Below, piece by piece: positions 1 to 64,000 of a DNA stretch of 64,000 nt. Numbering within the stretch: the stretch's first letter is position 1; each line of letters starts with the position of its first letter. The notes under the pieces are model-generated. The model was given only the letters and a program-made list of their open reading frames with translations, searched no databases and was not told the DNA's origin. The position numbers and the translations under genes were made by a program. This stretch comes from an uncultured Lachnospiraceae bacterium (lineage in GTDB: Bacteria; Bacillota; Clostridia; Lachnospirales; Lachnospiraceae), in NCBI GenBank assembly GCA_947178145.1, contig CAMWXE010000007.1, positions 1-64,000 on the forward strand, read 5' to 3'.

Positions 1-138
1 AACGTCCTCCGAAACCAGAAGGGAAAACCGATGCTACAGCTTAACATTGTAGCATTGGCGTATTGCTATGCCTAAATCTGGCGTGGGTGTGAAAAGTAAC
101 GTCGCGGGGAGGGAAATCGTGTTTTTTGTTGGATATGC

Positions 139-167
139 TTGAAAACGGCAAAATTTTAGAATATAAT
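139..167 (+). promoter_or_regulatory. Sigma-A promoter of the BREX-like operon
   Basis: TTGAAA at 139-144, a 17-base spacer and TATAAT at 162-167 form a near-consensus promoter about 90 bases before the first gene of the operon. Nothing else in 1-257 looks coding. A perfect 8-bp hairpin lies at 31-38 and 48-55 (ATGCTACA/TGTAGCAT, 9-base loop) but has no T-run, so its role is unknown. No second strong promoter was seen between the following seven genes, which suggests one transcript. Confidence 0.7.
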
Positions 168-257
168 GTCAAATGGGATAGTATAAACGGCGTGACCAAT
201 GAAAAATATTGGAAATGTCGATAAACTGAAGGAAATGAGCAAGGGTGAAGAACTATT

Positions 258-2462
258 ATGGCAAGGCAAAAGCAGTGGGATAAGTATGAGGCGGCTATTC
301 TGCTTGATTACTATTTGCAGTATTTGGATGGTAAACTCACTCGTGAAAAAGCAATCCGAATCGTGTCGGCAAAACTAAGAAAGATGGCAGAAACCAAAAA
401 CATTTGTATTGATGAAATATATAGGAATACAAATGGGATTGCATTTCAAATGCACAGCATGGAGTCAGCATATAAAGGTTTTACGGTAATGAAGCCAGCC
501 ACCAAGCTGTTTATTGAAACGGTTAGGTTGCTAAAAAATGATAAGGAACAGTATAACAAACTACTGAAGGAGGCAAGAGAGATGGCTGAAGTGCCCCCAA
601 AAGATAGCCGGGAAGAACATCCTGCGATAGAAAGCGAAACTAAAAGTAGAGTAGCAGAACTTGAATTTGCAAAAGACACTGAGCTGTCAAAGGTACGGAA
701 TGAACAGGGCAAGGATGCAGCAAATGTAGTTACGAGAAGCAGGAACACCCCTAATGGCGATACTTTCTTTCGCTGGCTAAACGAAGAACAGGGTATGGCA
801 AGTTCTTCCTGTCGCAGCTATGTTTCTGCCATAAATACGGCGGAACGGTATGCAATAGAAAATAATTTTAACCATTGCATATTATATACGGACAATTATC
901 AGGAAGCCAAAGCAACTGCCGATGAGCTGTTTGAGGATTATTCCTTTATGGAATGTAATGATCAGCAGCACAACAGGTTAAGGACAGCAATCAATAAACT
1001 TTTGACATATATTGAAAATGGCGGAAATGATATTGTTGTACAAATACCCTCGGCTGATCTTGTACCATTTACTGAAATTCTTATCGAAAGGTTTCCGAAA
1101 GGGTATAGGATTGGTTCAACCATTGAGCTTAAAAGGTTTAAACGGTATTGGGAAGAACTTTATGATGTCAAAATTGATATGGATGATAGCAGTGTTGAGA
1201 AAAATATTGAACATTGTGGGATTATTCATGAAGAAAAGATATATATGCCGCAAAAAATGCTTGACGAGAATATGAAAGAAAAATTGTTTTCGTATATCAA
1301 CAATAGTTTTCAATCCGGCAAATCCGTCATCTATTATGAAGCCTTGTTTAAGGAGTTTTCGGATGATTTTTTTGGATATTGTATGTATAATGCAAGTATG
1401 CTCCATGCTTATTTGGATTATATGAATGATGGAAGTTACTTCGTTGGGAAAGATTATATTTTAAAGGATGCTTCTGTCAAGGTTGAGCCTTACGATGAAG
1501 TAAAAGAATGCCTTATAAGGCAGGCAGCCCCAATGGGATATGGTGAAATATTTGTTGCTCTTTCACATATTCCAGAGCAGAAAATAAGAAATATACTTGC
1601 ACAAAATGGCGAGTTTGTCAGCAATGGGCGGGGCGAATACTTTCATATAGACATCACGACTTTCAGTGATGATGAGATGGGGGATATAACAGAAATTATC
1701 GAAAACACGATTGCGGAAAAGCAGTTTATCAGTGGAAATGAATTAGTTGACAGCATAAAGAAAAAATATCCGTATGTGATTGAGCAAAATGCATTGCTAT
1801 CGGATATAGGTGTGAGGAATGCGATTAGGTACAAATTAAAGGACAAGTTTTCTTTCAATGGAAACATCATCAGTTCGAGCAAAAAGCCTTTATCCATGAT
1901 GGGAGTTTTTGCTGATTTTTGCAGACAAAGAGCCTCTTTTACGCTTGATGAGCTGAAAATATTTAAACAAGAGCTGGGTACTGAGATTTACTTTGATGCA
2001 GTGTATGAAAATTCATTAAGAATAAGTAAGAATGAGTTCGTTTCCAAAACACAGGCTTCTTTCAGACTAGAAGAAACAGATGCGGTAATAGACCGTTTTT
2101 GCGATGTAGATTATATTGCTATAAGAAAAATCAATCAATTTGGATTGTTTCCCGATGCTGGATTTAGCTGGAATAGTTTTTTGCTTGAACATTATGTTGC
2201 AATGTACAGCCCGAATTATAAACTGCTGCATTCCAATTACAATGAGGGTGCTTGCGTTGGCGGCATTGTAAAGAAATCTTCCGGCATAGACACATTTGAC
2301 GAGTTGGTAATTGATGTGCTTGCACGGAGCGGTCTTCCTTTGCAAAAGGAAACGGCATTGCAGTATCTATGCGATGAGGGCTATATGGCTCGAAGAAATT
2401 ATTCAGGCATCGAACAGCTGCTTATCAAGGCAAAAGAACTGAGAAACCAGAAGGGGCTTTAA
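258..2462 (+). CDS. Unrecognised large protein, first gene of the BREX-like operon
   Basis: This 734-residue soluble protein has no family I can name with confidence. The first 110 or so residues (W7, E11, LLDYY, then RNTNGIAFQMHSME near 60-75) resemble an N-terminal domain seen in some Firmicute DNA-acting proteins. Around residues 165-230 a segment (FFRWLNEEQG, SSSCRSYVSAIN) recalls the SAM-like core-binding fold of integrases. The C-terminal half is charged, helical and may hold winged-helix units; no nuclease, helicase or methyltransferase motif is visible. The start ATG follows GGGTGAAG. It lies 4 bases before brxP, so it should be made with the BREX proteins. A DNA-recognition or regulatory role is inference from context only. 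Confidence 0.7.
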   Translation: MARQKQWDKYEAAILLDYYLQYLDGKLTREKAIRIVSAKLRKMAETKNICIDEIYRNTNGIAFQMHSMESAYKGFTVMKPATKLFIETVRLLKNDKEQYNKLLKEAREMAEVPPKDSREEHPAIESETKSRVAELEFAKDTELSKVRNEQGKDAANVVTRSRNTPNGDTFFRWLNEEQGMASSSCRSYVSAINTAERYAIENNFNHCILYTDNYQEAKATADELFEDYSFMECNDQQHNRLRTAINKLLTYIENGGNDIVVQIPSADLVPFTEILIERFPKGYRIGSTIELKRFKRYWEELYDVKIDMDDSSVEKNIEHCGIIHEEKIYMPQKMLDENMKEKLFSYINNSFQSGKSVIYYEALFKEFSDDFFGYCMYNASMLHAYLDYMNDGSYFVGKDYILKDASVKVEPYDEVKECLIRQAAPMGYGEIFVALSHIPEQKIRNILAQNGEFVSNGRGEYFHIDITTFSDDEMGDITEIIENTIAEKQFISGNELVDSIKKKYPYVIEQNALLSDIGVRNAIRYKLKDKFSFNGNIISSSKKPLSMMGVFADFCRQRASFTLDELKIFKQELGTEIYFDAVYENSLRISKNEFVSKTQASFRLEETDAVIDRFCDVDYIAIRKINQFGLFPDAGFSWNSFLLEHYVAMYSPNYKLLHSNYNEGACVGGIVKKSSGIDTFDELVIDVLARSGLPLQKETALQYLCDEGYMARRNYSGIEQLLIKAKELRNQKGL

Positions 2463-2466
2463 AATT

Positions 2467-4785
2467 ATGTATTCGTATGAATGGGATATTAAAACCGGAG
2501 GCTTGCTATTGAACAGTTCCCCGCTGCCTTTCAGCAAAGAGCCGAGACCGGTTTACTATAAAGAATTAGACATCCTTGGATTTGATAAATATTGGAATTA
2601 TGACAAGAATGACGCTTACCCATATATGTGGGCAGAAGCAAATAACTATTGGTATAGAGGAAAGCTTGTCGCCAAAACAAAGGGAGGCTCATTATATTCA
2701 GCACCGGAACTGCTGATTGTGGAAGAACCTGAACCGGAGAATGCACCGCTTCGGTTTGTAGATGTGCCGGGGATGGTTGATAAAAATAAAGGATTGATAG
2801 AAAAACTGACACAGGATACCATAAAAAAGGTATTCAATACCTATGCCCGGTTCAAAGATAAGGTAGACGTTTTTTATGTGGCATTTAGCGGGGGGAAGGA
2901 CAGCATCGTAACACTTGATATTGTCCAAAGAGCGTTGCCTCACAACAGCTTCAAAGTGTTATTCGGCGATACTGGAATGGAGTTTCCGGATACTTATGAT
3001 ACGGTTGGGATAATAGAAAAAGAATGTCATCATCAAGGCATTGAGTTTATCAGAGCAAAATCAGATTTAAATCCGCATTGTACATGGAAACAATTTGGTT
3101 CTCCGTCAAAAGTTACAAGGTGGTGCTGCAGTGTGCATAAAACCTCGCCACAAATACTTGCTTTAAGGAATAATTTGGGCAAGATTGATTTTACAGGAAT
3201 GGCTTTTGTGGGCGTTAGAGCTAGTGAAAGTGCGTCAAGAAGTGAATATGACTATATCAGTTTAGGAGAAAAACATAAAGGGCAGTATAGCTGTAATCCG
3301 ATTCTTGAATGGAATGCGGCTGAATTATATTTATATGTTTATTCGGAAAATCTTCATTTGAACGAGGCATACAAAAAAGGGAACAATAGGGCTGGCTGTT
3401 TAGTATGCCCCAATGTATCTGAGAAAAATGCTTATTTTAGAAGAACCTGCTATCCAAAAGAAGTAGATGAGTATATGAATATAATTGCTGATTTATATAA
3501 AGAAAGCATTCCCGCAGAAGAAAAGATGAAAGAATTTTTGGAGAATACTGGATGGAAAGCACGTATGAACGGAAGGGATGTGTCTATTGACATTGGATGT
3601 ACGGAACTGATGTCGGGGGACAAGTATATCCTTAAAGTGAGAAAACCTAAAAACGATTGGAGAGAATGGATAAAAACGATAGGCGTTCTCTTAAATGAGT
3701 CTTCGCCGTATAGGATTGATTTTAGACGAAATGAGTATTCCTTTGAGGTTATTGAATTGGCTGACGGTTATGAAGTGGTGCTAGATAAATATCTTGCAAA
3801 AACGGCACCTTTATTTGTCAAATTATTAAAAAATGTGTTTCATAAAGCAGCGTGTTGTATTGGATGCCATGAATGCGAAGCAGATTGCCAAAAAGGATGT
3901 ATCACAATGATAAACGGCAAAGTAAAAATAAGTGAGAACTGCGTAAGATGTTCTCAGTGTCATAAGGTTGATAGAGGGTGCCTAATTTATAAATCGTTAG
4001 AGATGCCAAAAGGAGGGGCTAAAATGGAAACAAAAAGTTTAAATTGTTATTCCACTCATGCGCCAAAGAAAGAGTGGATTAACCAATATTTTTCACAAAA
4101 AGATGAATTTGTAACAAATAACTCATTGGGATCGCAGATGTTTAGTTTTTTCAAACGATTTTTAAGAGACGCAGAGCTCATTGATGGAGACTCTTTTAGT
4201 GAATTTGCAAAAGTAATTGATTATATTGGAATAGATGAGTTAGAAAGTTGGGGATTGATTTTGACCAATTTGGTGTACAGTCCGCAAATAAACTGGTTTG
4301 TGAAGAATGTCAAAATGAATGAAAAATCTTCAAAAGAATACATTACTTCTATGTTGGTTGATAGTGGAACGAATGAGAGGGCGGCTAATGATATATTTAG
4401 GTCGTTTGTAAGATTTGTTGAACTGCCATTTGCAGAAGTGGGCATGGGATTCTCTGAGAAAGAAAAGAATAGGGTTATATCTGTCACAAGAACTCCTTGG
4501 CAGAACCCTGACCCTCGTGTGATTCTTTACAGCTTGTACAAGTTTGCGGAGAACTGTGGAGATTATTACCAGTTCACCCTTTCCCGACTGTTAAATCATG
4601 AAATCGACAGCGACGGAGTAAGCCCTACGGAAATCTTCGGGCTTGACCGTGAACAAATGGAAAAGATACTGAACGGCTTGTCTGTAAATTATCCGGAGTT
4701 TATTGCCGTATCATTTACCTTGGACTTGGATAATATTACGTTGCGAAATGACAAGGCATCAAAAGATGTCCTTGAATTGTTTTAA
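2467..4785 (+). CDS. brxP: BrxP-like PAPS reductase / ferredoxin / DUF4007-like fusion (type 4 BREX)
   Basis: A 772-residue three-part protein. Residues 139-146 (AFSGGKDS) are the PP-loop of the PAPS reductase/DndC group, which bind ATP and act in sulfur chemistry. Cysteine pairs WCC near 219 and AGCLVC near 313 fit Fe-S binding as in DndC-like proteins. Residues 463-505 carry two ferredoxin-type [4Fe-4S] clusters (C464, C467, C470, C474; C492, C495, C498, C505). From about 520 to the end is a DUF4007-like region. BrxP is the marker of type 4 BREX, where it replaces the methyltransferase; DNA phosphorothioation-like modification has been proposed from the DndC likeness and is not shown here. 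An internal ribosome site at 4011 may yield the last domain alone. Confidence 0.82.
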   Translation: MYSYEWDIKTGGLLLNSSPLPFSKEPRPVYYKELDILGFDKYWNYDKNDAYPYMWAEANNYWYRGKLVAKTKGGSLYSAPELLIVEEPEPENAPLRFVDVPGMVDKNKGLIEKLTQDTIKKVFNTYARFKDKVDVFYVAFSGGKDSIVTLDIVQRALPHNSFKVLFGDTGMEFPDTYDTVGIIEKECHHQGIEFIRAKSDLNPHCTWKQFGSPSKVTRWCCSVHKTSPQILALRNNLGKIDFTGMAFVGVRASESASRSEYDYISLGEKHKGQYSCNPILEWNAAELYLYVYSENLHLNEAYKKGNNRAGCLVCPNVSEKNAYFRRTCYPKEVDEYMNIIADLYKESIPAEEKMKEFLENTGWKARMNGRDVSIDIGCTELMSGDKYILKVRKPKNDWREWIKTIGVLLNESSPYRIDFRRNEYSFEVIELADGYEVVLDKYLAKTAPLFVKLLKNVFHKAACCIGCHECEADCQKGCITMINGKVKISENCVRCSQCHKVDRGCLIYKSLEMPKGGAKMETKSLNCYSTHAPKKEWINQYFSQKDEFVTNNSLGSQMFSFFKRFLRDAELIDGDSFSEFAKVIDYIGIDELESWGLILTNLVYSPQINWFVKNVKMNEKSSKEYITSMLVDSGTNERAANDIFRSFVRFVELPFAEVGMGFSEKEKNRVISVTRTPWQNPDPRVILYSLYKFAENCGDYYQFTLSRLLNHEIDSDGVSPTEIFGLDREQMEKILNGLSVNYPEFIAVSFTLDLDNITLRNDKASKDVLELF
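4011..4026 (+). promoter_or_regulatory. Internal ribosome binding site and ATG within brxP
   Basis: AGGAGGGG at 4011-4018, five bases, then an in-frame ATG at 4024-4026 (residue 520) is stronger than most true start sites in this operon. It sits at the border between the ferredoxin and DUF4007-like parts, so translation could start here and give a separate 253-residue protein. It may also be a relic of two genes that fused. Confidence 0.55.
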
Positions 4786-4800
4786 GGAGGAGACAGCGAC

Positions 4801-7800
4801 ATGGCGCTTGATATTTATCGTCATTACTTTGACATTGACCCGGATTATTTTCCGGCAGTCAATGAATCGGTAATCAATAATAATCCGGATATGTGGAAAA
4901 AGTATTATCCACACGCTACTTTTGTGAAGCTGATTAAGGATACAGTGAGTGTTCTGCGCAGAGAGCAAAAACATTCCATTTGGGTGGAGGGCGCTTATGG
5001 CACAGGTAAATCCCACGCTGTATTAACCTTGAAAAAACTTCTTGATGTGTCCGAAGAAGAAACAAGGGAATACTTTCAGAAATTCCAAATGGATAATGAC
5101 CTTTTCAATAAACTGCAAAATGCTAAGAACAGTGGGGAGATTCTTACCGTACATAGATATGGTTCTTCCTCTATTCGTGGTGACCACAATCTTGTGTTTG
5201 CCATACAGGAAAGCATTGAAAAGGCACTGAAAGACAGGGGGATTGGGAACAAAGGCAACAGTGCTATGAAAGGAGCTATTGCAAAATGGCTTGAAGATTC
5301 TGCAAATAAGGGCTATTTCAATTCTCTTGTAACAGGGGAATATTCCAATTTATTTGGTGGTGATAATGCGGATAATATTTTAGAGAAGTTAAATGACTTG
5401 TCAGGTGATGCGCTGATTGCACTTATGGATAAAATCTTTAAGGTGGCTGACGAACGTCAGATTAAAGTTTTGTCGTTGGACACTACCGGTCTTGTGTCTT
5501 GGATAAAAGAGATTATTAAGGCAAACAATCTCAAAGCTATTGTATTCATATGGGATGAGTTTACAGAGTATTTTAATAATAATGCGAGAAGTCTTACTGG
5601 TTTTCAGGAAATCGCCGAGCTTAGTGAAACTGACCCGTTCTATTTAATTATTGTAACCCATAAAAGCGCCGGCCTATTTGATGATGCAGATAAGGATAAG
5701 TTTAAGATTCTTGACCGTTTTATCAAGCCGACCTGTATCATTGAACTTCCAGAAAACATGGCATTCCAGCTTATGGGAGCGGCTATGGAGAAAAATAAGG
5801 ATGAAGCAGTCAGTGCGGATTGGGAAATGACGGTTGATGATCTTTATGACAGAACCCATGCTTCCAGATCATTAGTGAAGAGCAGCGCCAATATCTCTGA
5901 TGATGAATTAAAAAATATTCTGCCTATCCACCCATACACGGCATTATTGCTCAAACATATTTCTTCTGCGTTTGATTCTAATCAGCGCAGTATGTTTGAT
6001 TTTATCAAAAATGACAGGGGCGATGAAATCAAGGGTTTCCAATGGTTTATTGACAACTATGGTCCGGACAATGAGAATCCCTTGCTTACAATAGATATGA
6101 TATGGGAATTTTTTTACGAAAAGGGAAAGGAATATCTTTCTCATGATATTCGTTCGATTTTGGACTGCTATTCCCATGCAGCTGCCAAACAGCTCAGTTA
6201 TGATGAAAAACGGGTTTTGAGAACAGTTCTTCTTTTGCAGGCAATCTCCCAAAAGGTGGGAGATTCTGTTGAGTTGTTTATTCCCAATGAAAAAAATATT
6301 AATAATGCCTTTGAAGGTTCGGATATGGATAATGGAGCTGCCGGAAGATGCGCGGAAAAGCTTGTCCGTGACGAAGTACTTTATAAAAAGCCTCTTGGCG
6401 GTGGACAGACACAATATTCTGCCTTAGTAAATGCCGGGGATATGGCGGCGATTGATAAATTTAAAGAAGAAGTCAATAAGAAATCCACATCGTCACTGAT
6501 TAATGAGGGGCAGGTTTCAGAGGCTGTTACATTGGGCGGTGCTTTAAAACTGCGTTATGAGATGAGATATGTTTCATCATCTGATTTTGATTCGACCATT
6601 CGGTTGTTGCGTAATCAGGAGGGCAGTTTTGCCAACAAAATAGTTGCTGTTGTATCCTTTGCAAAAGATGACAGCGAAAGCGTTGTACTTGGCAAAAAGA
6701 TTAAAAGCGCATTGGAAGATGGCAGCTATAAGATGATATTTATCGATACGTCTACTACTACGTTTGGAAAAGACGGCTATGAGCAGTATTGCGAAAATAT
6801 GGCACAGGCTATGTATTATCAGGGCAAAGAGAATAATTTGGCACGTCAATATGAAACGAATGCCAAAGAAGCGTTGAAAAAGTGGAAAAACCGTATTTCC
6901 AGTGGTGAGTTTGTTGTCTATACTTCTGAAAAACAAGATGGCGAGCGAGCAACAACGATTGATGCGCTGTATACTGCCCTGTCCAGCATTAATAGGAGCA
7001 AGTACAGGAATTGCTTGGAAGGCGCTTATACTGTGACGGATAATATGTATATGCCAAGTTCTTTAAAGCAAGGAGTTGCCTGTGGCATAAAGCAGGAAAC
7101 GCAGGGGACATTCAGATCTTCTAATCCTGCCACGAAGCTTGAGAATGCCATAGGGGAAGCTTGGAATTATCAGGGAAAGTATTGGGTGGATAAACCGCAC
7201 CTTTTGATTTCAAAAATTAAGAACAGGGTAGAAGAACTCATAAAAGAAGGCTTTGATAATGGCGGGCGTATCTCTATTGCGAGAATCTATGACGAGTTAA
7301 AGGCGGAGCCTTTTGGTTTTATGCCCTGCAATCTTTCTGCATTTGTGATGGGATTTGTATTGAAAGAATATGTTGATGGATTTAGTTGGAGCGATGGTCT
7401 TACGAATGATGTATTAACTGTGAATAAGCTGCAGGAAATGGTTGATGAGATTATCAAATTACAGATTACAGCGAATCCGAGGTACAAGGATAAATATATC
7501 GTGGCAATGACAGAAGAAGAAAAGGCTTTTAATGAGGCCACATCTGTTGCTTTTAGTATTTCAAAAAGTTTTTGCACATCGGTTGAACAAACGAGGGAGC
7601 GCATCCGTAGTAAGATGAAAGAATATACGTTTCCTATTTGGACGCTGAAATCAATCATTAGAAGTGAAAATACAAAAACAGACGAAGCAACTCTTGCGAA
7701 ACTCATCGACTATTACTGCGGCATCGCAAACAGCAGCAATATGGGGGTGGATCACACAAGTGATAATGACATTGCCTATGCGATTGGCAAGCTGTGTATT

Positions 7801-8994
7801 GCCAATAAGGATGCTGCTGCCGATTTAAGTACGCTTTTAAGCAAGGGAAAATGCACGGAAGGAATGAAAGCTTATCTGAAAGAGTTCGAGAACGGAGAAC
7901 TGGTTGCGCTGGCTGAAGAAGTCGGGGATGGCGGTCAGTATATCAACGTGCTTCGGAAAAAGTTTGATGCAGATGCGGCAAATTGGGTATGGAATCTTGA
8001 GACGGTACAGCAGAAGATAAGGGAAGTAATTTTGGAATATAAGATTATTGCGGAAAGCAATAAAGTCATTTCAAAAAGTACGAATTTCGACAGCACGATT
8101 AGGGAATGGTGTGATAAGTGCCAGTATATTAGGGTTTCCTATCTGGCTGCAAAGAACTACTTGGACGATTTTGGCGCATTCTTGGAAATGCTTTATCATG
8201 TCAAAAAATCCGGGGTAATACTGGATTCACAGAGGCAGAAATTCTATGCTCTGCTTTTTGCAAACGAAGAAAATTTCAGGGCTTTCTACGGAAATCAAGT
8301 TGATTTGTTTAAGAAAGTCTGTGAATTTTATATTGAGGGATTTACAGAAGAAGAAATTCGTGAAATTTACAATATGATTCCTGCTGGTTCATTCACAAAG
8401 GAAAAGACAGAGTATACCACCATTGTAAACGACAAAGTCGAGGAATATAAGCGAAACAGCAAGTCTGCGAAGTTGAAAGCGTTTTGGAAAGAAAAAACCA
8501 AAACAGATACTCCGAGGGAGTGGTCTAAGAAGTATAAAATGCCTATTTTATGTATGGTGGAGGATAAGGATATTCAAGTGGCAAGGGCGGCATTCGGGGC
8601 TGTCAATCAAATGCATCCTGATGAAATTTCCATAGATAGGGCGGCTGCTTATTTCCAAACCGCTGGTTTTTTTGCTAGGTTGGAAGATGAGAACGCAAGA
8701 AACAGGGCATTTGTTGAAACGATTATTAAGGATTATGATGTGATGCTGAATGACATTGATGAAGTGAAACGGTATTTGGACAGCAGAATCACAGCGGATC
8801 CTTACGATTGGTTTGGTTTGCCGGAAGTCGATAAGAAGCTAAAGCAGCTTGCTGAGGCAAAATACAATCAAGGCGGCTGTGACAAGGCGCTTGAAAAGAT
8901 AGACAATATGGAATTGGCAGATGTGAAGCGGTACTTAAAAGATCTTATCAAAGATGATATGATTGTGGGCATGGCGATTATCAAAGGAAACTAA
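4801..8994 (+). CDS. brxC: BrxC/PglY-type BREX ATPase
   Basis: A 1397-residue P-loop ATPase with Walker A GAYGTGKS at residues 64-71 and a Walker B-like IVFIWDEF at 247-254. The size and position directly before pglZ match BrxC/PglY, the large ATPase present in all BREX types and needed for both host modification and phage defence. Long charged helical stretches follow the ATPase domain. The start ATG follows AAGGAGGAGA after a 15-base gap from brxP, and pglZ follows 11 bases after the stop. The family of P-loop proteins is certain; the type 4 assignment rests on the neighbours. Confidence 0.87.
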   Translation: MALDIYRHYFDIDPDYFPAVNESVINNNPDMWKKYYPHATFVKLIKDTVSVLRREQKHSIWVEGAYGTGKSHAVLTLKKLLDVSEEETREYFQKFQMDNDLFNKLQNAKNSGEILTVHRYGSSSIRGDHNLVFAIQESIEKALKDRGIGNKGNSAMKGAIAKWLEDSANKGYFNSLVTGEYSNLFGGDNADNILEKLNDLSGDALIALMDKIFKVADERQIKVLSLDTTGLVSWIKEIIKANNLKAIVFIWDEFTEYFNNNARSLTGFQEIAELSETDPFYLIIVTHKSAGLFDDADKDKFKILDRFIKPTCIIELPENMAFQLMGAAMEKNKDEAVSADWEMTVDDLYDRTHASRSLVKSSANISDDELKNILPIHPYTALLLKHISSAFDSNQRSMFDFIKNDRGDEIKGFQWFIDNYGPDNENPLLTIDMIWEFFYEKGKEYLSHDIRSILDCYSHAAAKQLSYDEKRVLRTVLLLQAISQKVGDSVELFIPNEKNINNAFEGSDMDNGAAGRCAEKLVRDEVLYKKPLGGGQTQYSALVNAGDMAAIDKFKEEVNKKSTSSLINEGQVSEAVTLGGALKLRYEMRYVSSSDFDSTIRLLRNQEGSFANKIVAVVSFAKDDSESVVLGKKIKSALEDGSYKMIFIDTSTTTFGKDGYEQYCENMAQAMYYQGKENNLARQYETNAKEALKKWKNRISSGEFVVYTSEKQDGERATTIDALYTALSSINRSKYRNCLEGAYTVTDNMYMPSSLKQGVACGIKQETQGTFRSSNPATKLENAIGEAWNYQGKYWVDKPHLLISKIKNRVEELIKEGFDNGGRISIARIYDELKAEPFGFMPCNLSAFVMGFVLKEYVDGFSWSDGLTNDVLTVNKLQEMVDEIIKLQITANPRYKDKYIVAMTEEEKAFNEATSVAFSISKSFCTSVEQTRERIRSKMKEYTFPIWTLKSIIRSENTKTDEATLAKLIDYYCGIANSSNMGVDHTSDNDIAYAIGKLCIANKDAAADLSTLLSKGKCTEGMKAYLKEFENGELVALAEEVGDGGQYINVLRKKFDADAANWVWNLETVQQKIREVILEYKIIAESNKVISKSTNFDSTIREWCDKCQYIRVSYLAAKNYLDDFGAFLEMLYHVKKSGVILDSQRQKFYALLFANEENFRAFYGNQVDLFKKVCEFYIEGFTEEEIREIYNMIPAGSFTKEKTEYTTIVNDKVEEYKRNSKSAKLKAFWKEKTKTDTPREWSKKYKMPILCMVEDKDIQVARAAFGAVNQMHPDEISIDRAAAYFQTAGFFARLEDENARNRAFVETIIKDYDVMLNDIDEVKRYLDSRITADPYDWFGLPEVDKKLKQLAEAKYNQGGCDKALEKIDNMELADVKRYLKDLIKDDMIVGMAIIKGN

Positions 8995-9005
8995 GGAGGA
9001 CAGGG

Positions 9006-11276
9006 ATGAACCTGGATGCTTGTATAAAAAAGATAACGAAATATTTGGCATCAGAAAATGCCCAGCCGTTACTTGTAAATGTTCAAAATGGCATGGATTT
9101 AGACAGGCTCAAAACATATTTTGACGTGGATGGCAATGAGTTTATTGATGCTTCAAGATTCTGCAATAAAGATGAACTGCCACGCATTGAAGTTTTGCTT
9201 GCGGATATTTCCATGAAAAAGAAAAATTGCTTTCTGTTAGGGTTGACTTCTTTTTTGAGGTTCTATGGAGAGGAAGAAATAAGGAAACATTTAGCAAACA
9301 TTGTCAACATGACTATTGCCGGTCATGTTGTAGTTGTGGTTTATCAATGTGACAGGCAGTTAAGTTTCTCCGACCCAAGGCTGTCACGCAGCATTTGCTT
9401 ACTTGACGGCGATGCGGTAGCGTTACCGAAATTAGTATTTGTGTCAAATGAACTTTCAGTTGCCTTATCCGAATATAGTATTGTCGGGATTGATGCCATT
9501 GCAAAAGAAATTGAAAGCCCAAATGTAGAAAAAATATTCGTGGTTACAACAAAGCATAAGGAAATGTATCCACAGTCAATATATTCTATTACTGATATGA
9601 GCAAGGCTTATGAGGTGATAATCGGGAAAGATGCCACGCTATCACATATTGATGAAGTGATGGGAACTTCAAGCCAATGGGATTATCTGCTTTCCCTGAT
9701 TGACACAGGAAAAACATTTATAGAAATATGTAACAGTGAGTTTGGAAATTATCAGAGTCTGGAAATTGCAATTTCAAGCTATAGTGGGTATTCTGAACAG
9801 AAAAAGTGGCTGTATTTTATTGCATTGAAACTGTTTGGAGCTGCCAATAACAGTTGTCTGGCTGTTGCTGCCAGCCATGCTGCTGCGTATTCAAAACTAA
9901 TACGGGAAGTGTATAGAGGTATTTTGGAAAAGAAACATACAGACAGGGATTTTGATAATTTTTATCAGACAAGGAAGTCCCTGCTGATAGCTTTTGGGAA
10001 TCCTGTAGATGAAGTAGTTGATTTTTGCAAAGTGGTTTTGCAGAAAGAAGAAAAGGCTATTTATTATTTGACGGATAATACAAGGCAGGAAAAGGAACTT
10101 ATTTTCTCGTTACTTGAAAAGTATTATCAGAGCATGGAAAAGAGCGGGATTGAGAAAATATTATCCGTGGTATATCCTGATTTGTGTGCGTATATCCGTG
10201 ATTACAGATATAATATTCCTTTGCTCGACAGATATTTTTCTCTGTATACATATAGTAAGATAATCAACAAAGTAGCACCGGAATTAGAGGAGATTGTGGA
10301 AAAGCAGGCTGTGCTTCGTGAGTACAATTTGTTGCTGGAACCTCGTACCGTAAAGATGGATGAGATAGATAAAACTGCTTCGCAGTTGTATTTTATGGAT
10401 GCAATGGGTGTTGAATACTTATCATACATTCTTACAAAATGCAAGGATAAAGAGTTGATGGCTAACATTACAATCTGTTGCGCCAATCTGCCTTCCATTA
10501 CAAGCAAAAACAAGGAGTTTGTTGCAGAGTTTGAAATGCGGGGGCTTGTGGTTAATCCGATTAAGGAACTGGATGAAATCAAACATCATGGTATCAACGA
10601 TTACGATTACAGGCAAAAGAAGCAGCCGATCCATATAATTAGGGAGTTAGAAATCATCAATGAGGCTCTTGATAATATTAAATTGAAATTATCACAGGGG
10701 CTTTGTAATAAGGCGATTATGGTATCTGACCACGGCGCAAGCAGGCTGGCAGTCATACACGAAACTGAAAATATGTGGGAAATGTCGTCTAAGGGGGAAC
10801 ATTCCGGAAGATGCTGCCCAAAATCGGATGCTGATGTTAAGAGTGAATTTGCCACAGAAGAAGATGGCTTTTGGGTTCTCGCCAATTATGACCGCTTTAA
10901 AGGCGGAAGAAAGGCAAATGTAGAGGTACACGGTGGGGCAACTTTGGAGGAAGTTGTTGTTCCGATTATTGAAATAACAAAATTCGATGACGAAATAGAA
11001 GTATCCATTGTTGATAAAGTGATTACCGTAAGCTTTAGAAAAAAAGCGGCTATCCGATTATTCTCCAAAACAAAGCTGAAAAATGTGACGGTTTTAGTTG
11101 AGGGAGAATATTATGAGGCAAAAGAACTGGATAATAATTTGTATCTCGTGGATTTGCCAAAGTTAAAAAAGGCAAAAAAGTATAATGTTGATGTTTTTGC
11201 ATCAAATAACTTGGTTGCTCCGGGGTTGGCTTTTGAAATAAAAAAAGAAAGCTCCCAAGAAAAAGAGTTGCTGTAA
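9006..11276 (+). CDS. pglZ: PglZ, alkaline-phosphatase-fold BREX protein
   Basis: A 756-residue protein with the PglZ domain in its C-terminal half: a metal-binding YFMDAMGVEY segment near residue 462, VSDHGASRL with D575 and H576, and HGGATLEEVVVP from H642. These are hallmarks of the alkaline-phosphatase superfamily as found in PglZ, the signature gene of BREX. The N-terminal 400 residues are helical and without known motifs. Start ATG follows AAGGAGGACAG. PglZ is thought to act with BrxC and the modification component; its substrate is not known. It is one of the surest identifications in the island. Confidence 0.9.
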   Translation: MNLDACIKKITKYLASENAQPLLVNVQNGMDLDRLKTYFDVDGNEFIDASRFCNKDELPRIEVLLADISMKKKNCFLLGLTSFLRFYGEEEIRKHLANIVNMTIAGHVVVVVYQCDRQLSFSDPRLSRSICLLDGDAVALPKLVFVSNELSVALSEYSIVGIDAIAKEIESPNVEKIFVVTTKHKEMYPQSIYSITDMSKAYEVIIGKDATLSHIDEVMGTSSQWDYLLSLIDTGKTFIEICNSEFGNYQSLEIAISSYSGYSEQKKWLYFIALKLFGAANNSCLAVAASHAAAYSKLIREVYRGILEKKHTDRDFDNFYQTRKSLLIAFGNPVDEVVDFCKVVLQKEEKAIYYLTDNTRQEKELIFSLLEKYYQSMEKSGIEKILSVVYPDLCAYIRDYRYNIPLLDRYFSLYTYSKIINKVAPELEEIVEKQAVLREYNLLLEPRTVKMDEIDKTASQLYFMDAMGVEYLSYILTKCKDKELMANITICCANLPSITSKNKEFVAEFEMRGLVVNPIKELDEIKHHGINDYDYRQKKQPIHIIRELEIINEALDNIKLKLSQGLCNKAIMVSDHGASRLAVIHETENMWEMSSKGEHSGRCCPKSDADVKSEFATEEDGFWVLANYDRFKGGRKANVEVHGGATLEEVVVPIIEITKFDDEIEVSIVDKVITVSFRKKAAIRLFSKTKLKNVTVLVEGEYYEAKELDNNLYLVDLPKLKKAKKYNVDVFASNNLVAPGLAFEIKKESSQEKELL

Positions 11277-11300
11277 TATAATGGAACGAGGAGGATTCAT

Positions 11301-12746
11301 ATGCAGGAAAAACTAAGAGAATGCTTTGATGAGATGGTTGTTTATAAAGACTTGAAGAAAAGCAATTTCTTTTCGGCTTTAAGTCTGCCGTCATTCCTTC
11401 GAGACTGGCTGCTGAAAAAATTTGGCGATGATGAGGGGAATTTTGATATAGACGAACTTACGGATTTTATTCATACTTACCTTCCGCGCAAAGACGAATG
11501 GATAAGCATAAAAAACAGGATTGTTTATGAAAATGAGAGGGTAAAGATTCTTACGAAGATTTCTGTTGATATAAACATCAAGAATCAGGAAATAACTTTC
11601 GCCTTGCCGGACTTTGGCTTAACTAATAAAGAAACCATCATTGAACCATATATTTGGGATGAATGCAAGGACGAGCTTGTTAAGGGAAAGGAAACATGGG
11701 GCGTAGTTGAACTAGGCTATAGATTGCCTGATGAGGAATTGAAAATTCAGGGCAAAATAAAACTGACAGGTTTCACAAATTTTTGTCCATACACGATTGA
11801 CCTTGATTATTACAAAGATGTAAGAAACGAGTTTGCCACGAGCGAGTGGATTGATGTTTTGCTTGGGTCAATTGACTATAATGCTGCCGGATATGAAGAT
11901 GAACATCAAAAATTAACTATGCTGACCCGCTTGCTGCCATTCATAGAAAAAAGACTCAACTTAATAGAGCTTGCACCAAAAGGCACAGGAAAATCATACT
12001 TATTTGGACGTGTGAGTAAATTCGGATGGCTTTCTTCTGGTGGTGTAATGTCAAGAGCAAAGATGTTTTACGACATCAGCAAACGGACACAAGGGTTAGT
12101 CTGCAATAATGATTACGTTGCTTTAGATGAAGTTCAGACGATTTCCTTCACGGATATGGATGAAATGAGGGCTGCATTGAAGGGTTATATGGAATCAGGT
12201 GTTTTTACTGTTGGAAACTATGAGGGTGTAGCAGATTCGGGTATCATCTTGCTTGGGAATATCAGTCAGGACAATATGGACGAATATAAAAGTATGTTTT
12301 CTGAATTGCCTGTCACGTTTCATGAAAGCGCATTATTGGACAGATTTCATGGATTTATTAAAGGGTGGGAAATACCAAGGATGCATGATGATTTGAAGAT
12401 TTCCGGCTGGGCATTAAATTCGGAGTATTTTTGTACAATTATGCATCTGCTTCGTGAAGATGCAAGTTACCGTGCTATTGTTGATGCCTTGGTGGAAGTT
12501 CCAGAACATTCTGATACAAGGGATACGGAAGCTGTAAAAAGGATTTGTACTGCATATTTGAAATTACTGTTCCCAAATGTTCGCTCTGTTGCTGATGTAA
12601 ATATCCGTGAGTTTAACCGCTATTGTCTGCGCCCGGCTGTAAAAATGAGGGGAATCATCAAGATTCAGCTCGGAATTCTTGACCCTGAATTTAAGGGAAA
12701 AAGCGTACCGAGTTTCATGGTGAGGGATGTTAGTAATGAGAATTGA
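11301..12746 (+). CDS. brxL: BrxL-like AAA+ protein, short form
   Basis: A 481-residue protein with Walker A PKGTGKS (G228-S232) followed by YLFGRVS and an ALDEVQTISF Walker B, typical of the BrxL ATPase (Lon-like) family. Well-studied BrxL proteins are around 680 residues with a C-terminal Lon-protease-like domain; here the protein ends soon after the AAA+ part, and I see no serine-lysine protease segment. Either type 4 BrxL is naturally short or the gene has lost that part. Ring-forming DNA binding is known for BrxL elsewhere. The start ATG follows ACGAGGAGG. The next gene overlaps its 3' end. Confidence 0.83.
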   Translation: MQEKLRECFDEMVVYKDLKKSNFFSALSLPSFLRDWLLKKFGDDEGNFDIDELTDFIHTYLPRKDEWISIKNRIVYENERVKILTKISVDINIKNQEITFALPDFGLTNKETIIEPYIWDECKDELVKGKETWGVVELGYRLPDEELKIQGKIKLTGFTNFCPYTIDLDYYKDVRNEFATSEWIDVLLGSIDYNAAGYEDEHQKLTMLTRLLPFIEKRLNLIELAPKGTGKSYLFGRVSKFGWLSSGGVMSRAKMFYDISKRTQGLVCNNDYVALDEVQTISFTDMDEMRAALKGYMESGVFTVGNYEGVADSGIILLGNISQDNMDEYKSMFSELPVTFHESALLDRFHGFIKGWEIPRMHDDLKISGWALNSEYFCTIMHLLREDASYRAIVDALVEVPEHSDTRDTEAVKRICTAYLKLLFPNVRSVADVNIREFNRYCLRPAVKMRGIIKIQLGILDPEFKGKSVPSFMVRDVSNEN

Positions 12747-12933
12747 TTGTGTTATCTGTGGAAAGAAAGACTTAGGAAAAGATACAATAGGCATCAATAG
12801 GAAGCTGCTTGGAACAGATATAACCAACTTTTATTGTATGGAATGTCTTGCAGAATATTTGGGGTGTACAGTCGAAGAATTGCTTGACAAAATTGAAGAA
12901 TTTAAGGAAGAAGGCTGTACGCTTTTTGCTTGA
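12736..12933 (+). CDS. Small cysteine-rich protein between brxL and the desulfurase
   Basis: A 65-residue protein with CVICGK near residue 5 and CMECLAEYLGC near 34, then an acidic helix and a C-terminal GCTLFA. The two CxxC pairs suggest a zinc or Fe-S knuckle. ATG at 12736 is preferred because GAGGG lies 9 bases before it; an upstream in-frame ATG at 12727 has no such site. It overlaps the end of brxL by 11 bases and the desulfurase starts 8 bases after its stop, so the pair is probably translationally coupled. A role as sulfur carrier or partner of the desulfurase is inference from position and cysteines. Confidence 0.72.
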   Translation: MRIDCVICGKKDLGKDTIGINRKLLGTDITNFYCMECLAEYLGCTVEELLDKIEEFKEEGCTLFA

Positions 12934-12941
12934 GGATGCTG

Positions 12942-14081
12942 ATGAGTATGAAGATGTTTATTTATGCTGATAATGCAGCGACAACGAAACTTGATACGGA
13001 TGCTTTTGAAGCCATGAAACCCTATCTGCTCAACGAATACGGTAATGCTTCGCAGCCTTATTCATTTTCAAGAAAAAGCAGAGAAGGCTTGAAAGAATCA
13101 AGAAAAATCATTGCTGAATGTATCAATGCCCTGCCTGAAGAAATATATTTTACTTCAGGTGGGACAGAAAGTGATAATTGGGCAGTTAAGGGGATGTTTT
13201 TTTCAGATAGAAACAAAGGAATCATCACATCAGAGATAGAACACCATGCGGTTCTGCGCAGTGCGAAAGCCGTTGAAAATATGGGATGTGACGTGGTTTA
13301 TCTCAAACCCACAACAGAAGGTATAATAACAGCAGAAGAATTATCAGGCACAATTACGGAAAGAGTGGGCTTAGTTTCTATAATGACAGCGAATAATGAA
13401 ATAGGAACCATACAGCCAATTAAGGAATTATCACAGTTGGCACATAAGACAGGAGCTTTATTTCACACAGATGCTGTACAAGCTGTGGGTCATATAGGGA
13501 TTGATGTGAAAGATTTAGGCGTTGATATGTTATCAGCATCAGCACATAAGTTTAATGGTCCGAAAGGTGTTGGATTTTTGTATATAAAAAAAGGTACGCC
13601 GATTATTCCATATATTGATGGCGGCGCACAGGAATCATCGTTAAGAGCAGGGACGGAGAATGTTGCTTTAATTGTTGGTATGGCATATGCATTACAGAAG
13701 AATTGCCAATGCATGGATGCAAATATAAATAAAGTCAGGGAACTGGAGAATGATTTTATTGGTCGGCTTGACATAAACGGTAACAAAAGCATTGTAAGGA
13801 ATGGCGGAAATAATACCCTTCCGGGAATTGCCAGCCTGTCATTTGGGAATGAGGACGGAGAGGCAATGCTCCATCGGTTGGACTTAAGGGGGATATGCAT
13901 ATCAACCGGTTCTGCTTGCAATAGTGGGAAAAGCACCGTTTCCCATGTCTTGCGAGCGATAGGTTTGGATGAAAAATATGTAAAAGGGACTATACGGATT
14001 TCTTTTGGGAAAGATAATACCAAAGAAGAAGTCCGTTATATTGCTGATGAAATAAATAAAATCGCTATGAACCGGGGATGA
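12942..14081 (+). CDS. Class V cysteine desulfurase (IscS/NifS/DndA-like)
   Basis: A PLP enzyme of 379 residues that takes sulfur from cysteine as a protein persulfide. Visible are YADNAATT at the N-terminus, the EIEHHAVL histidine segment, the lysine for PLP in SAHKFNGPKG (K203), and the catalytic loop STGSACNSG with C326. Several in-frame starts exist; ATG 12942 has GAGG six bases upstream. In DND systems DndA or a host IscS plays this part for DndC, so its presence last in an operon with BrxP supports a sulfur route in this BREX system. The same enzyme could also serve general Fe-S assembly. Confidence 0.88.
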   Translation: MSMKMFIYADNAATTKLDTDAFEAMKPYLLNEYGNASQPYSFSRKSREGLKESRKIIAECINALPEEIYFTSGGTESDNWAVKGMFFSDRNKGIITSEIEHHAVLRSAKAVENMGCDVVYLKPTTEGIITAEELSGTITERVGLVSIMTANNEIGTIQPIKELSQLAHKTGALFHTDAVQAVGHIGIDVKDLGVDMLSASAHKFNGPKGVGFLYIKKGTPIIPYIDGGAQESSLRAGTENVALIVGMAYALQKNCQCMDANINKVRELENDFIGRLDINGNKSIVRNGGNNTLPGIASLSFGNEDGEAMLHRLDLRGICISTGSACNSGKSTVSHVLRAIGLDEKYVKGTIRISFGKDNTKEEVRYIADEINKIAMNRG

Positions 14082-14108
14082 ATTGGGAGCAGATAGTGAG
14101 GTGTAAGC

Positions 14109-14258
14109 ATGGCAGAGGTTACAGACAGGGATATTATGTCATTTAACAAATCAAAAAGAGAAGAAATGATACTTACGCTTTATGGCTTGAGTGATAATTG
14201 GGAAAATGAAGTGATAGAGTTCAAAGAGGCTGAAAAGGACAATCTTTCCAGTTGTTGA
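14109..14258 (+). pseudogene. Truncated AlbA_2/Schlafen-type regulator, N-terminus only
   Basis: A 49-codon frame with a good ribosome site (GAGGTG) reads MAEVTDRDIMSFNKSK and reaches WENEVIEFKEAEKDN before a stop. The E-x-EFKEA segment is the usual opening of AlbA_2 (Schlafen-like) domain proteins, which should run on for hundreds of residues. The rest is missing, so this looks like the head of a gene cut by a deletion at the right edge of the BREX island. Confidence 0.5.
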
Positions 14259-14280
14259 TGGCGTGGAAAAGAGGGTAGTA

Positions 14281-14634
14281 ATGTTCCAAATACCAGCCGC
14301 AATCACAGCTATCCCGATCGGCTGGCACAATCAGGAATATGCCCGTGACGGAGAATCCCTTGTGCCGTTATCAAAGGAAAAACGGGAACGGATTCGTCGT
14401 CAGGCAAGATTGGACTGGTCAAAAAGGTTTGTTTCAAATGCGGCAATGGAGCATTTGGATAAGGCAGCTATTTCTGTTGCAAGGGAAAAGTACAAGCAAA
14501 AGATGGACGATTCACACATATCTGCGGAAGTGGATAAAATGTTCGATGAAGAATTTCGTGGCAGCAATCTGTTTTTCAGAAATCATTGCAAAAGTTTACA
14601 AACACACTTGACAATCTTTCCCCGATACATATAA
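14281..14634 (+). pseudogene. Unrecognised fragment of an accessory-element gene
   Basis: The frame gives 117 residues from an ATG with GAGGG upstream. It is highly charged (EKRERIRRQARLDWSK), has no motif I know, and ends in a segment unlike the rest. Codon use and setting between two truncated frames suggest a decayed gene from a conjugative element. It might be a small intact protein; I cannot exclude that. Confidence 0.35.
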
Positions 14635-14672
14635 GCTGACAGGGCAGGACGAGGCTTATAGGAGGTTTGGAA

Positions 14673-14774
14673 ATGAGTAATATAAAAGAGAGCATCTGCC
14701 TCGCCAATAACCCGGATTTCGAAGTGGATATCATGGATCTGGAGAGCGGCGATGGGTTGTTAAAGACGCCGTGA
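14673..14774 (+). pseudogene. Short remnant with intact ribosome site
   Basis: AGGAGG precedes an ATG opening a 33-codon frame (MSNIKESICLANNPDFEVDI) that stops early. A second short frame, MTAIEYFIRIRKLW, begins right after. Both look like pieces of one longer mobile-element gene broken by deletion. No function can be given. Confidence 0.3.
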
Positions 14775-14874
14775 TGACTGCCATTGAATATTTCATCCGC
14801 ATCAGAAAGCTGTGGAATGGTATCCCATGGATGAAGGGGTGGCAGGAATGGGAAGATGAAAATGTTAAAATATA

Positions 14875-14929
14875 TTGACAAATTTCTTCATATCATTTAT
14901 TATATAACAGTGATATATAACACTGTTAT
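14875..14929 (+). promoter_or_regulatory. Promoter with TetR-type operator
   Basis: TTGACA at 14875-14880, 17 bases, then TATTAT at 14898-14903 form a strong promoter. Directly after the -10 box lies a perfect 9-bp inverted repeat, ATAACAGTG (14904-14912) and CACTGTTAT (14921-14929), separated by 8 bases. A repressor bound there would block the start site. The adjacent tetR gene makes autoregulation the simplest reading. Confidence 0.7.
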
Positions 14930-14947
14930 ACAGAAAGGTATAGCGTA

Positions 14948-15568
14948 ATGAACGAAACGGAACAGATAACAACTTTCAGATTAATTCATACAGCAGCTAT
15001 GCAGGAATTTCTTGAAAAAGGCTTTAAGTCTGCTTCTTTACGAAATATTGTCAAGACAGCAGGTGTTACAACAGGTGCTTTTTACGGTTACTATGACAGC
15101 AAGGAAGATTTATTTGAAGCATTGGTTAGTGAACAGTATGATTATTTTATGAATTGCTTCTGCAAGGCACAACAGGAGTTTGCAGATATACCGCTGGAGG
15201 AACAGCCCAATAATCTCAGCACTACTTCTGGTGAGTGTATGCACGAAATGCTTTTATATGCTTATGCGCATTTGAATGAATTTAAACTCATTCTCTGCCA
15301 TTCAGAGGGAACACGTTTTTCAAAACTCATTGATGAGATGGTGGAAATTGAAACCAAAGCAACGCATGACTATCTGGAAGTGCTTAAAAAGTTGGGCAGA
15401 CCGTCACCGCCTATTGATGAACGCTTAGAACATATATTGATTACGGGAATGTTCAACACTTTTTTTGAGTTGATCATACATGAAATGCCGCTTGAAGAAG
15501 CGGAACACTATCTAAAAGAAATGAGGGCTTTTTATACTGCTGGCTGGATGAAAATTATGGGGCAATAA
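14948..15568 (+). CDS. TetR/AcrR family repressor
   Basis: A 206-residue regulator with the N-terminal TetR helix-turn-helix (SLRNIVKTAGVTTGAFYGYY, residues about 27-46) followed by a ligand-binding helical domain that accepts varied small molecules in this family. It starts 19 bases after a perfect palindrome that overlaps its promoter region, so it likely represses itself and perhaps the ABC genes 200 bases downstream. Ligand unknown. The TetR-ABC-ABC arrangement is common in Firmicute accessory regions. Confidence 0.88.
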   Translation: MNETEQITTFRLIHTAAMQEFLEKGFKSASLRNIVKTAGVTTGAFYGYYDSKEDLFEALVSEQYDYFMNCFCKAQQEFADIPLEEQPNNLSTTSGECMHEMLLYAYAHLNEFKLILCHSEGTRFSKLIDEMVEIETKATHDYLEVLKKLGRPSPPIDERLEHILITGMFNTFFELIIHEMPLEEAEHYLKEMRAFYTAGWMKIMGQ

Positions 15569-15603
15569 AAAACCGGGTAAGCCCGATTGCGGGTAAACTC
15601 GTT

Positions 15604-15630
15604 GGGGCAATGTGCCCTATAATTTTTAGA
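15604..15630 (+). terminator. Weak terminator after tetR
   Basis: GGGCA at 15605-15609 pairs with TGCCC at 15613-15617 around a 3-base loop, followed by TATAATTTTT. The stem is only five pairs, so termination may be partial. Confidence 0.35.
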
Positions 15631-15634
15631 CATA

Positions 15635-15653
15635 GGTTAGTTTATGCTAACTT
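15635..15653. promoter_or_regulatory. GTTAG-N6-CTAAC palindrome before the ABC genes
   Basis: The palindrome GTTAG TTTATG CTAAC lies 115 bases upstream of the first ABC gene. Its half sites recall DtxR/IdeR iron boxes, but the six-base centre is wider than the classic site. A second CTAACC at 15667-15672 can also pair with GGTTAG, so an RNA role is possible. Regulation by iron is a guess. Confidence 0.35.
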
Positions 15654-15767
15654 AAAAACAACCTGACTAACCACAAAAGGATATTCGGGGACGGTTTATG
15701 CTGTCCTCATTATCATAACCTTATTGAGCAGGATCAATAAGCTAAAAATTTTCAAGGAGGTTTTTCA

Positions 15768-17606
15768 ATGAAAAAACAGTCTAATTTATCAAGATTGATG
15801 GGCTATGCCGGAGCGCATAAGGTATTGACCTATCTTTCCTGGGTACTGTCTGTAATGAGTGCGCTGTTAGCCCTTGTGCCTTTTTGGTATATTTGGCGTA
15901 TCATTCACGACATACTGGAAGTTTCCCCGGACTTTTCACAGGCGGGGAATATCACACGCTACGGCTGGTCTGCCGTATTGTTTGCGGTTATATCTATTGT
16001 CGTTTATATAGCCGCCTTGATGTGTTCACATATAAGTGCGTTTCGGGTTGCCGCTAATATCCGGAAAGAACTAATGCGGCATATTATTTCCCTGCCGCTT
16101 GGCGTGACAGATAAATATGGAAGCGGAAAGCTGCGGAGAATCGTAAATACTTCCAGTACCGCAACGGAAACATATCTTGCACACAGGCTGCCCGATAAAG
16201 CAGGAGCAATTGCAACGCCCATAGGATTACTTTTTTTACTTTTTGCATTTGACTGGCGGTTAGGGCTGTTAAGCCTTGTCCCTGTTGTACTTGGTTTTTT
16301 GATTATGATGAAAATGACCGGGAAAAGTATGGAACAGAAAATGAAAGAATATCAAAATGCACTTGCTGATATGTCGAACGAAGCTGTTGAATATGTGAGA
16401 GGAGTACCCGTTGTAAAAACTTTCGGGCAGACGATCTTCTCTTTCAAACGCTTCAAAGGTGCGATTGACAATTACGAAAAATGGGTTATTGAATACACAA
16501 AAGCGTTACGACTTCCCATGATGTTCTATACGACTGCAATCAATGGCGTGTTTGCGTTCCTGATTGCCGGAGGCATCATCTTTACAAGGGGCGGTGTGAC
16601 AAATGAATTACTGTTAAATCTTATCTTTTACATTGTAATTACGCCTGTTATTGGAACAACATTGACGAAGATCATGTTTATGAGTGAGGATTCCATGATT
16701 GTGAATGATGCAATCAGCAGGATTGATGAAGTGTTAAACGAAAGCCCGCTTCCGGAAAGCAAAAGCATAAATGCTTTAACAGCAAATGTGCCGATGGATA
16801 ACTCTATTACATTAGAACACGTCACTTATAGTTATGATGGAAATAAAAACGCACTGAATGATATTTCCCTGTCAATTCAATCGGGACAGACCGTCGCATT
16901 CGTAGGAGCGTCCGGTGGCGGCAAGACTACGCTAGCCAATATTGTAACACGTTTTTTTGACCCGCAAAAGGGACGTGTGCTGATCGGAAATACCGACATA
17001 CGGGATATTCCAAAAGAAACGCTGATGAATAAAGTGTCCTTTGTGTTTCAGAACAGCCGCCTGATAAAAACGTCTATACTGGAAAATGTGCGTATGGGGA
17101 AACCGACAGCGACACGGGAGGAAGTTGCCAGCGCACTAAAAGCGGCGCAGTGCATGGATATTATCGAAAAGCTGCCAGACGGAGTAGATACGGTTGTCGG
17201 TACGAATGGTATATATTTATCCGGTGGGGAGCAGCAGAGGATAGCCATTGCCCGTGCTGTTCTGAAAAATGCGCCTATCCTGATTCTTGATGAAGCGACC
17301 GCATTTGCCGATCCTGATAATGAAGTGCGTATCCAGCAGGCGTTATCTGCCCTGTCAAAAGGTGAGTTAAAAGACAATTCACCTGGAAAAACGGTTATTA
17401 TGATTGCACACAGGCTTTCATCAATCACGGAGGCAGACTGCATTTATGTACTGCAGGACGGTGCGATTGCTGAAAGCGGCACACACAGCAAGCTGATAGA
17501 GAAAAATGGAATATTTACAAATATGTGGAAAAATTATTCCGAAGCGGCAGCATGGCGACTTTCTTCCGAAGTTGCCAGGAAGATTGAGAAGGAGGTAGAG
17601 GCATGA
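15768..17606 (+). CDS. ABC transporter, fused membrane and ATPase domains (YbtP/IrtA-like)
   Basis: A 612-residue half-transporter of the exporter fold. The N-terminal 330 residues hold about six membrane helices; the ATPase has Walker A GASGGGKTT (380-388), signature LSGGEQQR and a Walker B ILILDEATAFADPDNE. The ATAFADPDNE sequence is typical of the YbtP/YbtQ and IrtAB group, which import siderophores despite the exporter fold, though drug or peptide export is equally possible. Start ATG follows CAAGGAGG. It overlaps the next gene by 4 bases (ATGA), so the two probably form one heterodimer. Confidence 0.88.
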   Translation: MKKQSNLSRLMGYAGAHKVLTYLSWVLSVMSALLALVPFWYIWRIIHDILEVSPDFSQAGNITRYGWSAVLFAVISIVVYIAALMCSHISAFRVAANIRKELMRHIISLPLGVTDKYGSGKLRRIVNTSSTATETYLAHRLPDKAGAIATPIGLLFLLFAFDWRLGLLSLVPVVLGFLIMMKMTGKSMEQKMKEYQNALADMSNEAVEYVRGVPVVKTFGQTIFSFKRFKGAIDNYEKWVIEYTKALRLPMMFYTTAINGVFAFLIAGGIIFTRGGVTNELLLNLIFYIVITPVIGTTLTKIMFMSEDSMIVNDAISRIDEVLNESPLPESKSINALTANVPMDNSITLEHVTYSYDGNKNALNDISLSIQSGQTVAFVGASGGGKTTLANIVTRFFDPQKGRVLIGNTDIRDIPKETLMNKVSFVFQNSRLIKTSILENVRMGKPTATREEVASALKAAQCMDIIEKLPDGVDTVVGTNGIYLSGGEQQRIAIARAVLKNAPILILDEATAFADPDNEVRIQQALSALSKGELKDNSPGKTVIMIAHRLSSITEADCIYVLQDGAIAESGTHSKLIEKNGIFTNMWKNYSEAAAWRLSSEVARKIEKEVEA

Positions 17607-19333
17607 TTAAGACACTGCAAAGACGGTTTGCATTATCAAGGCAGGGGGCGGTTGATCTGATAAAAGGCTGTCTTGCCTGCGTGGCACAGGATATATCCTT
17701 TATGCTTCCTGTCGGGTTATTGTATTATTTTGTTATTGATATGATGAATGGGGGCGTGAACGGAAACCGCATTGTGTTTTATGCGGTGGGCGCTTTGGTA
17801 TGTCTTGCCCTTATATGTATCGTTACCCGGTTTCAGTATAATGCTACTTATTTAGCAACTTATGTGGAAAGCGGTGTAAGGCGTATTTCTTTAGCCGAGC
17901 AGCTCCGTAAAATTCCATTATCCTTTTTCGGCAAAAAAGACCTTGCCGATTTAACCAATTCCATTATGAGTGATTGTGCAACACTTGAAACAGCATTTTC
18001 ACATTTTGTACCTACTTTGGCAGGTTCTCTTATTTCAACAACTCTGATTGGAATTTGCCTTTTTGCTTACGACTGGCGTATGGCGCTGGCGGCTGTATGG
18101 GTTTTGCCGATTGCATTTGCAATCACATTCTTTTCAGCCCGCATACAGGAATATTTTCAAAGCAGGCTGGTAAAAGCGGATGTTGCGCTTGAAGAAGGTG
18201 TACAGGAGTGTATCGAAAGTTTACAAGACTTAAAGGCGAATAATGCGGAAGAAACCTATCTGAAAGGACTTGGCAAAAAAATTGATGATGTAGAAAAGCG
18301 GCATATCATAGCGGAACTTGGTGTAGCAATATTTGTTGTTTCATCAACGCTGATATTAAAGTTTGGGATTGCCACGGTTGCGCTTGCAGGCTCTGCATTG
18401 CTTATTCAGGGCGAGATTGATATTCCGCTGTTCTTTATGTTTTTACTTGTCGCTTCAAGATTGTATGCTCCGCTTGAGGGCGCATTACAAAATCTTGCGG
18501 CAGTGCTCTCTACCAAAACGAACATAAACCGCATGAATGAAATTCTTGACCACCCTATCCAGACAGGCAGCAACAAAGTATCGAATAAGGGGTATGATAT
18601 TGTATTTGACCATGTAGGATTTTCCTACAATACAGGGGAAACAGTCTTGAATGATGTGTCATTTACCGCAAAACAAGGGGAGGTTACCGCTTTAGTCGGT
18701 TCGTCGGGCGGTGGCAAAACTACGGTATCACGCCTTGCTGCAAGGTTTTGGGATATAAACAAAGGGAAAATCACTGTCGGCGGTATGGATATATCGAAAA
18801 TAGAGCCGGAAACATTATTGTCGCTGTACTCTATTGTATTTCAAGACGTAACGCTGTTTAACAATACAATCATGGAAAATATCAGAATAGGCAGAAAAGA
18901 CGCTGCTGATGAGGAAGTGATTGCGGCGGCAAGACTGGCAAATTGTGAAGAATTTGCTGAAAAACTTCCAGACGGTTATAACAGCATGATTGGTGAAAAT
19001 GGCTGTGAGCTGTCAGGCGGTGAAAGGCAGCGTATTTCAATCGCTCGTGCGTTCCTTAAAAACGCTCCTATTATTTTACTGGACGAAGCAACAGCAAGCC
19101 TTGATGTGGAAAACGAAACACTGATACAAGCTGCTTTGTCAAGACTGATAAAGGATAAGACGGTACTTGTTATTGCCCACCGTATGCGTACTGTAAGTGG
19201 TGCGGATAAAGTGGTCGTACTTTCTGACGGTTCAGTTGCTGAACAAGGAACTCCGGAGGAACTGATGAACACAGGAACTATTTATCCTCATATGGTAAAA
19301 CTGCAAATGATTAGTCAGGATTGGGGCATTTAG
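17603..19333 (+). CDS. ABC transporter, second half (YbtQ/IrtB-like)
   Basis: A 576-residue partner with six predicted membrane helices and an ATPase with GSSGGGKTT, LSGGERQR and IILLDEATASLDVENE. The His of the H-loop is in VIAHRMRTVSGADK near the C-terminus. It is translationally coupled to the preceding half-transporter by an ATGA overlap. A decayed copy of its H-loop region is found at 20283-20327, so another related transporter once stood nearby. Substrate unknown. Confidence 0.88.
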   Translation: MIKTLQRRFALSRQGAVDLIKGCLACVAQDISFMLPVGLLYYFVIDMMNGGVNGNRIVFYAVGALVCLALICIVTRFQYNATYLATYVESGVRRISLAEQLRKIPLSFFGKKDLADLTNSIMSDCATLETAFSHFVPTLAGSLISTTLIGICLFAYDWRMALAAVWVLPIAFAITFFSARIQEYFQSRLVKADVALEEGVQECIESLQDLKANNAEETYLKGLGKKIDDVEKRHIIAELGVAIFVVSSTLILKFGIATVALAGSALLIQGEIDIPLFFMFLLVASRLYAPLEGALQNLAAVLSTKTNINRMNEILDHPIQTGSNKVSNKGYDIVFDHVGFSYNTGETVLNDVSFTAKQGEVTALVGSSGGGKTTVSRLAARFWDINKGKITVGGMDISKIEPETLLSLYSIVFQDVTLFNNTIMENIRIGRKDAADEEVIAAARLANCEEFAEKLPDGYNSMIGENGCELSGGERQRISIARAFLKNAPIILLDEATASLDVENETLIQAALSRLIKDKTVLVIAHRMRTVSGADKVVVLSDGSVAEQGTPEELMNTGTIYPHMVKLQMISQDWGI

Positions 19334-19379
19334 CAGGACTATGGGGAGTTATCGTTAATTGAAATTTGGAGGAATGTAT

Positions 19380-19589
19380 ATGCGGGTTATTATGGTTGAA
19401 AGTCCGGTTGATATTGTGCTGTTTACGGCTGTATCTGGTTCTGCCATTCAAAGAAAGTCAGGATTCCCGGAACAGAGGATATGGCAGAATACAAGGAGTA
19501 TCTGTTCCATATCCGGCAGTCCGGCATCGGGATGCTGTTTGGTCTGCCTGTCTGTTTGTAGGGCTGCCTGTGCTGATATTTTAGTTTGA
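19380..19589 (+). pseudogene. Frame-broken small gene between transporter and methyltransferase
   Basis: TGGAGG precedes an ATG at 19380, but protein-like sequence is spread over three frames. The most convincing piece, MAEYKEYLFHIRQSGIGMLF, lies in a third frame near 19480-19555. This fits a small membrane protein gene with frameshifts. It may also be non-coding. Confidence 0.3.
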
Positions 19590-19606
19590 GATAGGAGGAT
19601 TTTAGC

Positions 19607-20254
19607 ATGACGGGTGAAGAATACAAAAGGTTGTCGTTGAAAGAATTTGACCGGGCGGCGGCAAAATTTGATGATGATGATCCAAGTGTTTACAATATGT
19701 GCCGCAAAGATTATCCTGACGTATTGGCGGAGGCAGTCAGTGAACCATTTTCTGACCTGCTGGATGCAGGCTGTGGCACAGGAGCGATGCTTGGTATGTT
19801 TAAAGGGGCTTATCCGGATAAAAATTATACGGGTATAGATTTATCCAAAAAGATGATAGAAACCGCAAAGACAAAACATCTTGAAGGAATTTGTTTTGTC
19901 GCAGGTGACTGTGAGAACCTGCCCTTTGCTGACAGTAGCTTTGATGTAGTTACCTGCTCCATGAGTTTTCACCACTACCCAAATCCTGAGAAATTTTTTA
20001 TGAACCTGCACAGAATACTGCGTCCGGGAGGGAGGCTTATTTTAAGGGATATGGCATCAAATAGCAGTTTATTGATGTGGTTTATGAATCATATCGAAAT
20101 TCCAGCAGCCAACAGGTTCTTACGGAAAGGGGATGTTCATGTTTACTCAAAAGCTGATATGCAACGGCTTTGTGATGCGTGTGCTTTGAAGTTGGAGCTG
20201 TATGAAGTGAGAAAAGGATTCCGTCTGCATTGTGTCGTCAGAAAACCAGACTAA
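19607..20254 (+). CDS. Class I SAM-dependent methyltransferase
   Basis: A 215-residue Rossmann-fold methyltransferase of the UbiE/Methyltransf_11 type. Motif I is DAGCGTGAMLG near residue 47, followed by the acidic residue at IDLSKKMIE, NLPFADSSFDVVTCS and a LRPGGRLILRD segment. The substrate is unknown. It starts with AGGAGG 8 bases upstream and follows the ABC pair, so it may modify the transported compound or simply travel with the cassette. Confidence 0.85.
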   Translation: MTGEEYKRLSLKEFDRAAAKFDDDDPSVYNMCRKDYPDVLAEAVSEPFSDLLDAGCGTGAMLGMFKGAYPDKNYTGIDLSKKMIETAKTKHLEGICFVAGDCENLPFADSSFDVVTCSMSFHHYPNPEKFFMNLHRILRPGGRLILRDMASNSSLLMWFMNHIEIPAANRFLRKGDVHVYSKADMQRLCDACALKLELYEVRKGFRLHCVVRKPD

Positions 20255-20282
20255 ACAGAGCTGTGGAATAAATGGATACAGC

Positions 20283-20327
20283 TATCGCATGCACATTGTC
20301 AGCGGAGCAGATAAAGTAGTTGCACTT
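20283..20327 (+). pseudogene. Fragment of a third ABC transporter gene (H-loop region)
   Basis: The frame reads YRMHIVSGADKVVAL, nearly the same as HRMRTVSGADKVVVL in the intact ABC gene ending at 19333. Nothing before or after it in this locus is ABC-like. It ends about 20 bases before a relaxase-tail sequence (20350), so it marks a deletion junction. Confidence 0.6.
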
Positions 20328-20349
20328 TTTCCGGCGGTATGTTGCAGAT

Positions 20350-20428
20350 GGAGGAAGAAATTTAATGAAAATTTGATAGAAATATAAATATGATTGTGGT
20401 ATTCTGTTAGAGGTAAAAATCGGTATTT
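20350..20428 (+). repeat. Relaxase-tail and leader repeat, copy 1 (uninterrupted)
   Basis: Thirty-six bases at 20350-20385 are identical to 41226-41261 and the likeness runs on to about 20422. It contains GAGGAAGAAATTTAA, which in copy 2 encodes the last codons (EEEI) and stop of the MobA/MobL relaxase. In this copy the relaxase is missing. Both copies lead into a gene for a small membrane protein. Confidence 0.8.
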
Positions 20429-20446
20429 GTGAGGAGGATAAATAAA

Positions 20447-20641
20447 ATGAGTAAAGTTTATTTGTTGAATATCATCTTTTTGATTGTTGAAATTTTTGCG
20501 TTTATTCTCCTGACGATAGAGGTATTTGGAGATATGAACCCTGATGTTCTTACGATTTCTGCAATCATTTTTGGGGTAGGAATGGTTGGAAACTGTATAT
20601 GTGTGATTGTTAGAGCCATTCATGAATCGAAAAAGAAATAG
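20447..20641 (+). CDS. Small two-helix membrane protein
   Basis: A 64-residue protein of two hydrophobic helices (YLLNIIFLIVEIFAFILLTI and a second near LTISAIIFGVGMVGNCICVI) and a short basic tail, HESKKK. The ATG follows GAGGAGG by 9 bases; an earlier in-frame start lacks a ribosome site. It lies behind the leader repeat and before a strong terminator, so it forms a single-gene unit. I do not recognise the family. Confidence 0.65.
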   Translation: MSKVYLLNIIFLIVEIFAFILLTIEVFGDMNPDVLTISAIIFGVGMVGNCICVIVRAIHESKKK

Positions 20642-20727
20642 ATAAATTCCGGTTTATCTACGAACTACCTTAACTTTCCTTGATTTTCAAGGCTTTATGG
20701 TATGTCCAGCCTCAAAATATGTATCCT

Positions 20728-20775
20728 TTTCCCTTGTTTTGCCCTTATGGGTAAGTTACAAGGGAAAGTTTTTTT
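20728..20775 (+). terminator. Rho-independent terminator
   Basis: TTTCCCTTGT (20728-20737) pairs perfectly with ACAAGGGAAA (20758-20767), with an inner GCCC/GGGT pairing, and is followed by seven T residues. It ends the small membrane protein unit just before the convergent anti-sigma gene. Confidence 0.8.
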
Positions 20776-21484
20776 ATTCAGTTGGTAGTTGAGTTGATAT
20801 CTGGCGCCCTGTACGTTCCATGCAGTCGGAAATGGTACGTAAGGTAATGCTGCCACGTTCTATTACCGCGTTGCTGCTGGAATGATTGGTAACACAGAAG
20901 TAGTATTCGCCTGTCTCGGGTGCAGTCAGGGTTTCTGTGAAATCACAGCCTTTTGTCAAGGATAGAATGTGGTATTCGCCGTTCAGAAGATAGCCGGTTT
21001 CCAATGCAAGGGACTGCGCACGGTGCAGTGATAAATCAAGAGTCAGTGTTTCTCCCGCATTCAATGTCCAGCCCTGCTCGTTTTCATGGGAAAAGAGAAC
21101 CATATAGCCAGGGCTGAAATAGATGGATGGAATTTGAGCGTCCTCTATTGTGACACATACAGAATTTTCTGCGAAAATATCGCTGTAATCATCAATCAGC
21201 TCACTTTTTTCATAAAAAAGTTCATTATCATGTTCTGTAAACGGTTGTTCCTTTGCAATTGTTCCAAACGGCTGTGTCAGTTGGTCAAAATCAATGTGAT
21301 TTGTCGAACCAACACCATGGTAGACCGATACTGCAAAAGCAAAGCCGCAGATTCCCACAAAAACCATCAGGCTTGCCGCGAACGGCAGTATATGAAATTT
21401 TCTTTTGGGTTGGCAGGTTAACGCCTTATAAACATATTTGTCATCAATCTCATTCATCGCTTCGGAAAATAGTTTTGCATTCAT
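20774..21484 (-). CDS. Probable anti-sigma factor, single-pass membrane protein
   Basis: A 236-residue protein with a short cytoplasmic N-terminus, one membrane helix at about residues 29-52 (FHILPFAASLMVFVGICGFA), and a large outer domain of beta-rich look. It overlaps the upstream ECF sigma gene by 4 bases (ATGA), the usual arrangement of sigma and anti-sigma pairs. No ZAS zinc motif is seen. The outside part probably senses a surface signal; that is inference. Confidence 0.65.
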   Translation of the reverse strand: MNAKLFSEAMNEIDDKYVYKALTCQPKRKFHILPFAASLMVFVGICGFAFAVSVYHGVGSTNHIDFDQLTQPFGTIAKEQPFTEHDNELFYEKSELIDDYSDIFAENSVCVTIEDAQIPSIYFSPGYMVLFSHENEQGWTLNAGETLTLDLSLHRAQSLALETGYLLNGEYHILSLTKGCDFTETLTAPETGEYYFCVTNHSSSNAVIERGSITLRTISDCMERTGRQISTQLPTE

Positions 21485-22041
21485 AGCGATACCTCTCTTT
21501 CAATTAAATACTGTTTCAGTTGTCTGCGGATGCGGGTTAAACGGACGGAGACATTCTTCTCAGAGATACCTGTAAAGTTTGCAATCTCAGCGTATGTATT
21601 ACAAAACCAATAACGCCGCATGAAAATCACACAGTTTTCTTCCTTCAGAGTGTCCAGAAAACTTTCGATGATACTTGCCAGTTCGTTTGCTGCGAGTTCA
21701 GTCTCTACGGTGTCTGAAGCCGGCAAATCCGATTCAAGTTCCTGCATGGCAATCTCATAGCGGCTGTTCCGTTTTGCCGCATTGTTCCTGTAGTAACGTT
21801 TTAATGAAATATTTCTGACGACTTTGCAGAGATAGGACTGCAGAGGATTTGGTTTTGCGGGAGGGATTGTGTTCCAGACACCCAGATATGCATCATTTAC
21901 ACATTCCTCCGCGTCCTGCCAGCTGTTCAAAATACGGTAGGACAGCGAATGGCATAGTTTTCCGTATTTTGTATCAAGCTCTTTGACGGCATCTTCTGAA
22001 CGGTCAAAAAACAGTTCAATGATTCTTTCATCTTCAATCAT
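21481..22041 (-). CDS. ECF-type sigma-70 family factor
   Basis: A 186-residue sigma factor with region 2 (DAEECVNDAYLGVWNTIPP near residue 41) and region 4 helix-turn-helix (YAEIANFTGISEKNVSVRLT near residue 155). Region 3 is absent, as in ECF sigmas. It is transcribed away from the spoIIIA operon and coupled to the anti-sigma gene. Target promoters are not visible here; control of its own promoter in 22042-22157 would be usual. Confidence 0.88.
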   Translation of the reverse strand: MIEDERIIELFFDRSEDAVKELDTKYGKLCHSLSYRILNSWQDAEECVNDAYLGVWNTIPPAKPNPLQSYLCKVVRNISLKRYYRNNAAKRNSRYEIAMQELESDLPASDTVETELAANELASIIESFLDTLKEENCVIFMRRYWFCNTYAEIANFTGISEKNVSVRLTRIRRQLKQYLIEREVSL

Positions 22042-22124
22042 AGCGCACTCCTTTCATTTATATACTACCGTTTTGATAAGAAAAACTACAAGGAAAAGAA
22101 ATATTTTTTATATGAGACAAATAC

Positions 22125-22152
22125 TCATATTTTAAATTTTGGGACATATATT
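22125..22152 (+). promoter_or_regulatory. Candidate sigma-E promoter of spoIIIA
   Basis: TCATATT at 22125-22131 fits the sigma-E -35 consensus (KMATATT), and CATATATT at 22145-22152 partly fits the -10 (CATACAMT). The 13-base spacer is one or two shorter than usual. Sigma-E control of spoIIIA is established in Bacillus, which raises the prior. Confidence 0.45.
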
Positions 22153-22205
22153 GAGGTATGGACAAAATGTATGGCGTGGAGCGCGAACGCAAAGGGGGAG
22201 TTCAG

Positions 22206-23144
22206 ATGGCGTCAGATAACCGGATTCTGCAGTTTTTTCCACAGGGGCTTAGGGGCGACTGGGAGAGAAGCGGCGTGCGTTTCAATCAGGTTCAGGAAAT
22301 CAGACTGCGTGTCAATCAGGCGGTGCGGGTATTGTCAGACCGCGAGTATCGGCTTCCAATTCTATATGGTGAGCGGGAGATGGAAGAAATATTCCGCTAT
22401 CTGTGCCATGATTCCGTGTATGCCTACGAGGAGGAGCGAAAGCAAGGGTATATCGTGGTTGAGGGTGGACATCGCATCGGCATCACCGGGGAGCTTGTGA
22501 CTGCGGGGAATGGCAGGTTCATCGCCAAGTATATCCGCTACATGAATATCAGGCTGGCGCATGAGCATAAGGGGATAGCGAAAAAAATGATCGGCTATCT
22601 TTATAATACCATGGAAGGAATGCCGTTGAACAGTCTGATTATCTCGCCGCCGGGCGTTGGCAAGACGACGCTGCTTCGGGATACGATACGCCTGATGTCA
22701 AGCGGGAGTGAGGGCTACAGGGGATGCAATGTGGGCGTGATTGATGAGCGAGGCGAGATCGCAGGTGCATACAGGGGAAGCGCCATGCTCGACTGCGGTG
22801 AGCGGACAGATGTTGTCACTGGCGGCGATAAGCAGCAGGGAATTTCGATACTGGTGAGAACGTTTGCGCCGCGGGTGATTGCCATCGATGAGATAGGGAA
22901 ACGTGCGGACGCAGATGCCATTCTCCACGCGGGAGTGAGCGGCTGCAGCATACTGGCGACGGTGCATGGGAATTCCATCGGGGATATCCGGCACAAGGCA
23001 GAGATGGAGCAGATTTTTCATTTAGGTCTGATCGACCGGTTTGTCGTATTATCCATAGATGCGAAGATGGACAGGTATTTTGAAGTTTATGACAGGGAGG
23101 GGAACAGATTATGTGGCAGAAATTTGTTGCAGGTGCCTGCGTGA
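22206..23144 (+). CDS. spoIIIAA: SpoIIIAA, sporulation channel ATPase
   Basis: A 312-residue ATPase of the secretion-ATPase type with Walker A SPPGVGKTTLLRD (G150-T155) and a Walker B-like VIAIDEIG. It powers the SpoIIIA-SpoIIQ channel between mother cell and forespore. ATG 22206 is chosen because GGGGGAG lies just before it; an upstream in-frame ATG at 22158 has only a weak site. First of eight genes in the usual order. It overlaps spoIIIAB by 34 bases. Confidence 0.93.
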   Translation: MASDNRILQFFPQGLRGDWERSGVRFNQVQEIRLRVNQAVRVLSDREYRLPILYGEREMEEIFRYLCHDSVYAYEEERKQGYIVVEGGHRIGITGELVTAGNGRFIAKYIRYMNIRLAHEHKGIAKKMIGYLYNTMEGMPLNSLIISPPGVGKTTLLRDTIRLMSSGSEGYRGCNVGVIDERGEIAGAYRGSAMLDCGERTDVVTGGDKQQGISILVRTFAPRVIAIDEIGKRADADAILHAGVSGCSILATVHGNSIGDIRHKAEMEQIFHLGLIDRFVVLSIDAKMDRYFEVYDREGNRLCGRNLLQVPA

Positions 23145-23632
23145 TGACAGGGGCGCTCGGATTTGGGTGGTCGCTCTGCAGTGAGATGAACAGTGATATC
23201 TGGCATTTGAAACAGCAAAAGCAGATTCTTTTGTATATTGCAGGAGAGATAACTTATCTGCACAGGCCGATGGAAGAGATCTTCGATCTCATAGCGGGAA
23301 AGGCGGAGTCTCCATATGATCTTTTTCTGAGTGATGTGTCCCGGAAAATGAAGGAGCGGAACGGAAATTCCCTGATCAGTATATGGAATGAGGCAATCCG
23401 TGACAGGAAAACCGGGGCAGATTTCCCGCAGATTGGGATAGAATATCTGACAAAAATGGGGAATTGTTTCGAGTACGAGGGAGAGCAGCTGCAGGTGGAG
23501 GCGCTCCGGTTGTTTGAGATGGAACTGGACAGTGAGATAGACAGGCTTACAGTGAAAAAGAACGAGAACAGCAGGCTGATCAAGGCGCTGAGCACACTGA
23601 CCGGAATCTTGTGCATTATCTTATTTTTATAA
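23111..23632 (+). CDS. spoIIIAB: SpoIIIAB
   Basis: A 173-residue protein with an N-terminal membrane helix, a helical soluble middle and a C-terminal hydrophobic tail (LTGILCIILFL). This resembles type II secretion GspF in a reduced form, as known for SpoIIIAB. Start ATG follows GGGAGGGG and lies inside the end of spoIIIAA, which suggests coupled translation. Confidence 0.9.
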   Translation: MWQKFVAGACVMTGALGFGWSLCSEMNSDIWHLKQQKQILLYIAGEITYLHRPMEEIFDLIAGKAESPYDLFLSDVSRKMKERNGNSLISIWNEAIRDRKTGADFPQIGIEYLTKMGNCFEYEGEQLQVEALRLFEMELDSEIDRLTVKKNENSRLIKALSTLTGILCIILFL

Positions 23633-23665
23633 AAATAAAAGTACTATATTGAAATGGGGATGAAA

Positions 23666-23860
23666 ATGGAAGTCAGTCTGATATTTAAGATAGCGGCAGT
23701 TGGCATATTGATCACGATACTGGGGCAGGTTTTGAAGCATAGCGGAAGAGAAGAACATGCGTTCCTTATCAGCCTTGCGGGACTGGTGCTGGTGCTCTCA
23801 TGGATTGTTCCTTACATATATCAGTTGTTTGAGATGATACAGGATTTGTTTGCTTTGTGA
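23666..23860 (+). CDS. spoIIIAC: SpoIIIAC
   Basis: A 64-residue membrane protein of two helices with the family sequence KIAAVGILITILGQVLKHSG. ATG 23666 is chosen because GGGGA lies five bases before it; two in-frame ATGs at 23654 and 23660 lack a spaced site. Membrane part of the SpoIIIA channel complex, directly before spoIIIAD. Confidence 0.9.
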   Translation: MEVSLIFKIAAVGILITILGQVLKHSGREEHAFLISLAGLVLVLSWIVPYIYQLFEMIQDLFAL

Positions 23861-23883
23861 TTTGGTGTTGATGGAGGCATTGT

Positions 23884-24264
23884 ATGATTCAGATTTGTGT
23901 GCTTGCCATAGCAGGTCTTTTTGCAGCGCTTGTCATCAAAAAAGACAAGCCGGAGTTTGCGACGCTGATCATTATTCTCGTGAGTTTTTTCATTGCGGCC
24001 AGAATCCTTGCAGTGCTGGGCAATGCGGTGGAGGAGCTGGAGGAGTGGGAGGCTGCGCTGGGCGGGAATATCGCATATGTATCACTGCTCTTAAAAATCA
24101 TAGGTATCACATATGTGTGTGATTTCGCGTCAAACTTATGCAAGGATTCCGGGTATTCGGCACTCAGCAACCACATTGAGCTTTTTGGAAAAGTTGCGAT
24201 CATGGTGGCAGGTTTTCCGATTATACGGATCATGATTGACATGTTAGAGGGAATGATGCGATGA
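23884..24264 (+). CDS. spoIIIAD: SpoIIIAD
   Basis: A 126-residue membrane protein with about four hydrophobic segments and the family stretch YVCDFASNLCKDSGYSALSN. Start follows GGAGG. Its stop overlaps the spoIIIAE start by 4 bases (ATGA), which couples the two. Confidence 0.92.
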   Translation: MIQICVLAIAGLFAALVIKKDKPEFATLIIILVSFFIAARILAVLGNAVEELEEWEAALGGNIAYVSLLLKIIGITYVCDFASNLCKDSGYSALSNHIELFGKVAIMVAGFPIIRIMIDMLEGMMR

Positions 24265-25325
24265 GTCAGGAGATTAGTTTGTGGCAGGAGATTGATATTC
24301 TCCCGGATTTGAACGTGCTGGATAATCTGTTAGAGGATCTGCTGCCGGGAAAGAATACAGGCTCTATGGATTTTATAGAGGATGTGTTAAAGGGAAACTG
24401 GGCGCTCGATCCGGGACTGTTCTGGAGATATATAAAGGAATCCGTGGTTGGCGTCTTTGACGATTGGAAAAGGTTGTTTATCACGGTTCTGATTTTATTT
24501 ATTTTGGTGGCTATGGTGAGCAATCTGATGGCGGCGCTCAAGAACGAGGGAGCGGCAAAGGCGGCAAAGACATTTTTTATCTTATGTCAGTTGGTGGTAC
24601 TGATCGATGCATTTCACGAGGTGCTTGGCATTGTCGAGGAAACTATGGTGCAAATGATCGAATTTTTAAAATTAATGATACCGGCATATATGATCTGCAT
24701 TGCGGCGGCAGGCTCCGGTCTCACCGCACTGATTTTCTATAAGATGCTCTTGGGATTTCTATGTCTCATAGAGGGGATTGTCGCCGCTTCCCTGACAACA
24801 GTGGTCGAGGGGTATGTGATGCTCGGTGTAGTGGAAAGCATCTGGGGTGAGGAACGCTTCAAGGGACTGATGGAGCTTATCAAAAAGGGAATGCAGTGGG
24901 TGCTGAAAATGATGGTCGTTGTGATGTCAGGAAGCGGAATTCTGCAGGTGATTATCACTCCGGTGGTCGACAAGACGAACAATGCAGTGATTCAGAAAAC
25001 CGCTGGTGCAATTCCAGGAATCGGAGACATTGTGGAATCGGTTTCGAGCGTGACGCTGGCATCGGCAATCGCGGTAAAAAACAGTCTTGGCGTGTTGATA
25101 TTGGTAGTGCTGGTATTGTTGATATTAGCGCCCATCATAAAGGCCTTTGTGATTCTTCTGATTATCAAGGTGAGCGGAGCATTGGGGAGCATTTGCGGCG
25201 AGCGTCAGATGATGAAGTGTGTGGAGTACATATCGGAGGCAGGTTTTATGCTTCTTCGGATACTAATCACAGTCGCGACACTGTTTTTTGTGACGATTGC
25301 AGCAGTCACGAATGCTACGAGTTGA
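24261..25325 (+). CDS. spoIIIAE: SpoIIIAE
   Basis: A 354-residue multi-pass membrane protein of permease-like look, the largest membrane part of the SpoIIIA complex. A soluble head of about 70 residues is followed by seven or so hydrophobic segments; the stretch AGAIPGIGDIVESVSSVTL is typical of the family. Length is normal once a cleavable signal is allowed to be absent. Confidence 0.93.
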   Translation: MSQEISLWQEIDILPDLNVLDNLLEDLLPGKNTGSMDFIEDVLKGNWALDPGLFWRYIKESVVGVFDDWKRLFITVLILFILVAMVSNLMAALKNEGAAKAAKTFFILCQLVVLIDAFHEVLGIVEETMVQMIEFLKLMIPAYMICIAAAGSGLTALIFYKMLLGFLCLIEGIVAASLTTVVEGYVMLGVVESIWGEERFKGLMELIKKGMQWVLKMMVVVMSGSGILQVIITPVVDKTNNAVIQKTAGAIPGIGDIVESVSSVTLASAIAVKNSLGVLILVVLVLLILAPIIKAFVILLIIKVSGALGSICGERQMMKCVEYISEAGFMLLRILITVATLFFVTIAAVTNATS

Positions 25326-25337
25326 AAGGGAGGGGCT

Positions 25338-25724
25338 ATGGAGTATTTAGCGGCAGAGGTAAGGCGTCTGGTGTATACGGTAATCTGTTTTCAGTGCCTG
25401 ATTCAGCTCACGGAGGGGAGCGCTTATCAGAAATACTTAAAATTATTTTCCTATCTGCTGACAATGTGTATCTGCTGTAATGTGATTTTCTCTTTTGTGG
25501 GGCAGGTTGAGAACAGTTTTTCCGAGGCAGACCAGCTGTATTTGCGGTGGGAGAAGGAGTGGCGGGAGATGACGGAGATTGGCCAGATTTATGACGGTGC
25601 GGCATACTATGAACAGCTTTGGGAAGAAAAAATCATAGACGAGGCATATGAGGAGTACAACAGCAGGATTGGAGGTGGAGAGAATGCCGGAGAAGATATG
25701 GGACAGAATTCGGAGGAGCATTAG
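25338..25724 (+). CDS. spoIIIAF: SpoIIIAF
   Basis: A 128-residue protein with two N-terminal membrane helices (VYTVICFQCLIQL and LFSYLLTMCICCNVIFSF) and a soluble helical tail. In other species the soluble part has a ring-building fold. It is shorter than the Bacillus protein, and its 3' end overlaps spoIIIAG by 41 bases in another frame. Confidence 0.85.
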   Translation: MEYLAAEVRRLVYTVICFQCLIQLTEGSAYQKYLKLFSYLLTMCICCNVIFSFVGQVENSFSEADQLYLRWEKEWREMTEIGQIYDGAAYYEQLWEEKIIDEAYEEYNSRIGGGENAGEDMGQNSEEH

Positions 25725-26298
25725 GGGAGGGAAGGGAAGACCAACAAAGGAAACAATGCTCATTATTTTTCTAAGCGGGATATTGATTTTTGTCATTCTG
25801 CTGCCGACAGGCAATAATAGCAATAGCTATACGACCAAAAAAACACAAAAAAAGACGGAGAGTACTGATACACAGGGAACGGCACAAACCGGTGAGAATC
25901 ATACGTATGAAACTTTTTCTGACGAATACAGGAGAAGCCTGGAAAAGGAACTGGAAGAATTTCTGTCCAGTGTGGCAGGCGTGGGAGAGGTAAAAGTATT
26001 AATCTATATGAAAAATTCACAGGAGTATATTGTCGAAAAAGATATCCCTGTGTCAAATTCTGTAAACGGTGAGAACAGTGAGCTGCGGAAGGATGAGTCC
26101 ACTGTGTACACTGTAAATGAAAACGGCAATGAAGTCCCTTTTATAGCACAGACCAAAAGACCAACGATCGATGGCGTGATTATCTCTGCAGAAGGTGCCT
26201 CGAACGAAACCGTGAAACTTCAGATTGTCAGGCTTGTGATGGCGTTGTATGGGGTTGAGGCGAACAAAATTGAAGTTTGCAGTTATTCGGCGCAGTAA
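25684..26298 (+). CDS. spoIIIAG: SpoIIIAG
   Basis: A 204-residue protein with one membrane helix (MLIIFLSGILIFVILL, near residue 24) and an outer ring-building domain carrying SVAGVGEVKVLIYM, the family mark. It forms a ring of the intercellular channel. ATG 25684 follows GGAGGTGGAGAG; the frame is open further upstream without a ribosome site. Overlaps spoIIIAF. Confidence 0.9.
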   Translation: MPEKIWDRIRRSIRGGKGRPTKETMLIIFLSGILIFVILLPTGNNSNSYTTKKTQKKTESTDTQGTAQTGENHTYETFSDEYRRSLEKELEEFLSSVAGVGEVKVLIYMKNSQEYIVEKDIPVSNSVNGENSELRKDESTVYTVNENGNEVPFIAQTKRPTIDGVIISAEGASNETVKLQIVRLVMALYGVEANKIEVCSYSAQ

Positions 26299-26384
26299 AA
26301 ATTTTCAAAATAATAAGTCTAAGAAAAGAGGGCCCTGAATATGATAGAAGTAGCAAAGAGAAACAATAGGAAGGATATGGTTTG

Positions 26385-27188
26385 GTGAAAAAAATATTAA
26401 GAAAGAACCAGATTATGATTACGGCATTGGCAGTTATGATAGCAGTGGCAGGTTATCTGAACTTTGCTGGTACCAAGATCGGAGAGGAAGATTTTATATC
26501 TGTAGACGGAAGCAGCAGCGAACTTACATATGAGATATCCGATGAAGATATGTATGCCATATCGCTTAGGGAAGATACAGATGGAACAATCCAGGAATAT
26601 GCATCTATAACAGGAGACAACACAGACATTATGAGCCTTGATACAGATGATGTGACCATAACGGACAATTATCTGAGCAGTGATATGAACGCTGTATCAG
26701 ACAGTGCCATCGACACGTCAATTGCAAGCGAAGAAGTATCAGCAGATGCACTTGCCTCCAATATAGACGAATCTGGTGCAAATGTGATTGAGCAGGAGAT
26801 ACCAGGCGAGGCCGTATTTACCAGCGCATCAGGTGTATCGACCCTTGCAGGTGCAAAGCTCTTAAAGGAGCAGACAAGAGCGCAGAACAAGGAATCGCTC
26901 TTGGAGATCATCCAAAATGAAGATTTGACAGAAGAGGCAAAAAAGGATGCAGTGAGCAGCATGATCGCGCTCACAGAGACTGCTCAGAAGGAATCGGATG
27001 CCCAGATGCTGCTCGAAGCAAAAGGATTTACCCAGACAGTGGTGAGCATCAGTGGTGACTCTGCGGATGTCATGGTGGAGGCAGCAAACCTCACGGAGGC
27101 ACAGACTGCTCAGATAATTGATATTGTGCAGCGAAAGACGGATATTGCAGCAGAGAATATCATTATAACAGTGTCTGGCGTTGAATGA
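26385..27188 (+). CDS. spoIIIAH: SpoIIIAH
   Basis: About 267 residues with an N-terminal membrane helix (ITALAVMIAVAGYLNFAG) and a C-terminal YscJ/FliF-like domain (from about LTEEAKKDAVSSMIALTE). It binds SpoIIQ across the space between cells where SpoIIQ is present. No ATG fits; GTG 26385 or TTG 26382 follows AGGAAGG. A long acidic, low-complexity linker (residues 30-150) is larger than in Bacillus. Last gene of the operon. Confidence 0.9.
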   Translation: MKKILRKNQIMITALAVMIAVAGYLNFAGTKIGEEDFISVDGSSSELTYEISDEDMYAISLREDTDGTIQEYASITGDNTDIMSLDTDDVTITDNYLSSDMNAVSDSAIDTSIASEEVSADALASNIDESGANVIEQEIPGEAVFTSASGVSTLAGAKLLKEQTRAQNKESLLEIIQNEDLTEEAKKDAVSSMIALTETAQKESDAQMLLEAKGFTQTVVSISGDSADVMVEAANLTEAQTAQIIDIVQRKTDIAAENIIITVSGVE

Positions 27189-27242
27189 GCATGACTAAAA
27201 ATATGTTAAATTAGATTTTATTATGAAAAGGTGTAACGAAAG

Positions 27243-27288
27243 CAGGCTTCCCTCCCGTTTAAAGTGCGGGCATGGGAAGTCTGTTTTG
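27243..27288 (+). terminator. Terminator of the spoIIIA operon
   Basis: CAGGCTTCCC near 27243 pairs with GGGAAGTCTG near 27274 (one G-U pair), with an inner CCCG/CGGG stem, followed by TTTT. It fits the end of the operon. Confidence 0.65.
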
Positions 27289-27420
27289 TGTCTGTTGATC
27301 CTCTGGGGAAGTATTTGGCTCAAACAAGAACAAATGAACGATTGAATATCTTTGGATGAACTGGTATAATGACAAAAAAACCTGATGCAATGACGAGGAT
27401 GCGTGAAGGGAGGAAATGCG

Positions 27421-28653
27421 ATGCGTTCGATGGGGGTTTATCTTCATATTCCCTTTTGTGCAAAGAAATGTGTTTACTGCGATTTTTTGTCAGGACCAGC
27501 GACCAAACAGATGCGGCAGGAGTATGTGGAGACGCTGAAAAAAGAGATTGTACACGAGGCAGAAAAATATGATGCGTACAGGGTCGGGACAATATTTTTC
27601 GGGGGCGGCACTCCATCGATATTGGATGCGGAGGAGATTGGGGCAATTCTGAAATGCCTGGACGCACATTACGAGATTGATGTGGATGCGGAGATAACGA
27701 TAGAAATGAATCCAGGGACAACAGACCGGGATAAGCTTTTAAAATTAAAAGAATTTGGGATAAACCGGCTGAGCATAGGACTGCAGTCCGCAGACAATGC
27801 GGTGTTGAGAATGCTGGGGCGCATTCATACGTACGAAGATTTTTTACAGACATATAATCAGTCGAGAGAAGCCGGTTTTGTGAATATCAATGTCGATCTG
27901 ATGTCGTCACTGCCGGGACAGGACAGGAACGACTGGCGGCGAACACTCGAGAAAGTGACGGCACTTCAGCCGGAACACATATCGGCCTACAGTCTTATGA
28001 TTGAGGAGGGGACAGGCCTGTATCACCGATTGGAGGAATATCCTCCCCTGCCTGATGAGGACGAGGACAGGCAGATGGATCAGACAGCCAAACAGATTTT
28101 GGCAGAAACAGGTTATTACCGCTATGAAATCTCGAACTATGCAAGGAAAGGGTATGAATGCAGGCATAATTGTATCTATTGGCAGCGCGGGGTCAGGCAT
28201 ATTGCAGATTATGCTGGTTTTGGCCTCGGGGCATCTTCCACAATAGGCAATGTGCGGTGGAAAAATACAGACGATATGGAGAAGTACCTTCGTGCATTTA
28301 GAGACGATCACTGCACGGATGATAAGGAATATGCCATAGGAAAAGAGTGCACAATAGAAAACGGGCAGGGAAGCAGCGGAGAAATGATGCCGGGCAATAT
28401 AAAAGAGCAGATACAGCAGCTGTCACGAAATGACAGGATGGAGGAATTTATGTTTTTGGGACTGCGTATGACTAACGGCGTGTCCAGGCTGGAGTTTGCA
28501 GATACATTTGGTGTTGGGATGCAGGATGTCTACGATAAGGTTTTGCGCAAGTGGGTGAGTCGGGGAATGCTGGTACAAAGCGGTGACTGTATAAGACTGA
28601 CAGATGCGGGAATCGATGTCAGTAATATGGTGTTGGCGGACTTCCTGATCTAA
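27421..28653 (+). CDS. hemW: HemW-like radical SAM protein
   Basis: A 410-residue radical SAM protein of the HemN/HemW group. The [4Fe-4S] motif is C13, C17, C20 in PFCAKKCVYCDF, and FFGGGTPS follows. Proteins of this length with the single radical SAM triad and no extra N-terminal HemN residues are usually HemW, a haem chaperone, rather than coproporphyrinogen dehydrogenase. ATG 27421 follows GGGAGG by seven bases. Residues near 305-335 hold a less conserved insert. Confidence 0.85.
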   Translation: MRSMGVYLHIPFCAKKCVYCDFLSGPATKQMRQEYVETLKKEIVHEAEKYDAYRVGTIFFGGGTPSILDAEEIGAILKCLDAHYEIDVDAEITIEMNPGTTDRDKLLKLKEFGINRLSIGLQSADNAVLRMLGRIHTYEDFLQTYNQSREAGFVNINVDLMSSLPGQDRNDWRRTLEKVTALQPEHISAYSLMIEEGTGLYHRLEEYPPLPDEDEDRQMDQTAKQILAETGYYRYEISNYARKGYECRHNCIYWQRGVRHIADYAGFGLGASSTIGNVRWKNTDDMEKYLRAFRDDHCTDDKEYAIGKECTIENGQGSSGEMMPGNIKEQIQQLSRNDRMEEFMFLGLRMTNGVSRLEFADTFGVGMQDVYDKVLRKWVSRGMLVQSGDCIRLTDAGIDVSNMVLADFLI

Positions 28654-28695
28654 AACAGGAATTGCTACAATAAAAATTTTGACAGGAGGATAAGA

Positions 28696-29028
28696 ATGGA
28701 AAAGGAATTGACGCATGAAGAGATGCACAAGCAGGGAATCGCACATGAACATGGGCATTCGCACGTGCATACTCATAAGGAAACCAAGGCAGTGCTCAAT
28801 CGAATGTCTAAGATTATAGGTCATATGGAAGCGGTAAAAACGATGGTGGAAAACGGCAGGGACTGCAGTGAGGTATTGATACAGTTAGCAGCGGTAAAGT
28901 CGGCAATTGGCGGCGTGAGCCGGGTCATATTAAAGGATCATATCGATCACTGCATTGTAGATGCAGTGAAGGAGAATGATACAGTGTCAATTGAGGAACT
29001 GAAAAAGGCGATTGACAAATTTTTGTAG
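28696..29028 (+). CDS. CsoR/RcnR-family metal-sensing repressor with His-rich N-terminus
   Basis: A 110-residue DUF156 repressor. C57, H82 and C86 match the spacing of the Cu(I) triad in CsoR (25 and 4 residues apart). Before the helical core is a histidine-rich extension (HEHGHSHVHTH, residues 18-28), which suggests extra metal binding. No copper exporter or chaperone gene lies next to it, so its target is elsewhere. Start follows ACAGGAGG. Confidence 0.85.
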   Translation: MEKELTHEEMHKQGIAHEHGHSHVHTHKETKAVLNRMSKIIGHMEAVKTMVENGRDCSEVLIQLAAVKSAIGGVSRVILKDHIDHCIVDAVKENDTVSIEELKKAIDKFL

Positions 29029-29047
29029 GAAAGGCTGGGTATCATAG

Positions 29048-29500
29048 ATGAAAGAATTACCAAAAAGCATGATTCTGTACTATGTGCAGGATGAGAAGAA
29101 AAAAATACAGATGGAAGTGCTCGGGATGAGTATGTCGATCACGACAAAGAAGCTGAAGCCGTCTGATTTGAACACACAGGTTGGAACACTTGCCGGGATG
29201 AAGAATATCGCACCGCTTGACCTGTCACAGACAGAGAAAGTACCGGCGATATTCTGTATGCCAGAGATTATTATTTTTTCAGGAGTTCCGGATAAAAAAC
29301 TGGACGAATTTTTGTTCTCTTATAAGAAAGTGGGCCTTACGCCGACGAAACTCAAGGCAGTCACAACGCCGAAAAATATTAATTGGACCTTATATCAGCT
29401 AATCCGGGAGCTTTCTGCCGAGAGAGCACAGATAGAAGGCAGGGCTAATAGATTGTCCGGTGCCAGGAAACTTTCCGAAGCCAAAAAAGAGGAGGAATAG
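29048..29500 (+). CDS. DUF3783 domain protein
   Basis: A 150-residue soluble protein with the DUF3783 pattern: EIIIFSGVPDKKLDEFLFSY in the middle, then VGLTPTKLKAVTTPKNINW. Function unknown. It follows the CsoR-like gene by 19 bases and is 9 bases from the next gene, so the three may be co-transcribed. The C-terminal tail is basic and likely disordered. Confidence 0.75.
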   Translation: MKELPKSMILYYVQDEKKKIQMEVLGMSMSITTKKLKPSDLNTQVGTLAGMKNIAPLDLSQTEKVPAIFCMPEIIIFSGVPDKKLDEFLFSYKKVGLTPTKLKAVTTPKNINWTLYQLIRELSAERAQIEGRANRLSGARKLSEAKKEEE

Positions 29501-29509
29501 AGGGAAATT

Positions 29510-30067
29510 ATGCATATCGATATATTGAAACATGAGGACAACTGGCAGGATATCAAGGATTCTGCCATGAATACAATCAATAAGACAACCGGGAAATATC
29601 CTGATTCGGAGTGGAAACGAAGGCTTATTCTGTCAGAGCATTCTCCAATCAGACGTATGCGATTTTACTGGCGGTGGAAGGATTTGAAGTCGTGGGTGAG
29701 TGTTCATATGGTGCGGCACAAGATAGGCATCGAGCACTGGGTATCGACGCAGAGAAGCGACAGGACAGGCGTCAGCCGGGATGAACTTCCGCAGGGGGCG
29801 CTGGTCAATCATGCATGCGAGGCAGATGCGCAGGCACTGATCAATATCAGCCGCAAGCGACTGTGCAGCTGCGCAAGTCCGGAAACGCGGGAGGCATGGC
29901 AGCTTGTCAAGGAGGAGATTGCTAGGACAGAGCCGGAGCTGGCAGGCTGTATGGTAAAAGAATGTATTTACAGAGGCTTTTGCCCTGAAATGTTTTCCTG
30001 TGGATATCACAAGACGGAGGCTTATCAAAAGGAGCTTGCCGCGTACCGGAAGGGAATTAACGAATAG
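29510..30067 (+). CDS. ThyX-like protein with altered motif
   Basis: A 185-residue protein whose middle (HSPIRRMRFYWRW, VRHKIGIEHWVSTQRSDR, then HACEADAQALINISRKRL) follows the layout of flavin-dependent thymidylate synthase. The classic ThyX motif RHRxxSxxxxSxRY is replaced by RHKIGIEHWVSTQRSD, so activity is not certain. ThyX makes dTMP using FAD and NADPH. The protein is shorter than most ThyX and has a Cys-rich C-terminus (CMVKECIYRGFCPEMFSCGY). It may be a relative with another job. Confidence 0.55.
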   Translation: MHIDILKHEDNWQDIKDSAMNTINKTTGKYPDSEWKRRLILSEHSPIRRMRFYWRWKDLKSWVSVHMVRHKIGIEHWVSTQRSDRTGVSRDELPQGALVNHACEADAQALINISRKRLCSCASPETREAWQLVKEEIARTEPELAGCMVKECIYRGFCPEMFSCGYHKTEAYQKELAAYRKGINE

Positions 30068-30225
30068 ATTTTATATTAAATACGGAAAAAACTGTATTCA
30101 CGCAAAAACCATTGTGTAAAATAGTATGATGAGGTAAAGTATATTTATCAGGAATGCAGGAGTTTTTCACATCGATGAGGAGCTGAAAATCTGCAGGATT
30201 TCTGATCAGGAAAGGAGGAGATATC

Positions 30226-30666
30226 ATGATGAACACAATGGTATGGCTGGCTGCGATGATCATACTCATCATTATTGAGATTGTGACGGTAGGGCTCACC
30301 ACGATCTGGTTTGCAATCGGTGCACTGGTGGCGATCATTGTCTCTATGCTTGGCGGGGGAATCATACTCCAGTTAACGGTATTTTTGTTGGTATCACTTG
30401 GCATGTTGATATCCACGAGGCCCTTGGCGATAAGGTACATAAACAATTCGCGTACAAGGACAAATTATGAGGGTATCATTGGTAAGGTAGTGAGAATCAC
30501 GCAGGATGTCGACAACATTGCTGATCAGGGCTGTGCTGTGGTAAATGGTCAGGAATGGACAGTCCGGTCGGTCGATGACAAGTGCAAAATTGCAGCGGGA
30601 AGTCTGGCAAAGGTTGTCGATATTAAAGGTGTGAGACTTGTTGTGGAAAAGTATGAGGAGGAGTAA
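30226..30666 (+). CDS. NfeD-like membrane protein
   Basis: A 146-residue short NfeD: two or three membrane helices in residues 1-65 and a C-terminal OB-fold (GIIGKVVRITQDVDN onward to VVEKYEEE). NfeD proteins pair with SPFH proteins, and the SPFH gene follows after two bases, so this is a standard pair in membrane-domain or protein-quality roles. Start follows GGAAAGGAGGAG. Confidence 0.85.
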   Translation: MMNTMVWLAAMIILIIIEIVTVGLTTIWFAIGALVAIIVSMLGGGIILQLTVFLLVSLGMLISTRPLAIRYINNSRTRTNYEGIIGKVVRITQDVDNIADQGCAVVNGQEWTVRSVDDKCKIAAGSLAKVVDIKGVRLVVEKYEEE

Positions 30667-30668
30667 CT

Positions 30669-31586
30669 ATGACAGCTTATATTTTATTGGGGATTGTAAT
30701 TTTTCTAGTCGTGATTCTGGCGGCAAATGTACGCATTGTACCGCAGGCGTCGGCATATGTTATCGAGCGTCTTGGCGGATATAACACCACATGGAGCGTG
30801 GGTCTGCGTTTTAAAGTACCTTTTCTTGACAGGGTTGCCAAGAAAGTGAACTTAAAGGAGCAGGTAGTGGATTTCCCTCCACAGCCTGTGATCACAAAGG
30901 ATAACGTAACGATGCAGATTGACACGGTTGTCTTTTTCCAGATCACAGATCCGAAGATGTATGCGTATGGTGTGGATAATCCGATTATGGCGATTGAAAA
31001 GCTGACAGCGACAACGCTGAGAAACATCATCGGTGAGATGGAGCTTGACCAGACACTGACATCAAGAGAGATTATCAATACAAACATGCGTTCTGCACTT
31101 GACGTTGCCACGGACCCATGGGGTATCAAGGTGAATCGTGTGGAGCTGAAGAACATTATCCCGCCAGAAGCCATCAGAAATGCGATGGAGAAGCAGATGA
31201 AGGCAGAGCGTGAGAGACGTGAGGCAATCCTTCGTGCAGAAGGTGAGAAGAAATCGACAATCCTTGTCGCAGAAGGCCAGAAGGAATCTGCGATTCTCGA
31301 GGCAGAGGCGGAGAAGCAGGCGGCAATCCTTCGCGCTGAGGCAGAGAAGGAGAGAAAAATCCGCGAGGCGGAAGGCCAGGCGGAGGCAATCCGGATTGTA
31401 CAGATGGCAAATGCGGAAGGTATCAAGTTCCTGCGTGAAGCGGGCGCTGACGACGCGGTGCTGACGATCAAGAAGCTTGAGGCATTTGAGAAGGCAGCAA
31501 ACGGCAGTGCCACAAAGATTATTATTCCCTCGGAGATTCAGGGGGTAGCAGGACTCGCAAAATCAGTTGGAGAGATCTTGAGATAA
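30669..31586 (+). CDS. SPFH/band 7 (stomatin-like) protein
   Basis: A 305-residue protein with an N-terminal membrane anchor (YILLGIVIFLVVILAANV), the SPFH domain (QASAYVIERLGGYNTTWSVG onward) and an Ala/Glu-rich coiled coil with repeated AEGEKKS and AEAEKQ units at about 190-250. It is the QmcA/stomatin type and the partner of the preceding NfeD. Such proteins form large ring oligomers in the membrane. Confidence 0.9.
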   Translation: MTAYILLGIVIFLVVILAANVRIVPQASAYVIERLGGYNTTWSVGLRFKVPFLDRVAKKVNLKEQVVDFPPQPVITKDNVTMQIDTVVFFQITDPKMYAYGVDNPIMAIEKLTATTLRNIIGEMELDQTLTSREIINTNMRSALDVATDPWGIKVNRVELKNIIPPEAIRNAMEKQMKAERERREAILRAEGEKKSTILVAEGQKESAILEAEAEKQAAILRAEAEKERKIREAEGQAEAIRIVQMANAEGIKFLREAGADDAVLTIKKLEAFEKAANGSATKIIIPSEIQGVAGLAKSVGEILR

Positions 31587-31726
31587 GTACCCATCAAACA
31601 GACAGCATTGGCCGGAATGATGCCCGGGGCAATACGAGAGCATGAACTTACTGCCCCAAAATGTCTCTGCGGAAAAGGGTACCAGAGGGGTCGGTGCGAA
31701 ACATAAAACAGGAGGGAACAACAGAC

Positions 31727-32458
31727 ATGACGAGGATATTGATACTGGAGGACAGTAAGGACTGCTTAAAGGCGATTACTGTGATGGCAGAGAGCGTATC
31801 CGAGCATGTGCGTGCCGTTCCGGTAAATAGCCTGAAGGAGGCAAGGGCTGCGCTTGATGATACGGCGCAGCCGCCCTTTCAGGCTTTTTTGCTTGACATT
31901 AATCTGGACAGTAACAATAACGATGACATTTCAGGGATAACCTTTGCGCGGGAGATACGTATGAGAAAGGAGTATGTATTCACACCGATTATCATGATCA
32001 CCTCGCTGGCAAACATGGAACTGACTGCGTACAGAGAGCTCCACTGTTACCAGTATCTTGTAAAACCGTACAATGAGGAGGATATTCAGAAGCTTGTGGG
32101 AAAGCTGCTGTTTCTGTCGCAGCAGGGGGAGACAAGGGATGCGTTTGTGGTTGTGAAGAAAGACAGTATTAATTATAAATTGTTTTGTAAGGACATCGTG
32201 TGTATCAAGGCAGTGCCAAGGGGAGTCAATTTCGTGCTTTTAAAAGAAGAAATGAAGGTGTTATACCTCTCAATCAGGCAGCTTATGGAAAAACTCCCGA
32301 GTGATCAATTTTTGCAGGTACATCGTATGTGTGTCGTAAATCAGGATTATATTGATTATGTGGATACAGTTAACGGACTGATTTGTATGAAAAATGGCGA
32401 GCAGGTGGAAATCGGTATTACATACAAGAACGAACTCAGGAAAAAACTGCGAATCTGA
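31727..32458 (+). CDS. LytTR-family response regulator (AgrA-like)
   Basis: A 243-residue regulator with a receiver domain (LILEDSKD acidic pocket, phosphoacceptor D57 in LLDINLD, and K of LVKPYN) and a C-terminal LytTR DNA-binding domain (VHRMCVVNQDYIDYVD). ATG 31727 follows CAGGAGGG; an earlier in-frame start has no ribosome site. It works with the GHKL kinase two genes down. This is an Agr-type layout without visible AgrB/AgrD. Confidence 0.87.
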   Translation: MTRILILEDSKDCLKAITVMAESVSEHVRAVPVNSLKEARAALDDTAQPPFQAFLLDINLDSNNNDDISGITFAREIRMRKEYVFTPIIMITSLANMELTAYRELHCYQYLVKPYNEEDIQKLVGKLLFLSQQGETRDAFVVVKKDSINYKLFCKDIVCIKAVPRGVNFVLLKEEMKVLYLSIRQLMEKLPSDQFLQVHRMCVVNQDYIDYVDTVNGLICMKNGEQVEIGITYKNELRKKLRI

Positions 32459-32492
32459 CAGCCTTAAAAGATTGTGGAAGGAAGCATATCGA

Positions 32493-32738
32493 ATGAATGG
32501 AAAAGGGAAACGCCATATTTATGCTTTGTTGTTTACTATAATTCTTTTCTTATCAGGGTGCAGGGGAAATAGCGTAGAAACAGATGCATTCGCGTTGTTG
32601 ACATGGGAAACAGGAAGTGAAAGGGTTCAAAGCACCTCTGAGTTAGCTGTTTATGACATTACTGTATATAATGGCATAACCTGTTATTTTGAGTCAGGTG
32701 TCAAATCTGAAATAAAGGGAGTGTATCGCAATGGCTGA
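32493..32738 (+). CDS. Small lipoprotein between regulator and kinase
   Basis: An 81-residue protein with a lipoprotein signal (HIYALLFTIILFLSGC, lipobox LSGC) and a 57-residue mature part without known motif. It overlaps the kinase gene by 8 bases, so it is part of the two-component operon. In AgrC-type systems a small exported product near the kinase can be the signal; here that is only a possibility. Start follows GGAAGGAAG. Confidence 0.65.
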   Translation: MNGKGKRHIYALLFTIILFLSGCRGNSVETDAFALLTWETGSERVQSTSELAVYDITVYNGITCYFESGVKSEIKGVYRNG

Positions 32739-33579
32739 GCTTGGCAGGAAATTTTTGTACAGAATCTTTTGTGTGGTTGCACTGATTATAACACTATATC
32801 TGTTAGTTGACTTATATCTTAGTCGTACACTGAATGTCAAAGTGATGGTTTTGTTTGGCATTGTATTTTCGGTCATTCTGTTTGGACTGCTGGATTGGGC
32901 ACAGAACTATGCGGCACTGCGGCGTCAGGAACAGGAGCTGAAAATATACAGGCTCTACATAAAGCCGATGGAGGAGTTGACAAAGGATATCAGGGCGCGG
33001 CAGCATGAGTTTGACAATCATATGAATGCAATACTCAATATGCATGTGACGATAGCGGATTACAGTGAGCTTGTGGAAGCGCAGTCGGCGTACTGCAAGG
33101 ACATTTATGAGGACAAATCGCGTTGCAATCCTGCGCTTCTGCGGATATCTGACAAGATACTGGCTGGATTTCTGTACAGTAAGATCATCAGTGCACCGGG
33201 GTATATCGATATTGATATACAGGTACTGAGTCAGGAAATTGTGACACCAGTGTCAGAACATGCGCTGGTTGAAATCATAGGAACGCTCACAGACAATGCA
33301 TTTGAGGCAGCGTCACCCCATAAAAATAAAGTGGAGATGGTGCTGGATGCTCAAAATGATAAACTGATCTTTGCGATTAAAAATCAGGTGGAAAATCTGA
33401 CAATGGGTGAGATTGCCCACTTTTTTGAAAAGGGATACACGACGAAGGACAACTGCGGGGACAGGGGACTTGGACTCTACCAGGCAAACCAGATTGCAAA
33501 ACGCCACAAAGGGGAGATTACAGTGGAGTTGTCAGAGCAGGAAGATGGGCAGGAGATCTGCTTTTGCGTGAAGATATGA
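32731..33579 (+). CDS. GHKL-domain sensor kinase (AgrC-like)
   Basis: A 282-residue kinase with two N-terminal membrane helices (FCVVALIITLYLLVDLYL and VMVLFGIVFSVILFGLL), a dimerisation helix with the likely phospho-His in ARQHEFDNHMN, and a GHKL ATPase (GTLTDNAFEAA N-box, GDRGLGLYQANQI G-box). The sensor part is much shorter than AgrC, with little outside the membrane. Partner of the LytTR regulator upstream. Confidence 0.87.
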   Translation: MAELGRKFLYRIFCVVALIITLYLLVDLYLSRTLNVKVMVLFGIVFSVILFGLLDWAQNYAALRRQEQELKIYRLYIKPMEELTKDIRARQHEFDNHMNAILNMHVTIADYSELVEAQSAYCKDIYEDKSRCNPALLRISDKILAGFLYSKIISAPGYIDIDIQVLSQEIVTPVSEHALVEIIGTLTDNAFEAASPHKNKVEMVLDAQNDKLIFAIKNQVENLTMGEIAHFFEKGYTTKDNCGDRGLGLYQANQIAKRHKGEITVELSEQEDGQEICFCVKI

Positions 33580-33602
33580 TATTGTTCTGTATCACAAAGT
33601 AG

Positions 33603-33631
33603 TTGACAATATGGCATATATACCATATTAT
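33603..33631 (+). promoter_or_regulatory. higBA promoter with palindromic operator
   Basis: TTGACA (33603-33608), 17 bases, TATTAT (33626-33631). A palindrome, AATATGG (33608-33614) and CCATATT (33623-33629), fills the spacer, so an antitoxin dimer bound here would block RNA polymerase. This fits autoregulation of the toxin-antitoxin pair. Confidence 0.7.
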
Positions 33632-33660
33632 AGACATATAAACACAGAAGAAGGGGCAGG

Positions 33661-34017
33661 ATGGATCAATTTAGAGTAGAATTTTATGAAGATCGAAACG
33701 GAGACAGACCAGCAGAATTATTTTTGGATTCTTTAGATATTAAAATGAGAACCAAATTGGTTATGATAATGAAAGTACTGCAGGAAAAAGGGAATGAGCT
33801 GAGAGAGCCATACAGCAAACATGTGACGGATGGTATTTTTGAGATAAGAGGAAAAGCAGGAAGTAATATTTCCAGGGCTTTATATTTCTTTTATCGTGGG
33901 GGAAAGATAATTGTGACAAATGGTTTTGTCAAGAAAACACAAAAAACTCCTGTGGAAGAAATAGAAAAGGCAAAAAAATACAGAAAAGATTATTTGGAAA
34001 GGTATGGTGAATCATAA
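33661..34017 (+). CDS. higB: HigB/RelE-like toxin (Gp49 family)
   Basis: A 118-residue basic protein of the phage Gp49-like/HigB family: RVEFYEDRNGDRPAELFLDSL at the start, EIRGKAGSNISRALYFFYRG in the middle and FVKKTQKTPVEEIEKA near the end. Such toxins cleave mRNA on the ribosome. It precedes its antitoxin gene, the reversed order typical of HigBA, and has an operator-bearing promoter. Confidence 0.87.
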   Translation: MDQFRVEFYEDRNGDRPAELFLDSLDIKMRTKLVMIMKVLQEKGNELREPYSKHVTDGIFEIRGKAGSNISRALYFFYRGGKIIVTNGFVKKTQKTPVEEIEKAKKYRKDYLERYGES

Positions 34018-34018
34018 C

Positions 34019-34312
34019 ATGAAAACACTTGATGCATATTTGGACGAACAGTTACAAAATGATGAATTCAGGGAAGCGTGGGAAGACAGCCAGCCTGAGA
34101 TGGATGTAATTCGTGCAATGGTAGACGCCAGAATATCACAAAACCTTTCACAGAAAGAACTCGCCGAGAGAACAGGCATCAATCAGGCTGATATCAGTAA
34201 ATTGGAAAACGGGACAAGAAATCCGTCTTTAAAATTGTTAAAAAGACTTGCTGATGGAATGGGAATGACATTAAAACTGGAATTTGTTCCCAAAAAGTCA
34301 ACGCAGGTATAA
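34019..34312 (+). CDS. higA: HigA-like helix-turn-helix antitoxin
   Basis: A 97-residue XRE-type protein with the HTH in LSQKELAERTGINQADISKL (about residues 46-65). It should bind and block HigB and repress the operon at the palindrome 33608-33629. ATG 34019 is preferred since GGTGA lies eight bases before it; an in-frame ATG at 34004 overlaps the toxin gene but its ribosome site is only one base away. Confidence 0.85.
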   Translation: MKTLDAYLDEQLQNDEFREAWEDSQPEMDVIRAMVDARISQNLSQKELAERTGINQADISKLENGTRNPSLKLLKRLADGMGMTLKLEFVPKKSTQV

Positions 34313-34347
34313 ATAAAATTATTGATGATGAGAGGAGGCGCAGACAC

Positions 34348-35076
34348 GTGCTGGAATTAAAGAATATATCCTACCATGTCGAGGATGAGAACGGTAAGGA
34401 TATATTGAACCATATTAACTTAAAAATAGACGACCGTTTCACTGCGATCACCGGGCCAAATGGAGGGGGAAAATCCACTCTGGCCAAGATGATAGCAGGC
34501 ATCATACAGCCGACGGAGGGACAGATTTTCTTTGAGGGGCAGGATATTACTGATATGTCCATCACTGACCGGGCTAATATGGGCATCAGTTTTGCATTTC
34601 AACAGCCAGTAAGATTTAAAGGTATTACAGTGCTCGATTTAATCAGACTGGCAGCAGGTGAGAGGCTCAGCGTCGAGGGAGCATGCAAATATCTCTCAGA
34701 AGTGGGGCTTTGTGCGAGGGATTATATCAGCCGCGAGGTGAACGCCAGTCTTTCCGGCGGGGAACTCAAAAGGATTGAGATTGCAACTGTGATTGCCAGA
34801 GGAATGAAGCTGTCTGTGTTCGATGAGCCGGAGGCAGGGATTGACCTGTGGAGTTTTCAGAATCTGATCAAAGTATTTGAGAAGATGCATGATAAGACAC
34901 AGGGAAATATTGTGATTATCTCGCACCAGGAGCGCATTCTGAACATTGCGGACAAAATCGTGGTGATTGCAAACGGCGAGATACAGAATACAGGGACGAA
35001 GGAGGAGATACTGCCGGGACTGTTGAACGGCAATCTTGAGTGCAGACATAATGCGGGAGGTTGTATACATGGATGA
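34348..35076 (+). CDS. sufC: SufC, Fe-S assembly ATPase
   Basis: A 242-residue ABC-type ATPase without membrane domain: Walker A GPNGGGKST, signature LSGGELKR, Walker B LSVFDEPEAGID. SufC drives the SufB/D scaffold. It begins with GTG after GAGGAGG. Its 3' end overlaps the SufB/D gene by 8 bases. The short SufC-SufB/D pair is typical of anaerobes and is the minimal form of the SUF machine; no sufS or sufU lies beside it. Confidence 0.9.
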   Translation: MLELKNISYHVEDENGKDILNHINLKIDDRFTAITGPNGGGKSTLAKMIAGIIQPTEGQIFFEGQDITDMSITDRANMGISFAFQQPVRFKGITVLDLIRLAAGERLSVEGACKYLSEVGLCARDYISREVNASLSGGELKRIEIATVIARGMKLSVFDEPEAGIDLWSFQNLIKVFEKMHDKTQGNIVIISHQERILNIADKIVVIANGEIQNTGTKEEILPGLLNGNLECRHNAGGCIHG

Positions 35077-35986
35077 GATTCAGAAGACATTATTGATGCA
35101 AGTGGCAGATTTGCATGAAGTACCGGCAGGCGCTTACAATATCCGTTCCAATGGAGAGTCCGCGGGAAGGCGTTCGACAGAGCATATTGAGATTGTCCCA
35201 AAGGAGGATAAGCCGGGGATAGATATCTTTATCAAGCCCGGCACGAAGAAGGAGAGCGTGCATATTCCGGTACTGATGACGCAGGCCGGACTCAAAGAAC
35301 TGGTATACAATGACTTTCATATCGGGGAGGACTGCGATGTCACGATTGTAGCCGGCTGCGGCATTCACAACAGCGGCGATAAGACGAGCGAACATAGCGG
35401 TATCCATTCCTTTTTTATCGGAAAAAACGCCAGGGTGAAATATGTGGAGAAACATTATGGCTCTGGTAAAGGCACGGGGGAGCGAGTGATGAATCCGGAG
35501 ACGATCGTAAGCATGGACGAAGACAGCTACATGGAGATGGACACTGTGCAGATACGGGGAGTGGATTCTACGGACAGGGTTACGCGGGCAAAGCTCGGAA
35601 AGGGTGCACAGCTTGTCATCAGAGAAAAGCTTATGACGCATGGAAAGCAGAAAGCCACGACAAATTTTTATGTGGATCTGGACGGGGAAGATTCCAGCAC
35701 AAATGTGATTTCCCGTTCGGTGGCAAAGGACTCGTCGGAGCAGGTATTTTATTCCCACATTAATGGAAATAACAAGTGTGCAGGCCACTCCGAGTGCGAT
35801 GCGATCATCATGGACAATGCGGTGGTGCGCGCGATACCAGAGATTACAGCAAACAATATTGACGCAAGCCTGATTCACGAGGCGGCAATCGGAAAGATTG
35901 CTGGGGAACAGCTGATTAAGCTTATGACGCTGGGGCTCACAGAGGCTCAGGCGGAGGAGCAGATCGTAAATGGATTCTTAAAATAG
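35069..35986 (+). CDS. SufB/SufD-family Fe-S scaffold
   Basis: A 305-residue protein of the SufB/SufD family with the beta-helix core (DFHIGEDCDVTIVAGCGIHN to NGNNKCAGHSECDAIIMD). A single short member combined with SufC replaces the SufBCD complex in many anaerobes. ATG 35069 follows GCGGGAGG and overlaps sufC; earlier in-frame ATGs have weaker sites. Sulfur must come from a desulfurase encoded elsewhere. Confidence 0.88.
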   Translation: MDEIQKTLLMQVADLHEVPAGAYNIRSNGESAGRRSTEHIEIVPKEDKPGIDIFIKPGTKKESVHIPVLMTQAGLKELVYNDFHIGEDCDVTIVAGCGIHNSGDKTSEHSGIHSFFIGKNARVKYVEKHYGSGKGTGERVMNPETIVSMDEDSYMEMDTVQIRGVDSTDRVTRAKLGKGAQLVIREKLMTHGKQKATTNFYVDLDGEDSSTNVISRSVAKDSSEQVFYSHINGNNKCAGHSECDAIIMDNAVVRAIPEITANNIDASLIHEAAIGKIAGEQLIKLMTLGLTEAQAEEQIVNGFLK

Positions 35987-36025
35987 TACAAATACAAAAC
36001 ACACAAAGGAAAGAGAGGTATCTTT

Positions 36026-36568
36026 ATGGAGGCAATCAAGTGTATCGAGACAAGGAGAAGTATCAGAAAGTTTAAGGCGGAGCAGGTGCCGCATGAGACC
36101 ATGCAGGAAATCGTGGCGGCAGCGTCCTTTGCTCCGTCCTGGAAAAACACACAGGTGACAAGGTATGTCGTGATCGAAAATGCCGTGATGAAGGCAAAAA
36201 TTGCGGAGGAGGCAACACTTGGATTTGAGCACAACAGTGGCATTATCAAGAACTGCGCTGCACTTGTTGTAGTCAATATGGTGCATGGCAGAAGCGGCTT
36301 TGAGAGAGACGGTTCCTACACGACATCAAAAGAAGACCGCTGGGAAGTGTTCGACGCAGGGCTTGCGACACAGACGTTTTGTCTTGCAGCGCATGACAAA
36401 GGGGTAGGTGCTGTGATTCTCGGCATCTTTGATGAAGCGAAGGTGGCTGAGATCATTGGTATTGAGGAAGGACAGAAGGTAGCAGCGCTCTTGGCTGTGG
36501 GGTATGCCGATGAGGAGCCGGCTGCACCAAAGAGAAAGAGTGTGGATGAGCTTGTGAAATTCCTGTAG
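36026..36568 (+). CDS. Nitroreductase family flavoprotein
   Basis: A 180-residue FMN-binding protein: ETRRSIRKFKAEQVPHETMQ at the N-terminus and the loop GVGAVILGIFDEAKVAEIIG near residue 128. These enzymes reduce nitro, quinone or related compounds with NAD(P)H; the physiological substrate is unknown. Start follows AAGAGAGG. It stands alone, 40 bases after the SUF pair. Confidence 0.87.
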   Translation: MEAIKCIETRRSIRKFKAEQVPHETMQEIVAAASFAPSWKNTQVTRYVVIENAVMKAKIAEEATLGFEHNSGIIKNCAALVVVNMVHGRSGFERDGSYTTSKEDRWEVFDAGLATQTFCLAAHDKGVGAVILGIFDEAKVAEIIGIEEGQKVAALLAVGYADEEPAAPKRKSVDELVKFL

Positions 36569-36643
36569 TTCGATGAGTGGAACAATTTTGCCAATCTGCT
36601 GGTACGGATTGATGCGCCAGCCAGAATCCGGGAAAGAGCAGCC

Positions 36644-36679
36644 AAAGTGCAAGGTCTGTTTCGAAAGACCTTGCACTTT
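36644..36679. terminator. Perfect 14-bp hairpin after the nitroreductase gene
   Basis: AAAGTGCAAGGTCT pairs perfectly with AGACCTTGCACTTT around an 8-base loop. No T-run follows on the plus strand (GTTCCTGT), so termination is likely but not certain. It lies in the 215-base gap before the Nudix gene. Confidence 0.5.
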
Positions 36680-36782
36680 GTTCCTGTAAACAGAAGCAGG
36701 CAGATAGACCAGCCGTAATATGTTTTTGCAGACAATGGTATTGTGACAACTGATGCGGAATTTAAAATAGGAGGAAATCGCG

Positions 36783-37319
36783 ATGACAAATAACACAGAA
36801 GAAGATGAACTGTGGGATCTTTACACAAAGGACAGAGAGAAAACGGGCAGGCTGCACAGGCGTGGGGATGAGATGAAAGACGGGGAATATCATCTCGTTG
36901 TCCATGTCTGTATCTTTAACAGCAAGAATGAGCTGCTGGTTCAGCAGAGGCAGCCTTTTAAGGCTGGATGGCCGAATATGTGGGATTTGACGGCAGCAGG
37001 TTCTGCATTGCAGGGCGAGAACAGCTGTCAGGCGGCTGAGCGGGAAGTGGCTGAAGAGATTGGATTGAAGATTGATTTGTCGGACAAGAGGGCAGATTTT
37101 ACCATAAATTTTACATATGGATTTGACGATTATTATCTGTTGGAACAGGAAGTGGACATTGCGAAGCTTCACTTGCAGGAGGAGGAAGTGCAGGCTGTAA
37201 AGTGGTGCAGTAAGGCGGAGGCGCTCGCGATGCAGGAGCAGGGCATTATGGTTCCATACTGGTTTCTGGATAAGCTGTTTGAAGTCAGGGGTATGCACGA
37301 TGCCCATGGAGAACAGTAA
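36783..37319 (+). CDS. Nudix hydrolase
   Basis: A 178-residue protein with a perfect Nudix box from G73 (GSALQGENSCQAAEREVAEE, then IGL). The N-terminal LHRRGDEMKDGEYHLVVHVC recalls the isopentenyl-diphosphate isomerase-like branch and YfcD-type Nudix proteins. Substrate unknown. Start ATG with GGAGG nearby; next gene is 9 bases downstream. Confidence 0.87.
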   Translation: MTNNTEEDELWDLYTKDREKTGRLHRRGDEMKDGEYHLVVHVCIFNSKNELLVQQRQPFKAGWPNMWDLTAAGSALQGENSCQAAEREVAEEIGLKIDLSDKRADFTINFTYGFDDYYLLEQEVDIAKLHLQEEEVQAVKWCSKAEALAMQEQGIMVPYWFLDKLFEVRGMHDAHGEQ

Positions 37320-37328
37320 GGAGATCAT

Positions 37329-38945
37329 ATGAAAAAATTAATCGCAAAGAGTATCGCTCTGGCTGTGTCAGGGATGCTGCTGGGCGGCTGTGCAGGACAA
37401 AGAGAGCAGTCTATACAGGAGTTACAGACGGAAAATGCAGTTTCGCAAAGTGCGTCTTTGGAGCAGGGAACTTCAGAAAACGCGGTTTCGGAGAAGGAAG
37501 ACTCGGAAAGCGAGTCCATGAAGAAAGAGGATATAGAAAATACGGTTTTGCAGATAGAAGATATAGAAAATGAAGTAACAGAAAGTATTGTGCCAACAAT
37601 TGTAATCACAGAGGAAAACAAGAAATGGTATACAGAGGATGGGGAACAACTTTATTATGCATCCGCAGACAGAGTTGAGGTATCGGGCGATGGTTTTGAA
37701 GCGCTGAATGCTGTACTTTCAGAGCAGTGGGGCGGACTGCGTGATAATTATGATATGGTGGAATTTCTTTGTGAAAAATATGAATCCCTGCGAGAAAGGT
37801 ATGGTTCTTTTGTCAATTTCGGCATCAACGAAGGTGCTGTCGTGTGCAGGCTTGATGACTGTGTGGCCAGTTTTTGTGGTGTGTATGACGAATATGGAGG
37901 CGGTTCGCATGGTTACTATGGCTATAATGGTGCGACCTTTGACGTGCAAAGTGGTAAGAAGCTGCAGCTTGAAGATCTCTTAAATGATGCAGAGGGCTTT
38001 TATGATAAGGCGATCAGCTATATTTTAGAAAAGCTTGAGGAGAATTATGAGAATATGCTGTATTCAGATTATGAGGAAGCAGTAGAGACAAAAACTTTTG
38101 GCGGGGAGACACCTGCATGCTGGTATCTGGATGGCACAGGAATTGTGATCCGGTATAATCTGTATTCCATTGCAACTTATGCGTCGGGTACGCAGAAGGT
38201 GACTTTGCCATATGACGAGTTTGCAGAGTATATAAAAGAAGATTATCGAAAGCCATGCAGCAGTTTGGTTGCAAGCGTGGGGGTGAATGAAGATTTTTCA
38301 GGACTGATTGGAGAAACTGGGCGGGTAATGCTTATATCATCAGTTCCTTCGAATGGACATTCGGAAGTAACAGTTGTGTCAGGAGATGCGAGGGAAACGG
38401 TCGGAAAAGTTACATTTGTTACGGAGTCTTATGTGATTAAACATGAGGATGGACGCAGTTTTTTGGTATTTTATGGTCAGTCAGATCATTGGGCAACATA
38501 TGTGTATGAGATCACTGGAGGAAATGTACGGAAATGTGACGAGCTGGATGGTGCAGAATGGAATGGTGCCTGCACAGGGACGAACAGAATCGGGCTTTCC
38601 ATGAATCTTGATGTGCTGGGAACATACACAGGAGAGATGGTGTATCAACTGACGGATGATGGAAAGCTGATACAGACAGAAGAAATTTTTGCTGTAGACA
38701 CTTCCCAAAAGCTGACATTGAGGAAAGATCTGCCAGTGACAATAGACGGAGAGGAAACGACAATTCCCGCGGGCAGCGAGATTCAGATCACTGGAACAGA
38801 CAATGCTGGCAAAGCCTGTTTTCAGATGGATGCCGATATCGGGAAGACTGGATTGATTCAGTATGTGCGTGATGCTCAAGGGAAGATTTTGATTGACGGC
38901 GTGTCAGAGACTGAGTACTTTGAAAAGGTGCCTTATTCAAGGTAA
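37329..38945 (+). CDS. Lipoprotein with DUF4163/DUF3298 (RsiV-like) region
   Basis: A 538-residue lipoprotein: signal with lipobox LLGGC (Cys 21), an acidic Ser/Glu linker to about residue 90, then a DUF4163/DUF3298 pair (GINEGAVVCRLDDCVASFCG; GGSHGYYGYNGATFDVQSGK; WYLDGTGIVIRYNLYSIATY). The last 200 residues form further beta-rich parts. Proteins of this type bind cell-wall fragments or lysozyme or are peptidoglycan-linked; no catalytic residues are seen. Start follows AAGGAG. Confidence 0.75.
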   Translation: MKKLIAKSIALAVSGMLLGGCAGQREQSIQELQTENAVSQSASLEQGTSENAVSEKEDSESESMKKEDIENTVLQIEDIENEVTESIVPTIVITEENKKWYTEDGEQLYYASADRVEVSGDGFEALNAVLSEQWGGLRDNYDMVEFLCEKYESLRERYGSFVNFGINEGAVVCRLDDCVASFCGVYDEYGGGSHGYYGYNGATFDVQSGKKLQLEDLLNDAEGFYDKAISYILEKLEENYENMLYSDYEEAVETKTFGGETPACWYLDGTGIVIRYNLYSIATYASGTQKVTLPYDEFAEYIKEDYRKPCSSLVASVGVNEDFSGLIGETGRVMLISSVPSNGHSEVTVVSGDARETVGKVTFVTESYVIKHEDGRSFLVFYGQSDHWATYVYEITGGNVRKCDELDGAEWNGACTGTNRIGLSMNLDVLGTYTGEMVYQLTDDGKLIQTEEIFAVDTSQKLTLRKDLPVTIDGEETTIPAGSEIQITGTDNAGKACFQMDADIGKTGLIQYVRDAQGKILIDGVSETEYFEKVPYSR

Positions 38946-38946
38946 T

Positions 38947-38977
38947 GGAACACGTTACAAATATGTTCCGAATTTTC
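38947..38977 (+). terminator. Possible weak terminator
   Basis: GGAACA (38947-38952) pairs with TGTTCC (38964-38969), then GAATTTTC. The stem is six pairs and the T-run short. Confidence 0.3.
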
Positions 38978-38989
38978 AATATAGACAGA

Positions 38990-39160
38990 TATTTTGCGCA
39001 ATGCCAGAGCCTGGGGAGTACGCATTCCAAACATGGAAATTATGGAGGAGTTTGAGAATGCGATGAGCGTCGGCGGCTGGGGCGGAGGTTATGCGTGTTC
39101 TAAAGGCTTCGAAAATCCCAATCCGCCCCGCCGGCTCCTGCTCCCGACTGGTCTGCATTT
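38990..39160. other. GC-rich gap with hairpin and glycine-rich frame
   Basis: Between the lipoprotein gene and the convergent methyltransferase is a GC-rich stretch unlike its neighbours. GGGGCGGA (39079-39086) pairs with TCCGCCCC (39122-39129), with further GC pairs outside a bulge. A plus-strand frame from ATG 39033 encodes a Gly-rich peptide (SVGGWGGGYACSKGF), but there is no convincing ribosome site and the frame runs into the methyltransferase on the other strand. I cannot say whether it is RNA, peptide or debris. Confidence 0.25.
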
Positions 39161-39211
39161 GCGTGAGGATAGTTCTGTTTCTTATCTGAATCGTTATTTA
39201 TGCACAGTTCC

Positions 39212-40093
39212 TTATTTCATGCCGCGAAGAACCATTGTCAATGACATACTCGTGTCCCATTGCTTGCTGCCCTTGTCATAGAGCTCGATGCGCTTGTCGT
39301 ATTTTTGGTTGACGCGTTCCCTCATTTGAATCAATTCTTCTTCGCTTACGATACCAGGGGCCGTGTGTGGAATCGAATTGACTGCGTCAATTGCTGTCTG
39401 GCGGTGGGCATTGATCATAGCATATGCCTGTTCCTTTGAAGTTCCTGGGTTATCCGGGGTAAGATTTATGGTCAGGTATTCTGTAGAAATCTGACGAAAT
39501 CCATATTTTTCCATAGCTAATGGCAGTTCACTTTCATTCATGGCATATTGTCCAACCGCGTATTTCTGGAGTGCTTCCTGGCTATAGCGATTGACTCTGT
39601 CCCATATTTCCTGCTCAAAGCTGTTTTCCTCTGCGATACAATCAGCGTCAATGCTGACGCCGCGTCTCATGGACAGAACGAGGCAGATACCGCCGGGTTT
39701 CAATACGCGCAGCTGTTCCCCGAAAAATTTTGCGGGTTCGATATGTTCCTGGACTGTGTTGGAGATGGTCACATCAAACGTGTTATCTGCAAAGGGCAGC
39801 GCTGTGGCATCAGCTTCCACAAATTGAATTTGTGGCGCCTGCTGTGCTGCAAAATCGATAAAAGAGGTATCTCTGTCTACACCGATTATGTCGGCGTTGG
39901 GATACCAGCGGGCAAGTGACTGGGTTAGTGCGCCAGGACCACAGCCTACCTCGAGCATTTTGAGATTGCGATTGGTGTCATCAATGCAGAAAGCGCTCTG
40001 GTATTTTTCTTTGTACACATCAGAAAACCTGAGCGTACGGGAAAGATACAGGGTTCCAATATTCTGAAAATAATCAGACCAGATTGTATTCAT
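39212..40093 (-). CDS. Class I SAM-dependent methyltransferase
   Basis: A 293-residue methyltransferase with motif I LEVGCGPGALTQ near residue 47, motif II DIIGVDRDTSFIDFA and ALPFADNTFDVTISNTVQEH. The His in VQEH and LRVLKPGGICLVLSM fit the UbiE-like small-molecule group. The C-terminal 100 residues are helical and not recognised. Start follows AAGGAGG. It is alone on the minus strand, next to the mobile scar. Confidence 0.83.
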   Translation of the reverse strand: MNTIWSDYFQNIGTLYLSRTLRFSDVYKEKYQSAFCIDDTNRNLKMLEVGCGPGALTQSLARWYPNADIIGVDRDTSFIDFAAQQAPQIQFVEADATALPFADNTFDVTISNTVQEHIEPAKFFGEQLRVLKPGGICLVLSMRRGVSIDADCIAEENSFEQEIWDRVNRYSQEALQKYAVGQYAMNESELPLAMEKYGFRQISTEYLTINLTPDNPGTSKEQAYAMINAHRQTAIDAVNSIPHTAPGIVSEEELIQMRERVNQKYDKRIELYDKGSKQWDTSMSLTMVLRGMK

Positions 40094-40250
40094 TTTCGAC
40101 CTCCTTATATGATTTTTTTGCTAACAGTTCCTTAAGACATTATCCCATTTATAATCCTGAATGATGCCCATGTTCATATTTTATCATAACAAACTTGGTA
40201 CCTCAATGAGCAATTATTTTTATACAATTTCTTAGTGAACTTTGCGTTCA

Positions 40251-40304
40251 GATAAAGGCTAAAGAACAGCCTTTATCTGTCCACAAAGTCTATGAGTGCG
40301 CCCC
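40251..40304 (+). other. Probable oriT (MOBQ type) of a decayed mobilisable element
   Basis: A perfect 10-bp inverted repeat, GATAAAGGCT (40251-40260) and AGCCTTTATC (40268-40277), is followed 18 bases later by GAGTGCGCCCC (40295-40305). This resembles the nic region of MOBQ plasmids such as RSF1010, where an inverted repeat is followed by a TGCGCCC core. It is 33 bases upstream of a relaxase gene of the MobA/MobL family, which is where oriT belongs. Confidence 0.6.
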
Positions 40305-40336
40305 ACTACCCTGTCGGCAGAATGTAGGTGTTTTGT

Positions 40337-41241
40337 ATGGGTAATGCCACGAAACAGGCAAGCACACGTTTTTACATAGTCAAGCGGAGCAAGGGGCAGT
40401 CGGCAGTTGAGAAAGCGTCATATATCAGCAGTAGTATTCTTGTCAGCGAATATGACGGGCAGACCTACCGCCCGAAATACCATGAGTATTTAGTCCACAC
40501 TCGAAATCACTCTCCCACCCAACGCCCCCAAAGAATATGCAGACCGAGCCACTTTATGGAACGCTGTTGAACTGTCAGAGAAAGGGCAGAAATCACAGCT
40601 TGCGAGAATGTTAAAGGCGTCACTCCCCAACGAATGGAGTTACGAAAGCAGGCAAAAGAAATGCTCATACTTGCCAAGCAGGAAGTACACAGCGCACAGT
40701 ACGCCAAGATTAAAAATGTTGCGATCAGCGTGAAGAATGAAGTCATGGAGATGATTGCGAAAGCGAGGGAACGCAAAGGCAGACTTGATTTGCCGATTGT
40801 CAGTGGAAAGCACCTAAGAAGAATATCCGACAGAACCGCAAATCCAATGCAACTGCATTGGATTCGCAGTCAGCCGACAATGCGGAGAAGTTTATCACGA
40901 CAAGGAAGATAGACAGCTTTGAGAGCCTTGCGAAATTCACAGCGAGATACGATAAGGAGCATAAAGAGAGCCTTGCAAAGTACCCCGAACTAAAGGAGCG
41001 TATGCAGAGCCTTTTACAGAACGGCGAAAAGATAACGCCGAAACAGTGGAAAGCCGAGATACAGTCCTTACAAGCCGAGTATGACAGTATCAGCAAGGAG
41101 CAGACCAAGACCGCCACGGAGTTAGCATATGCTGAGGTAGTCAGTTATAACAAGAAGAACCTTGAGAGGGAGCTTCAGAACGAGATCCGACAGCATAACA
41201 GGCAACAGAACAAAACGAAACGGAGGGAGGAAGAAATTTAA
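40337..41241 (+). pseudogene. Decayed MobA/MobL-family relaxase
   Basis: The N-terminus (TRFYIVKRSKGQSAVEKASY) is a clear MobA/MobL relaxase. After VHT near 40501 an extra base shifts the frame; the sequence goes on as EITLPPNAPKEYADRATLWN to about 40640. A large central part with the metal-binding histidines is then missing, and the C-terminal coiled region continues in two other frames (ELRKQAKEMLILAKQEV; AEKFITTRKIDSFESLAKFT), ending in EEEI at 41241. It once nicked oriT for transfer and cannot work now. Confidence 0.83.
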
Positions 41242-41288
41242 TGAAAATTTGATAGAAATATGTTTGTGATTGTGGTATTGTATTAGAA
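41226..41288 (+). repeat. Relaxase-tail and leader repeat, copy 2 (interrupted)
   Basis: This copy matches 20350-20412 (36 identical bases, then about 80 percent by eye). It contains the relaxase stop codon and is cut by the MITE-like element at 41289. The match resumes at 41480-41490 with ATACAAATCGG. Confidence 0.8.
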
Positions 41289-41474
41289 ACTATAATTGAG
41301 CAAATTCCGAAAAAAGCACAAGAAAAATTGAATTATCTTGATCTGAAGACAATATACAAACATTCATAAGAATATCTTTATGTGCATTATGCATCTTTCA
41401 CGCATATTATTTGTGCATTTCTTTATGCTATGGATAAGTATTTGGTAAACTTTTTAAATTTGCTCATTTATAGT
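41289..41474. mobile_element. MITE-like element, 186 bp
   Basis: Terminal inverted repeats of 18 bp, ACTATAATTGAGCAAATT (41289-41306) and AATTTGCTCATTTATAGT (41457-41474), differ at one position. Both sides carry TAGAA (41284-41288 and 41475-41479) as a 5-bp target duplication. No transposase is inside; a short frame from the left repeat (IEQIPKKAQEKLNYLDLK) may be a scrap of one. The paralogous leader at 20.4 kb lacks the insert, which shows the empty site. Confidence 0.8.
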
Positions 41475-41510
41475 TAGAAATACAAATCGGAGAATACAAA
41501 GGAGTGCTTT

Positions 41511-41699
41511 ATGAAATCAAGCAATAGGGCTGATGGATGGCTAACTGGAAGAATATATTTCAACAGAGAAGATAAAAGACTAATTATTAAGAGACCGCGA
41601 AGTGGGTTTGGTTATACAATGAATTGGGGAAATAAGTGGACATGGCTATTTAATATTATTTTTATAATTATTGCTGTTATATTAGTCTGCGTTCTCTAA
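41511..41699 (+). CDS. Small DUF5808-like membrane protein
   Basis: A 62-residue protein: GRIYFNREDKRLIIKRPRSG then GYTMNWGNKWTW, which fits the DUF5808 pattern, and one membrane helix (LFNIIFIIIAVILVCVL) at the end. Function unknown. Start follows AAAGGAG. It sits behind the leader repeat as the 64-residue protein does at 20.4 kb, but the two proteins are not alike. Confidence 0.65.
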   Translation: MKSSNRADGWLTGRIYFNREDKRLIIKRPRSGFGYTMNWGNKWTWLFNIIFIIIAVILVCVL

Positions 41700-41858
41700 T
41701 ACATCTTCCAATTTGTACAATCAACTGTTACTACAATCACAACGGAATAGCAATACAGCGTCAGAGCGTATAGAAAGCCAAAGAAACTTTATGGAAGATT
41801 CCGTTTCCAAAAGGCATTGTCCGATGTATAATAAAAGCAGTGAAAGAAGGTGATTTTT

Positions 41859-42677
41859 TTGAATACAACGGAGCAGACACATCAACAGGACTTAGAGCGT
41901 CTGAAATCACTCCGATATATGGACGATGATTTTATGACTGTCTGCCTTGCAGATAATTTTGAGGGTGTGGAACTGATACTACGGATTGTTTTAGGGCGCG
42001 AGGATATAAAAATCAAATCGGTCAGGACACAAGAGCCGTTGAAGAATTTGCAAGGACGTTCGGCTATTTTAGATGTTCATGCAATTGACAGCACTGATAA
42101 GGAATTTGATGTAGAAATTCAGAGGAAAGACACAGGAGCAGGAGCAAATAGAGCAAGGCATAACAGCAGCTTATTGGACGCACACATATTAAAGTCTGGT
42201 GATGATACAGAGGATATTCCCGACAGCTATGTAATTTTCATAACAGAAAATGATGTAATGAAAGGAAAACAGCCGATATATCCAGTAGAGAGATATGTCA
42301 CTATCGGGGAAAATATGGTATTGTTTGGCGATGGTTCGCATATTCTATATGTTAATGGGAAGTATAGGGGCTGCGATGAAATCGGAAAGCTAATGCACGA
42401 TTTTTCATGCACCAATCCCGACGATATGAACTATGAGGCACTTGCTAAAAAAGCACGATATTTTAAGCAGGATGAGAAAGGAGTTGCTACCATGTGTAAA
42501 ATTATGGAAGATATGAGAAATGAAGCGGCAAGGGAAGCGGCACAAAATAAGGCAAAAAGGACAGCGGTACATTTAATAAAGTTAGGTAAAATGACTTTAG
42601 AGGAAATAGCAGAAGCTACAGAATTATCCATTGATATAGTTAAAGAGTTAGAAAGCCAATCAATGCAATTAGCATAA
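41859..42677 (+). CDS. Rpn-type PD-(D/E)XK nuclease / putative transposase
   Basis: About 272 residues of the Rpn/PDDEXK_2 family: MDDDFMTVCLADNFEGVELI near the start, the nuclease core SAILDVHAIDSTDKEFDVEI followed by QRKD, and a C-terminal helical tail with an HTH-like MTLEEIAEATELSIDIVKEL. Rpn proteins are DNA nucleases linked to recombination and phage defence. TTG 41859 has GAAGG eight bases upstream; GTG 41850 is also in frame. It lies within mobile debris. Confidence 0.8.
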   Translation: MNTTEQTHQQDLERLKSLRYMDDDFMTVCLADNFEGVELILRIVLGREDIKIKSVRTQEPLKNLQGRSAILDVHAIDSTDKEFDVEIQRKDTGAGANRARHNSSLLDAHILKSGDDTEDIPDSYVIFITENDVMKGKQPIYPVERYVTIGENMVLFGDGSHILYVNGKYRGCDEIGKLMHDFSCTNPDDMNYEALAKKARYFKQDEKGVATMCKIMEDMRNEAAREAAQNKAKRTAVHLIKLGKMTLEEIAEATELSIDIVKELESQSMQLA

Positions 42678-42774
42678 TCAGAGATACAATTTAATATCAA
42701 TAAAACAGCGTAAAGGTGCATGGAACAGTAAATTGTAAACCATATGCGTCTTTTTTGCGCCCAAAAGGAGGAAC

Positions 42775-42975
42775 ATGCGCGACAACAATCAGACCAACAC
42801 TACAGGGCGATTAACGCCCTGTTTGCAGAAGAAGATTGATAAGACAACCTACTTAGTCGAGGTGCATTTTTCTGATACGAGTACCCAAAGCGTAGAGGAC
42901 AAGTTAAAGCGTGTTATTCTCCATGACTTAGAGCATGGGAAACAGGAAAGACCAAGAAAAAGTGATGAAAAATGA
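42775..42975 (+). CDS. TnpW-like transposon protein
   Basis: A 66-residue basic protein (GRLTPCLQKKIDKTTYLVEV, DKLKRVILHDLEHG) resembling TnpW of Tn4451-type elements, a small protein of unknown role usually near the TnpX recombinase. No TnpX is present here, so it is left over from a lost element. Start follows AAAAGGAGG. Confidence 0.65.
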   Translation: MRDNNQTNTTGRLTPCLQKKIDKTTYLVEVHFSDTSTQSVEDKLKRVILHDLEHGKQERPRKSDEK

Positions 42976-43063
42976 TGAATATGTTCTTGACAAGTAGCAA
43001 CAGGAGATTTCACCTGATGTAACCCATGCATGCTGTTTGACCAGCAGAAAGAGATAGTTATTG

Positions 43064-43098
43064 AGCCCTGCAGGATGAAAGATATCGCAGGGCTTTTT
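43064..43098 (+). terminator. Rho-independent terminator
   Basis: AGCCCTGC (43064-43071) pairs with GCAGGGCT (43087-43094), followed by TTTTT. It closes the mobile scar before the sugar locus. Confidence 0.8.
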
Positions 43099-43235
43099 GT
43101 GATGGGAATTATAGCCGCAGTTGAATACTTTTATCATAGTTAAAATCTCACTTTTTTGATTTGTATTTTTGTTCAGAATTAGGGATGGGGAATTCTGTCA
43201 TGAGGAGCTGCTAATAAAAGCAGAAAACATCAGTT

Positions 43236-43254
43236 AATGACATTATAGGTCATT
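43236..43254. promoter_or_regulatory. Palindrome upstream of the GH88 gene
   Basis: AATGAC and GTCATT flank a 7-base centre, 100 bases before the GH88 start. TATAAT at about 43298 could be its -10 box, without a good -35. The remainder of 42976-43353 shows only the terminator at 43064. A regulator site is plausible, but nothing identifies the regulator. Confidence 0.3.
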
Positions 43255-43353
43255 GCCAGTGGGCAGTCAAATATTTTATAGTATATGACAAAGTTTTTAT
43301 AATCATTAATCAGCTGCACGCGAATCGTGAAGCAAAGAAGAGGAGGATAAGAT

Positions 43354-44508
43354 ATGGACAGAAATGATCAGAAGTGGATTGCGGAGACCATTGAGAGAAT
43401 CAGGGAAAAAATCAGCTGGGTAAGTGAGAAGAACAAGGAAAGAATTCCTTACACGACAGATGAGAACGGCAATTACGATGACCGGAGCGATAATACAAAG
43501 GAATGGAACATCGATGACGGTTTAAACTGGTGGACAAACGGATTCTGGGGAGGTATCATGTGGCTGCTGTACCAGGATACGAAGGACGATCGCTACATTG
43601 CGGCAGCGAGAAGCTGTGAAAAAAAGCTGGAACAGACCTTTTTCGATTACTATGGACTGCATCACGATGTGGGCTTTATGTTTGTGCCAACAGCGGTGGC
43701 AGATTACAGAATCACTGGCAATGCCGAGGTGAAAAAAGCGGCGCTGCTCGCGGCAAATCTGCTTGCAGGGCGTTTTAACCTGCAGGGAAATTACATACGT
43801 GCGTGGAATGACCTGCCGAATCAGGATACTAGAGGCTGGGCAATTATAGATTGTATGTTTAACATTTCCCTGCTGTACTGGGCCTCTAAGGAGACCAGAG
43901 ATCCAAGATACCAGAACATTGCCATGCGCCATGCCGACAGTGTGATGCGCTATTTTATCAGGGAAGATGGTTCTTCGATCCATATTGGAGAGTTTGAGCC
44001 TGATACAGGTGTGTTTGTAAAAAGTCACAAAGGTCAGGGTTACGGAGAAGGGTCGGCATGGACAAGAGGCCAGGGCTGGGCACTGTACGGGTTTGTAAAC
44101 AGCTATACCAATACCGGCAAAAAAGAATATCTTGACACCGCAAAAAGAGTGGCGCATTACTGTATTGCCAATATTCCGGAAAGCGGCATCATTCCTGTAG
44201 ACTTCCGCCAGCCAGCCGAGCCAGCATGGGAGGATTCCTGCGGAGCCTGCGTGATTGCAGGGGGATTGATCGAGCTGGCAAACTATGTGCCGGAGGCAGA
44301 GAAGCAGGCGTATCTGCATCCGGCAGTAAAAATACTGAGGACGATTACGGAGACAAGGGCGGACTGGAACAAAGATTGCGATGCAATCGTGCAGAACTGT
44401 TCCGCAGCATACCACGACAGCAGGCATCATTTTACGATGGTGTATGCAGATTATTTTTATATCGAAGCAATATATAAGTTAGATCACACAGGAATCCTTT
44501 TGTGGTAA
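43354..44508 (+). CDS. GH88-family unsaturated glucuronyl hydrolase
   Basis: A 384-residue (alpha/alpha)6-barrel enzyme with WWTNGFWGGIMWLLYQ, the HHDVGFMF motif and GSAWTRGQGWALYGF, all typical of GH88. These enzymes remove a 4,5-unsaturated uronic acid from the end of oligosaccharides made by lyases, in the cytoplasm. No signal peptide is present. Start follows AGAGGAGG. Together with the GH28-like enzyme and the LplABC-type importer it points to pectic or glycosaminoglycan-like substrates. Confidence 0.87.
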   Translation: MDRNDQKWIAETIERIREKISWVSEKNKERIPYTTDENGNYDDRSDNTKEWNIDDGLNWWTNGFWGGIMWLLYQDTKDDRYIAAARSCEKKLEQTFFDYYGLHHDVGFMFVPTAVADYRITGNAEVKKAALLAANLLAGRFNLQGNYIRAWNDLPNQDTRGWAIIDCMFNISLLYWASKETRDPRYQNIAMRHADSVMRYFIREDGSSIHIGEFEPDTGVFVKSHKGQGYGEGSAWTRGQGWALYGFVNSYTNTGKKEYLDTAKRVAHYCIANIPESGIIPVDFRQPAEPAWEDSCGACVIAGGLIELANYVPEAEKQAYLHPAVKILRTITETRADWNKDCDAIVQNCSAAYHDSRHHFTMVYADYFYIEAIYKLDHTGILLW

Positions 44509-44514
44509 TCAAAC

Positions 44515-44568
44515 TTACCCTTTTTCCAGTTTTTTTACCCTTTACATGCTGTCTAAAAATCTTATAAT
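44515..44568 (+). promoter_or_regulatory. Candidate YesN site and promoter of yesN-yesM
   Basis: A 23-base element (TTACCCTTTTTC, then CAGTTTTTTTA) at 44515-44537 recurs at 49671-49693 with one mismatch. TTACCC appears again at 44535, 20 bases on, as two half sites on one face of DNA. Just downstream are TTTACA (44541-44546), 16 bases and TATAAT (44563-44568). The arrangement suits an AraC-type activator. Confidence 0.65.
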
Positions 44569-44619
44569 TATTAATACATTGAAGTTTTTCGGGATATTCT
44601 GGAAAGGCGGGCGGTTGGG

Positions 44620-46134
44620 TTGAAGATTTTGATAGCGGACGATGAGGACTATACAAGAGAGGGATTGATCGACAGTATTGACTGGGAAGATTTTGGTATC
44701 GATGAGATTATGCAGGCGGTGAATGGGCAGGAGGCGCTCAGAATCGCGAGGTGGTTTTGCCCGGACATTGTCCTTACGGATATCCGTATGCCCAAGACGG
44801 ATGGAATCGATTTTGCCACAGAGCTGATGGAAAATAACAAGGACAGTAAGATTATCTTCATGAGCGGCTATATGGAAGTGGAGTATCTCAAGAGCGCAAT
44901 CCGGCTCTCCGCGGTGGACTACATTGAAAAGCCAATCGACCTGAATATCCTGAAAGCAGCGCTTGCCAAGTCTGTGGAGGAGATTCAGGAACGGAGAAGG
45001 AGTAAGGAAGCAAAGGAGAATCAGAAGGATATCCGGCAACAGACACTGGTGAGTCTGCTGTGCGGGAAAGAACCAGATAGCATGACGATCGAAAAGCTTG
45101 CGGGGGAATCCGCATTTCCGCTCAATACGTCCTATGTCTGTGTCATTTTGCAGTATGCGGGGAGGATGCAGGAGGGCGTAATTGACATCGGAAAGCTATT
45201 GGAGGTGCTGGAGTCCCGTCAGGGGTGCGCGGTGGGAAGGTATGACAGGGATAAAAGGCAGATGCAGGCAGTTCTGTCGTTTCAGAAGAAAGATCAGTAT
45301 CATCTTGGCCCGATTTATCAGCAGATTCTGGATACCTTTCCGCTTGCGAAGCTGGGCGTGGGGATAGAGGTTGACAGCTACAGGAACATCTATAACAGTT
45401 ACCGCACAGCAGCTGCTGCTGTCAATTGTTCTTTTTATCGTGAAGATGAGCGCTTTTTCCAGATTGATGAGGAGATTCAGCACAGGATTGCGATTGAGCC
45501 AGGGCTTTATGGGGAGTTTCTGCAGATTTTGTCAGAGCAGCCACACTTGTTAAAAGGATGGTTTGCATCTGTCTTTGATGAGCTGCGCAAGAGAAAATAC
45601 TGTCCGAAAGAACAGGTCTGTACTTTTATGATATCCTTGCTGACAGCAGTTTACAGTCAGTATCCGGAGTTATATGACAACAGTTCCGGGGTCAGGAGCG
45701 AGGAACAGCTTCATATGTTCCTGTATGAGAGGGAGAGTCTTAGGGAGATTTCTGATTTTGTGGACGGGGTGCTCACATGGATACAGGAACATAACAAGGA
45801 GAGAGAGGGATACAGCCGCATTGTGCAGGGGGCGATGGAGTATGTGGCGCAGCATTTTGGCGAAGAAAATCTCAGTGTGTCCCAGATAGCGGAATACCTG
45901 CACTTTTCGCCGGCATATCTGAATGTGCTGTTCAAGCAGGAGATGAAGGTGACGATCAAACAATATCTGGGTAATTACCGCCTGGAGCGCGCGAAGCGGA
46001 TGCTGGAAAAGGACTTTGACAAAATAACAGAGATTGCAGAAAAATGCGGCTATGCAAACGGAAATTATTTTGCAAAAGTATTTAAAGAAGCTACCGGGAT
46101 GACACCGGCAGAATACAGGAAGAAAATGTCATGA
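44620..46134 (+). CDS. YesN-like response regulator, AraC family
   Basis: A 504-residue regulator: receiver domain with DDED and D54 (IVLTDIRMP), a middle of about 250 residues, and a C-terminal AraC-type double HTH (NLSVSQIAEYLHFSPAYLNV; ITEIAEKCGYANGNYFAKVF). It starts with TTG, as no ATG fits the receiver domain. It overlaps the kinase gene by 4 bases. YesN-type regulators turn on adjacent sugar import genes when the partner kinase senses a sugar; the shared 23-base element is its likely site. Confidence 0.87.
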   Translation: MKILIADDEDYTREGLIDSIDWEDFGIDEIMQAVNGQEALRIARWFCPDIVLTDIRMPKTDGIDFATELMENNKDSKIIFMSGYMEVEYLKSAIRLSAVDYIEKPIDLNILKAALAKSVEEIQERRRSKEAKENQKDIRQQTLVSLLCGKEPDSMTIEKLAGESAFPLNTSYVCVILQYAGRMQEGVIDIGKLLEVLESRQGCAVGRYDRDKRQMQAVLSFQKKDQYHLGPIYQQILDTFPLAKLGVGIEVDSYRNIYNSYRTAAAAVNCSFYREDERFFQIDEEIQHRIAIEPGLYGEFLQILSEQPHLLKGWFASVFDELRKRKYCPKEQVCTFMISLLTAVYSQYPELYDNSSGVRSEEQLHMFLYERESLREISDFVDGVLTWIQEHNKEREGYSRIVQGAMEYVAQHFGEENLSVSQIAEYLHFSPAYLNVLFKQEMKVTIKQYLGNYRLERAKRMLEKDFDKITEIAEKCGYANGNYFAKVFKEATGMTPAEYRKKMS

Positions 46135-47900
46135 GGATTTTCGGAAAGGTTTTAGAGTGGTTCCGCAACTCGTCGCTGAATCAGAAGATACTGATACTGG
46201 TGCTGGCAGTCGGTGTGCTGCCAATCGGTATTATCTTTATGGTGTCGCTGACTGCGCTGAAAAAGATATCCGGGGAGCAGCAGCTCTATGCGGTCAATCA
46301 GAGCTACACGCAGGTTTTTCAGGCTCTGGAAACCCAGTTTGCCAGAGTGCATAATTTCTCGACACTGTTGGCAGTCAATGACAGGATCAGCAGCAACATT
46401 ATGCTTTCCGGGCAGAGTGAAAGCATTACAGAACAGATGGCGTATTTTGAAGATATTCTTGCCTACATCAACGGCATGGAGATCGCATTTGAGTCCAACG
46501 ATGTCGTTTTTTACATCGATAAGGCACTTCTGGCAACGGATAGTCAGGTGGGGCGGTTTCGTTCTATTGATGCTGCGTGGCAGTCGAAATGGTATGCACA
46601 GCTCGAGGACAATCAGGGGAATCCGACGTGGGTGAGATATGAGGAGGAACTGTCAGGCAAGGAGTATGTCGCAGTTTCCAGAAAGATATGGGATCAGAAC
46701 AATTATCAGGAATCTGTCGGTGTGCTGTCTGTGCTGCTCGACACAAATTATCTGGAGGAAATGCTGGTAGGATATCTGAAGAACCAGGTCATGTATCTGG
46801 AAACTGCTGAGGGAACGCTGCTGGCGTCCAATGTTCCGGAGGATGAGCTGGAGCGGCTGCCGTTGGGAGAGCGCGCCGTGGGAGACAGGCAGTTTGTGCG
46901 GAGGAACTTAAAGGGCGAGGAATATCTGGTCTGCAGCAGGATGATGAAGAAATCAGGCATCTATCTGGTTTCACTGATTTCGTCCTCGGAGCTGGAGCGT
47001 GAGATTGATGCAGTGAATGCAGGGATTCGAACCATATATGTTGTGATTAGTATCTTTATTGCGGTTGCGATACTGGCGCTGACGCATTCCATTACCAGAA
47101 GGATTCTCCTGCTGAAGGGACAGATGATGCAGATTCAGAAGGGGATTATCGGCAAAGTGGAGGTGAGAGAGAACTATAATGATGAGATCGGGCAGCTGAT
47201 CACGCATTACAATGAGATGGTGGGAAAGGTTGAGGAGCTGATGCAGGAGCAGTATTCTCTTGGCCAGAAAAAGACCGAGGCGGAACTGAAGGCGCTGCAG
47301 TCACAGATCAGTCCGCATTTCCTCTACAATACACTGGATATGATCAACTGGATGGCGCAGAAGAGCGAGACGGACAATATCCAGAATGTGGTGCAGGCAA
47401 TGTCAAGATTTTACAGGCTGACGCTGAGTAAAGGACATGATATCGTGACAATCCGCGACGAGGTGAAGATGTGCGAGGCATATATGGAGATACAGAAACG
47501 CCGCTATAAGGGAAAGATTCTCTATGAAGTTGAGGTTGATGAGGAGATTGACCAGTACCTGATTCCCAAGATCACGCTTCAGCCCTTTTTGGAAAATGCA
47601 ATCGTACATGGTATCAACGAAAAGGAGGATGCCCGCGGAAGCGTCATTCTGAATGGCTGGCTGGAAGACGGCAGGATTACGCTCAGTGTGACGGATGATG
47701 GAAATGGAATGAACGTGTCAGATCCGATTGCGGATAAGCGGAAATCTTATCCGGGAAGTCATTACGGAATGGAGAATATTGCCCAGCGGTTAGAACTGTA
47801 TTACGGAGAGAAAATACCGATACAGATTGAGAGCTCTATGGGGATAGGAACCTGCGTCATCATCAACATTCCGGCACGGATGAGCGAACCGTCACAGTGA
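46131..47900 (+). CDS. YesM-like sensor histidine kinase
   Basis: A 589-residue kinase: membrane helix near 19-40, an outer sensor domain of about 250 residues (dCache-like in this family), a second helix near 300-320 (TIYVVISIFIAVAILALTHS), HAMP, then the His_kinase domain with H396 in SQISPHFLYNTLD and an ATPase domain (LQPFLENAIVHGI, DDGNGMN). It should phosphorylate the YesN partner. A solute-binding lipoprotein gene follows and might present the ligand. Confidence 0.88.
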   Translation: MRIFGKVLEWFRNSSLNQKILILVLAVGVLPIGIIFMVSLTALKKISGEQQLYAVNQSYTQVFQALETQFARVHNFSTLLAVNDRISSNIMLSGQSESITEQMAYFEDILAYINGMEIAFESNDVVFYIDKALLATDSQVGRFRSIDAAWQSKWYAQLEDNQGNPTWVRYEEELSGKEYVAVSRKIWDQNNYQESVGVLSVLLDTNYLEEMLVGYLKNQVMYLETAEGTLLASNVPEDELERLPLGERAVGDRQFVRRNLKGEEYLVCSRMMKKSGIYLVSLISSSELEREIDAVNAGIRTIYVVISIFIAVAILALTHSITRRILLLKGQMMQIQKGIIGKVEVRENYNDEIGQLITHYNEMVGKVEELMQEQYSLGQKKTEAELKALQSQISPHFLYNTLDMINWMAQKSETDNIQNVVQAMSRFYRLTLSKGHDIVTIRDEVKMCEAYMEIQKRRYKGKILYEVEVDEEIDQYLIPKITLQPFLENAIVHGINEKEDARGSVILNGWLEDGRITLSVTDDGNGMNVSDPIADKRKSYPGSHYGMENIAQRLELYYGEKIPIQIESSMGIGTCVIINIPARMSEPSQ

Positions 47901-47942
47901 CAGCGCAGCGTGATTTTGCGGAACTGTTATCTTCGAGGGGAA

Positions 47943-48060
47943 GTGTGAGAAGAACTTCTAATTGCTCACAGCAAAGGCTGTTTCGCAAAGAAGTTCTAAT
48001 CTCACACCGAAGAACGCAAGTGCAGCGTTCTTCACGGATTGTATGTGCCGCATGGCGGCA
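47943..48060 (+). promoter_or_regulatory. Three hairpins in the leader of the first lipoprotein gene
   Basis: Hairpin 1 pairs GTGTGAG (47943-47949) and AGAACTTCT (47951-47959) with AGAAGTTCT (47989-47997) and CTCACAC (48001-48007). Hairpin 2 is GAAGAACGC/GCGTTCTTC (48009-48033), perfect. Hairpin 3 is TGCCGC/GCGGCA (48046-48060), just before the ribosome site. TGTGAG can also pair with CTCACA at 47965-47970, so two folds compete. No T-run follows. A regulatory RNA or a palindromic repeat are both possible. Confidence 0.5.
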
Positions 48061-48071
48061 TGGGAGGAAGT

Positions 48072-49631
48072 GTGAAAGAGATAAGATATAGAAGTGTGTT
48101 GTGCATACTGGCTGCCTTTTTCGTGCTGGCTGTCAGCGGCTGTGCAGAACAGTCCGTTACTGATATCGATTTTGAAAACAAGGAACCTGTTGTCAATCTG
48201 AATGGAATTATATTGGGGTCGCCTCCCGAGGAGGGGATGGACGAGCTGTACCGACAGTTGGATACACTGACAATACCAGAGTTAAACTGTACGCTTCGCT
48301 TTGAGTACATTGCGTGGGGGGATGAGCGCAAACAGCTGAATACAGCGATACTTTCGGGAGAATATGATCTGATACCGGGTGGCGTGTTCTCGGATTATCG
48401 GACACTGGTACCGAAAAATGCCTTCTTGAACATAAAGGAGTATCTGTACCTTGTCCCTGATCTGCAGGAGCATTATGAGACATATCTTGAGGATGCTTTA
48501 AAAAGCTGTGAGATTGATGGAGGACTGTACGGTATTCCACAGTACAGTATCGGCGTAAAGAACATAAACGAGGGATTTTTTTACAGAGAAGACTTAAGAA
48601 AGGCATGGGGATTGGAGCCTGTTACAGATCTGGATACGATGGAGGCATATCTGTACCGGGCGAAGGAGGAGGACGTTTACCGGAATGAACCGTTGATTAC
48701 GGATAACCGTATCTGGACGAGTCTGTGGCTGATGCTGAGTGAGGGCAGATATCTGGAGATTGACAGCATGCAGGAGACACCGTTTGTTGTTGTGCAGGCG
48801 GACGATCCGGGCGTGCTGATAAACCGCATGGAGACACCGGAGTTTCAGGAGGTAATCCGCTACATCAGAAAATGGAAAGAGGATGGGATTCTCGAGTCCA
48901 ATATGCTGGTGGTGTCAGACAATGAGGGGGAGCGGGGAAAACGGCTGATGGTAGCAAACAGGAAGCCCTGTGAGACGAATGCTCCCTTCTGGTCCGTGAA
49001 CTCTAATTTTATTGTGGAGCTTTGGAGAGAGCATCCAGAATGGGAGTATGGATTTTTCCCATATACGCAGAACAATCAGTTCTGGTATGAGGAATCCATT
49101 GCGGATTCCTCTGTGATTTCGATTTCTTCCAGAACAAAGTATCCGGAGATTGCCGTGAAGCTGCTGGAGAAAATTCATACGGATCAGCGTTACTATGATC
49201 TGCTCCGATATGGTGTGGAGGGTGTTCACTATCACTTGTCAGACGGAAAACTGGACTTTTCGGGTGTGTCCAACAATAACAGGTTTGGGTGGACACCGAT
49301 CTCTGACGATCTGCTTTCCTATCCTGCGACGCCGATCAATGAAAAGTGGTATGAGGAGACGGAGAAGCCTTATTGTGAATGGCAGATGGAGGTCAGCAGA
49401 CTGGCAGAAGCTGACCCGCTCAACGGCTTTTCCCTGCAGGCATCGGGACTGAAAAGAGAGATGGAGGCGATGGAGCGGGTGCGGACACAATATTTCCAGC
49501 CAATTTTGTGCGGTTATCAGGAAGACTATGAGAGCGCGCTCGCGGAGGCAAACGCGGCGCTGTACGCAGCCGGGTTTGAAGATTATCTTCGAAACATGCA
49601 GGAGCAGATTGCAGAATATATAGGAAAATGA
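48072..49631 (+). CDS. Extracellular solute-binding lipoprotein, first of two
   Basis: About 519 residues with a lipoprotein signal (LAAFFVLAVSGC) and the fold of large LplA-type sugar-binding proteins (SGEYDLIPGG; GGLYGIPQYS). GTG 48072 follows GGGAGGAAG; the frame is open to an ATG at 48039 that would spoil the signal peptide. It follows the kinase gene and is separated from the permeases by a new promoter. It may act in sensing rather than transport, since a second binding protein follows the permeases. Confidence 0.8.
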   Translation: MKEIRYRSVLCILAAFFVLAVSGCAEQSVTDIDFENKEPVVNLNGIILGSPPEEGMDELYRQLDTLTIPELNCTLRFEYIAWGDERKQLNTAILSGEYDLIPGGVFSDYRTLVPKNAFLNIKEYLYLVPDLQEHYETYLEDALKSCEIDGGLYGIPQYSIGVKNINEGFFYREDLRKAWGLEPVTDLDTMEAYLYRAKEEDVYRNEPLITDNRIWTSLWLMLSEGRYLEIDSMQETPFVVVQADDPGVLINRMETPEFQEVIRYIRKWKEDGILESNMLVVSDNEGERGKRLMVANRKPCETNAPFWSVNSNFIVELWREHPEWEYGFFPYTQNNQFWYEESIADSSVISISSRTKYPEIAVKLLEKIHTDQRYYDLLRYGVEGVHYHLSDGKLDFSGVSNNNRFGWTPISDDLLSYPATPINEKWYEETEKPYCEWQMEVSRLAEADPLNGFSLQASGLKREMEAMERVRTQYFQPILCGYQEDYESALAEANAALYAAGFEDYLRNMQEQIAEYIGK

Positions 49632-49670
49632 GAGAGTGGCGTCAGCAGATGTCACTTTTTCATTTATTTT

Positions 49671-49725
49671 TTACCCTTTTTCTAGTTTTTTTATTATATT
49701 TTATATGCTTTTATTTCTTTAAAAT
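49671..49725 (+). promoter_or_regulatory. Second candidate YesN site and promoter of the import operon
   Basis: The 23-base element (TTACCCTTTTTC, then TAGTTTTTTTA) lies at 49671-49693. TAAAAT at 49720-49725 could be the -10 box with a poor -35 near 49698, as expected for a promoter that needs an activator. It precedes the permease gene by about 85 bases. Confidence 0.6.
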
Positions 49726-49809
49726 AGAAGTGAGCAGAAGAGAACTGCCACAAACTGAAATGTGAGCAGGTTTGTGAGGGTTTTCCGGAAAAAGAAAAGG
49801 AGGGGTAAC

Positions 49810-50778
49810 ATGAAGAGTGGACCGTCAAAGAATACTGGTGTCAGAGCCAGGGGCGGCAGGATGACTTTCAGAGAAGGACTTCAGGAGCTGTGGAAGAACA
49901 AGATGCTCTATCTCATGACAGTGCCGACAATCGTGTGGGTTGCGATTTTCTGCTATGTGCCGATGTATGGCGTACTGATTGCGTTTAAGAAGTTCAGCTA
50001 CAAGGAGGGCATCTGGGGAAGTCCGTGGATTGGGTTGAAAAATTTTGAGTTCCTGTTCAACTACAAAGGTGTTGGGCAGATTTTCTTTAACACGATTTTT
50101 CTCAATCTGCTGTTCATCGCGTCGGGAACGATCTGTTCCATCGGTCTTGCGCTGGTGTTTGTCGAGATCAAGAACAAGATTTACAACAAGGTGGTGCAGA
50201 CAATTGCCATTTTCCCGCACTTTGTGTCGTGGACAGTTGTGGCAATGTTCCTGAGCGGCATTATTGGCGGAAGTGGAACGCTGACACAATGGATTGTCAG
50301 TCACGGAGGAAATGATCCGCGGTTTTACAATGAGGCGACATGGTGGCCGCTGATATTAGTGCTGCTGAAAATCTGGCAGGGAGCAGGATACGGCACAATC
50401 GTGTATGTGGCAGCAATCACTGGATTTGATCAGGAGATGTATGAGGCGGCAAGAGTTGATGGCGCGACAAGACTTCAGACGATCATGAAGATCACGCTGC
50501 CCCTGTTAAAGACGACGGCAATCATGCTGACCATTATGAGTATCGGAAAGATTTTCTCCGGTGACTTCGGTATGATCTATGCCCTTGTGGGTGATAACTC
50601 ACAGCTCTACTCGACAACGGACGTGATAGATACGTTTGTCTACAGGGCACTGCGCCAGTTGAACAACATGGGAATGAGTACAGCAACGAGCTTGTTCCAG
50701 TCAGTAGTCGGCCTGGTTATGGTGTATATCACAAATGCCATCACGAAAAAGGTAGAGCCCGACGCGGCAATATTCTGA
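49810..50778 (+). CDS. LplB-like sugar ABC permease
   Basis: A 322-residue permease with six predicted helices and the EAA loop (YEAARVDGATRLQTIMKITL) that contacts the shared ATPase. It belongs to the LplB/YtcP carbohydrate family. ATG 49810 follows AAAGGAGGGG; upstream frame lacks a ribosome site. No ATPase gene is present in the locus, as usual for these systems, which borrow an MsmK-type ATPase. Confidence 0.88.
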   Translation: MKSGPSKNTGVRARGGRMTFREGLQELWKNKMLYLMTVPTIVWVAIFCYVPMYGVLIAFKKFSYKEGIWGSPWIGLKNFEFLFNYKGVGQIFFNTIFLNLLFIASGTICSIGLALVFVEIKNKIYNKVVQTIAIFPHFVSWTVVAMFLSGIIGGSGTLTQWIVSHGGNDPRFYNEATWWPLILVLLKIWQGAGYGTIVYVAAITGFDQEMYEAARVDGATRLQTIMKITLPLLKTTAIMLTIMSIGKIFSGDFGMIYALVGDNSQLYSTTDVIDTFVYRALRQLNNMGMSTATSLFQSVVGLVMVYITNAITKKVEPDAAIF

Positions 50779-50793
50779 TGGGGGGTGAATGTT

Positions 50794-51702
50794 TTGAGTA
50801 ATACAATGACGAAAGGCAGCAAGATTAAAAAATCAAGAGGAGAAATCATCTTTGATGTGATTGTCTATGCCATTGCAGCGTTGTTCTGCATCTACTGTCT
50901 GTATCCGTTTGCAATCATTCTGGGCAGCAGCTTTGAGACGGAATCCAACTTTGCAGCATACGGTTTTCCCATTATCCCAAAAGACTTTACTTTGAAGGCA
51001 TATCAGATGGTGCTGGGGGACAGCCAGATTTTTAAGGCTTATGGTGTGACGATTTTTACGACAGTTGTCGGGACAATATTTAGTATGTTTCTCACGATCA
51101 CGATGGCATATCCGCTGTCACTCAAAAAGGTGAAATTCCGCAATGTCATTACCTTTTTTGTGTATTTCACAATGTTGTTTGGCGGCGGTCTGGTGCCGAG
51201 TTACCTGTTGATCAGCAAGACACTGAACATGAAAAACAACCTGTTTGTCTTAATCATACCAGTGGCGTTTGGCGCATGGAATATGTTTCTGATGAGGAAT
51301 TTCTTCAACGGAATTCCCGGGGAGCTGGCAGAATCGGCATATATGGACGGCGCCAATGACTTTCAGATTCTGGCAAAGATCATTCTTCCGGTGTCTGTTC
51401 CGGGAATTGCGACGATCAGCCTGTTCTATGCACTGGGATACTGGAATCAGTGGTTCAACGCGATGCTCTACATAGAGGATGCCAATCTGTTTCCGCTCCA
51501 GTATCTGCTGATGCGTATGCTGCGAAATGTCGAGGCGATGCGGGAGATGGCAAGGACGACAGGTGTTTCCATGGGAGAGATTCCGACAAACTCGCTGCGC
51601 ATGGCAACGACAGTGGTAGCAATCGGTCCGATTGTCCTGCTCTATCCATATGTGCAGAAATTTTTTACCAGCGGTTTGACAGTCGGAGCAATAAAAGGTT
51701 AA
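50794..51702 (+). CDS. YtcP/LplC-like sugar ABC permease
   Basis: A 302-residue permease with six helices and EAA loop (AESAYMDGANDFQILAKIIL). Partner of the preceding permease. TTG 50794 lies 8 bases after GGGGGG; GTG 50785 is also in frame but too near the purine run. Stop is 36 bases before the binding-protein gene. Confidence 0.87.
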   Translation: MSNTMTKGSKIKKSRGEIIFDVIVYAIAALFCIYCLYPFAIILGSSFETESNFAAYGFPIIPKDFTLKAYQMVLGDSQIFKAYGVTIFTTVVGTIFSMFLTITMAYPLSLKKVKFRNVITFFVYFTMLFGGGLVPSYLLISKTLNMKNNLFVLIIPVAFGAWNMFLMRNFFNGIPGELAESAYMDGANDFQILAKIILPVSVPGIATISLFYALGYWNQWFNAMLYIEDANLFPLQYLLMRMLRNVEAMREMARTTGVSMGEIPTNSLRMATTVVAIGPIVLLYPYVQKFFTSGLTVGAIKG

Positions 51703-51738
51703 TCCATTAAAATATATCTATATAGGAGGAAAACATTC

Positions 51739-53454
51739 ATGAAAAAGAAAAAATTATTCAAGAAAGCGGCGGCTCTGGCAATGGCAGGTATTATGACAAT
51801 GTCACTGGCTGCATGCGGTGGTTCTGGTGAGGACAGCACGTCTTCTGACACAACTGGCGGTACCAGCAGTAACGACACAGCCAGCACTGGAAATACAGAT
51901 GACGGCACAGGCAGTGCTTCTGCGGCTGGCGTGACAGAGATGGAGGATACGACGATCAATATCCGGATTATGAATGAGTATAAGAATCTGGATAAAGTGC
52001 TGGCAAAGTACGCGGAGATGACGCAGGATGATCCCATTATGAGCAAGATTCATCTGAACTTTAGCTGGGTTACGGGCGGAGATTACAAGGATAAGCTGAC
52101 GATGGCACTGGTAGCGCAGGAGGATTACGATCTGATGTTCTGCGGCAGCTGGCACGGTCTGACTTCTTTTATACAGCAGGGAAATTTTGCAGATTTGTCT
52201 TCTTATTTTAACAACGACAATTTTCCGGGGCTTCAGACTGCTTTCTCAGAAAACTTTACGGATGCCATGACTTCCTATGTACGTCAGGAGGACGGTACTT
52301 TCCAGTCAGGCATCTACGGAATCAATCTGGCATCGTTCTATGAGGACAGCCGTGGATTTATGTACCGCGAGGATCTGCGCGAGAAATACAATTGTGATCC
52401 GATTACAGACAGGGACAGTTTGTTTGCATATATGGATACCGTGCTTGCGAATGAGCCGGATATGATCGGGGCAAGTCTGTGGAATCTCTTCTATATTGAT
52501 TCTCCGGTTTATTCTGGAAAGCATGACAATGTGTACAGTCAGGACAGCACCAATATCTTTGGCGACCAGACACGTGTCTTTGTGGGATTGAGTGAGGACG
52601 GAAAGACAGTGCTGAATGCAGTCGTTCCTGGAGACCCGCAGGAAGAGTGGGACAAGATGCCGGAGGGATACCAGTATGACTTTATCACAGAGTACGCGGT
52701 AAAACGTACCGACTGGAATCCGTACCTGAATCCGAACCGCGGCGGTACAGATACCGTTGAGAAAGAAGCAGTTATCTCATACTGTCCACTGTCAGAGTTT
52801 GAGAGCAAGGTAAAAGAGGCACAGGAGAGAATTCCGGGTTCTGAGTATGGCTACTATGTCTATGAGGACGCACAGCGCAACAAGGAGAAGGGTGCTGTAG
52901 TCTGTGACATGGTTACCAACAACTGGCTGGTGGTTCCGGAGTGGTCAGAGAATGTGGACGCTGTTATGTACTTCCTTGACTGGATGTTTGGCTCACAGGA
53001 GGCACACGACCTGTTCCAGTATGGTATTGAGGGAGAAGACTGGGAGTCCGTTGGAACAGAGGGATACAAGGATCTTGAGATTTCAGAAGATCTGAAGTAC
53101 ACCATGCCGAATTACTCTTTCACGCTGAATCCGACATACATCAGGTACAGTGAGTTTGTGGTGAATGATCCGGAGCTGAAAGCTGATTTTGATTATATCT
53201 ATGATGAGTCTACATATGAGCTTAGTCCGCTGGCAGGCTTTGCCTTTGACGCGACGAACGTGGAGACCGAGGTTGCTAATATTTCTGCACTGTCAGGCGA
53301 ACTGCAGCTCAATATCTCCCTGTATGAGGCTGACGAGGCAGTAGAGAAACTGCAGACATGGCATGCCGACGCAGAGGATGTCGGCCTGGAGACAGTACGT
53401 CAGGAGCTGATCATGCAGCTGCAGTCATTCCTTGACGCAAAGAACGCACAGTAA
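51739..53454 (+). CDS. LplA-like solute-binding lipoprotein, second of two
   Basis: A 571-residue lipoprotein (signal AGIMTMSLAAC, Cys 27) with a Ser/Thr/Gly-rich linker of about 40 residues and a large LplA-type binding domain. It should deliver oligosaccharide to the two permeases just upstream. Start follows TAGGAGG. A strong terminator after its stop limits transcription into yesL. It shares the general plan of the protein at 48072 (GIYGINLASFYEDSRGFMYR against GLYGIPQYS with FFYRED). Confidence 0.88.
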   Translation: MKKKKLFKKAAALAMAGIMTMSLAACGGSGEDSTSSDTTGGTSSNDTASTGNTDDGTGSASAAGVTEMEDTTINIRIMNEYKNLDKVLAKYAEMTQDDPIMSKIHLNFSWVTGGDYKDKLTMALVAQEDYDLMFCGSWHGLTSFIQQGNFADLSSYFNNDNFPGLQTAFSENFTDAMTSYVRQEDGTFQSGIYGINLASFYEDSRGFMYREDLREKYNCDPITDRDSLFAYMDTVLANEPDMIGASLWNLFYIDSPVYSGKHDNVYSQDSTNIFGDQTRVFVGLSEDGKTVLNAVVPGDPQEEWDKMPEGYQYDFITEYAVKRTDWNPYLNPNRGGTDTVEKEAVISYCPLSEFESKVKEAQERIPGSEYGYYVYEDAQRNKEKGAVVCDMVTNNWLVVPEWSENVDAVMYFLDWMFGSQEAHDLFQYGIEGEDWESVGTEGYKDLEISEDLKYTMPNYSFTLNPTYIRYSEFVVNDPELKADFDYIYDESTYELSPLAGFAFDATNVETEVANISALSGELQLNISLYEADEAVEKLQTWHADAEDVGLETVRQELIMQLQSFLDAKNAQ

Positions 53455-53461
53455 TCAGAGG

Positions 53462-53485
53462 GCGGTGGGATTTCCCACCGCTTTT
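53462..53485 (+). terminator. Terminator between binding protein and yesL
   Basis: GCGGTGGG and CCCACCGC form a perfect 8-bp stem with a 4-base loop, followed by TTTT. It lies inside the co-directional cluster, so it may act as a partial stop that sets the gene ratio. Confidence 0.8.
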
Positions 53486-53565
53486 ATGCATACAGGCGCG
53501 TGATGAAATCGGCAGGGAAGGCCGTATGTGCCCGGCGCGCAGGTAGGGCAGGAGAGGAGTGAACT

Positions 53566-54192
53566 ATGGTGAATCCGTTTGGTATCAATAGTCCGTTTGC
53601 GGCGGCAGTCAATAAACTGGTACAGATGATTTATGTCGGAATACTTTGGTTTGTGTGCAGTATTCCTGTTATTACAGCAGGGGCAGCGACCACAGCACTG
53701 TATGAGGTGCTTCTGAAGATGGAGAAGAATCAGGAGGGATATGTCAGCGTTTCCTTTTTCCGCGCATTTCGCAAAAACCTGAAAAGCGCAACGCTCGTCT
53801 GGATTCCGCTGCTGGTCGCGGAAGTTGTGTTTGGTTTTAATCTCTTTTATTACGCAGTGTTTGGAGGAGGGCAGTTTCCGGTGCAGTGCGCTGTCTTTGC
53901 GGTATTGTCACTGGCGGCGCTTATCCTGTCCGGATATGTGTTTCCGGTGATGGCGCGCTTTGAGAATACTACAGCGGGGACTTTTCGGATGGCGGCGCTG
54001 CTGGCTGTGCAGAATGCGGGCTGGACGGCTGTGATTTTGTTTGTACAGCTTCTGACAATTGCAGTGTGCTGGTTCTTTCTGTATTTCCCGCTGCTGTTTA
54101 TCATGGGAATAACAGGGTATTTTCAGGCAGTGATTTTTAATCATATCTTTGACCGCCTGATCGCACAGGGAAAAATTATAGAAGGAGCGTGA
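53566..54192 (+). CDS. YesL-like DUF624 membrane protein
   Basis: A 208-residue protein with about four to five membrane helices and the DUF624 start (MVNPFGINSPFAAAVNKLVQ). Members lie with YesMN and LplABC genes in many Firmicutes; the function is unknown. Start follows AGGAGAGGAG. Its stop overlaps a possible GTG start of the next gene by 4 bases. Confidence 0.85.
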   Translation: MVNPFGINSPFAAAVNKLVQMIYVGILWFVCSIPVITAGAATTALYEVLLKMEKNQEGYVSVSFFRAFRKNLKSATLVWIPLLVAEVVFGFNLFYYAVFGGGQFPVQCAVFAVLSLAALILSGYVFPVMARFENTTAGTFRMAALLAVQNAGWTAVILFVQLLTIAVCWFFLYFPLLFIMGITGYFQAVIFNHIFDRLIAQGKIIEGA

Positions 54193-54200
54193 ATCAGAAG

Positions 54201-55676
54201 ATGAGTGTGACAGAGAATGGGAATCGGATTAAAATTTATCCCGTCCCCGACGGGGCTGTTCTGCAGGAGGATTACTGTCTGCGCGTGCGTCCGGTTGAAA
54301 CGGAGGACTGGCAGGAGTTGAAGGCGTACCGCGTCAAAGTGGATATGCATGATGTGAGGACTGCGTCGATGGTATTTTTTGATTTTGACGGCAGTGTCGA
54401 GGTGGAGATCACATTTCCAAAGTTTTATACAGTGTATAAAGTGGACATCAGACCGTTATCATTTGGCATTCAGCCTGTGACAGAACCCAAAAGAATAACA
54501 TTTACCCTTGACAAGCCGGCGAATCTGTCAGTGGAAGTCAACAGAGACCGCTTTCACAATCTGCACCTTTTTGCAGGTTCCTTAAAACAGGAACTGGAGG
54601 AGGCGCCGGATAAAAATGACAGCAATGTCATGTTGGTGAAAGGCTCATTGCGTCGTTCTGGATTTTTGTCAGACGAGATTAGCCGGCAGCTTGAGAAGAT
54701 GCCGGAGGGCAGGACGCTCTATGTGGAGGCGGGAATTTATTATATCGGCGAGTGTGTCTGGCATCTGCCATCTTATACGAACATATATTTGGAAGGAGGG
54801 GCAATACTGATTGGCGGCTTGGCATTTGAACACGGGGAGCAGCTTCGGATTTATGGAAAAGGGATCTTGTACCTGGCGGATTTTGCACGGTTCAGCGCGA
54901 TCAATGGATTCCGGCTCAATCATTCTAGGAACATTGTGATTGAAAACCTTATGTTTATCAATCCGCCGCACTATACGGTTTTGCTGGGGGACTGCGAGAA
55001 TGTGACCATCCGCGGCATCAAGTCGTTTAGCTGTGAGGGATGGAGCGACGGGGTGGACATGATGAGCTGCAGGAATGTGACAGTGGAGAATTGTTTTCTG
55101 CGCACCTCCGATGACTGTGTGGCAATCTACGCAAGCCGGTGGGACAACCATGGCGACAGCCGGGATATTTTCGTGCGGGACATGGTGCTGTGGGCGGATG
55201 TAGCGCACCCGCTTAATATCGGGACACATGGCGACCATGAGCATGACGGCGATGTGATTGAGCATATTACGTATGAAAATATTGACATATTGGAGCATCA
55301 TGAATTCCAGCCTGGCTATCTTGGCGCGATGACGATCAATGCAGGCGATAAGAATCTGGTGCGGGACGTCGTCTACCGAAATATCAGGATAGAGCCGTTT
55401 GAGCATGGAAAAGTGCTGGATTTTCAAGTAAAATGGAACAAGGACTACAACCCGGCTCCAGGGCGTGGAATCGAAAAAATCTGCCTGGAGGATATCGACA
55501 TCCGCACAGGCGTGGGCGAGGAGCCGTCTGTGATCGCCGGATACAGCGAGGCGTTCGCGGTGCGTGATGTCGTGATCCGCAGGATGCATCGGGACGGAAA
55601 GGAAGTCAGAAGTCTGGAAGAGGGAAATATACACGTGGGAGAATTTGCGGAGGGTGTTATTGTGGAGACGGATTAG
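54201..55676 (+). CDS. GH28-like right-handed beta-helix glycosidase
   Basis: About 491 residues. An N-terminal domain of 130 residues precedes a beta-helix with DGVDMMSCRNVTVENC and TSDDCVAIYASRWDNHGD, which match the GH28 aspartates. The usual GHG motif is replaced by VAHPLNIGTHGDH, so the exact activity is not certain. No signal peptide, hence cytoplasmic. ATG 54201 is used; GTG 54189 overlaps yesL but its ribosome site is one base away. It probably cuts imported galacturonide-like oligosaccharides together with the GH88 enzyme. Confidence 0.78.
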   Translation: MSVTENGNRIKIYPVPDGAVLQEDYCLRVRPVETEDWQELKAYRVKVDMHDVRTASMVFFDFDGSVEVEITFPKFYTVYKVDIRPLSFGIQPVTEPKRITFTLDKPANLSVEVNRDRFHNLHLFAGSLKQELEEAPDKNDSNVMLVKGSLRRSGFLSDEISRQLEKMPEGRTLYVEAGIYYIGECVWHLPSYTNIYLEGGAILIGGLAFEHGEQLRIYGKGILYLADFARFSAINGFRLNHSRNIVIENLMFINPPHYTVLLGDCENVTIRGIKSFSCEGWSDGVDMMSCRNVTVENCFLRTSDDCVAIYASRWDNHGDSRDIFVRDMVLWADVAHPLNIGTHGDHEHDGDVIEHITYENIDILEHHEFQPGYLGAMTINAGDKNLVRDVVYRNIRIEPFEHGKVLDFQVKWNKDYNPAPGRGIEKICLEDIDIRTGVGEEPSVIAGYSEAFAVRDVVIRRMHRDGKEVRSLEEGNIHVGEFAEGVIVETD

Positions 55677-55782
55677 CGTTCCCGGCAAGATTGTCTTGCT
55701 GGCCATTTACCTGACGCTGTCGATCATATTTTTGGGGAACTGTATGCGGTGCCGGCTGAAGGAAGCATTTCTTGACAAATAA
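55660..55782 (+). CDS. Possible 40-residue membrane peptide
   Basis: TTG at 55660 follows GGAGGG by five bases and opens a frame of 40 codons with one clear membrane helix (IVLLAIYLTLSIIFLGNC) and a basic tail (MRCRLKEAFLDK). It overlaps the end of the GH28-like gene by 17 bases and runs into the promoter at 55772. Short length and TTG start make this uncertain. Confidence 0.35.
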   Translation: MWRRISVPGKIVLLAIYLTLSIIFLGNCMRCRLKEAFLDK

Positions 55783-55800
55783 TGGTAAAACTGATAATAT
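55772..55800 (+). promoter_or_regulatory. Consensus sigma-A promoter
   Basis: TTGACA (55772-55777), exactly 17 bases, TAATAT (55795-55800). It precedes the surface protein gene start by 35 bases, so the leader is short. Confidence 0.8.
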
Positions 55801-55834
55801 TTTAGGAAATCTTAAGATAAAGGGGAGTAAAGCA

Positions 55835-58800
55835 ATGAGGCGAACAAGAATTATTGCTGTGCTGCTGATTCTGCTGCTGATGCTGCCGCAGGGTATGGCT
55901 GGCAGCTGGGTAAATGCAGCGAATACAAACAATCAGCGGTATTATTACAATCAGCTGGACAGTGTTTCAAAAGGAATTTATGATGCCATGTACAAGATGT
56001 ACGAGCAGGGAATTTTTAAGACGGGGAACCAGGAATATGACCTGATTGAAAATGGCCATCTCACAAGCGGACAGCTGGCGGCATATGAGGGAAAGCAGGA
56101 GGAACTGCTCAAGCTGTTTGGAGCGGCAAGAGATGCTTTTTATGCGGATTATCCAGATATTTTCTATGTGGATTTCTCCAGTCTGTCGATCACAGTATCT
56201 ACAAGCGATGCATCGGATGAAGAGGAGGCGGAGAATCAAACTGCCGTGTATAAGGCTTCCCTGGGAGCAGGCAAAAAGGATACTTATTTTGTGGAAGGTT
56301 TTTCAGAGAAACAGCAGGTAGAGGATGCCGTCAAGGCACATGAGGCGAAGATCAATGAGATTGCTGCAGGCGCAAAAAAATCCGAATCCGTCCGCGACCA
56401 GGTGGCTTATGTGTATAATGCCATCATAGAAAATACGGAGTACAGACTTGATACGAACTGTTCTCCAGGCAATGCAGGACATGTGAGAACATCCTATGGC
56501 GCGCTTGTCAAGGGGCAGAGCCTGTGCGAGGGTTATGCCAGGGCAGTCAAGACTGTCCTGGATGCCATGGGAATCAAAAGTGTTCTGGTGCAGGGAAATT
56601 ATCGGGCACCGGACGGCAGTGACAATCTCCATATGTGGAATTATGTGCAGATTGACGGAAAATGGTATGGTCTGGATGCCACAGCCGGAGACGGTATGAA
56701 GGGCACTGTCGAGAGCGATAAATATCTGCTGGCGGACAAGACAGTGATGGATGCGAATTACAAGCCAGATGGCATCATGTCAGACAGTGGCTTTCGGTTT
56801 ACCTATCCGCAGCTTGCAGATGCCGACGGAGACTCTGAGGACAGCGAACAGACCCCGGATGAGGGAAGCACAGACAGCAGCGGGTACAAAACGCTCTTTG
56901 ACAAGGAAGGACTGGTAGTGCAGTACAGGGACGGCACGGCATCTGAAGGGGATGTCGGTGTATTCAAAGCCAGTTACAAGGGCATGGGATACCAGGATGC
57001 TGTCGACAGCGAAGGTGTGTATATCCTTACACGTTTTTATCAGTATCTGCCAGGGCTGGGTGATTACAAGATTGGAAACTGGGGCTATTCCGATCCCAAG
57101 CCCTTTACGATGCCGCAGCTGAAGGATGCGCTGGTCATTGCCAATGGAAACAGCAGGTATATTGAGTTTGCCATCACGAAAAAGGCACCTGCAGGTCCGC
57201 TGTACGGAGAAGATCTGAGCACGGATAATCTGGAAAAAAACTGGAATTTTCAGGGAACGGAAGCTGATTTTATTGTGTCTACAGGAAAGCTGGACAATCC
57301 AAAAGGAACATTTATTCCGGCACCTTTTGCGAACAATATCACACCGAGCAATACAGGGTTTCTTACCTGCGGCAGGAAATACCATGTGACAGTAGTGTTC
57401 GATGAACAGCTTGTGCCGATTGACGGGGAGAGTGCAGGCGTAAAAGTCGCTGTAGAGGATGGATGGAGCGCGGAGAAATACAGCAAAATTGAGAATTTCA
57501 AATGGGATAAAAACCGCACAGTGGAGTTTGACTTTACGCCGAGTGATCAGCTGGCGGACAATTATGCCAATTACTCATTTCAGATTACAGGACTGCAGGG
57601 AAAAGGAAGCCTGAAACCGCCAACCAGCTTTACTTATAGTGCGAAGAAAAAGATATCGATCTGTGCATACCGTTCGCAGGGAATCTATCTGAATCTGGGC
57701 GCGAAGCCGCAGCTGCTGGAGCCCGACGACATTTTCTGCGGCGACTGGGTGAATGAGTATGGAGAGAAACTGAAGAATGTGAAGAATATCGTTCTGACGG
57801 CGTCAAAACCGGAGCTGGTGGTGAAAACGCCAACCGCAGACCAGACAAAAGAGATGCTGGGGATGGTAAATGGAACGATCCCGGAAGGGTATACAGTAGA
57901 AAAGAGTGCCACTTATGAGCTTACACTGACGACCTGCAACCAGAACATTATACAGACCGGACAGAGTGTCAGGCTGCACATTGGTTTTCCGGAAGGCTAT
58001 GGACCTGAGAATGCAGGGGTGAGTTATAAGGCGTATCACTTTCTGAAAGACAAGAGTGGGAAGATCACAGGTGTGGAAGAGCTTGACTGCATTGTGACAA
58101 ATAAAGGACTGATGGTCACCTGCTATTCGTTCAGTCCGTTTGCGGTTGTCGCGCTGAAGGAGAAAGAAGGGGCAGTGACGGATGTTGACACGGCGATTGC
58201 GCAGAAGCTGCTCGTCATGAATTCCGAAGGCGGAGATGTGGAGATTCAGGAAGACAAAAATGCCAGGATGTGTAAAATGTTGGAAAAAGGGCAGAAGCGG
58301 ACGATTGTGATAAAGGCGAAGGATGGATATGTGATCAGCGGGCTTTATCTGAATGGCGAATCACGGAGTGTGTCTGACAAGAAATCTATGAAGCTTACAA
58401 TTAAGTACGAGGATCTGAGTGGCGAAGGCAATATTTTGGATGTTGTATTTGCGCAGGACAAGCCGAAACAGGAGACAGCGTCGTCCACACAGGAGAAGCC
58501 TTCGACAGGGTCACAGCAGAGCAGTGTGTCCTCCCAGAATGAATCCTCTGGCGGACAGTCAGGCAGTTCAGGGAATGCATCTGCCAGTGCATCAGCTTCC
58601 AACAATACAGAAAGCAGTGCCAAGGGCAATTCCAATACAGATAATCTGCCATTTGTGGTGCTTCCACAGACTCCTGGAGGTGTCACTGTGACAGATCAGG
58701 CATCTGCAGCGCCGTCAGCATCGGCAGCAACTCCTGCAACACCACCGATTACATCATCAGCAAATCCTGTTGTGTCATCACCACCGTCGGCTTCCAGCGC

Positions 58801-59107
58801 GAATATCATTGGTGATATATTGACAGATGGCAGTGCTGGTGTGATTTCTTCCGAACAGGGAAATGATACGGCTGGAGTGATTGTGCCGGATGCAGAGCAG
58901 GAGATGGAGCACATCGTTTTATCAACGGGTGAAAACGCCATGGAGTTTGTGGTTCTGCCAGCAGAAGATGATGATTCCGCCATCGAAAAATCAGAAGTGG
59001 GCAGAATTCTTCTGATTGCATTGAGCTGTGTGGCAGGTGTCGGAATGGTTGCCGTGGGAGCTGTGGGATTTGTCCAGATGAGGCGCGATAGATATGACTC
59101 TGAATAA
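55835..59107 (+). CDS. Surface protein with transglutaminase-like domain and C-terminal anchor
   Basis: About 1090 residues. A signal peptide (IIAVLLILLLMLPQGMAGSW) is followed by a transglutaminase-like protease domain with the triad C231 (SLCEGYA), H266 (LHMWNYV) and D281 (LDATAG). Beta-rich domains follow, then a Ser/Ala/Pro/Thr-rich linker of about 150 residues and a C-terminal membrane helix (ILLIALSCVAGVGMVAVGAV) with RRDRYDSE. There is no LPxTG, so it is held by the helix. ATG 55835 follows AGGGGAG. Targets unknown; wall-bound crosslinking or proteolysis are possible. Confidence 0.82.
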   Translation: MRRTRIIAVLLILLLMLPQGMAGSWVNAANTNNQRYYYNQLDSVSKGIYDAMYKMYEQGIFKTGNQEYDLIENGHLTSGQLAAYEGKQEELLKLFGAARDAFYADYPDIFYVDFSSLSITVSTSDASDEEEAENQTAVYKASLGAGKKDTYFVEGFSEKQQVEDAVKAHEAKINEIAAGAKKSESVRDQVAYVYNAIIENTEYRLDTNCSPGNAGHVRTSYGALVKGQSLCEGYARAVKTVLDAMGIKSVLVQGNYRAPDGSDNLHMWNYVQIDGKWYGLDATAGDGMKGTVESDKYLLADKTVMDANYKPDGIMSDSGFRFTYPQLADADGDSEDSEQTPDEGSTDSSGYKTLFDKEGLVVQYRDGTASEGDVGVFKASYKGMGYQDAVDSEGVYILTRFYQYLPGLGDYKIGNWGYSDPKPFTMPQLKDALVIANGNSRYIEFAITKKAPAGPLYGEDLSTDNLEKNWNFQGTEADFIVSTGKLDNPKGTFIPAPFANNITPSNTGFLTCGRKYHVTVVFDEQLVPIDGESAGVKVAVEDGWSAEKYSKIENFKWDKNRTVEFDFTPSDQLADNYANYSFQITGLQGKGSLKPPTSFTYSAKKKISICAYRSQGIYLNLGAKPQLLEPDDIFCGDWVNEYGEKLKNVKNIVLTASKPELVVKTPTADQTKEMLGMVNGTIPEGYTVEKSATYELTLTTCNQNIIQTGQSVRLHIGFPEGYGPENAGVSYKAYHFLKDKSGKITGVEELDCIVTNKGLMVTCYSFSPFAVVALKEKEGAVTDVDTAIAQKLLVMNSEGGDVEIQEDKNARMCKMLEKGQKRTIVIKAKDGYVISGLYLNGESRSVSDKKSMKLTIKYEDLSGEGNILDVVFAQDKPKQETASSTQEKPSTGSQQSSVSSQNESSGGQSGSSGNASASASASNNTESSAKGNSNTDNLPFVVLPQTPGGVTVTDQASAAPSASAATPATPPITSSANPVVSSPPSASSANIIGDILTDGSAGVISSEQGNDTAGVIVPDAEQEMEHIVLSTGENAMEFVVLPAEDDDSAIEKSEVGRILLIALSCVAGVGMVAVGAVGFVQMRRDRYDSE

Positions 59108-59116
59108 AAGTTTCTC

Positions 59117-59145
59117 TTGACAGATTCCGTCAAAGCGATTATGAT
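59117..59145 (+). promoter_or_regulatory. Promoter of the trp operon
   Basis: TTGACA (59117-59122), 17 bases, TATGAT (59140-59145). It is followed by the T-box leader, about 460 bases before trpE. Confidence 0.8.
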
Positions 59146-59169
59146 AGTTCTAAGAGTTGAAATGCAAAA

Positions 59170-59490
59170 TAAATAGCGACATGAAACTGATGACCAAGAG
59201 GAGTACATATTTTGGGAGATTCACAGAGAGCTGCAGGCGGTGGGATTGCAGCAGTCAAAGGGATATGGAATGGACTTGGGAAGGTGGGAGAAAAAAGTCA
59301 GAGATGGTGAGAAAGATGCTGTCGGGAGACTTGAGTAATGCCCAACGGGATTTCCGCCCGTTATCAAGGGAAAGCGCATGATGGTGCGTGTGTAGAGAGG
59401 GTGTATTTTTGATATGCCAAATTAGGTGGTACCGCAGAAGTTAAGAGCTTTTGTCCTAGTAGAGATATTAGGATAAAAGCTTTTTTTATG
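59170..59490 (+). promoter_or_regulatory. Trp T-box leader
   Basis: The leader has the stem I parts (AGAGAGCTGCAGGCGGTGGG near 59226, GCAGC pairing), the specifier context GAATGGAC with TGG at 59271-59273 for tryptophan, and the T-box core AGGTGGTACCGC at 59424-59435. Uncharged tRNA-Trp would bind the specifier and the T-box bulge and stop the terminator at 59446 from forming. This sets trp expression by tRNA charging. Confidence 0.85.
59446..59487 (+). terminator. T-box terminator
   Basis: AGCTTTTGTCCTA (59446-59458) pairs with TAGGATAAAAGCT (59469-59481) except one mismatch, followed by a run of T. Its 5' side comes right after the T-box core, as the antiterminator model needs. Confidence 0.82.
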
Positions 59491-59608
59491 TACATGGGTA
59501 TCCCGTGGGAATCATGTCAGCCAGGGCTGACGGATGCCCACATACGAGCAGGCAGGAAGGAAGTACACTTTCCCACTCGATTACAGGAACTATAAGGAGG
59601 ATAAGGTT

Positions 59609-61060
59609 ATGATCAAGCCGACATATGATCAGGCGAAACAGTATGAGAAGGACTACACGTACATTCCGATATGTAAGGAGATCCTGGCGGACGATATCAC
59701 GCCGATTCTGATGCTGAGAAAGCTTGCGGCACTGGATGAACAGTATTTTCTGCTGGAGAGTGTCGAGGGGGGAAACTTAGGCAGATATTCGTTTCTGGGA
59801 TATCACCCCAGGTTGTCCGTTTCCTGTAAGGACGGAATCACAAAAGTGAAGGAGGACGGTATGGTGCGTATCGTGCCGGGAAAGCCCAAGGAGGCGCTTC
59901 AGACGATTCTTGACACCTGCCGCTCTCCCCAGATAGAGGGACTACCCACTTTTACAGGCGGTCTGGTCGGATATTTTGCATACGAGATGATACAGTATGC
60001 GGAGCCAAAGCTCAAGATCAAGCAGAGCGATGTCAGTGACTGTGAACTTATGATGTTCGACCGGTTAATCGCATTTGACCAGCTCCACCATAAGCTTTGT
60101 TTTATCACGAACGCCAGGGCACAGGACGGTGAGGCGGGATATCACAAGGCAGCCGCAGAGCTTGAAGCCTTTGTGGAAACAATCCGGCTCACCGATCCGA
60201 TACCATATGAGAAGCCGCTGCCAGCGCCAAAGTTTACCTGCAACCTCTCCAAAGAGGAATACTGCAACATGGTCGAGAAAACCAAACATTACATCAGAGA
60301 GGGAGATATTTTTCAGGGCGTTATCTCGAGGCGGTTCGAGGCAGAATACGACGGAAGCCTGTTAAATGCGTACAGGGTGCTCAGAACTACGAATCCCTCG
60401 CCCTATATGTACTATATACAAATCAAGGATATGCAGATTGCAGGGACTTCGCCGGAAACGATGGTAAAGCTTACCAATGGTAAGTTAATGACATTTCCGG
60501 TAGCAGGAACAAGGAAGCGCGGTAAGGACAGGGAGGAAGATACAGCGCTGGAAAAGGAACTGCTGGCGGATAAGAAAGAATGTGCGGAACACAACATGCT
60601 GGTGGATCTGGCAAGAAATGATATTGGCAGAATCGCAGAGTACGGCAGCGTGAAAGTGGAGGATTACATGGTAATCCATAGATTTTCCAAGGTCATGCAC
60701 ATCGCAAGCACTGTCACTGGAAAACTGGCAGAGGGAAAAACCTGCGGGGACACCGTTGAGGCGCTGCTTCCGGCGGGAACACTATCCGGGGCGCCCAAGT
60801 TCAGGGCGTGTGAGATTATCGATGAACTCGAACCTGTGCCGAGAGGTGTTTACGGCGGAGCCATCGGATATCTTGATTTCAGCGGGAATCTGGATGTGTG
60901 TATCGCGATCAGGACAGCCGTCAAAAAAGGAAAGAAAGTGTATGTGCAGGCGGGAGCCGGAATTGTGGCGGATTCCGTGCCGGAGAGTGAATATCAGGAG
61001 TGTGCAAACAAGGCAGGAGCCGTGATCGAGGCGATTCGCCAGGTGGAAGAAATCTGCTGA
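59609..61060 (+). CDS. trpE: Anthranilate synthase component I
   Basis: A 483-residue TrpE, converting chorismate and ammonia to anthranilate. FLLESVEGG carries the LLES motif for tryptophan feedback; AGTSPETMVKL, PVAGTRKRGK, DLARNDIGRIAEYGSVKVE and GTLSGAPKFRA are chorismate-binding family marks. ATG 59609 follows AAGGAGG; the frame is open to 59534 without a ribosome site. First gene after the T-box. Confidence 0.95.
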   Translation: MIKPTYDQAKQYEKDYTYIPICKEILADDITPILMLRKLAALDEQYFLLESVEGGNLGRYSFLGYHPRLSVSCKDGITKVKEDGMVRIVPGKPKEALQTILDTCRSPQIEGLPTFTGGLVGYFAYEMIQYAEPKLKIKQSDVSDCELMMFDRLIAFDQLHHKLCFITNARAQDGEAGYHKAAAELEAFVETIRLTDPIPYEKPLPAPKFTCNLSKEEYCNMVEKTKHYIREGDIFQGVISRRFEAEYDGSLLNAYRVLRTTNPSPYMYYIQIKDMQIAGTSPETMVKLTNGKLMTFPVAGTRKRGKDREEDTALEKELLADKKECAEHNMLVDLARNDIGRIAEYGSVKVEDYMVIHRFSKVMHIASTVTGKLAEGKTCGDTVEALLPAGTLSGAPKFRACEIIDELEPVPRGVYGGAIGYLDFSGNLDVCIAIRTAVKKGKKVYVQAGAGIVADSVPESEYQECANKAGAVIEAIRQVEEIC

Positions 61061-61158
61061 CCGCGATGATGGCGGCTGCAAAACAGCAAATATAAATATA
61101 CAGCGGCTGGGGTGTATCTTCGAAGTTATGGTGTAAAAAGAATTAGGGGGAAAGAGAT

Positions 61159-61740
61159 ATGATACTGTTGATTGATAACTATGACAGCTTTTCGTTTAAC
61201 TTAGTGCAGGCAATCGGAGAGCTGATTGCTGACAGGGAGGCGCTGAAAGTCGTGCGGAATGATGCGCTTACCGTGGAGCAGGTCATGGAACTGGCGCCTT
61301 CGCATATCGTGCTGTCGCCGGGACCGGGAAAGCCGTCAGATGCAGGAATATGCGAGGCGTTGATCAGGGAAGCGGCTGGTAAAATTCCGCTGCTGGGTGT
61401 CTGCCTTGGTCATCAGGCAATCTGTGAGGCGTTTGGAGGTAAGATTACCTATGCGCCAGAACTGATGCATGGCAAGCAGAGCATCGTGAAGGTCAACAAA
61501 GAAAGCCGGATTTTTCAGGGACTTCCCGCGGAGTTTGAGGTTGCACGGTATCATTCTCTTGTAGCGGACCAGGATTTGATTCCCGATGTGCTTGAGGTCA
61601 CGGCAGTTGATGAAAAAGGCGTTGTGATGGCGGTGCAGCATAAGACAAATCCGGTGTATGGACTGCAGTTTCACCCAGAGTCCATTATGACTCCGCTTGG
61701 AAAACAGATGATTGAAAACTTTCTGATGTGTGACAGATAA
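61159..61740 (+). CDS. trpG: Anthranilate synthase component II (glutamine amidotransferase)
   Basis: A 193-residue class I amidotransferase with the triad C82 (GVCLGHQAI), H172 and E174 (FHPES). It provides ammonia to TrpE. It may also serve PabB, as this enzyme does in some Firmicutes. Start follows AGGGGGAAAG. A 98-base gap separates it from trpE and a 161-base gap from trpD; neither gap shows a convincing gene or hairpin. Confidence 0.94.
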   Translation: MILLIDNYDSFSFNLVQAIGELIADREALKVVRNDALTVEQVMELAPSHIVLSPGPGKPSDAGICEALIREAAGKIPLLGVCLGHQAICEAFGGKITYAPELMHGKQSIVKVNKESRIFQGLPAEFEVARYHSLVADQDLIPDVLEVTAVDEKGVVMAVQHKTNPVYGLQFHPESIMTPLGKQMIENFLMCDR

Positions 61741-61901
61741 TATGCTATTGTCCAGACGCAAAGGAACCGTTTCTGATGAAAGAGGCAGCAATGCAACACA
61801 AAAATGGCATATGTGTCAGGAAATTGAATCTGGATGAGATTGATAACGATGAAAGTACACAAACCGATGCATTAATATGAAATGGTAAAGGAGAGGTAAA
61901 A

Positions 61902-62912
61902 ATGATTGTAGAAGCAACAAAAAAGGTCGTAGAAAAGATAGACCTGACAGCTGACGAGGCAGAGCAGGTGATGGACGAAATCATGAGCGGCGAGGCCGGG
62001 CAGATTAATATGGCGTCGTTTCTCACGGCACTGCGCATGAAGGGGGAGACGGTTGAGGAGATTACCGCATTTGCGAAGGGTATGAGAAAGCATGGCACAA
62101 AAGTGCCTGTACACGGGGATGTGCTCGAAATCGTGGGTACAGGCGGGGACGAAGCCAATTCCATCAACATCAGCACAACAGCAAGTATCGTTGCAGCGGC
62201 AGCGGGCTGTAAGGTTGCAAAGCACGGAAACAGAAGCGTGTCCAGCAAAAGCGGCGCGGCGGACTGTCTGGAGGCGCTCGGCGTAAAGCTTGACCTGGAA
62301 CCGGAGAAAAACGCGGAAGTTCTTGAGAAAGGAAATATCTGCTTTATGTTTGCACAGAAATACCATGCAGCAATGCGTTTTGTGGGGCCTGTGAGAAAAG
62401 GAATCGGACTCAGGACAGTGTTTAATATCTTGGGACCGCTCGCAAATCCGGCTGAGGCGAATGTGGAGCTGATGGGTGTGTACAGCGAGGATCTGGTGGA
62501 GCCGTTAGCGCATGTGCTCAGCAATCTCGGCGTGAAACGCGCTCTGGTCGTGTATGGACAGGACAGACTTGACGAGATTTCCCTGAGTGCGCCGACGACC
62601 TGCGTAGAGGTCAGGGATGGTACATATAAAAGATACGAGATTACACCAGAGCAGTTCGGGTTACACCGGTGCCAGAAGAGCAAATTGACAGGCGGGGACG
62701 GCGCTGAAAACGCAAAGATTACGGAAGCGATTTTGAAGGGAGAATGTACGGATGCCAGGGCAGACGCAGTGCTCTTAAATGCCGGGGCCGGGATTTACCT
62801 GATGGGCGGCGCGCCTTCCATTGAAGAGGGTGTGAAAGTGGCGAGAGAGACGATTGAAAGCGGTAAAGCGTATGAGACGCTTCAGAATTTTGTAAAGCTT
62901 ACAAACTCATAG
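61902..62912 (+). CDS. trpD: Anthranilate phosphoribosyltransferase
   Basis: A 336-residue TrpD joining anthranilate to PRPP. The phosphate loop VGTGGDEANSINIST and KHGNRSVSSKSGAAD are clear, as is FAQKYHAAMRFVGPVRKGIG. Normal length. Start follows AAAGGAGAGG. Eighteen bases lie between its stop and trpC. Confidence 0.95.
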   Translation: MIVEATKKVVEKIDLTADEAEQVMDEIMSGEAGQINMASFLTALRMKGETVEEITAFAKGMRKHGTKVPVHGDVLEIVGTGGDEANSINISTTASIVAAAAGCKVAKHGNRSVSSKSGAADCLEALGVKLDLEPEKNAEVLEKGNICFMFAQKYHAAMRFVGPVRKGIGLRTVFNILGPLANPAEANVELMGVYSEDLVEPLAHVLSNLGVKRALVVYGQDRLDEISLSAPTTCVEVRDGTYKRYEITPEQFGLHRCQKSKLTGGDGAENAKITEAILKGECTDARADAVLLNAGAGIYLMGGAPSIEEGVKVARETIESGKAYETLQNFVKLTNS

Positions 62913-62930
62913 TGTAATAAGGAGGAAGTC

Positions 62931-63731
62931 ATGATACTTGACGATTTGGCAGCAGCCGCCAGGGCAAGGGTGGCGCGAAAGAAAATGGAAGTGCCGTTTG
63001 AAGAGGTGCGAAAAAAGGCAGTACAGCTTGTAAAGAGTGAGGGGGCTTTTTCATTTCCTTTTGAGCGGGCGATTGCAAAAGAGGATATCAGTTTTATATG
63101 CGAAGTAAAAAAAGCCTCTCCATCAAAGGGAATTATCGCAGAGGATTTTCCTTATCTGGACATAGCAAGGGACTATGAAAAGGCGGGGGCAGACTGCATA
63201 TCCGTGTTGACGGAGACGGATTATTTTAAGGGTGACGACAGGTTTCTAAGAGAAATCAACGATAACATTTCCATACCGACAATCAGGAAGGATTTTATCA
63301 TAGATCCATATATGATTTATGAAGCAAAACTTCTGGGCGCATCCTGTGTTCTACTGATTGCGGCACTCCTTGACACAGATGCGATCAGGGAATACAAGGC
63401 AGTCTGTGATGAACTAGGACTTTCCGCGCTTGTGGAGGCACATGACGAGGCGGAGATTCAGAGCGCGCTTGATGCCGGAGCCAGAATGATTGGGGTCAAC
63501 AACCGGGATTTGAAAACGTTCACAGTGGACATCAATAACAGCACGAGACTGCGAAGTCTGGTTCCGGAAAAGATATTATTTGTTGCGGAGAGCGGCATCA
63601 GTACAGCGGAGGACATACAGGCGCTTCGACAGGCGGGAGTAAACGGCGTGCTGATCGGGGAGACGCTGATGCGGAGTGATGATAAGGCGGGAATGCTGGC
63701 GCAGTTAAAGGGTGCGGGAAAAGGTGCATAA
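62931..63731 (+). CDS. trpC: Indole-3-glycerol phosphate synthase
   Basis: A 266-residue TIM-barrel enzyme with EVKKASPSKGIIAEDF, the catalytic lysines and PTIRKDFIIDPYMIYEAKLL, and IGVNNRDLKTF. It closes the indole ring. Start follows AAGGAGG. trpF starts 2 bases after its stop. Confidence 0.95.
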   Translation: MILDDLAAAARARVARKKMEVPFEEVRKKAVQLVKSEGAFSFPFERAIAKEDISFICEVKKASPSKGIIAEDFPYLDIARDYEKAGADCISVLTETDYFKGDDRFLREINDNISIPTIRKDFIIDPYMIYEAKLLGASCVLLIAALLDTDAIREYKAVCDELGLSALVEAHDEAEIQSALDAGARMIGVNNRDLKTFTVDINNSTRLRSLVPEKILFVAESGISTAEDIQALRQAGVNGVLIGETLMRSDDKAGMLAQLKGAGKGA

Positions 63732-63733
63732 AA

Positions 63734-64000
63734 ATGGTAAGGGTAAAGATATGCGGACTGAAAACACTGGCAGACGTTGAAAAAGTCAATCGGTATCTGC
63801 CGGAATACATCGGTTTTGTGTTTGCAAATACAAAGCGTTTTGTCACAGATGAACAGGCTCTTTGCATGCGGCAGGCGCTTGACAGGCGCATCCAGGCTGT
63901 CGGTGTGTTTGTGAATGAACCGATGGAGCATGTGATTGATTTGTGTGACAGGGGTGTCATAGATGTGGTGCAGCTGCACGGTGAGGAATCCGAAGCTTAT
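63734..64000 (+). CDS. trpF: Phosphoribosylanthranilate isomerase, N-terminal part
   Basis: The window ends inside this gene: 89 codons are open from ATG 63734. VRVKICGLKTLADVEKVN carries the KICG active-site cysteine, and GFVFANTKR and VVQLHGEES are TrpF marks. AAAGGTG inside the end of trpC is its likely ribosome site. The full protein would be about 200 residues; trpB and trpA would be expected beyond the window. Confidence 0.9.
   Translation, partial: MVRVKICGLKTLADVEKVNRYLPEYIGFVFANTKRFVTDEQALCMRQALDRRIQAVGVFVNEPMEHVIDLCDRGVIDVVQLHGEESEAY

Follow-up and report, generated by a model that had tools for sequence, protein, structure and literature searches.

The BREX type 4 operon at the start of the window (the whole stretch of DNA analyzed, 64,000 nucleotides) begins with a gene, ORF1, that sequence comparison suggests is a conserved component of one BREX-4 branch, a single brxP clade in our sample. 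ORF1 appears to be the new element here; BREX-4 phosphorothioation has already been published (PMC12839542), and so have the desulfurase and the small zinc-finger gene linked to it. The DND-like sulfur chemistry proposed in the preliminary description of this DNA therefore agrees with work in print and is not new. The same description had called the first gene unrecognized, and this stands: no profile library names ORF1, the BREX-4 section of PMC12839542 is silent on it (figure 8D or the supplements of that paper may depict it), and we found no published description in the literature searched.

Organization of the operon

The ORF list of the window gives seven tightly packed genes on the plus strand, all open reading frames, in the order ORF1-brxP-brxC-pglZ-brxL-Zn68-cysteine desulfurase, with intergenic spacing of -20 to +24 bases (Table 1). 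Profile searches agree with the preliminary assignment of BrxP-like, BrxC, PglZ and BrxL proteins to one type 4 operon lacking a methyltransferase, none being found among the seven genes with Pfam, PADLOC or NCBIfam profiles. By its gene content the operon is classed as BREX type 4: PglZ is of the BREX-4 type, BrxP replaces the methyltransferase, and BrxC and BrxL lie in the same operon. Phosphorothioate marking of host DNA and phage defence are expected of BREX type 4 and, by analogy, are predicted here. The SGGKDS motif of BrxP (residues 141-146) and its cysteines 464, 467, 470, 474, 492, 495, 498 and 505 are invariant in 13/13 aligned BrxP proteins; the DUF4007 match scores 22.9 bits, under its cut-off of 27.

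Table 1. Features of the operon and of ORF1 (positions in the window)
Feature	Position	Strand	Description
Promoter-like site TTGAAA-17-TATAAT	139..167	+	11/12 consensus; top plus-strand site of the stretch
ORF1, first gene	258..2462	+	modular DNA-binding-type protein; 734 aa; no named family; model pLDDT 82.8
ORF1 residues 1-111	258..590	+	helical N-terminal domain, common to some relatives only; alignment, model helices 9-111
ORF1 residues 166-253	753..1016	+	helical segment; alignment and model
ORF1 residues 266-734	1053..2459	+	constant region; model, fold matches, conservation, co-divergence
brxP	2467..4785	+	772 aa; PADLOC BrxP 5.1e-249; PP-loop PAPS-reductase-like, 8-Cys ferredoxin part, C-terminal DUF4007/SspB-like part
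brxC	4801..8994	+	ATPase; 1397 aa; PADLOC 2.8e-298
pglZ	9006..11276	+	BREX-4 type; 756 aa; NF033445 'BREX-4 PglZ' 6.4e-134, 448 bits (cut-off 140)
brxL	11301..12746	+	short form; 481 aa; TIGR02688 7.9e-124
Zn68	12727..12933	+	small zinc-ribbon-like protein; CxxC, CxxC, C-terminal GCxLF
Cysteine desulfurase	12930..14081	+	SspA/DndA/NifS type; 383 aa, TTG start; E 1e-126 to 1e-128

The window begins at a contig end, 257 bases ahead of ORF1. In the Lachnospiraceae isolate C77 (locus L006) each gene is 97-100% identical from ORF1 up to residue 386 of BrxL, where its locus stops, and because of this recurrence an assembly artefact is excluded for that part of the operon. The promoter-like site is found in identical form upstream of ORF1 in this isolate; it is a consensus match only, and the whole 14.4 kb holds 51 such sites versus 41.9 expected in shuffles.

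With published BREX type 4 the operon shares four core genes in the same order, a BREX-4 PglZ, a short BrxL and the lack of a methyltransferase, and likewise the desulfurase and small zinc-finger gene described in section 34 of PMC12839542; it differs in carrying ORF1 ahead of these, a gene observed in just one brxP clade. There are also similarities to the Ssp (SspABCD) and Dnd systems, as BrxP is related to SspD/DndC, its C-terminus to SspB, BrxC to SspC and the desulfurase to DndA/SspA. Unlike those systems, BrxP unites the ferredoxin and DUF4007-like parts in a single chain, and the operon has PglZ and BrxL but no DndD/E or SspE among its seven genes (PADLOC). No DndC above the curated cut-off, by which a Dnd system is recognized, was found in the window's own genome (TIGR03183, best 19.8 bits at C58 versus a cut-off of 290.4; BrxP scores 17.9 bits).

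ORF1 is linked to one brxP clade

Searching genomes of the window's own phylum for relatives of ORF1 and brxP, we found ORF1 homologues in 24 BREX-4 loci, and in 23 of them the gene lies immediately 5' of brxP. The gap between the two genes is -8 to 48 bases in these 23 loci, and a 238-aa gene intervenes in the remaining one. All 22 of these loci placed in a tree fall within one brxP clade. When distinct loci were drawn by brxP alone, 12/22 had ORF1, all of them in a single brxP clade, and a recognizable ORF1 was missing from the other 10, indicating that BREX-4 can exist without it. In loci drawn by ORF1, brxP adjoined in 3/3, 5/5, 1/1 and 2/4 cases and in the 8 strongest of 11 (separate searches). 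A tblastn search of plasmids with ORF1 gave no match. The neighbor search suggested in the preliminary description thus reveals a conserved link of the extra genes within one brxP clade, and its claim that all three belong to the system holds: besides ORF1, Zn68 is present in 12/13 and the desulfurase in 9/12 loci of this clade (clade A) that have downstream sequence.

Upstream genes of three loci (L055, L058 and L110) were considered as ORF1 and, because their likeness is weak, were counted as having none (constant-region scores of 14, 11 and 6 bits; profile comparison P 0.0021, probability 13%). The L055 gene also scored 24 bits in another ORF1 search, largely from its N-terminal part.

A variable N-terminus and a constant, predicted winged-helix region

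The window ORF1 has no PADLOC match and no Pfam or NCBIfam match above cut-off, and in a PDB sequence-profile search no match improved on E 0.12. Residues 266-734 are predicted from the structure model to form a tandem winged-helix array. Structures matching the model seem, judged by title, to be mostly winged-helix proteins; parts of it are hardly covered and whole-query TM-scores are low (0.12-0.17 for UFL1 and SelB). The window protein scores 641 bits against a profile of the constant region, the window being among the rows used to build it. No nuclease or methyltransferase catalytic family was found in ORF1 proteins with Pfam or PADLOC, and neither the model nor its structural matches gave evidence that ORF1 is a nuclease or another effector. 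Homology of the ORF1 winged helices to BrxC residues 720-925 is retained as a lead only (P 0.0023 but probability 12%).

N-terminal DNA-binding domains score above the Pfam cut-off in 6 of the 15 ORF1 proteins scanned. These are alpha-CTD (4.8e-27) with sigma region 4 (9.7e-10) in L062, sigma region 4 in L047, L048 and L097, and an integrase SAM-like domain (Phage_int_SAM) in L066 and L053. The other nine, the window's included, show none, and the window ORF1 has no sigma-70 match at E 0.1. Judged by eye from likeness, its residues 166-253 may nevertheless be integrase SAM-like, although Phage_int_SAM itself has no match there. The N-terminal module of L008, modelled alone, gave a pLDDT of 65.5 and no Foldseek match at E 0.001. 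Comparison of ORF1 proteins, 594-1449 aa long with fragments left aside, indicates that the ORF1 N-terminus is exchanged between systems.

The L062 protein appears similar to PglW of BREX type 2, which has an alpha-CTD-like domain and several winged helices (PMC12839542, section 23), and gives a weak PglW profile match (E 0.0098). Unlike PglW, the ORF1 proteins that were scanned gave no match to a kinase or nuclease domain. ORF1-like proteins were also found outside BREX. In one genome (G228), a 958-aa relative similar to the constant region heads a PbeABCD-like operon, with an HhH domain above cut-off and alpha-CTD and sigma region 4 both just below. There it is followed by a PbeA helicase and a PbeC/DndD-like ATPase, with no brxP next to it. 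This relative scores 41 bits against the constant-region profile; full-length BREX-linked ORF1 proteins score 420-649, and almost all of these had served as rows in building it. Since no DndC was found in G228 at E 0.001, we do not call this operon a phosphorothioation system.

The constant region diverges with BrxC and PglZ

Distances between ORF1 constant regions follow those of BrxC and of PglZ (rank r 0.91 each; 17 loci, permutation p 0.0005), with a lower correlation for BrxL (0.71). The N-terminus is more weakly, yet significantly, correlated with BrxC and PglZ (0.55 and 0.56). Once PglZ is controlled for, ORF1 and BrxC retain a partial r of only 0.37; joint inheritance would likewise yield the rank correlations. 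The desulfurase, compared in 7 loci only, gave r values of 0.06-0.33 against the core genes and 0.57 against the N-terminal part of ORF1, and these carry no weight in our reading.

Zn68 and the supply of sulfur

Zn68 is 68 aa long from the first ATG, or 65 if counted from Met 4, the length given in the preliminary description, and its Pfam matches, to DUF2197 and an HTH family, are below cut-off. It is probably a partner of BrxP, because phage BrxP-like proteins carry Zn68 fused at their C-terminus (72-79 bits with a Zn68 profile). These relatives, which nest in the BREX-4 clade, came from an alignment scan of viral contigs in which the best 80 matches were taken; a viral-contig scan using a single BrxP protein gave no confirmed relative.

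The desulfurase scores under the NCBIfam cut-offs of single equivalogs. It is optional, being missing from 3/12 clade-A loci and present in 1/10 other BREX-4 loci. The operon's own sulfur supply, as first claimed, therefore holds in that a linked desulfurase exists and is overstated in that 9/10 loci outside the clade lack this copy and two further NifS/IscS-type desulfurases are present in the window's genome assembly (6.8% contaminated).

Discussion

We give an even chance to the reading that this BREX-4 lineage marks DNA with sulfur, with ORF1 as a core DNA-recognition or adaptor subunit and Zn68 as a helper of BrxP. A linked or housekeeping desulfurase would pass cysteine sulfur to BrxP, which would place phosphorothioate on host DNA with Zn68 as its small zinc/cysteine partner, perhaps a helper or relay in marking. 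A BrxC-PglZ-BrxL machine would then distinguish marked from unmarked DNA and block phage replication. Both this sulfur chemistry and the way in which the mark is used follow established knowledge of BREX-4, Dnd and Ssp. The constant winged-helix array may dock on the BrxC/PglZ complex and DNA, and the exchangeable N-terminus may be a DNA-reading head that helps to select the sites or states of DNA acted on. The existence of ORF1-like proteins outside BREX means that docking on BrxC would not be universal.

The main rival to ORF1 as a recognition or adaptor subunit is that it regulates transcription of the operon, binding its own promoter and controlling brxP and the rest, a serious alternative that we still regard as unlikely. 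ORF1 is the first gene, some relatives have N-terminal modules of transcription-machinery origin (sigma region 4, alpha-CTD), two loci (L051 and L059) have a sigma-70 gene with regions 1.1 to 4 directly 5' of brxP, and in L008 two imperfect inverted repeats (22 nt, 73%; 17 nt, 71%) lie within the 311 bases upstream of ORF1. However, no inverted repeat was found in the 331 bases before ORF1 in L006, the family's lengths seem large for a regulator, and covariation of the constant region with BrxC and PglZ would be needless for a pure regulator; none of these points is decisive. It is rather less plausible that ORF1 is a sensor of invading DNA or phage transcription complexes that activates PglZ/BrxL and has no role in modification. 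Exchange of the N-terminus would fit an arms race but would suit a site-recognition head just as well, and the relative in G228 does head an operon with PbeA/PbeC-like genes in a genome where no DndC was found.

We think it improbable that Zn68 acts as a transcription regulator of the HTH type in its own right and not as a partner of BrxP. PMC12839542 remarks on a likeness between the small zinc-finger protein and regulators of this type, and there is a sub-threshold NirdL-like_HTH match (6.1e-4, 19.8 bits, cut-off 27), but the natural phage fusions and a locus (L052) with Zn68 between brxP and brxC, directly after brxP, argue for the partnership. Decay or silence of the operon in the window's genome, such that no sulfur mark is made, is very improbable: although related loci are damaged in nature, with brxP broken in L093, L103, L057 and L059 and ORF1 and brxC split in L089, all seven window genes are open with brxP motifs intact, and the second isolate retains ORF1 to brxL up to its locus end.

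BREX-4 has, to our knowledge, no methyltransferase-type domain with which to recognize its sites, and ORF1, a putative core subunit of a whole clade with an exchangeable front end, is a concrete candidate for the way in which they are chosen. PADLOC-DB contains no model matching the window ORF1 and its annotation would therefore miss the gene. A bolder and distinctly tentative form of the recognition-subunit proposal is that ORF1 acts like HsdS of type I restriction, as an exchangeable target-recognition subunit whose winged-helix body sits on BrxC/PglZ and whose heads, taken over from integrases or from sigma region 4 and alpha-CTD of the transcription machinery, decide which sites are marked or attacked, and that phages captured BrxP and its helper Zn68 in a single fusion, either for marking phage DNA or for poisoning the system. 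The natural BrxP-Zn68 fusion of phages hints at a partner protein of BrxP and at possible phage use of BREX-4 chemistry.

The operon and its chromosomal setting

The preliminary description of a seven-gene operon was borne out: seven open reading frames follow one another on the plus strand, and profile searches named BrxP, BrxC, a BREX-4 PglZ, BrxL and a DndA/SspA/NifS-type desulfurase and assigned no family to ORF1, the product of the first gene. Lachnospiraceae isolate C77 (locus L006) carries ORF1 through BrxL residue 386, where its locus stops, at 97-100% identity per gene. Because the window starts at a contig end, sequence farther upstream cannot be read in this genome; in L006, 956 bases are visible upstream. 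Beyond the operon lie a TetR-type regulator gene ahead of two open reading frames judged by eye to be ABC-type, and then the sporulation genes SpoIIIAE and SpoIIIAH, which are chromosomal neighbours of the lower-GC BREX operon.

The cysteine sulfur would pass from the desulfurase, via or helped by Zn68 (a 68-residue zinc-ribbon-like protein encoded between brxL and the desulfurase gene), to BrxP, with the C-terminal Cys of Zn68 as a possible relay. BrxP would then put phosphorothioate into DNA, an activity established for the family and likely to extend to this operon. In the family, BrxC, PglZ and BrxL tell self from non-self DNA by this mark, and would do so here. PMC11931770, citing Yuan et al. 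(Nat Commun 2026;17:1717), counts brxPCZL as one of three phosphorothioate-making gene families. The earlier suggestion that the operon supplies sulfur for DNA modification is therefore essentially correct, and it is already in print. We regard the system as an ordinary BREX-4 whose sulfur link is already published.

Linkage of ORF1 to brxP

Locus maps were built from two separate draws, by ORF1 and by brxP. For brxP, the PADLOC BrxP profile was searched against 398 phylum genomes (16 loci at E 2.4e-206 or better) and the window's own BrxP, a query biased toward near relatives, against 391 class genomes (7 loci at E 1e-100 or better, the window itself among them), giving 22 distinct loci combined. 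ORF1 is present in 12 of the 22 (G000, G269:C43, G108, G257, G405, G140, G432, G632, G630, G731, G825, G711) and was not recognisable in the other 10 (G396, G348, G269:C30, G308, G307, G404, G375, G333, G147, G599). Some match to the profile at E 0.001 was found in 367 of the 398 genomes; among those weaker than 2.4e-206 only three were mapped, all outside the 22, with brxP in pieces and no ORF1 in G381, an Ssp-like appearance in G331, and ORF1 next to a brxP that the contig end cuts to 57 residues in G361.

When the same 398 genomes were drawn by ORF1, 11 matched and the eight strongest (E 1e-100 or better) have ORF1 adjoining brxP; no BREX locus was seen for the three weak matches (G100 and G228, mapped; G320, unmapped). 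Four genomes matched among 98 relatives: ORF1 adjoins brxP in G000 and G003, G014 holds a relic, and the weak match in G068 has no brxP within the 11 kb fetched. Adjoining brxP was also found in 3/3 genome contigs, 5/5 viral contigs and 1/1 phage record recovered with ORF1. The gap between the two genes is -8 to 48 bases in 23 of 24 ORF1-bearing BREX loci, and in the remaining one (L047) a 238-residue gene separates them. The 24 represent about 22 independent loci, since L006 nearly duplicates the window's locus and L089 nearly duplicates L008, and they include an ORF1 reduced to a 95-residue stub at a contig end (L091) or split in two (L089), and a brxP broken (L093, L103) or cut at 57 residues (L097). 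The break in L103 is an insert with two 438-residue open reading frames; the remaining operon genes are open. A same-genus genome (L011) seems to keep the scar of an operon deletion: there, residues 1-65 of ORF1 run straight into residues 137-378 of the desulfurase, which are in a different frame.

A quick BrxP tree of 40 rows (SH-aLRT without bootstrap; L006, L097 and L059 left out, long branches L060 and L183 flagged) placed all 22 ORF1-bearing rows within a single starred clade of 28 rows (SH-aLRT 99), together with four phage proteins, L055 and L058; 11 of the 13 ORF1-less rows fall outside it. The ORF1 label changes at least twice on this tree without the phage rows and three times when they are included. 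In L055 and L058 the gene upstream of brxP weakly resembles ORF1, so that it may be a diverged ORF1 or a replacement. We regard ORF1 as a conserved, clade-specific and apparently undescribed subunit.

Divergence and possible role of ORF1

Pairwise distances were compared over 18 loci and then over 17 (134 pairs), with the near copy L089 dropped. In the 17 loci, the constant region of ORF1 (residues 266-734, a predicted tandem winged-helix array) follows PglZ and BrxC at rank r 0.91 each, BrxP at 0.85 and BrxL, lower, at 0.71, whereas the N-terminal part reaches 0.62 or less against these operon proteins; permutation p was 0.0005 or 0.0010 throughout, N-terminal part included (2000 permutations). 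With PglZ held fixed, the correlation of the constant region with BrxC drops to 0.37, and joint inheritance accounts for some of the rank correlation. The constant region thus diverges in the manner of a core gene, and the N-terminus looks rather more like a swapped module.

ORF1, whose constant array moves with BrxC and PglZ and whose changeable head is of DNA-binding type, is best read as a recognition or adaptor subunit. The main rival is that ORF1 regulates the operon; on this, what lies upstream points both ways. ORF1 is preceded by one sigma-70-like promoter match, and two imperfect inverted repeats upstream of ORF1 in L008 could be an operator, but no inverted repeat was found in the 331 bases upstream of ORF1 in L006.

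Other genes are found in the slot 5' of brxP. In two BREX-4 loci without ORF1 (L051, L059) the slot, immediately 5' of brxP, is filled by a gene for a sigma-70 factor comprising regions 1.1 to 4, and L057 has a fragment related to it. The slot genes of L110 and L055 have a related N-terminal half in common, those of L054, L046 and L094 are unrelated, and no gene lies close in the slot of the archaeal plasmid locus L182. Outside BREX, a 958-residue ORF1 relative with HhH and sub-threshold alpha-CTD and sigma r4 matches heads an operon in G228 (locus L095) that also holds PbeA- and PbeC/DndD-like genes; no DndC was found in that genome. A 506-residue protein in L096 resembles residues 199-643 of the L047 ORF1, with a sub-threshold sigma r4 match and no BREX locus seen around it.

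Coordinates of the features discussed
Sequence	Positions	Strand	Feature
Window	258-14081	+	Seven-gene operon
Window	14948-19333		TetR-type and ABC-type genes
Window	24261-27188		Sporulation genes
L106	2403-5750		Phage BrxP-like gene(s)
L107	10001-13348		Phage BrxP-like gene(s)
L104	888-2609		Phage BrxP-like gene
L109	1-2352		Phage BrxP-like gene
L051	14630-16108	-	Sigma-70 factor gene
L059	3478-4920		Sigma-70 factor gene
L095	4041-11243		Operon led by ORF1 relative
L096	8397-9914	-	ORF1-like protein gene
L103	6656-12007		brxP interrupted by insert
L011	4122-4938	-	ORF1/desulfurase junction

Zn68, the desulfurase and phage fusions

Zn68 was sought by profile in all six frames and the desulfurase by tblastn, in loci with 1.7 to 8.5 kb of downstream sequence, except L047. 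Within clade A, the brxP clade holding the ORF1-bearing loci, Zn68 is present in 12 of 13 loci reaching past brxL (absent from L049) and the desulfurase in 9 of 12 (L047 being too short); the other loci have them in 5/10 and 1/10, respectively. L052 has Zn68 between brxP and brxC. CxxC, CxxC and GCxLF are kept in 17/17 aligned Zn68 rows. Two further NifS/IscS-type desulfurases are present in the genome assembly (6.8% contamination), on C15 above the NifS cut-off and on C18 below it.

The strongest evidence for Zn68 acting together with BrxP comes from phage proteins in which the two are fused. Phage contigs encode BrxP-like proteins of 574-578 residues without the DUF4007 part and with Zn68 at the C-terminal end (79 and 72 bits). 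The phage BrxP-like proteins nest in clade A, where one kind carries the fused Zn68, and in L106 and L107 a second BrxP-like gene comes after the first. A phage scan with the fusion as query found 21 loci, 13 of which, several being near copies or already-seen contigs, match over residues 1-577 or 97-577; the profile check for the fusion covered four loci (L104, L106, L107, L109). Among the 13, L195 is the same contig as L108, where the BrxP-like protein itself carries no Zn68. L107 also codes for an exonuclease, endolysin, tail fibre and reverse transcriptase (PHROGs). The phage BrxP-like proteins possibly serve in self-marking of phage DNA, or as a decoy.
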